Shown here: positions 1 to 22,223 of the stretch, one piece after another
How the letters are laid out: the number at the start of each line of letters is the position of its first letter
Position numbering within the stretch: position 1 is the stretch's first letter
Origin: a virus
IMG/VR virus record: IMGVR_UViG_3300019752_000023
Location: 1 to 22,223 of that record
Direction: 5' to 3' (one strand)
Length of the DNA stretch: 22,223 nucleotides
Translations under genes and position numbers: made by a program
Notes under the pieces: generated by a model
Seen by the model: only the letters and a program-made list of their open reading frames with translations
The model's database searches: none
What the model was told of the DNA's origin: nothing

Positions 1-1137
1 CTTTCTAGTCTTGGCAGCCTTCTTAGTCTGCACTCGCTTAGTCTCATTAGCTTTCGCTACTTCCACTTCTTGTTTCTGTTTAGCTTCCGCTTCAGCCTTA
101 GCTGCTTCTTCTGCTGCTCTTACGTTTTCCGCTTCTGCAGTTTTCGCCTGCTCTGCGTAGTACTGCCGTCCGGCCTCAATGTAGTATTCTACATCCGACT
201 TAGCTGGACCATTGTCCAACACTCGCAACTTCATCGCCTTAGCTGATATATCTCCGTATCTACCACTTTTGATATCATCGTGTAGTACTTGAATGTCCTC
301 TGGTCTACCCTTGAAGTAGTCTCTAGACTTGGCATCCCATTGTCTATCTATAATACTCTGTGTAATCTCAAATTCTTTATCAGTACTTATGCTAGATACT
401 ACATCATCTATCTTAAGCTGTTGCTCAGTACGTCCGTACTCTCTCGGTTGATAACTAGCAGCCTTTTCCTCATCAATCTCCATTGTGTCTACTCCGGCAA
501 TCTTCGACATAGCGCTAAATGCTTCTACATTACCTTTCTTCATATCTACTAATAGATTCAAGTCATCTGCTGTAATTTCATTATCCACCATGATGCTGAT
601 ATTCTTCCTATGTGGAGCAATCTCCTGCATCTTCTTTGTATAATCTAACGCCTTTGGTGCCAGTTTTATTAGCTCTTCTTGTGTAAGTTCTAACTCTGTT
701 CCGTGTGCTTTAACTTTATACGTTGATATCTTAGGTTCTTCTGTTTTAGCTTCTACTTCTTTTTCAGGATTGTCTTCAGCGTCTTTGTCAAGCTCACTAT
801 CAGAGTCCTTATCTTCTGCTTCATCTTCATCTTCAGTTCCATCTTCCTGAGTATCTTCAGTTTTGTCGGAGTCCTCATCAGGTTGTTCCAATTCTTCTTC
901 ATCTTCCTCTGGGATAGCTTCTTCGTTCTCTTCGTCTTCTGATTCTTCCGAATCTTCATCCTCGTTGACATCGTCTACTTCGTCCTCTTCATATACGGCT
1001 TCAGGTTCGTATTTCTCTTCTACCTCGTCCATATCCAGGCTAACTTCTTCATCCATTGCTGCTTTAGCTTCACGAAAGGCTGCTTCTTGAGCCTCTTCGT
1101 CCATAGCGTAAAACTCATCTTCTGTAAGTTCCACCAT
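1..1137 (-). CDS. Probable head scaffolding protein, N-terminal 379 residues (runs off left edge)
   Basis: The frame is open from an ATG at 1137 to the window edge, so the C-terminus is missing. The first ~25 residues are followed by a strongly acidic, low-complexity stretch (about residues 27-115, almost all Glu, Asp and Ser), then a mixed helical part and, near the edge, an Ala/Glu/Lys-rich coiled-coil-like tract. Very acidic, helical, soluble proteins placed directly after the portal are typical of phage scaffolding or capsid assembly proteins, which fill the procapsid and leave or are cleaved on maturation. The stop of the preceding 107-aa gene lies two bases upstream, so translation is probably coupled. 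The major capsid gene would be expected beyond the left edge. Assignment rests on composition and position, not on a recognised domain; an internal head protein is the alternative. Confidence 0.6.
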   Translation of the reverse strand, partial: MVELTEDEFYAMDEEAQEAAFREAKAAMDEEVSLDMDEVEEKYEPEAVYEEDEVDDVNEDEDSEESEDEENEEAIPEEDEEELEQPDEDSDKTEDTQEDGTEDEDEAEDKDSDSELDKDAEDNPEKEVEAKTEEPKISTYKVKAHGTELELTQEELIKLAPKALDYTKKMQEIAPHRKNISIMVDNEITADDLNLLVDMKKGNVEAFSAMSKIAGVDTMEIDEEKAASYQPREYGRTEQQLKIDDVVSSISTDKEFEITQSIIDRQWDAKSRDYFKGRPEDIQVLHDDIKSGRYGDISAKAMKLRVLDNGPAKSDVEYYIEAGRQYYAEQAKTAEAENVRAAEEAAKAEAEAKQKQEVEVAKANETKRVQTKKAAKTRK

Positions 1138-1138
1138 A

Positions 1139-1462
1139 CTATTCTACCTCTGGTCCTTCTAAGTCAGAAATATCTTCCTCAGCTATGCCACCAATGTTCT
1201 TAATAGTACTAAAGTGATCTTGTAACGTACTAATAGCTACTAATGCTTCCATGATTTCAGGCCTTGTTCCTGTCTTCTTCGCATAGTCTGTACCTAGCAT
1301 ACTTACGTTGTCTAATGCTCTGTCTTTGAAGTAACCTTGTAGGATTACTAACTGAAAGTCTTTATTGCTCTCTAATCTTGTCAGTGCTTCGTATTGGTCG
1401 GCCCAGTATTGAGTCTCCACCATTTCCATCTCTTGTTCAGTTTGTTGGTTGTTTGCGTTCAT
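1139..1462 (-). CDS. Small acidic protein between portal and scaffold, unknown function
   Basis: This is a 107-residue acidic protein without membrane segments, predicted mostly helical. The start is an ATG preceded by AAGGAC at good spacing. It has its own promoter of the TTAAG-N11-TATAAT class about 75 bases upstream, and its stop falls two bases before the start of the scaffold-like gene, so the pair is probably a head-assembly unit. Many short-tailed phages carry a small unnamed gene at this place between portal and scaffold. I do not recognise a named domain. It could be a minor head protein or an assembly factor. Confidence 0.7.
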   Translation of the reverse strand: MNANNQQTEQEMEMVETQYWADQYEALTRLESNKDFQLVILQGYFKDRALDNVSMLGTDYAKKTGTRPEIMEALVAISTLQDHFSTIKNIGGIAEEDISDLEGPEVE

Positions 1463-1536
1463 GCAAGTCCTTAATTGTTGATTTTGAGTTTAACGACATC
1501 TTCTAGTCGAACACTATTATGTTCTTTATTACTGGT

Positions 1537-1558
1537 ATTATAGCACCCAGTTCCTTAA
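1537..1558 (-). promoter_or_regulatory. Phage promoter P1 (TTAAG-N11-TATAAT) for the 107-aa/scaffold unit
   Basis: On the minus strand TTAAG (1558-1554) is followed after exactly 11 bases by TATAAT (1542-1537), preceded by TGC, which makes an extended -10. It lies in a 103-base gap between genes. The start point is predicted near 1530, leaving a leader of about 68 bases before the ATG at 1462. It belongs to a set of seven such sites in the window. Confidence 0.75.
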
Positions 1559-1565
1559 TTCAAGC

Positions 1566-1799
1566 TTACGCCATCAGTCCCTGAGCTTGTGCTATCCCAC
1601 CACCTTGTACACCTCTAGCTAATCCCTGCTCCTGAGCAACTTGCCCTTGTAGCATTTGCATAGCCATCTCTAGTACTTCCATTGGTACTCCCTGAGCTAG
1701 TAACTCATCTGGGTTCGCGCCTTGTTGTAGCATCATAGCTACCTCTTCTACCATTCTTGGGTCAACCTGACCCGCTCCTGTTGCTAACCCATTTGCCAT
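1566..1799 (-). CDS. Small Met/Gln/Gly-rich protein downstream of portal
   Basis: This 77-residue protein is rich in Met, Gln, Gly and Ala, with a helical core (about residues 14-52) and a flexible Gly/Gln C-terminus. It begins at an ATG whose first base is the last base of the portal stop codon, so it is translationally coupled to the portal. Small genes of this composition directly after the portal occur in several groups of short-tailed phages, without a defined role. I see no catalytic motif. A role in head assembly is inferred only from position. Confidence 0.7.
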   Translation of the reverse strand: MANGLATGAGQVDPRMVEEVAMMLQQGANPDELLAQGVPMEVLEMAMQMLQGQVAQEQGLARGVQGGGIAQAQGLMA

Positions 1800-3763
1800 T
1801 ACTTACTTCCTTCTTTTTTATTGTACATTGCGTCGAATGCTTTCTCATCTAGCTTCGCCATTCTGTCGAACTCGCGCTTTTCCATCTCTTCTTGGTGTGC
1901 AATCCCTGCATCTTCACGTAGGAACTTCATATCTTCTAAGTCTGTCTTACTATGTAAGTTTCTTGCCTTAGCTGCTTCTAGGTTAGCTTTTTGCTCTTTT
2001 AGAATTTTATCAATCTCATTTTCTCCAGCTCTTGCATACCTATCGGCTATCTCGGCTTTTAGCTTCTCGTTCTCCAACTCTGCTTTCACTACTGCAGCTG
2101 CTTCCATTCTCATCTGTGTCTCAGTAGGTTGAGGTGGTTGCCAGTTTCTGTACTCTTGAGCTAGTTCTGGCTGTTTAGTTAAGTCTGCCCACTGAGCTAG
2201 CATCTTGTACTTCATCTCATCACTCATGTCTTGACCTTGAGTCTGTAGCATGAATGTAATCTCTTGTGCCTTAGCTGCATTATCCTCATTAGTACTAACC
2301 GTAATCTCGATATCGATGTTACCTTCTAAGTCATCTCTTCTAATCTCAACGAACTCGTTATTAGTCATTCTAACTACTTCTGTATCGTCTAGGAACTCTG
2401 CATTGTAGCTCATCCATTTTCTCATTAGCGGCTTAACTAAGTTCTCACTTATGTTCCTAACGATGTTCAGTCTTCTTGTACTTTGTGCATCAAGTGCTCC
2501 TCTAGCTCCTGTAGCAGTACTACCTAAGCTACTACCTGTAAGCCCTCCACTGAATGACTTAACTCCAGTAATTGACTCAATCTCATTATTCATCATACCT
2601 AGCATATCGAATGCGCTTCCTGGTATACTGTTGTAGCTACCATCCCAGAAGTCATTTGGTGTGCCGTTGAATTCGAAGTTCTCTCCATTGATGAATTTAC
2701 GTCTATTAGCTACGTCAAGTGCTCCTTTACGGATACCTTTCTGTCCATTATTACTTTGAGCCATATTATCAATAATACCTCTAGTGATTGCTGTCTTAAT
2801 CTTCTGATTGTCTCCAATTAGTTCTGCATTAGCTTCTCCATGCATTTGAAATGGTACACTATTGAACGGTACTACTATAAACGGCGGCTTACCATCTGGA
2901 TATGGATTATCTTCTAATCTAATAACTACGTCATCTATCCATGTACATACTATCGGCTCTGTAATACCATCACCATCTACATCGTAGTTACCCCAGTACT
3001 CGTATACAACCTTCTTCTTTCTTGGGTCATCTTCGAATCTGAATTCAGTCTCATCCTCACTATCGAAGTCTACTTCATTCTCACCTAACGAACCTTTAGT
3101 TACCTTATCTAGATTCTTATATCTACCATCTGACTTCAGCGTACTCATATCAGTCTCGTACCTATATATAACGAACTGGCACTTGTCCATATCATCCATA
3201 CAAGTAGGATCGATGTATATGTCTTCATTTCTACATACTATAGCAGTTGGTCTATTAGTAATGATCCTAGTCTCTGTCACAGTCTGTGTACCTAGTATCA
3301 TCTCTGATCCATCTGGCATTCTTCCGATAATAGGAACTTCTACTTCAACCTCTTCATCTTCGTAGTCCCAACCACACTGTATAACAGCAGTACCTTCCAT
3401 ATCCAGTACCTTAGCTGCTTTAGTCATGAAGTTGTACCTATTGAACTGTCTACAGAACTGAGTATTTAGTACTAGCTCATTTTGTCTAGCTGACTCTACG
3501 TCCTCTGCAGTAACCGGAGTAGCTTTAATTATATCAACTGCACTTACAAATGGGTCTATGATAGTAGAGTGCTGCCACTCACTTTGCTTCTTTATATCTC
3601 TTGATACAATAGCTGACTTGCCTTTTTGCTCATTGCCGTATGGTTCGCCATTATAAGCACTAATCCATCCTTCAATCTTACCTTGTAAGTCGTCATGCAT
3701 CGGCTCGCTTGCTTTTAAATCTGCTTTTAATGCTCGTAGTAATTTACTTTTATTTATTTTCAT
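1799..3763 (-). CDS. Portal protein, P22-like family
   Basis: At 654 residues this has the length and layout of the large portal proteins of short-tailed phages. The portal is the dodecameric ring at one head vertex through which terminase pumps DNA and to which the tail attaches. The N-terminal third is the wing-like alpha/beta region, including a Glu/Val-rich acidic stretch near residue 135. A Gly/Ser/Thr-rich loop at about residues 405-425 is typical of this family. The last ~90 residues are long charged helices rich in Glu, Lys and Ala, matching the barrel/coiled-coil end of P22-type portals. The start ATG is preceded by AGGAAG. A degenerate copy of the phage promoter lies just upstream. 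The terminases are about 10 kb away, separated by fibre and lysis genes. Confidence 0.85.
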   Translation of the reverse strand: MKINKSKLLRALKADLKASEPMHDDLQGKIEGWISAYNGEPYGNEQKGKSAIVSRDIKKQSEWQHSTIIDPFVSAVDIIKATPVTAEDVESARQNELVLNTQFCRQFNRYNFMTKAAKVLDMEGTAVIQCGWDYEDEEVEVEVPIIGRMPDGSEMILGTQTVTETRIITNRPTAIVCRNEDIYIDPTCMDDMDKCQFVIYRYETDMSTLKSDGRYKNLDKVTKGSLGENEVDFDSEDETEFRFEDDPRKKKVVYEYWGNYDVDGDGITEPIVCTWIDDVVIRLEDNPYPDGKPPFIVVPFNSVPFQMHGEANAELIGDNQKIKTAITRGIIDNMAQSNNGQKGIRKGALDVANRRKFINGENFEFNGTPNDFWDGSYNSIPGSAFDMLGMMNNEIESITGVKSFSGGLTGSSLGSTATGARGALDAQSTRRLNIVRNISENLVKPLMRKWMSYNAEFLDDTEVVRMTNNEFVEIRRDDLEGNIDIEITVSTNEDNAAKAQEITFMLQTQGQDMSDEMKYKMLAQWADLTKQPELAQEYRNWQPPQPTETQMRMEAAAVVKAELENEKLKAEIADRYARAGENEIDKILKEQKANLEAAKARNLHSKTDLEDMKFLREDAGIAHQEEMEKREFDRMAKLDEKAFDAMYNKKEGSK

Positions 3764-3783
3764 TTATACTTCCTGTTAGCCAT

Positions 3784-3805
3784 ATTGTACCTAATCCTTA
3801 GTTAA
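3784..3805 (-). promoter_or_regulatory. Degenerate phage promoter P7 in front of the portal gene
   Basis: Minus strand TTAAC (3805-3801), 11 bases, then TACAAT (3789-3784). This keeps the spacing of the TTAAG-N11-TATAAT class with one mismatch in each box. It sits in the 54-base gap between the lysis peptidase and the portal, about 20 bases upstream of the portal ATG. The mismatches make it less certain than the other six. Confidence 0.4.
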
Positions 3806-3817
3806 ACTACACTTAAG

Positions 3818-4231
3818 CTACATCTGCTTTACGGATATGTGTGGCCAATCTCTTCCACCGCCGATACTGTAGCCGAATCCGAACTCTAACAGCATACCTA
3901 ACTTCATACTTGCTCTCATGAATGCTCTGTACATCTCCATGTAAGCTAACTTAACTTGGTCATTATCTACGTCCCATGGATCCATTCCCTTTACGTATGG
4001 TATCACATCAATAGCTAACCCTAACTGGTGATCACTTATAAGCATCTGCCCATCCAACTCACTCACACCCTTATCGAACATAGCTTTCTGCTCACTCTGA
4101 GTTCTTAGTCCATCAATCACACTGAAGTCTACTGTTGAGTACTTCAATGCCTTCTCGCATAGCCTCTTTACGCTCTCATCTACTCCATCTAACTTCTCTA
4201 AACTACTTTTTCCAAACTTGAACTTACTCAT
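3818..4231 (-). CDS. Endolysin: M15-family peptidoglycan peptidase (VanY/T5-endolysin type)
   Basis: This 137-residue protein is a compact zinc peptidase that probably cuts the peptide stems of peptidoglycan at the end of infection. The M15 metal ligands are visible: the SDHQLGLAID motif supplies His68 and Asp75, and DWPHIS near the C-terminus supplies His131. Arg43 in the preceding GLRT segment matches the conserved substrate-side arginine of the family. There is no signal peptide, so it would need the holin for access to the wall. The length matches single-domain phage enzymes such as the T5 endolysin. It overlaps the preceding membrane-protein gene by 8 bases and ends the lysis cassette. 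Confidence 0.88.
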   Translation of the reverse strand: MSKFKFGKSSLEKLDGVDESVKRLCEKALKYSTVDFSVIDGLRTQSEQKAMFDKGVSELDGQMLISDHQLGLAIDVIPYVKGMDPWDVDNDQVKLAYMEMYRAFMRASMKLGMLLEFGFGYSIGGGRDWPHISVKQM

Positions 4232-4628
4232 TTATTATCCTTTTCTTATTACTTTTTTCCAGCTCTTTATTGAGCAGTACCGTCAACATATCCACTTGCT
4301 TCTGCAAGTCTATTGCTGTCTGGGAGTCCTTAATACGCTTATTGTAGTACGCTACCTTTTCTGGTTCTTCATACCCCTTAAATGCATCAATACCGAAGTT
4401 AAGCCCTATAGTCATAATAAACACTGCTATGGACACGTATATAGTCTGCTTAGTTTTGATCTCACTAAACGCCACAGTCTGCTCGTTAACAGCTGCAAGC
4501 ATTTGTCCGTTAGTATCTGAGTTCTCTTTTCTCATACTCTCTATTATACCGTCAGTACTATCTTGCCTGTTGTGTACATCATCAATTCGTAAATTTATCT
4601 GGCTTACTACCATCTCATCCATACCCAT
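4224..4628 (-). CDS. Single-pass membrane protein with coiled coils, possible spanin or lysis accessory protein
   Basis: The 134 residues consist of an N-terminal soluble helical part (about 1-60), one strongly hydrophobic membrane segment (about 62-82) and a charged helical C-terminal part (about 85-134) with heptad-like spacing. This architecture, between a holin and an endolysin, fits an inner-membrane lysis accessory such as an i-spanin or antiholin, although the long N-terminal part is unusual for a classical i-spanin and no partner o-spanin lipoprotein is seen here. A second in-frame ATG lies two codons downstream. It overlaps the peptidase gene by 8 bases. Function is inferred from context. 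Confidence 0.7.
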   Translation of the reverse strand: MGMDEMVVSQINLRIDDVHNRQDSTDGIIESMRKENSDTNGQMLAAVNEQTVAFSEIKTKQTIYVSIAVFIMTIGLNFGIDAFKGYEEPEKVAYYNKRIKDSQTAIDLQKQVDMLTVLLNKELEKSNKKRIINE

Positions 4629-4633
4629 CAGAC

Positions 4634-5317
4634 CTAATCCTTAAACTCGTACTTATTTGCTATTGTCTTAAGGAACTCTCTTCCTTCTCTACCGAAGCAC
4701 GCATCGGACGCATCTATAGCTTCCATCAACTCATCGTGCATCTCTGTTATGTCTCTACCTACACCACATATTGCATACAGTGTACCTTCTAAGTTGTACA
4801 CAGGGCTCTTATGCACTTCTAGCTTCATCTGCTTACCGTTTATATTACCCAGCTCAAGGAACCTTCTAGCCTTTTCTGTATCCTTAACTACCGCATCTGA
4901 ATTAGTACAAGTCTCGCCGAACGTGTGGTTAACATCACCAACCCTAGCTTTGAACTCAGTAGCTATCTCTGCATCAGTTTTACCTTTTAGCTCATCCCAT
5001 GTCATCCCATAACAGAAGTTAGTCATGAACGCCTTATTAGCCATTACGTATCTACCATCAATGTCCTTAGCCCACACCATATCAGGCAAGTGGTCTATAA
5101 CTTGTGTAAACATATTATTAGCTTCCTTGTACTTCAACTTAGCTTGCTGTAAATCATCTCTATACCTTTTGAGCATGTCATCCTTACATACCATGCAATC
5201 CTTGAGTGTCTTATGTGTAGCTTCAACCTTTGCTACTGACTTACCTATACCGAGTACGTCTAACCTATCTAGTAATCTAGTTGTAGCCTTCTGTACCCTA
5301 TTCCACATATCTTTCAT
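4634..5317 (-). CDS. PAS-domain sensory protein inside the lysis cassette
   Basis: This 227-residue protein carries one clear PAS domain at about residues 70-193: it opens with the FTQVIDHLPDMVWAKD segment, continues through DGRYVMANKAF, and closes with GVGRDITE, the usual end of a PAS/PAC module. PAS domains bind haem, flavin or small ligands, or mediate dimerisation. The N-terminal 65 residues are helical and charged, with a CxxC pair at Cys41 and Cys44. No kinase, cyclase or DNA-binding output domain is present, so any signal must pass by protein contact. It lies between holin and lysis membrane protein with gaps of only a few bases. Phage-borne PAS proteins are known but uncommon; placing it in lysis control is inference. 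Confidence 0.85.
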   Translation of the reverse strand: MKDMWNRVQKATTRLLDRLDVLGIGKSVAKVEATHKTLKDCMVCKDDMLKRYRDDLQQAKLKYKEANNMFTQVIDHLPDMVWAKDIDGRYVMANKAFMTNFCYGMTWDELKGKTDAEIATEFKARVGDVNHTFGETCTNSDAVVKDTEKARRFLELGNINGKQMKLEVHKSPVYNLEGTLYAICGVGRDITEMHDELMEAIDASDACFGREGREFLKTIANKYEFKD

Positions 5318-5323
5318 ACCTAC

Positions 5324-5824
5324 TTAACCTGCTAACCTATTAATCTGTGTAGTCTTATCCTGGCTTCCTTTACTAGACCCGTAAAAGAAGTTAATTATTG
5401 TAGCTACTATAGTACCTAACAGGAACCCTAGTATAGTGTCTGCGAACCTTTCACTACCAGCTGGTATATCAATAAACGTAATCCCGAACATGAACGCTAT
5501 AGCTGCTATACTCCACAACGCAGCGAAGTAGTATATGAACCTCTTACTGAACTCGTCATCCTGCTCCAACGCAGCCTTCTGCATGTCCCTAGCATTAGCT
5601 GTGTTCTTTGCATGGTAAGCCAATAGTTCACTTTCATGTTCTCTCTGGAACTTCTTCAGCTCTGCTATTTCTTCATTTGTTACTGATCCCTTACTTAGAT
5701 CAATTCCTGTCTTCTCACTTACTAGCTCTATTGCTTTGTCCGCTCCACCTTCTATGGCGTTACTTAGCAAATCTAGTCCTTTTCCTGCCAACTTACTTAC
5801 TATTGGTGCTAATATCGGTAACAT
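5324..5824 (-). CDS. Holin, 3TM gene-transfer-agent-release type
   Basis: This 166-residue protein has a soluble N-terminal part with a Lys/Glu-rich helix (about 45-95) and two strong hydrophobic segments (about 95-118 and 126-149), followed by a GSSKGSQDKT tail. The conserved C-terminal part, with a membrane helix ending in FFYGSSKGS, is characteristic of the phage/GTA 3TM holin family. A third, weaker membrane or amphipathic segment may be the N-terminal helix. Holins form lesions in the inner membrane and set lysis time, letting the endolysin out. It starts at an ATG preceded by AAGGATA and is followed six bases later by the PAS-protein gene. Confidence 0.85.
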   Translation of the reverse strand: MLPILAPIVSKLAGKGLDLLSNAIEGGADKAIELVSEKTGIDLSKGSVTNEEIAELKKFQREHESELLAYHAKNTANARDMQKAALEQDDEFSKRFIYYFAALWSIAAIAFMFGITFIDIPAGSERFADTILGFLLGTIVATIINFFYGSSKGSQDKTTQINRLAG

Positions 5825-5827
5825 ATC

Positions 5828-6211
5828 TTATCCTTTATAGTTTAGTACTCTGCCAAACATCTTAGTGCTTAGTTTACGCAGTAGTATATCTATTTTCCAG
5901 TACTTACTTAAGCCTGTCATGTTGTACACTTTAGTATACTCTTTTATTCCTAACCATCTTTGGCAGTTGCAGTCTAGTACCATATCATCTTTAATTGCTA
6001 TACAGTGACCTTCACCACTAATCTTGCAGTAATATAACTCAGCACCAGCTAACTCGTCGCTAACATCTTGTAATGTAAGTAGGTATGATTCGCAATCCAT
6101 TCTATATATTCCATCTTTATCAGGAGTACCTACCTCCCAAACCTCTCTATAACCAAATTTGTCTTTATCAGATTTATATTCGTACCTACTATTAAATTCT
6201 TGTAGTGTCAT
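5828..6211 (-). CDS. Transglutaminase-like cysteine peptidase-fold protein
   Basis: This 127-residue protein has the features of small phage proteins with a bacterial transglutaminase-like fold. A Cys in the MDCESYLL segment (about residue 40) begins a helix, as the catalytic Cys does in the family; a His follows in GEGHCIAI (about residue 68), and an Asp in the next strand (VLDCNC, about residue 79), giving a possible Cys-His-Asp triad. Related phage proteins begin, as here, with a Phe/Tyr-rich segment ending in EVWEV. Substrate is unknown; acting on the cell wall or processing a virion protein are both possible. It starts with TAATG coupling to the fibre-chaperone-like gene and precedes the holin by three bases. 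Confidence 0.65.
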   Translation of the reverse strand: MTLQEFNSRYEYKSDKDKFGYREVWEVGTPDKDGIYRMDCESYLLTLQDVSDELAGAELYYCKISGEGHCIAIKDDMVLDCNCQRWLGIKEYTKVYNMTGLSKYWKIDILLRKLSTKMFGRVLNYKG

Positions 6212-6615
6212 TATAGTATCTCTCTACACTCAGCTCTTTTAGTCAATACTTCTGCTGGCACTTCTTCACCTGTTTCTGCTAACCTTGCATAGTACCAGTC
6301 TGTATTATCTAAATACTCTTTAGCTTCTTTTGCTTCATTAGCTTTCTTCTTCATTACTGCTAATTTGTAATCTCTACCTTCTAGTAACTCCTGTGTAACT
6401 GTTACTTGTACTTTACCATCAACTATTACTGGTTCACTATGTTTAGCTATACAGTAATCATCTAGCTTATCGTACTCCTTGATGTACTCTACATTTAAGT
6501 AACCTAAAGGTCTTATATTGTCATCACATAAATCTCTTGGAAATACTGCTTCTGGTAACTCTTCAGTCATCTCTTTGTAATTCATTACTCGTTTTGTTTC
6601 TATATTGTAAAACAT
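6211..6615 (-). CDS. Tail-fibre assembly/chaperone-like protein
   Basis: At 134 residues, this protein has a beta-rich N-terminal half and a helical Lys/Glu-rich C-terminal half ending in the pattern NTDWYYARLAETGEEVP followed by a short helix. That ending (NTDWY..R..ETG..VP) recurs in small phage proteins encoded beside tail fibres and thought to be fibre-assembly or attachment proteins. Position after the fibre genes agrees. No enzyme motif is seen. It overlaps the next gene by one base (TAATG). Confidence 0.6.
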   Translation of the reverse strand: MFYNIETKRVMNYKEMTEELPEAVFPRDLCDDNIRPLGYLNVEYIKEYDKLDDYCIAKHSEPVIVDGKVQVTVTQELLEGRDYKLAVMKKKANEAKEAKEYLDNTDWYYARLAETGEEVPAEVLTKRAECREIL

Positions 6616-7002
6616 CTATTCCTCCATTGCTTGAGCTATTAGCTCTTTTATATTTGGTTGTGGTATATCCACACTTACTATCTCTATACCATTATCTACG
6701 AAGAACATTGGAGTATGAGTTAGTGGTTTTATCTTGTGTAGTTCCTCTAACCTCTTCATATTATTCTCTTCTTGTTCCTTAGTGCATCTATCTGTTACTT
6801 GCTCTGCTATGTCTTTTCCTAGTAGCATATCTTTGAATGTGCTATTGCTATCTAGTGAACTCCATATCATTCTGAACAAATATATGTCTGTCTGCACTTG
6901 TGGTATGAGTACAATCTCTTTCTCATGCTCACACACTCCTTGCTGTGCCAGCTGTCTACACTGGTTACAGTTTGGATTAGTTACTACTATTAACTTGTTC
7001 AT
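6616..7002 (-). CDS. Thioredoxin-fold protein with CxxC active site
   Basis: From the ATG at 7002 this is a 128-residue protein. The first strand is followed by CNQC (Cys12, Cys15) at the place of the thioredoxin/glutaredoxin active site, and a TPMFFVDNG segment near residue 100 supplies the conserved cis-proline and following strand. The middle is a longer helical insert than in plain glutaredoxin. It has no signal peptide, so it would act in the cytoplasm. I chose the ATG at 7002 because it overlaps the stop of the upstream fibre gene as TAATG; the longer reading from 7017 would start with TTG. Its place among fibre genes suggests, but does not prove, help with cysteine chemistry of virion proteins or of the neighbouring PAS protein. 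Confidence 0.75.
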   Translation of the reverse strand: MNKLIVVTNPNCNQCRQLAQQGVCEHEKEIVLIPQVQTDIYLFRMIWSSLDSNSTFKDMLLGKDIAEQVTDRCTKEQEENNMKRLEELHKIKPLTHTPMFFVDNGIEIVSVDIPQPNIKELIAQAMEE

Positions 7003-8699
7003 TAGTCTGCTATACAACGAACTGACAATCCTCGAGACCTATGGGCAACACTTACCATAGCTGCACTTGAATAAAAAATAAGGTCAGCTGACCATTCAGC
7101 TTCAACGTCAGGATTGATACTCCAATAAAGCCCATAGAGGCCGTCAATTTCTAAAACACCATCAGTATACTTTCTCCTACCAGCAGCAACTAGTTTCAAT
7201 GCTGTAAACGCTTCATTGTAGTTCTCAAAACCTGCCTCTTCTGCCTCCCATTCGGATACTGTAGGAACACGAAAACCTGTTGGGCAAGGATTCCAATTTG
7301 CTTGTCTAATTGAACCATCAGAATCTCCTGTGCTCCAATCATATGGAGAATTTGGTGCTAGTATAAAATCACCATGACCTGGAGTATCTGTAGCACTTGT
7401 AAGTGTAGTAGTTGTTCCACTAGTTATATCCTCATGTCCATCTGCATCTCTACCCCATTGGAAGTAACTACCGTATGCTGCACTGTCATTATATGCTGTT
7501 GCTACACCTATCTGTACTGTACTTAAGTTTCTATCTAGCCATACTTTACCAGTAGTAGGTGATATTAATGTTCCATATGTATTTCCGTAACTATCAGTTG
7601 GGGCAAACGTTGCTTTAGTAGTACCATTAACTTCACCAACTCCACTATCTCCGTAAGTTGTACCAGTATGTCTAGCTTTGAATGTGTATGTTGTACTAAC
7701 TGATAATATACTATCAGGTACATCTATTGTAAGCTTGTTACTTGTATTACCTATTGAACTCCATACTAGTGTAGCTCCATCGTATATTTCCCAATCAGTG
7801 CTTAGGTGAGTATCTGTACCATTAGTTACACTAAATGCACTTGTTGTTAGTGTTGGTGTTTCTGGTACATCTGACGGACTTCCTGCTACTGTTAATGCTG
7901 GTGTATTAATGAAAGTATTTACTGTAGTCCCAATTACCTCTACATACTCACTAACTCCGTAAGTAGTACCTCTGTATCTTAATCTAAATGTATATGCTGT
8001 GTTTATATCCAAGGTGTTACTTGGTAGTGTTATTGTTTCTAAGTTAGCACTATCTGCTAAACTTTCATATACAACTACGCTATCACTATTTCTAACTACT
8101 TGCCAGTCGGTATTTAAATGAGTATCTGTACCATTAATAACATTAAAAGAAGAACCTGTAAGTAGTGGATTAAGTAGCACATCACTTGGTGTACCCTCAA
8201 CTGTTAAAGTTGGTGTTTCTATATATATGTTTGGTGTAACAACTGTTAATATATCACTATATGCACTTATATAATTTTGACTACCTTGTTGTACTCTTAT
8301 GTAATACGCTGTTAAAGGTAGCGGCAAAGACGGGGTGAACGTTAACAAGTTACTTGCACCCTCATAACTATCTACTATGTTAGTAAATGCTACATCTGTT
8401 GCAGCTTCCCATTTAACATAATCTTGAACTCCTACATAACTATCACTTGTAACATATGTAGCTGTTACTGCTCCAATAAAATCAGTTGTTCCATTTGCTG
8501 GGCTTACTACTATTGGGGCTACTATGTTACCTAGAGCGTTTACTTCACTCTTCTTAGCTAGTAGTATATCTGTACCACTTGCTGTACCTACAGCAACTCT
8601 ACCTTCGTCACCACCTGCAGCGTAGGCATCGTAACCTAACGTACCTTCTGGTAGTGAACCTTTAGTACCATCTGTATCTATATATAGTATCTTACTCAT
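7002..8699 (-). CDS. Tail fibre/receptor-binding protein with Fn3-like repeats and C-terminal FISUMP (lectin-like) domain
   Basis: The 565 residues fall into four parts. Residues 1-55 match the start of the neighbouring 286-aa protein (M..I..DT.G, then a GD.GRV..GT segment) and are probably a virion-attachment module. Residues 60-155 are a divergent fibronectin III-like unit. Residues 160-262 and 265-362 are two tandem repeats (each with a T.L(T)V.G.PSDV start, NGTDTHL.TDW, and TTYG). Residues 368-565 form a Fibrobacter-succinogenes-major-paralogous (FISUMP) domain, with VWLDRNL, CPTGFRVPTVSEW, and the terminal RGLSVRC motif, a C-type-lectin-like fold. This looks like a receptor-binding fibre tip. 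The domain is also a common target of diversity-generating retroelements, but none is visible here. The gene has its own phage promoter. Confidence 0.82.
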   Translation of the reverse strand: MSKILYIDTDGTKGSLPEGTLGYDAYAAGGDEGRVAVGTASGTDILLAKKSEVNALGNIVAPIVVSPANGTTDFIGAVTATYVTSDSYVGVQDYVKWEAATDVAFTNIVDSYEGASNLLTFTPSLPLPLTAYYIRVQQGSQNYISAYSDILTVVTPNIYIETPTLTVEGTPSDVLLNPLLTGSSFNVINGTDTHLNTDWQVVRNSDSVVVYESLADSANLETITLPSNTLDINTAYTFRLRYRGTTYGVSEYVEVIGTTVNTFINTPALTVAGSPSDVPETPTLTTSAFSVTNGTDTHLSTDWEIYDGATLVWSSIGNTSNKLTIDVPDSILSVSTTYTFKARHTGTTYGDSGVGEVNGTTKATFAPTDSYGNTYGTLISPTTGKVWLDRNLSTVQIGVATAYNDSAAYGSYFQWGRDADGHEDITSGTTTTLTSATDTPGHGDFILAPNSPYDWSTGDSDGSIRQANWNPCPTGFRVPTVSEWEAEEAGFENYNEAFTALKLVAAGRRKYTDGVLEIDGLYGLYWSINPDVEAEWSADLIFYSSAAMVSVAHRSRGLSVRCIAD

Positions 8700-8719
8700 T
8701 ATAATCCTTTTAATTGCCT

Positions 8720-8741
8720 ATTATAGCAAATCTTAACTTAA
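8720..8741 (-). promoter_or_regulatory. Phage promoter P2 (TTAAG-N11-TATAAT) for the FISUMP fibre gene
   Basis: Minus strand TTAAG (8741-8737), 11 bases, then TATAAT (8725-8720) with TGC before it. It fills the 50-base gap in front of the 565-aa fibre gene; the predicted start point near 8713 gives a leader of about 14 bases containing AAGGAT. Confidence 0.75.
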
Positions 8742-8749
8742 GTAATACT

Positions 8750-9610
8750 TTACCACTCTACTGTACTAGTTAGTGTACTGATGGTGTTTGTATTAGCTAC
8801 TAACGTAGCTCTTTCTACCAGTGTATACACTCCATTAGTAGTGCCATCAGTGTGGTTATCTGTATTACGATTATTCGTGTCTCTTGTATCAAGCTGAGCA
8901 GTTATTTCAGTATTTGCTAACTTAGTCTTCTCATTATCAGTATACTTATTAGTATCTGCGATACCTTCGTACAGTGCCTCAATGTCAGCGGCTGTTAGTG
9001 TGTTACTTACCATAGCGTACACCGTACCAGTCCATCTATACGTACTAGTATCACTTCCGCTTGTCTCATCAGCTACGACTACGTATATCTTACCAGCCTC
9101 TCCACTTGCAGGTAAGTCTGCGTATGTAGCTACTTCTACTACATCATCTACGTAACTAGGTAACTGTGCTGCATCTATCAACCCTAACGCATTCAGTCCT
9201 ACATACCCATCAGGTGTATTCTTATTAGCTTTAAGTTCTACATCCAGTACATCAAGTTTGTCACTTAGTAGCGTTAAGTCTAGTACCTTTAGCTGCTCAC
9301 CACCAACTAACGGCGTAACTAGCTCTACCGTAGTACCATCTACTACCGTGTATTCAGCTATGCTACCATCCACCAGTACTAGTACCTTACTTGAGTCTGC
9401 CACACTTATACTAGCTTGTCCTGCTGTGCCTACAGTTATTATGAATGCCTCTACGTCGTCTACTAACGCAAGTACCTTATTCTCTGTACCTGTACCTATG
9501 TACACTCTACCGTTATCACCTGTATCTGACAGGTCAATACCGAACTCACCTCTAGCTAGAAGCTCTCCTAACCCTAGTCCTTGCGTATCTACTCTTCTAA
9601 TTCTTGCCAT
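8750..9610 (-). CDS. Tail fibre-associated protein sharing its N-terminus with the FISUMP fibre
   Basis: This 286-residue protein starts with about 55 residues related to the start of the 565-aa fibre. The middle (about residues 140-205) carries the widespread phage-fibre segment with AAQLPSYVDDVVEV and ADLPASGEAGKIYVV, followed by a TYRWTGT strand. The C-terminal part (about 210-286) is Thr/Asn-rich and contains the ADIEALYEGIADTNKYTD motif, also found in altered form in the 876-aa fibre. No chaperone or enzyme domain is seen. It starts nine bases after the 876-aa gene, with AAGGAG at good spacing, and is probably a fibre or adaptor of the same structure. Confidence 0.75.
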   Translation of the reverse strand: MARIRRVDTQGLGLGELLARGEFGIDLSDTGDNGRVYIGTGTENKVLALVDDVEAFIITVGTAGQASISVADSSKVLVLVDGSIAEYTVVDGTTVELVTPLVGGEQLKVLDLTLLSDKLDVLDVELKANKNTPDGYVGLNALGLIDAAQLPSYVDDVVEVATYADLPASGEAGKIYVVVADETSGSDTSTYRWTGTVYAMVSNTLTAADIEALYEGIADTNKYTDNEKTKLANTEITAQLDTRDTNNRNTDNHTDGTTNGVYTLVERATLVANTNTISTLTSTVEW

Positions 9611-9619
9611 CTATACTCC

Positions 9620-12250
9620 TTATGCCACTGTAAAATCAGGGCTCTTACTAATAGTACCCTCAACGTCTGCTTGATAATGTAAGTCTGCTTGTATCCCGTA
9701 TATAGCTCCTGCTACATTCTCGCTTAGTAGTATAACTTGTGCAAGTACTACAGTATCCGGCTCTAGTAAATCGAACGCTTGCGCATCACTACACTCTAGT
9801 ACGATATGTTCACCAGGCACTTCTAAGCCTGTATAAGTGTAAGTCATATCTACATCTGTAGTAGCAGCTGTTAAACTATCACCTTGACTGTGCCCTCTAG
9901 CTATTACGTAACTGAATCTCCACGTTACCTGAGCTCCTGCACTTTGAGCATCTGCACACATGAAGTGGATATGTGGGTACGCATCTGTACCTAACGCATA
10001 ATCATGATTTACGTGGTAAGCTACCGGTAACTCTTCGCCGGCGGCCCACTGTGACATTACTATTCCGTTACCTATATCTGCCCATGCTGGTTCGTTAATT
10101 GCTCCACCTCTTGCAGGGATGAATTCTGCAATCAAGTCCTTCCATATCAATCCGTGCATCGGTATACCACCAACTTGTAGCTTATGGTCTGATGTTGCGT
10201 TCGGTAAGTCGGCTATTAGGTTTACTCTAAGCGTATCACTATCTGCACTAGAATTACTAAGACCTGTAATGGCACTAATCGGATGTTGGTCTACAGCATC
10301 CCTTGCTCTTAACTGATCGTGTCTTGTAGCTAATGGTGTATTAGTGTTTGATGCGTTTTCGTCACCAACTACATACGATACAGTCTTATTACTGTTTGAC
10401 GTAGTACTTGCGTACACCCTTATTCCGTACCTAGCTGTAGCACTAACTACCTTTACTGGTTCTGTTACTTCGAACTCTATGTGACCTACCGTAGTTGTTA
10501 GCTCTGGACTAGTCGATGTGAATAGTGTAGTCTCTACTCCAGTCCCGTCCTCTTTCATGAACCCTTCGTATCGTAATCTAGTGTCTCCGTTGTCATTATC
10601 TACACTACCGTAGAAGTTAGCTGTCCACTTACCTGCGTCAATTACCGTAGTTCTTATTGGTAAGCTGAACAGGTACGTCTCCATTAGCTGCTCACCTCCA
10701 CCACCAGTAACTACAGCCGCTACAGTAGTTTCTGTAACGTCTGGTGTGTAACTTAATGTCTTGTAGTTCCCATCAACCGTTGATACTACATCACTGAAGT
10801 ACAACGCAGCAGCGTATCCACCACTACCAGCAGCTATCGTTAAATCACCACTACCAAGCAGTGTGTCCCCGTTTACACTCTTAATATTAGTTTGGTTCAC
10901 TAGCTGATCTTGCTTTGTACCTATCTGAGCAGCTGTAGTTGCAGCGAAGTTCGGATCGTCACCTAGTGCGTTAGCTAACTCGTTTAACGTATCTAACGTA
11001 CTTGGAGCCGCACCTACTAATCCTGCTATCTTTGCATCCACTTCCGCACTTGTATCTGCATCAGTTATCCCATACCCTGCTAATGTAATAGCATTGTCAG
11101 CTTTACCGTTTAGTGCTGTTTGTGTCGCATTACTTACTGGCTTGTTGATATCACTAGTATTATCTACTTGATCTAACCCTACTTGTGACTTAGTCACACT
11201 GTGTGGGTTATCTGTTCGTAACGTATGTGCGTTATTACTTGCTGCACTTATCTCCAGTAAATCTAAATCTACATGTTGTGTTACCGCTATATGCCCAACT
11301 TTGGTTTTATCTATTGTAGTGTACTTTTCTGTACCTATAATACTCTCATACAGTGCTGCTATTTCACCTGCAGTCTGATCGGCTGTTGCTCCAGCTTCCA
11401 CCCCACTTAAGTCAACACCGACTGCGCCTGCTATGTCCAAGTTAGTAAGGGCCACGTTACCGTCCCTACCGTTAAAAGAGCTAACTACTCCTGTATTTAC
11501 TAAGTCCGCGAAGTTGGTTAACGCTTCTCCGAACTCCTGAGCTGTTCCCGTATAACCGTACTTAGTTACATAGGAGTACGCATCATCACCATTCCTAACT
11601 TCGAACCCTCCTATGTTTATAGTCTCATCGGCATCTCCATACATCACGTACGTATCAGTCTCTCCCGGTGTCTGGAAGTCTCCTTCTGGATCAGTAGTAC
11701 CTACAGCCGTAACATGGTGTACTCCTTGTCCTTGGTCTCCTTTAGCACCTTTCTGTCCTTCAACGCCCTGAACTCCTTGAATCCCTTGTATACCTCTAGG
11801 CCCATCTTCTCCTTGGTCTCCTTGGTCACCTTTAACTACTCCAGTATTATGGCTAGTCCCGTCACTGAATACTATAGTAATTGTGTTATCGTTATTATTA
11901 GTAACGCTTGTAACTGTTAAGTTATCTCCATCAACTCCGTCATTACCTTGTGGTCCAGTAGCTCCTTGTAACCCTGTGTCACCTTGTTCGCCTTTAGCAC
12001 CTCTTACAGGGTCACTAGTAAACACCGTACCATCACTGAACGTCAATGTAATACTGTAATCTGGGTTACTTTGCACATCCGTAACTGTTACGCTATCGCC
12101 TTTATCACCTGTATTACCTTGTACACCAACAGGTCCTTGATTGCCTTGTGGGCCTTCTGGACCTATGTCGCCTTGCGGACCTTGACTTATGTTCTCATCT
12201 ATTATTATTTGCTTTACAAACTCTGTAAAGTCTCCTACTATTTGTGCCAT
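9620..12250 (-). CDS. Large collagen-like tail fibre protein
   Basis: The 876 residues start with a short helical segment and three Gly-X-Y collagen-like tracts (about 24-52, 84-108 and 140-177). The tracts are separated by two related 40-residue inserts (each with SxTxTxV, a TLTF/TIVF strand and SDGT). Residues 177-221 are a module shared with the 142-aa protein upstream. The middle (about 255-470) has standard fibre motifs such as FNGRDGNV, LDQVDNTSD and SVNGDTLLGSG. The C-terminal ~350 residues look beta-rich, with a PHIHF segment near residue 760, and are probably the receptor-facing globular part. Collagen-like tracts form trimeric rods in phage fibres. The ATG overlaps the previous stop (TAATG). 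Confidence 0.85.
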   Translation of the reverse strand: MAQIVGDFTEFVKQIIIDENISQGPQGDIGPEGPQGNQGPVGVQGNTGDKGDSVTVTDVQSNPDYSITLTFSDGTVFTSDPVRGAKGEQGDTGLQGATGPQGNDGVDGDNLTVTSVTNNNDNTITIVFSDGTSHNTGVVKGDQGDQGEDGPRGIQGIQGVQGVEGQKGAKGDQGQGVHHVTAVGTTDPEGDFQTPGETDTYVMYGDADETINIGGFEVRNGDDAYSYVTKYGYTGTAQEFGEALTNFADLVNTGVVSSFNGRDGNVALTNLDIAGAVGVDLSGVEAGATADQTAGEIAALYESIIGTEKYTTIDKTKVGHIAVTQHVDLDLLEISAASNNAHTLRTDNPHSVTKSQVGLDQVDNTSDINKPVSNATQTALNGKADNAITLAGYGITDADTSAEVDAKIAGLVGAAPSTLDTLNELANALGDDPNFAATTAAQIGTKQDQLVNQTNIKSVNGDTLLGSGDLTIAAGSGGYAAALYFSDVVSTVDGNYKTLSYTPDVTETTVAAVVTGGGGEQLMETYLFSLPIRTTVIDAGKWTANFYGSVDNDNGDTRLRYEGFMKEDGTGVETTLFTSTSPELTTTVGHIEFEVTEPVKVVSATARYGIRVYASTTSNSNKTVSYVVGDENASNTNTPLATRHDQLRARDAVDQHPISAITGLSNSSADSDTLRVNLIADLPNATSDHKLQVGGIPMHGLIWKDLIAEFIPARGGAINEPAWADIGNGIVMSQWAAGEELPVAYHVNHDYALGTDAYPHIHFMCADAQSAGAQVTWRFSYVIARGHSQGDSLTAATTDVDMTYTYTGLEVPGEHIVLECSDAQAFDLLEPDTVVLAQVILLSENVAGAIYGIQADLHYQADVEGTISKSPDFTVA

Positions 12251-12678
12251 TAACTACTCCATTCTATTGTATCTACAGCTTCTGTATAACCAACTATATT
12301 AGCTTCTAAGTCACCACCAACCAGTGTGAATTCGTACACAGGTGTCAGTCCTATGTCGCCTTGAAGGCCTCTTTCACCTTGATCACCTTTTTGACCATTA
12401 CGTACACTGATGTGCCCTAAGTTAACCAACTCATCAGCATCACCATATATAGTATATGTATCTACCTCACCTACAGTACTGAAGTCACCTTCAGGATCAG
12501 TGGTGTTAGTAGGTGTTACATGGTGTACGCTTACACCTTGCTCGCCTCTAGCTCCTTGCTCACCGTCAATACCTGCCGGCCCTGCTACAGTGCTTTTAAA
12601 CGTACTAACGTTATTAAGTAAGAATTCCTCTGCTGCTTCTTCTATCTTATCGTGTATATTGAATATAATAGTACTCAT
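12250..12678 (-). CDS. Short collagen-like fibre protein
   Basis: From the ATG at 12678 this is 142 residues. It has an N-terminal helix (about 8-30), a short Gly-X-Y tract (33-48), a module at 48-95 closely related to residues 177-221 of the 876-aa fibre (VHHVT, TTDPEGDF, YGDADE, VRNG), a second Gly-X-Y tract (96-110), and a C-terminal strand region starting GLTPVYEF that resembles the end of the 173-aa protein. I chose this ATG because it overlaps the previous stop as TAATG and has AAGGAG five bases upstream; the GTG six bases earlier would lie on the Shine-Dalgarno sequence. Probably a fibre subunit or adaptor. Confidence 0.8.
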   Translation of the reverse strand: MSTIIFNIHDKIEEAAEEFLLNNVSTFKSTVAGPAGIDGEQGARGEQGVSVHHVTPTNTTDPEGDFSTVGEVDTYTIYGDADELVNLGHISVRNGQKGDQGERGLQGDIGLTPVYEFTLVGGDLEANIVGYTEAVDTIEWSS

Positions 12679-13199
12679 TACCACTCCTTCTCAGTAGCAT
12701 CTGCTACAGTTACATTCACACTGCTTCCATTTATGTCTGCATAAGAAGCTACATCATAAACTAGATTACCTGCACCGTCTACATCAAACTCTACTACAGG
12801 AGTAAGCCCGTTGTACCCTGATGCGCCTCTAATTCCCTGCAAGCCGCGTAACCCCTGCAAACCTTGTAGTCCTCTTATCCCTTGTATACCTTGCGCACCT
12901 TGTGGACCTACAGCACCTTCTAATCCGTCCTGTCCGTCTTGTCCATCAGCACCTGCATCACCTTTTGGTACCGTTAAGGTAGTACCATCCCACGTCACAT
13001 TACTACCAGGTGCTCCGGTAGCTACCATCATATTGATGATGTTTAGCATGTTAGCCAATGTACCATCTGTAATAGCTGTATTAATATCCTCAATAGCACC
13101 TATTTGTTCTGCTACGGATCGTACTACATCATACTTACTATCTATCTCCCTATCAACAGCTAAGTCAACCGGAGATGTAAAACTAGTCTGCCGTCTCAT
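12678..13199 (-). CDS. Collagen-like fibre/adaptor protein
   Basis: This 173-residue protein has a non-repetitive N-terminal part (1-78), an unbroken Gly-X-Y tract of about 17 triplets (80-130), many of them G(L/I)QG or G(L/I)RG, and a C-terminal strand region with GLTPVVEF that is shared with the 142-aa protein. The N-terminal part probably attaches to the tail, the tract forms a triple-helical rod. The ATG immediately follows the stop of the adaptor-like gene. It is the first of three consecutive collagen-like genes. Confidence 0.8.
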   Translation of the reverse strand: MRRQTSFTSPVDLAVDREIDSKYDVVRSVAEQIGAIEDINTAITDGTLANMLNIINMMVATGAPGSNVTWDGTTLTVPKGDAGADGQDGQDGLEGAVGPQGAQGIQGIRGLQGLQGLRGLQGIRGASGYNGLTPVVEFDVDGAGNLVYDVASYADINGSSVNVTVADATEKEW

Positions 13200-13829
13200 C
13201 TACACCCATCCTTTCTCTTGCACATTTCTACTAAGCGGACCATCTGCAGTCATTACACCCAAGGTCTTAGTTCTTTGTACACTTGCTTCAAACCTTTGAT
13301 AGTGCGTGTTATTCTCTGCTTGTATATTACCATCAATCGAACCATGTCCTCTATACCCTATGTAGTGCAACAACGCCTCTACTAACTGTACTGGTAGATC
13401 TATATCACTAGCTAGCGTCTCTGGTGTGTTCACTATCAATGTCGGCTGTTTTACATATATCACACTGATATACGCACCACTAGTAGCCACAGGTACTTGA
13501 ATCTTATTCCAACTAATCGTCATAATACTCAACGGATCATCTTCTTTATTAATGCTAATCTCTGTACCGTCTTCCTCATACGCTGCACTTATGTACATCA
13601 AGTCATTAGGTAACTTGTACACTGTATCACTTATTCTCTCATAGCTATCATTGTTATCGGTCACCCTACCTAGCTCTATGATGACTTCTTCTGTATCAAG
13701 AGGGAACCTCTTATACAGCTCTATCATCCCTAAGTTAATGAATGATATAACAGAGTCAGTATCATCCTTAACTGCTAACTTTTTTAACTCGCCTTTAACA
13801 GCTAAGTCTATTACTTTTTCTACTGTCAT
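13200..13829 (-). CDS. Head-tail adaptor/connector-like structural protein
   Basis: The 209 residues have an N-terminal helical region (about 1-42) with the segment VISFINLGMIELYKRFPL, then a strand-rich middle and a helical C-terminal half containing a conserved-looking PVQLVEALLHYIGYRGHGS segment (about residues 142-162). This pattern (helical INxGMxELYKRF start, late helix before a Tyr/Gly turn) recurs in phage structural proteins that act as adaptors below the portal or tail-tube proteins. It follows the large terminase and has its own phage promoter. Assignment is by pattern and position; no enzyme motif is visible. Confidence 0.6.
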   Translation of the reverse strand: MTVEKVIDLAVKGELKKLAVKDDTDSVISFINLGMIELYKRFPLDTEEVIIELGRVTDNNDSYERISDTVYKLPNDLMYISAAYEEDGTEISINKEDDPLSIMTISWNKIQVPVATSGAYISVIYVKQPTLIVNTPETLASDIDLPVQLVEALLHYIGYRGHGSIDGNIQAENNTHYQRFEASVQRTKTLGVMTADGPLSRNVQEKGWV

Positions 13830-13848
13830 TTCTATCCTTTAAATCCCC

Positions 13849-13870
13849 ATTATAGCAATTTTATCCTTAA
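13849..13870 (-). promoter_or_regulatory. Phage promoter P3 (TTAAG-N11-TATAAT) for the adaptor/fibre genes
   Basis: Minus strand TTAAG (13870-13866), 11 bases, then TATAAT (13854-13849) with TGC in front. It lies in the 52-base gap after the large terminase gene. Predicted start near 13842; AAAGGAT precedes the ATG at 13829. Confidence 0.75.
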
Positions 13871-13881
13871 TCCACTATTAA

Positions 13882-15609
13882 CTAGAACACTGTTGAGCAG
13901 CCCGATCCATGATCCTCATCATGATTGAACCTAGCCCATACACTATCTATAGCCTCTTCATCACCGAACTCTCCACTTACCTGTTCACTCGGTAACCTAA
14001 TATCAATCATACCCAGCTGACTAATACAGTCAATCGCATCATCATGTCCTGCAAATCCGCTATATGTAGTGTACTTCAACTGCTTCATAGTCTCTTGCAT
14101 ATCTGGCGTATCAGATAGTTGTTGTGGAAACCACATCTTCTTATTCTGGAACTGTGGTAACATATACCTGAATCTCTCATGTTTATTAGTACCTGTACCC
14201 TTACTCAGTATCCCCTCTCTAGTAATTGGAGCACCTTTCTGTTTAGCAAAGCTGAAGTACTGATTCCTCTTCTGCATCATCTCTTTCAGTGCAAACACGT
14301 GAGCTTTCTGCTGTCCATCTACCTCAATCCCAACTTCAATATGATTTCCGTATCTACCCCACGTCTGTAGCATCCTAAACAACTCATTATACTGCTCTTG
14401 TATTCCTTGTCTTCTTACACACACATCCAGCAGGAAGTAATCCGTATTATGACTCACAGCCCATACCATCAATCCACTGAAGTCACTCTTAGCCTCACTT
14501 GTAGTTGTGAAGTCAGTAGTTATGTACAGTGTATACGCACCTAAGTTCTGCATGATATTCTCTCTATTATACTCTTGAATCAAGTTATCAGGTACCATTC
14601 TATCTTCTTCATTTGCCATCTTAAGCATACGCTCTTGGTTGAACGCTCTAGTAGTATTACTCTTAACTGCTTGCAGATACTGCTCTTTAACTGCTTCGTA
14701 CGGATGCATCTCTACCCATGCCCCTCTGAACTCCTCTTCAGTAGTATTCTCATCTATCTGCTCACATATCGGTATAGCTACAGGCGTATACGACCCATCT
14801 AGTAGTGTTTTAACATTTGGATCTCTCATATGGAATGGTGTAAACACGTTAATTATCTTACCTTTACCTCCACCTTTCAGTGCATTGATCGCATCGGCAT
14901 TAATCATATCCTCTAAGTTACCCATTATCGTCTCCGAGTAAGCAGCTGCCATATTTGGTATGATATCATCGAACAGTATCCAATCCGGTCTATGTGCACC
15001 ATGATTCGACCTAACTCCCCTGATATTACCAGAACTTGCTCCCATAGTCCTTAACAGGAACACTCTCTTATCTAGCTTCTCATTAGCCTTAACCGGCTTT
15101 CTGACCCACTCAGCCTCTGTCTCTGTAAACCTCATACTCTCGAAGTAACTCTTACAGAACTCACTATCTTCACACATCGATCTCAATGCAAGCGCCATTA
15201 CACGCCCCCCACCTTGCGCACTAGCACCTACAGCTAGTATGAAGTATATTGGTCCATAATTTGGAACCTCACCCTTAACCGCACAGTAAACTGGCAGGAA
15301 CGCTGTAATCACACTCGACTTACCTAATCCTCTACTCATCATAATAGCTATACGTTTATTATTAATGTTAATCTTATCCTGTACATCTTTACTATACGGG
15401 TAGTTCTCTCTAGTTATGTTACCGAACAGTAAGTCTACTATCCAATAATGCACCAACGGTGAATCGAACTCGAAGTCCGCTCCATTAACTAACCTCATTA
15501 TATTGAAGAAGTCAATTGCATCAGCACTAGGTATGTAGTTCCTGAACTCCAAGTCTATGTTGAGCAACGCTTCTTCTATATCAAATACGTTATCTTTATG
15601 CTCAGCCAT
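13882..15609 (-). CDS. terL: Terminase large subunit
   Basis: This 575-residue protein is the packaging motor ATPase and nuclease. The Walker A loop is SRGLGKSS at about residues 92-99, and Walker B is WILFDD at about 210-215. The C-terminal nuclease domain shows the expected acidic residues: Asp in YITTDFTTT (about 365), Glu in GIEVD (about 428) and Asp in GHDDAIDC (about 522). Length and order match complete TerL proteins. The SRGxGKS form of Walker A is common in TerL of short-tailed phages. It overlaps the small subunit gene by 8 bases and is followed by a promoter for the structural genes. Confidence 0.95.
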   Translation of the reverse strand: MAEHKDNVFDIEEALLNIDLEFRNYIPSADAIDFFNIMRLVNGADFEFDSPLVHYWIVDLLFGNITRENYPYSKDVQDKININNKRIAIMMSRGLGKSSVITAFLPVYCAVKGEVPNYGPIYFILAVGASAQGGGRVMALALRSMCEDSEFCKSYFESMRFTETEAEWVRKPVKANEKLDKRVFLLRTMGASSGNIRGVRSNHGAHRPDWILFDDIIPNMAAAYSETIMGNLEDMINADAINALKGGGKGKIINVFTPFHMRDPNVKTLLDGSYTPVAIPICEQIDENTTEEEFRGAWVEMHPYEAVKEQYLQAVKSNTTRAFNQERMLKMANEEDRMVPDNLIQEYNRENIMQNLGAYTLYITTDFTTTSEAKSDFSGLMVWAVSHNTDYFLLDVCVRRQGIQEQYNELFRMLQTWGRYGNHIEVGIEVDGQQKAHVFALKEMMQKRNQYFSFAKQKGAPITREGILSKGTGTNKHERFRYMLPQFQNKKMWFPQQLSDTPDMQETMKQLKYTTYSGFAGHDDAIDCISQLGMIDIRLPSEQVSGEFGDEEAIDSVWARFNHDEDHGSGCSTVF

Positions 15610-16342
15610 CTACTATCTCCGCATCCAGTACTACTGCATTGCCTAGCTTCTGTGCATCTTTCATACTGTACCCATTCTCCAGCATTTTTCTCTGGTTATT
15701 AGCTAGTACAGCTAGTTGCTCATTCAACTGTGTCTGCATATCTTTAGTCTCTGCGTTCATACCTACACTCAATTCTATCTGAGCATTCTCTGGTGGTTTA
15801 ACATGTGTCAGTAGCTTATCAGCAGCACTGATTCTATCCTTACTGTAAGCAGCATCTGTCATCTCCTTAGCTAATACAGCTACAGCCTCGTACCTTGACG
15901 ACTGGAACATTAGATGCAATGGCATATCACTCTGCGTTAGTATCTTCTGTACCATTGGAGTACGTCTGAATCTACTAGCTGCATTAGTCAGCTCTCTATA
16001 TTCCATACTCTCAGTATCTACGCCAATCCTATCGATAACGAACTGATCACTTGCTCTAGCTCTTCTATACGCCTCTGTAACGTTTTCTTCTGATTCTAGA
16101 TACGCACAGAACTTCAACGCATTGATGTAGTTCCTCATCGAATACTGACCTTCTAGCATTACATTACTATATGTAAGCAAGTTATCCATGAACTCATCAC
16201 CATTGAACATCGGATCACTATTAGCTTCATTAAGCATCCTAGCTGTCTCTTCTGTAATCGTATTCTTCTTAGCCGGGAATAATTCCTTCAGCTTCTCTAC
16301 TGTATACTCAGTAGTCTCTCTTTTTACTATACCTAAGGCCAT
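15602..16342 (-). CDS. terS: Probable terminase small subunit
   Basis: At 246 residues, this mainly helical, soluble protein lies directly before the large terminase and overlaps it by 8 bases, the usual place of TerS, which recognises the packaging site and feeds DNA to TerL. I see no clear helix-turn-helix signature; the central region (about 60-175) is Arg/Glu-rich helix and the last ~50 residues are polar with a coiled-coil-like stretch. The start ATG overlaps the stop of the 31-aa gene (TAATG). The call rests on position and size. Confidence 0.65.
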   Translation of the reverse strand: MALGIVKRETTEYTVEKLKELFPAKKNTITEETARMLNEANSDPMFNGDEFMDNLLTYSNVMLEGQYSMRNYINALKFCAYLESEENVTEAYRRARASDQFVIDRIGVDTESMEYRELTNAASRFRRTPMVQKILTQSDMPLHLMFQSSRYEAVAVLAKEMTDAAYSKDRISAADKLLTHVKPPENAQIELSVGMNAETKDMQTQLNEQLAVLANNQRKMLENGYSMKDAQKLGNAVVLDAEIVDG

Positions 16343-16437
16343 TAGTAACTCACTATACCTAGGTCAATCATTAGTAGTAGTCCAATAATTGAAGCTGCTA
16401 ATATAGCTATCTTGGTTTGCTCTTCTAACCCTATCAT
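16342..16437 (-). CDS. 31-residue single-pass membrane peptide
   Basis: The reading frame from the ATG at 16437 encodes 31 residues: a short charged start followed by about 20 hydrophobic residues (ILAASIIGLLLMIDL region). It lies exactly between two genes, starting three bases after the stop of the 88-aa gene (TAAATG) and sharing its final base with the TerS start (TAATG), so it is part of the translated chain and not random. Function unknown. Confidence 0.6.
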   Translation of the reverse strand: MIGLEEQTKIAILAASIIGLLLMIDLGIVSY

Positions 16438-16440
16438 TTA

Positions 16441-16707
16441 TTACCCTTTACTTTTCTGTGCTTTAATACCATTATCATTCAGGTACTTAACCACATAGTC
16501 ATCACTGTCGAGTACTAACTCAACACCATTATCCACAGCTAGTCTATAAATCCACTCTGCTTCATCTTCTTGTCTATTATCTGTAGTATAATCACTACTT
16601 TGTATTGTTCTGATATGCTGGAACGCTTCGTCTACTGTATAGATACCAAACTCAACGCTACCGTCAAGTCTTACTATACCAGCTATACCACTACTATCTT
16701 TAATCAT
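16441..16707 (-). CDS. Hypothetical 88-residue protein
   Basis: This small acidic soluble protein has strand-rich N-terminal and helical middle segments, without a domain I recognise. It has AAGGAT before the ATG and its own phage promoter (P4) immediately upstream, so it starts the transcript that also includes the 31-aa peptide and the terminases. Confidence 0.65.
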   Translation of the reverse strand: MIKDSSGIAGIVRLDGSVEFGIYTVDEAFQHIRTIQSSDYTTDNRQEDEAEWIYRLAVDNGVELVLDSDDYVVKYLNDNGIKAQKSKG

Positions 16708-16727
16708 AGTTTATCCTTTAATACCTA

Positions 16728-16749
16728 ATTATACAGTACCAAGTCTTAA
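16728..16749 (-). promoter_or_regulatory. Phage promoter P4 (TTAAG-N11-TATAAT) for the terminase operon
   Basis: Minus strand TTAAG (16749-16745), 11 bases, then TATAAT (16733-16728). It fills the 49-base gap in front of the 88-aa gene. Here the bases before the -10 are CTG, not TGC, so conservation lies in the two boxes and their spacing. Confidence 0.7.
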
Positions 16750-16756
16750 ACTACGG

Positions 16757-16888
16757 TTAGTGTTCCTTATTCTTGTGCTTGGCTTTCCTACTATACTTCG
16801 TCTTATCCGGAACACTTTTAGTTCTCAGATCAATCTCTCGTCTAGCAAATAGCTCTTTATTGTAGTCTCGTTTTTGTTTAGTACTCAT
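16757..16888 (-). CDS. Very basic 43-residue protein
   Basis: From the ATG at 16888, which overlaps the previous stop as ATGA, this is a 43-residue protein rich in Lys and Arg with few hydrophobic residues, so a nucleic-acid contact is possible. A longer reading from 16939 would overlap the previous gene by 55 bases and is less likely. No domain recognised. Confidence 0.5.
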   Translation of the reverse strand: MSTKQKRDYNKELFARREIDLRTKSVPDKTKYSRKAKHKNKEH

Positions 16889-17238
16889 ATACCTATATCC
16901 TTGCCCATAGATGCTTCGACTTCTGCCATCTCTTTGCACAACAGCTCGTGTGCTTTAGCTTCTCTAATACGCACCACCTCAGATTTAGTAATTCTGTCAA
17001 CTAGTACTTGTAACAGTTTATCAACTATGCTTACGATATCTTGTAGCTCCTTATGGCATAATGGAACTACCTCATCATTTAGCATAACATTCCTTTCATT
17101 TGATGACAGCCTAACCACATCTGTTTTTGTGTAGTACTGCAGTAACTCTCTATCAGCAGTAGCTAGATACTTATCTGCATCATCTAAGTACACCACATCG
17201 TAGTGTGATACGAATTCTATTTTTTCTTGTATATTCAT
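16885..17238 (-). CDS. Hypothetical 117-residue helical protein
   Basis: A soluble, charged protein with no membrane segment. Most of it looks helical and the region from about 50 to 100 has heptad-like hydrophobic spacing. AAAGGA precedes the ATG, which overlaps the previous stop as ATGA; its own stop overlaps the next start in the same way. It belongs to the tightly coupled small-gene block between the ParB-like gene and the terminases. Function unknown. Confidence 0.65.
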   Translation of the reverse strand: MNIQEKIEFVSHYDVVYLDDADKYLATADRELLQYYTKTDVVRLSSNERNVMLNDEVVPLCHKELQDIVSIVDKLLQVLVDRITKSEVVRIREAKAHELLCKEMAEVEASMGKDIGI

Positions 17239-17450
17239 TTTATTTCCTTTGTGCCATATTTAGTATGCTCGTAGCTATACTCTTCCTCTTCTCTCTGTAA
17301 CCTAAGTAACTTACTTCTAGTTACTACATATTTCCTAACCTCACTCTTCGTATAGAACCAATTCGGTAACCCATTCATTAGGTCTAGTTTATCCAGCTCA
17401 TAGCTAGTATCTATATCCTCTTCTATATCCTTACTCACTGTTAGTTGCAT
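17235..17450 (-). CDS. Hypothetical 71-residue protein
   Basis: A small charged protein with an acidic start and a basic, Glu/Arg-rich helical end. It overlaps the upstream GIY-YIG-like gene by 20 bases and the downstream gene by 4 (ATGA). A weak GGGTAG precedes the ATG, which suggests dependence on translation of the upstream gene. No domain recognised. Confidence 0.55.
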   Translation of the reverse strand: MQLTVSKDIEEDIDTSYELDKLDLMNGLPNWFYTKSEVRKYVVTRSKLLRLQREEEEYSYEHTKYGTKEIK

Positions 17451-17808
17451 CTACTACCCTTTCATAAGCCTCTATAGCTATATCCTTATCTAGTATAAAG
17501 CATTCAGTCATACCACTCCATTTCTTACCATCACAGCTAATCCTGTCATCTATGAACTCTTGATGTAAGCTAGTCTCCTTAGTAAATACGTCATCTACTT
17601 CCCTATCTCTCACTATCTTAATAATCGGTGTACATCTATAGCAATCGAAGTAGCTACCAATAATCTGCAGCATCCTCTCCTTACTACTATGCCCACTGGC
17701 CTTACCGAATTTGTACGTAGGTTTATCATAACCCTCTACCCATATCTCCATTAGGTACAATCGCTGTACCTTCTCTTTACCTAACTTTCTACTTACATTG
17801 AATGTCAT
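17431..17808 (-). CDS. GIY-YIG/T5orf172-like small nuclease-fold protein
   Basis: This 125-residue protein has the order of elements expected for the MUG113/T5orf172 branch of the GIY-YIG fold: a first strand LYLMEIWV, a second strand YKFGKAS with the following Arg/Met helix (KERMLQI), a PIIKIV strand, and a helix with Glu and LHQEF (about residues 77-85). In the family, Tyr, Arg and Glu of these elements form the nuclease site. It may act in host DNA breakdown or be a remnant of a homing-type enzyme. The ATG overlaps the previous stop (TAATG). Assignment is by motif order only. Confidence 0.5.
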   Translation of the reverse strand: MTFNVSRKLGKEKVQRLYLMEIWVEGYDKPTYKFGKASGHSSKERMLQIIGSYFDCYRCTPIIKIVRDREVDDVFTKETSLHQEFIDDRISCDGKKWSGMTECFILDKDIAIEAYERVVDATNSE

Positions 17809-18332
17809 TATCTGTGTATTCTGATAAGTGTAGTTACTTCTTCTACCAGATTATGTGGTACTATCATCTCATAACCACCATCTTCTGCACGTGTTGGTAC
17901 TATACTTAGGGCGTGTAACTTAGCTGACAGCATAGCCCATCTTTCTTCGTACGTATCCTGCATACTATAGCGACTAGGACAAAATGTAAGCTTCTGAGGC
18001 TCTTCATTATATTCTGCAATATGTTTAGCTATTCTAGCACTTAAGTACTGTGTCTCATTACTTTTAGGTTTCACCACTACTGACCTAATCTTTTTATGTC
18101 TTATCGTAGTTGCTAGGATGTCATCTGTATTAAACATGAACCCTTCGTAGTTACCTAGGTATACAACACCGCTTTCAGTGTATACTACAAACCCGGTACC
18201 ATCTTCTAGTTCCTCTACCACTCTATATTCTACGAACTCACTAGTAGTTATCACTACATCCTCTATAGCTAGGTCTACCATTATCGGTAATCCTAGTAAC
18301 TCTTTTGTCTTATTCTTTATTAACTTTATCAT
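17808..18332 (-). CDS. Hypothetical 174-residue protein
   Basis: A soluble protein with a strand-rich N-terminal half (about 18-90, many Val/Tyr/Glu strands) and a helical middle that includes LSARIAKHIAEYNEE. I see no catalytic signature or membrane segment. It follows the ParB-like gene by 11 bases and is coupled to the GIY-YIG-like gene by TAATG. Function unknown. Confidence 0.65.
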   Translation of the reverse strand: MIKLIKNKTKELLGLPIMVDLAIEDVVITTSEFVEYRVVEELEDGTGFVVYTESGVVYLGNYEGFMFNTDDILATTIRHKKIRSVVVKPKSNETQYLSARIAKHIAEYNEEPQKLTFCPSRYSMQDTYEERWAMLSAKLHALSIVPTRAEDGGYEMIVPHNLVEEVTTLIRIHR

Positions 18333-18343
18333 ATTATACCTTA

Positions 18344-19057
18344 TTATTTTTCTTCTACTTTAAACTTGTAGTTAGCCAGCTCCGCATATTTCATCCTAGT
18401 TGCTATGTTATCTGTAGTTATATTATCCATCGCAACTGAAGTGTAGTACCATGCCTTACCCGCTTCTGTCTTTATATACGCATCGGATGACCATTCTACT
18501 TTATTGCTAGTATCTTCAGTGACGTTCATCTCTTCAGTCGTCTTAATAACCTTAGCTATACCAGTCACCTTGTTAGTTGTAATGGTTATACCTTTAGTAC
18601 TGTCGTACACTTTTATACTATTACCGTTAAACAATGGATCTATGTACTCCGGTCTGTGCTTAGCTATGTATACTGCATTCTGTAGCGTCCTGTGACCTAC
18701 TGCCCATTGTTTAGCTATATCACTTTGCTTACCTTTGGTAGTCTGGTATTGTTTTAGTGCGCTCATTACTTTCTGCGTATCTGTTAGGTTCCTTCTAGTA
18801 TTGAGGCTCTTTACAATCTTAGCCACAGTAGCGTAATCTAGTTCTGGACTAAGTACTCTAGTTGTTATAGGAGTATCAGTAGCTACGCAAGCTATCTGTC
18901 TACATCTACCGTCTACAACCTTCTCTCCAGTTCCGTCATCCCACAGTACAATATCATCCTGCAACCCGTTAGCTCTTATATCTTCAGTGAGTGCTAGTTG
19001 TTCCGCTTCGCTGGCTAGCGCTACTATACCAGCTAATTCATGTATCTCGTATGTCAT
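18344..19057 (-). CDS. ParB-like DNA-binding protein
   Basis: The 237 residues start with a ParB/Spo0J-type N-terminal domain: an ALTEDIRANGLQDDIVLW segment (about 22-39) and VVDGRCRQIAC (about 47-57), the equivalent of the conserved G-x-R-R nucleotide-binding box, followed by NTRRNLTDTQK (86-96). A helix-turn-helix candidate is at about 111-133 (DIAKQWAVGHRTLQNAVY). The C-terminal ~90 residues are unlike ParB. Phage ParB-like proteins act as nucleases, transcription regulators or partition factors; which applies here is not clear. Its promoter overlaps TGCGTA repeats, so it could regulate itself. AAGGAG lies before the ATG. Confidence 0.75.
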   Translation of the reverse strand: MTYEIHELAGIVALASEAEQLALTEDIRANGLQDDIVLWDDGTGEKVVDGRCRQIACVATDTPITTRVLSPELDYATVAKIVKSLNTRRNLTDTQKVMSALKQYQTTKGKQSDIAKQWAVGHRTLQNAVYIAKHRPEYIDPLFNGNSIKVYDSTKGITITTNKVTGIAKVIKTTEEMNVTEDTSNKVEWSSDAYIKTEAGKAWYYTSVAMDNITTDNIATRMKYAELANYKFKVEEK

Positions 19058-19068
19058 TTATACTCCTT

Positions 19069-19201
19069 ATGCGTATATTATACGTTAATTGTGCTTAATA
19101 AATACTTAACCGCATAAATGCGTACTTGTATTCGGTAGCTTTGTTATATATAACTATCTATATGTTATGCGTAGCAAGTCTCAGGTACGCATTTGTGCGT
19201 A
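19069..19201. repeat. TGCGTA repeat array upstream of the ParB-like gene
   Basis: TGCGTA occurs at 19070, 19119, 19168 and 19196 on the + strand (steps 49, 49 and 28), and its reverse complement TACGCA at 19186. Two sites form inverted repeats: CGCAT-AA-ATGCG at 19111-19122 and TACGCA-TTTG-TGCGTA at 19186-19201. The first copy abuts the -10 of promoter P5. The arrangement looks like an operator or centromere-like cluster; a natural candidate ligand is the ParB-like protein encoded directly downstream. Confidence 0.6.
19077..19098 (-). promoter_or_regulatory. Phage promoter P5 (TTAAG-N11-TATAAT) for the ParB-like gene
   Basis: Minus strand TTAAG (19098-19094), 11 bases, then TATAAT (19082-19077). 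Predicted start near 19070, leaving a leader of about 13 bases with AAGGAG. The -10 is embedded in CGTATA-T-TATACG and touches a TGCGTA site, so a protein bound there would block it. Confidence 0.7.
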
Positions 19202-19259
19202 TTTAACTTAAACGAAGCTTAACCTCATGTAGGGAATTTTTATATTTTTTGGTATGTGA

Positions 19260-20045
19260 TTAGGCACCTATAGTGTACCTTTCATACATAGTCCAAGCAA
19301 GTCTTTTACCTTGTAGGAACCTTCTTAGCTCTTTGCTTATAGTAGCTTTCTTTCTAGTGTTGCCTAGAGCTAACTCTTGATCTACTAACCACTGTGCGGC
19401 ACTTCCACAGCTAACAAATTCCTGTCCTGATACTACGATACTCTTACCTGTAGCCTTTACCATATCTTCTTTTGATACAAATTTCATACCAGTCACATCT
19501 TTATAGCCATCGTAGGATTTATTACTGTTCTGTAGTCGTATAGACTCTTTTTCCACATACCTACTGAATTCAGTCTTTTGCTTACCTAGCTCTGTTTTCG
19601 TTTTCTCCAGCTCCTTTAGTAACCTCTTTACTTCTTTCTTTTCTTTTAGTACTTCCTTTTTAAGTGCACTCATTTTAGTTCTGAACTCCTCGCGTAGTTT
19701 AGTATGATGATCCCTGCCGCCTGTTGTTTTATAGTACTTTATATTTTGTTCAGCTGTACACCATCTTAAGTTATCCACGCTATTGTTAGTCTTGTCCTCA
19801 TCTATATGATCTACCTGGTGCAGACTTTCTGGGTTTGGTATAAACTGTTGAGCAACAAGTCTGTGCACTAACTTATACGTCTTATTACCATCTGCGTCTG
19901 TAAGGTTTACGTTAATGTAACCACTAGCGTGCTGTGACCCTATTAGGTGTATAGAGCCATTTTTCTTGTAACTTCTAACCTGTCCTTTAGTGTCAACTGT
20001 ATATCTATTTTCGTACCCCTGTATCCATTTTTCGTTGCTATTCAT
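19260..20045 (-). CDS. HNH homing endonuclease (NUMOD4-HNH, coiled coil, C-terminal DNA-binding domain)
   Basis: The 261 residues contain a NUMOD4 domain (about 1-50, WIQGYENRYTVDTKGQVRS), an HNH_3 nuclease domain (about 55-107) with LVHRLVAQQFIPN, DHIDEDKTNN and NLRWCTAEQN, giving His61, Asp79-His80 and Asn88 as probable catalytic or metal residues. A long Lys/Glu coiled coil follows (about 118-172), and a C-terminal domain (about 200-258) with a NUMOD1/HTH-like pattern and the terminal G-K-R-L-A-W-T motif. This is a complete free-standing homing endonuclease of the phage type, spreading into related phage genomes by cutting an unoccupied site. AAAGGAC lies before the ATG. Confidence 0.9.
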   Translation of the reverse strand: MNSNEKWIQGYENRYTVDTKGQVRSYKKNGSIHLIGSQHASGYINVNLTDADGNKTYKLVHRLVAQQFIPNPESLHQVDHIDEDKTNNSVDNLRWCTAEQNIKYYKTTGGRDHHTKLREEFRTKMSALKKEVLKEKKEVKRLLKELEKTKTELGKQKTEFSRYVEKESIRLQNSNKSYDGYKDVTGMKFVSKEDMVKATGKSIVVSGQEFVSCGSAAQWLVDQELALGNTRKKATISKELRRFLQGKRLAWTMYERYTIGA

Positions 20046-20063
20046 ATATAGTCCTTTGTTTTA

Positions 20064-20089
20064 ATTTGTAGTATAATTATACTACAAAT
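20064..20089. promoter_or_regulatory. 26-base perfect palindrome over the homing-endonuclease promoter
   Basis: The half-site ATTTGTAGTATAA is followed directly by its exact reverse complement, with the axis between 20076 and 20077. The centre reads TATAATTATA, so a -10 hexamer is present on each strand; the minus one belongs to promoter P6. A dimeric repressor site covering a -10 is the simplest reading. Confidence 0.65.
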
Positions 20090-20097
20090 ATACTTAA
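20076..20097 (-). promoter_or_regulatory. Phage promoter P6 (TTAAG-N11-TATAAT) for the homing endonuclease
   Basis: Minus strand TTAAG (20097-20093), 11 bases, then TATAAT (20081-20076). It overlaps the 26-base palindrome. The ATG at 20045 is about 30 bases beyond the -10. Confidence 0.7.
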
Positions 20098-20379
20098 ATA
20101 CTTCTTAGAGGGGGGCTTCATGTGTGATAAAATATTTCTGCTGAGGCGGTCTTGGTATACTCCCACACAACTCAATCCGGAACCCCACCCCCCATAGCTT
20201 ACTCCTAGGGTCCCTTTATTCCTCTTGCCCTTCTTTACTCACACACATGCAACGTTACCTGTCTCTACCATTCATAGGTTCGCTTCGCTCACATCGAGTG
20301 ATGGTAAGTAAGTAGGCAGTCGTTAAACCATATATAGCATTGACTAGCTGTACCTTAATCATATCATAAAGGGCATAAA
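20098..20379. other. Non-coding region between leftward and rightward genes, with G6/C6 and long-hairpin structures
   Basis: No convincing gene is seen. GGGGGG (20110-20115) can pair with CCCCCC (20188-20193), and inside it TGTGTG (20121-20126) with CACACA (20164-20169). A second long imperfect hairpin covers 20251-20324: AACG/CGTT, CTGTCT (20259-20264) with AGGCAG (20314-20319, one G-U pair), and TACCA (20266-20270) with TGGTA (20302-20306). A 25-codon frame with a G-rich ribosome site (20120-20197) lies inside the first structure and is doubtful. Possible roles are a small RNA or a leader; the region could also be a packaging or replication site. Confidence 0.35.
20340..20367 (+). promoter_or_regulatory. 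Possible sigma70-like promoter for the first rightward genes
   Basis: TTGACT (20340-20345), 16 bases, then TATCAT (20362-20367). The boxes are good, but the predicted start near 20374 falls just before the GTG at 20380 and would remove most of its AAAGGG ribosome site, so the true promoter may be upstream (a TATATA at 20331) or the gene may begin later. Confidence 0.3.
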
Positions 20380-20676
20380 GTGGAAAGTTTAGTATTAGTT
20401 TTAAGTATAGTTATTGTAGTTATTTGGGTGTTATCTTGGTTCAGTGGTAAAGAAACGAAGAATGTAAAGAAGGACTTAGCTTCAGTTGTTGGTCTAGCTA
20501 CTGAGGAGTGGAAAGTAGGTATGCACAAGCAAGCAGTTACATCTGATAACGAATGGTTATCTGATCTTGAAGAGGAGTTCGGACTTGATAAAGAGACAGC
20601 AGTGGCTAACTCACAAGCACTAAGAGCAGCATTAACTGGCAAAGTAAAACAAACAACTAAAGAGGAGACAAAGTAA
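20380..20676 (+). CDS. Small membrane-anchored protein, unknown function
   Basis: The 98 residues begin with a strong hydrophobic segment (about 4-21) and continue as a charged, helical soluble part, so the protein is probably anchored in the inner membrane with its C-terminus in the cytoplasm. The start is GTG with AAAGGG seven bases upstream. It is the first of five overlapping or adjacent rightward genes ending in a terminator at 21204-21240. Such small membrane proteins are typical of early host-interaction genes of phages; no specific role can be given. Confidence 0.65.
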   Translation: MESLVLVLSIVIVVIWVLSWFSGKETKNVKKDLASVVGLATEEWKVGMHKQAVTSDNEWLSDLEEEFGLDKETAVANSQALRAALTGKVKQTTKEETK

Positions 20677-20933
20677 TGACTATTACAACAGCAATCGGTG
20701 GAGACGCAACTCACCAGAAAGTAGCACTATTATATATCAAGCAGGGATTAAGCCCTATAGACGCAATGAATACACTTAAACTGTGTAACTTTGTGGTTAA
20801 CATCGGTGGCACTAAATACAAAGTTAAGGCGTCATCAGTTGCTAGTATTATGACTGGCTTTAGGCTAATTGAACATCAAGTAACTAGTGGCAGAGCTACT
20901 TGTACTAAGACAAAGGGATTACAATGGAAATAA
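20676..20933 (+). CDS. Hypothetical 85-residue basic protein
   Basis: A soluble, moderately basic protein. Its central segment has Lys/Tyr-rich strands. The ATG overlaps the previous stop (TAATG) and AGAGGAG is upstream. No domain recognised. It overlaps the following 34-aa frame by 10 bases. Confidence 0.6.
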   Translation: MTITTAIGGDATHQKVALLYIKQGLSPIDAMNTLKLCNFVVNIGGTKYKVKASSVASIMTGFRLIEHQVTSGRATCTKTKGLQWK

Positions 20934-21028
20934 TTGGTACAATATCAGCAGGATTGGTAGTATGCATGTTGGGAACTATATGTTACATGAGTTTCTATAT
21001 TATCGATAAAGGAGGCAATGATGTTTGA
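20924..21028 (+). CDS. 34-residue membrane peptide
   Basis: An ATG at 20924 opens a frame of 34 residues, with a hydrophobic stretch from about 3 to 27 that would cross the membrane once. It overlaps the end of the 85-aa gene and runs into the ribosome site of the next tiny frame. Its place in a chain of overlapping frames supports translation. Function unknown. Confidence 0.5.
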   Translation: MEIIGTISAGLVVCMLGTICYMSFYIIDKGGNDV

Positions 21029-21068
21029 TTCAATCTGTAATTGGTTTGCTCGTAATGGGTGGCTGTAA
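21018..21068 (+). CDS. 16-residue micro-ORF in the coupled chain
   Basis: AAAGGAGGC, a near-perfect ribosome site, precedes two adjacent ATGs (21018 and 21021). The frame encodes 16 residues ending in NWFARNGWL and its TAA overlaps the next ATG (TAATG). The strong site and exact coupling argue that it is translated, possibly mainly to deliver ribosomes to the 47-aa gene. Confidence 0.4.
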   Translation: MMFDSICNWFARNGWL

Positions 21069-21211
21069 TGGTAGGGCAACGACTAACTTATCAGGAGCAT
21101 AATATTGCTATCATCAAAGCACTACTAGCTGATATCACTCAGCCTGTAGTAGAGGCTACTCCAAGTGAGGAATACATAGCAGGCATTGACTTGTCTGCAT
21201 ATCAAAGCTAG
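21068..21211 (+). CDS. 47-residue hypothetical protein
   Basis: From the ATG at 21068, which overlaps the stop of the 16-aa frame, this encodes 47 residues with a short helix (about 8-24) and an acidic tail. The TAG stop lies inside the left arm of the terminator hairpin. No domain recognised. Confidence 0.5.
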   Translation: MVGQRLTYQEHNIAIIKALLADITQPVVEATPSEEYIAGIDLSAYQS

Positions 21212-21240
21212 CTCTTCGGAGTTAGTTTATTTTTTCTTTC
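21204..21240 (+). terminator. Rho-independent terminator of the first rightward operon
   Basis: CTAGCTC (21208-21214), a TTCG tetraloop, and GAGTTAG (21219-21225) form a 7-bp stem with one G-U pair, which outer A/T pairs extend to about 10 bp, followed by a T-rich run to about 21240. The C(UUCG)G loop is unusually stable. The stem includes the stop codon of the 47-aa gene. Confidence 0.85.
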
Positions 21241-21309
21241 TACTCTCACACTGTACTCGCACACCCTTTGCAGAGAGGCCGGGAGTGAATCTTTATCTTT
21301 CTACTCTCA
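21235..21309 (+). repeat. 14-base direct repeat in the non-coding region
   Basis: TCTTTCTACTCTCA is found at 21235-21248 and again at 21296-21309, 61 bases apart. The second copy leads into the first structured element. It may mark the left edges of duplicated units. The bases between hold no gene. Confidence 0.5.
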
Positions 21310-21312
21310 ATT

Positions 21313-21391
21313 CAACCACTCTCATCACACTTCGTGTGTATCTGATGATGGTATACACATTGTAGTACGTACTGTAGTTTGTATTGAGTGG
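21313..21391 (+). ncRNA. Structured non-coding element, copy 1, with alternative hairpins
   Basis: Order of parts: CAACCACTC (21313-21321); hairpin A, CACAC (21326-21330) with GTGTG (21334-21338) around TTC; hairpin B, TGTGTAT (21335-21341) with ATACACA (21353-21359), which cannot form together with A; the palindrome AGTACGTACT (21364-21373); and GAGTGG (21386-21391), which can close the unit by pairing with CCACTC (21316-21321). Copy 2 at 21650 has the same plan with different paired bases. Whether it acts as RNA or DNA is unknown. Confidence 0.45.
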
Positions 21392-21649
21392 ATAGGCTTA
21401 CAGTGACATTGCATTTTGTTAACTTTATGTGAGTTTTCATTGCAATTTGTCATTATTGTATACTTTCTATACAGTTTCGAGTTGAGGTCAGTGTTGAGTT
21501 GTATATTTTCTATACAGTTATATGTGGAAATGTAGGCTGGAGTTGTATAGTTTCTATACTCCTTAACTACTTCTTAACCTTACTTCAACTCCATCCCTGA
21601 TACACCAACATACACTACAACTACTTTGCAACTAACTACAATCCGTATA
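21392..21649. other. Non-coding spacer holding an operator-like repeat array
   Basis: No gene or coupled frame is seen here. The main content is the three GTATA-N5-TATAC repeats. The rest is AT-rich, and T- and A/C-rich tracts follow the third repeat. Confidence 0.5.
21456..21560 (+). repeat. Three TTGTATA-N-TTTCTATAC repeats, 43-44 bases apart
   Basis: Copies start at 21456, 21499 and 21543. Each reads TTGTATA, one variable base (C, T or G), then TTTCTATAC; each has the inverted repeat GTATA-N5-TATAC. The steps of 43 and 44 bases are about four helical turns, so all copies face the same side of the DNA. Each also contains a TATAC(A/T) that could be a -10. Binding sites for a dimeric regulator are likely. 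Confidence 0.6.
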
Positions 21650-21733
21650 CAACCACTCACTTACATCAACCTTCGGTTGTATCTATTGATGATACATTCA
21701 ACCGAGCCACTACTATAGTAGTTCCGTTGAGTT
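21650..21733 (+). ncRNA. Structured non-coding element, copy 2, with alternative hairpins
   Basis: Parts in the same order as copy 1: CAACCACTC (21650-21658); hairpin A, CAACC (21667-21671) with GGTTG (21675-21679) around TTC; hairpin B, TCGGTTG (21673-21679) with CAACCGA (21699-21705), helped by TATC/GATA inside; a perfect 14-base palindrome ACTACTATAGTAGT (21709-21722); and GTTGAGT. A further pairing of TCAAC (21698-21702) with GTTGA (21726-21730) competes with B. It lies just upstream of the second rightward gene cluster, so a leader-RNA role is possible. Confidence 0.45.
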
Positions 21734-21748
21734 TACTACCAAGTAAAC
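21731..21748 (+). promoter_or_regulatory. Perfect hairpin in the leader of the 82-aa gene
   Basis: GTTTACT (21731-21737), loop ACCA, AGTAAAC (21742-21748): a perfect 7-bp stem 29 bases before the ATG at 21778 and 17 bases before its AAAGGGG ribosome site. There is no T run, so it is not a terminator. It may be a protein-binding or mRNA-stability hairpin. Confidence 0.4.
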
Positions 21749-21777
21749 CAATCCAATCAGCCTAGAAAGGGGTAACA

Positions 21778-22026
21778 ATGATAGAATTTACTATAGCAAT
21801 CGTTATAGCAATCATACTATGGAATCTGCGTACAGCATTCTACAACAAAGCCGATGTGTTCAAAGAGCAAGTCGAAATCTCCGTAGCCACTAACAAAGTG
21901 GACTTACAAGACGACTACGATGAGCTCATCAAGCTAATTCAAGAGAAGAAGCAAGCACAAGGCGGTAAGTGGCATTATATGAAAGACATAGAGAAGCTTA
22001 TGCACAATGACGAAAAGAGTGAGTAG
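21778..22026 (+). CDS. Small membrane-anchored protein, unknown function
   Basis: The 82 residues begin with a hydrophobic membrane segment (about 3-17) and continue as a charged helical part with a coiled-coil-like section (about 25-60). AAAGGGG lies five bases before the ATG. The layout resembles the 98-aa protein that opens the first rightward cluster: N-terminal anchor, cytoplasmic helical tail. Sequences are too different for me to call them paralogues. Codon choice, with more G/C at third positions, looks somewhat different from the leftward genes. Function unknown. Confidence 0.65.
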   Translation: MIEFTIAIVIAIILWNLRTAFYNKADVFKEQVEISVATNKVDLQDDYDELIKLIQEKKQAQGGKWHYMKDIEKLMHNDEKSE

Positions 22027-22031
22027 TTATT

Positions 22032-22181
22032 ATGAAGTACTTACTAGTAATCAGTGTAGTTGTACTATTAGCTATTTGTGTAGTATCCGCTAAGCCAGCT
22101 AACAGCAACTCAACCGTTACGAGTATGTTTAGCCCAAAGCCAGTAAGTGTTAACTTCTGGTCAGCATCTGTTAAGTCTTAG
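22032..22181 (+). CDS. 49-residue secreted or membrane peptide
   Basis: The frame starts at the ATG at 22032, five bases after the stop of the 82-aa gene. Residues 1-20 form a classic Sec-type signal (Lys2, hydrophobic core to Val18, VSA-K cleavage site), leaving a mature peptide of about 29 residues rich in Ser, Asn and Val. The Cys at 16 is not in a good lipobox. It may act in the periplasm or remain as a membrane anchor. No family recognised. Confidence 0.55.
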   Translation: MKYLLVISVVVLLAICVVSAKPANSNSTVTSMFSPKPVSVNFWSASVKS

Positions 22182-22219
22182 ACTTCACCCATTCCCAATA
22201 ACAAAAAGAGAGAACCCAA

Positions 22220-22223
22220 ATGA
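22220..22223 (+). CDS. Possible start of a further gene, cut by the window edge
   Basis: An ATG at 22220 is preceded by AGAGAG eight to thirteen bases upstream. Only one codon is inside the window, so nothing more can be said. Confidence 0.25.

Follow-up and report, generated by a model that had tools for sequence, protein, structure and literature searches.

The two diverged copies of a structured element in the window, the 22,223-nucleotide contig of an uncultivated virus that was analysed here, are probably a pair of N4-type early DNA hairpin promoters read by an injected virion RNA polymerase (vRNAP). The reading is built on sequence comparison, namely on the hairpin anatomy, the compensated changes between the copies, the schitovirus-like genes of the window, the vRNAP of one relative, the RNAPII gene order of another, and a family-wide excess of comparable hairpins on the early strand. 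Most likely, the hairpins add a further example to a known kind of promoter and do not represent a new RNA switch; what had appeared to be a novel RNA switch would become a testable promoter prediction, and N4-type hairpin promoters would now be placed in an uncultivated lineage beyond the named schitovirus genera.

The hairpin pair and its setting

To judge by its genes, the window virus is an N4-like, Schitoviridae-like phage. The portal matches PHROG 1216 (E 6.5e-195), which is schitovirus-type, and TerL is nearest to Schitoviridae homologues (Acinetobacter XC38, Pseudomonas Littlefix and Klebsiella Pylas; 32-34% identity); an N4-type portal and terminase are thus combined with the divergent late/early gene order of that family. 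As in N4, the late genes run leftward (minus strand, 1-20045) and the early genes, which are small, run rightward (plus strand, from 20380). An HNH endonuclease gene (19260-20045, minus strand) sits at the late/early junction and is missing from the part of G001, a relative described below, that aligns with the window. Searches of the window for tRNA and tmRNA genes returned none.

An intrinsic terminator on the plus strand (21205..21238; 10-pair stem, TTCG loop, T tract) closes the preceding small-gene operon, and is followed by a 566-nt non-coding region, extending up to the gene at 21778, which holds both element copies. That gene, the first after the second copy (21778..22026, plus strand), is an open reading frame for an 82-aa predicted membrane-anchored protein that matched no family and for which no relative was found. 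A sigma-70 promoter scan gave fewer hits than in shuffled sequence.

The original prediction of two diverged copies with landmarks in a common order (21313-21391 and 21650-21733, both plus strand) was borne out, all landmarks lying at or very near their predicted positions. Copy 1 comprises CAACCACTC (21313-21321), CATCA (21323-21327), the putative promoter hairpin E1 (21326..21338; CACAC at 21326-21330, a TTC loop, and GTGTG at 21334-21338), the spacer TATC (21339-21342), TGATGAT (21343-21349), an arm available for alternative pairing, ATACACA (21353-21359), the palindrome AGTACGTACT (21364-21373), and TTGAGT (21384-21389). In copy 2 the order is CAACCACTC (21650-21658), CATCA (21664-21668), the putative promoter hairpin E2 (21667..21679; CAACC at 21667-21671, TTC, and GGTTG at 21675-21679), TATC (21680-21683), TGATGAT (21687-21693), a downstream CAACC (21699-21703), and the palindrome ACTACTATAGTAGT (21709-21722), followed by TTGAGT. 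In both cores a stem of five perfect pairs thus closes a 3-nt loop and is followed by TATCT; on the template strand the two hairpins read CACAC-GAA-GTGTG and CAACC-GAA-GGTTG. With the 4-nt spacing of N4, the spacer and predicted start region would occupy 21339..21343 for E1 (+1 at about 21343-21344) and 21680..21684 for E2 (+1 at about 21684-21685). The corresponding downstream leaders would be 21344..21391, carrying TGATGAT, ATACACA and AGTACGTACT, and 21685..21733, in which RNA folding predicts a stable stem-loop around ACTACTATAGTAGT.

E1 and E2 are the sole two C-TTC-G hairpins in the window, and both lie on the early strand. When the 566-nt region was shuffled 20,000 times with its dinucleotides preserved, two 5-bp hairpins of this kind never arose, and two C-TNC-G hairpins with perfect stems of 5 bp or more arose once. 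As had been proposed, the bases differ between the copies yet the pairing of the upstream with the middle strand survives: all five pairs form in each copy, two of the five are changed on both sides, and none is broken, whereas sliding the pairing by 1 to 3 columns yields no compensated pair. Compensated changes between two sequences alone are not a strong statistic, and no DNA or protein relatives of the window early region were found among phages or in IMG/VR, so the covariation rests on the two copies. The proposal of a duplicated, structurally constrained control element acting at the DNA level, with compensated changes, is supported.

Early promoters and RNA polymerases of related phages

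At each of the three N4 early promoters the DNA forms a hairpin whose centre is at -11 and whose GNA loop contains a sheared G:A; the hairpins are extruded by gyrase-made supercoils and stabilised by host SSB, and the injected vRNAP binds the template strand (PMC4496689). N4-like promoters have stems of 4-5 bp and loops of 3 nt (PMC3715699; PMC6027278), with the template of N4 P1 reading ...AAAA-GTTGC-GAA-GCAAC (PMC12633501). By analogy, each short inverted repeat of the window would be extruded as a small DNA hairpin by host gyrase-driven negative supercoiling, with 5 bp in the stem and GAA in the template-strand loop, and a vRNAP injected with the genome would bind it. Rightward transcription would then start about 4-5 nt downstream of the hairpin and, by synteny with a relative, would be directed at the operon carrying the phage RNAPII gene. 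What we infer here is that the hairpins extrude, that a vRNAP binds them, where transcription starts, and that the window virus carries a vRNAP.

A simple rule, C-TNC-G closed by a stem of 4 or more pairs, was applied to the first 16 kb of N4 and returned exactly P1 (90), P2 (557) and P3 (4546), the last directly before the RNAPII gene gp15 (RNAP1). Twelve schitoviruses (L030, L131, L132, L255-L261, L263 and L264) together have, in their first 9 kb, 39 C-TNC-G hairpins on the early strand versus 2 on the opposite one, against an expectation of 1.1 for each strand; 9-kb controls under the same rule gave one match in T7 and zero in lambda. The rule, with a stem of 5 bp or more, therefore finds known and predicted early promoters family-wide, with a strong strand bias. 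In several schitoviruses the number of hairpins is above the three of N4 (Pollock 7, JA-1 6).

The closest relative, G001 (IMGVR_UViG_3300019768_000019), matches window positions 127-19249 at 92-98% DNA identity (95% over the late genes) and then diverges. Right after the equivalent intergenic region it encodes a 704-aa T7-like RNA polymerase that matches N4-like RNAP PHROGs, and one chain (L021:3721-5835) covers the regions of both N4 gp15 and gp16. RNAPII itself lies outside the window; its position is given by synteny with G001. Both hairpins lie on the plus strand, after the divergent late cluster, and by this synteny would be ahead of the RNAPII gene. The lineage is N4-like yet not a typical member, in that the RNAPII of G001 is a single chain and not the gp15/gp16 heterodimer; it is uncultivated, of estuarine or aquatic type, and outside the named schitovirus genera. 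Single-chain RNAPIIs of about 680-705 aa were also observed in G021, G025, G027 and G028, whereas N4 and the named schitoviruses have the heterodimer.

A vRNAP gene is found neither in the window nor in its two closest relatives, the contigs of these relatives being fragments and the window contig ending before the expected position of such a gene. The relative G003 does encode one (PHROG 2206), in which the catalytic motifs are conserved, its DGxTNG, K..Y and D motifs aligning with the N4 mini-vRNAP; a phmmer search against the PDB gave no match, and the identification comes from the PHROG and the motif alignment. The G003 vRNAP is split into two ORFs (L025:5202-8945 and 9574-16635; 1247 and 2353 aa) separated by a gap of about 630 nt, in which no Rfam intron was found. 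Separately, the portal gene of the relative G002 (L023:14833-17904) is interrupted in frame by an insertion of about 365 aa that shows intein features (LGDG, DSDG, ending HN-T) and is missing from the window and G001.

The C-TNC-G hairpin is absent, even with one mismatch, from the 7-kb early region of G001, the sequence of which is unrelated to that of the window, and four more distant relatives with a single-chain RNAPII have essentially none. These lineages use either altered hairpins or promoters elsewhere. Three strong hairpins with 3-nt loops (CAG, TAT and ACT; 6-8 bp stems) were observed before RNAPII in G001 (L021, reverse coordinates 20778-20945), and one of them, GTACC-ACT-GGTAC, just before the gene, might be a variant promoter.

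The second pairing and other explanations

The element had been proposed to be a bistable switch, acting in RNA or DNA, in which the middle strand pairs within either an upstream or a downstream hairpin, alternating between the two, and expression depends on which of them forms. A second pairing can indeed be drawn in each copy: downstream of each hairpin lies a sequence nearly complementary to the middle arm together with TATC, and the arm has changed in step (CACA versus CAACC). RNA folding of both copies, moreover, favours other middle-strand pairings over the short hairpin. The two second pairings are, however, barely above chance when compared with shuffled downstream sequence (p about 0.05-0.065 in each copy), and their geometry differs, with GTGTGTATC pairing with ATACACA over a continuous 7 bp in copy 1, but TGTATC with GATACA over 6 bp in copy 2, plus a bulged GGTT/AACC. 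Nor is the alternative hairpin enriched among the 39 comparable hairpins of other schitoviruses. The suggestion that both copies be folded gave a divided result: as RNA, copy 2 beats its shuffles (z -3.5), but copy 1 does not (z -0.45). A start as in N4, 4 nt after the stem, would give an RNA without the middle strand, so that an RNA switch could act only on read-through transcripts. With the first hairpin alone fitting an N4 vRNAP promoter, we consider a switch very unlikely, and the riboswitch, leader or replication roles suggested for the element are unnecessary to explain the data. There is likewise only a slim chance that an N4-type promoter hairpin has here gained a competing second hairpin, making the early promoter a self-shutting conformational switch in DNA (or in read-through RNA).

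T7-type phages use intergenic RNA hairpins, and the copies could in principle act as hairpins in long early transcripts, serving RNA processing, stability or attenuation, for example as 5' leader stems or as sites for RNase III. The stable stem-loop downstream in copy 2 (RNA fold of 21684-21738, z -3.45) is consistent with this, as is a terminator-like scan that also flags 21667-21679. The copy 1 leader (21343-21397), however, folds no better than shuffles, neither hairpin is followed by a T tract, and for an RNase III site a stem of 5 bp around a fixed C-TTC-G loop is short; we judge such a role improbable to a high degree.

Between the copies lie three near-identical 17-bp dyads, TGTATAnTTTCTATACA (21457-21473, 21500-21516 and 21544-21560), at a spacing of 43/44 bp, the third ending TATACT; they are possibly operator or iteron sites. 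The copies, which flank the dyads, might accordingly be thought part of a replication origin or repressor-operator region, and the 566-nt non-coding region as a whole is unusually structured (z -4.4). An array of two exact and two near copies of the dyad also occurs in a non-coding region of contig L265, from a phage with a T7-like RNA polymerase. L265, a T7-like phage, has no C-TNC-G hairpin, which indicates that dyads and hairpins are separable, and the window hairpins have matching promoters in other schitoviruses in which the dyads are missing. An origin or operator role for the copies therefore appears remote, and promoter hairpins are the preferred reading. A search of IMG/VR with a degenerate DNA pattern of the element gave, among the matches listed, only one that formed the hairpin stem, in an apparently unrelated contig.

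Comparison with known elements and promoters

Like riboswitches and other Rfam families, the element is structured, intergenic and upstream of a gene; unlike them, it has no Rfam match, with nothing at the gathering threshold and nothing with E below 4 at a relaxed threshold, in agreement with the original view that it belongs to no known riboswitch class. The CTGATGA of copy 1 brought a hammerhead ribozyme to mind; this was rejected, as inspection by eye showed no GAAA core and Rfam gave no match.

The similarities to N4 P1-P3 are extensive. Both window hairpins have a perfect stem of 5 bp (within the range of 5-7 bp considered, N4 stems being of this length or longer), a 3-nt loop that is GNA on the template strand, a C-G closing pair and a 4-nt spacer, and both lie on the early strand, between early genes, before the RNAPII operon (by synteny); with P1 they share an identical GAA template loop, closing pair and stem length. 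The differences lie in the flanking bases and in the arrangement. Template position -8, which is G in N4 and contacted by R904 of its polymerase, is A in copy 1 and C in copy 2; the spacer is TATC and not TTAT/TTTT; in both copies TATC is followed by T, in place of a G 4 nt after the stem, and neither copy has the GG of N4 at +1. The two window copies also fall within one 566-nt region as an extended duplicated unit of about 80 nt.

With the predicted promoters of LUZ7/LIT1, the Pectobacterium CB1 group, Pollock, JA-1, EE36phi1 and G7C, the window hairpins share both the hairpin rule and the strand bias. Many of the 39 family hairpins have TGG where transcription would be expected to begin, together with an inverted repeat at that presumed start, unlike the window copies, which lack TGG; several family hairpins, however, also deviate from a G start. 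Position -8 is likewise variable in several, as in Pollock (CTCAC-TTC-GTGAG), and an alignment that is loose in that loop shows no conservation of R904 in either EE36 or G003; -8G is therefore treated here as a feature of the N4 group and not as family-defining. That -8G and the GG start are both lost suggests a joint drift in the specificity of promoter and polymerase.
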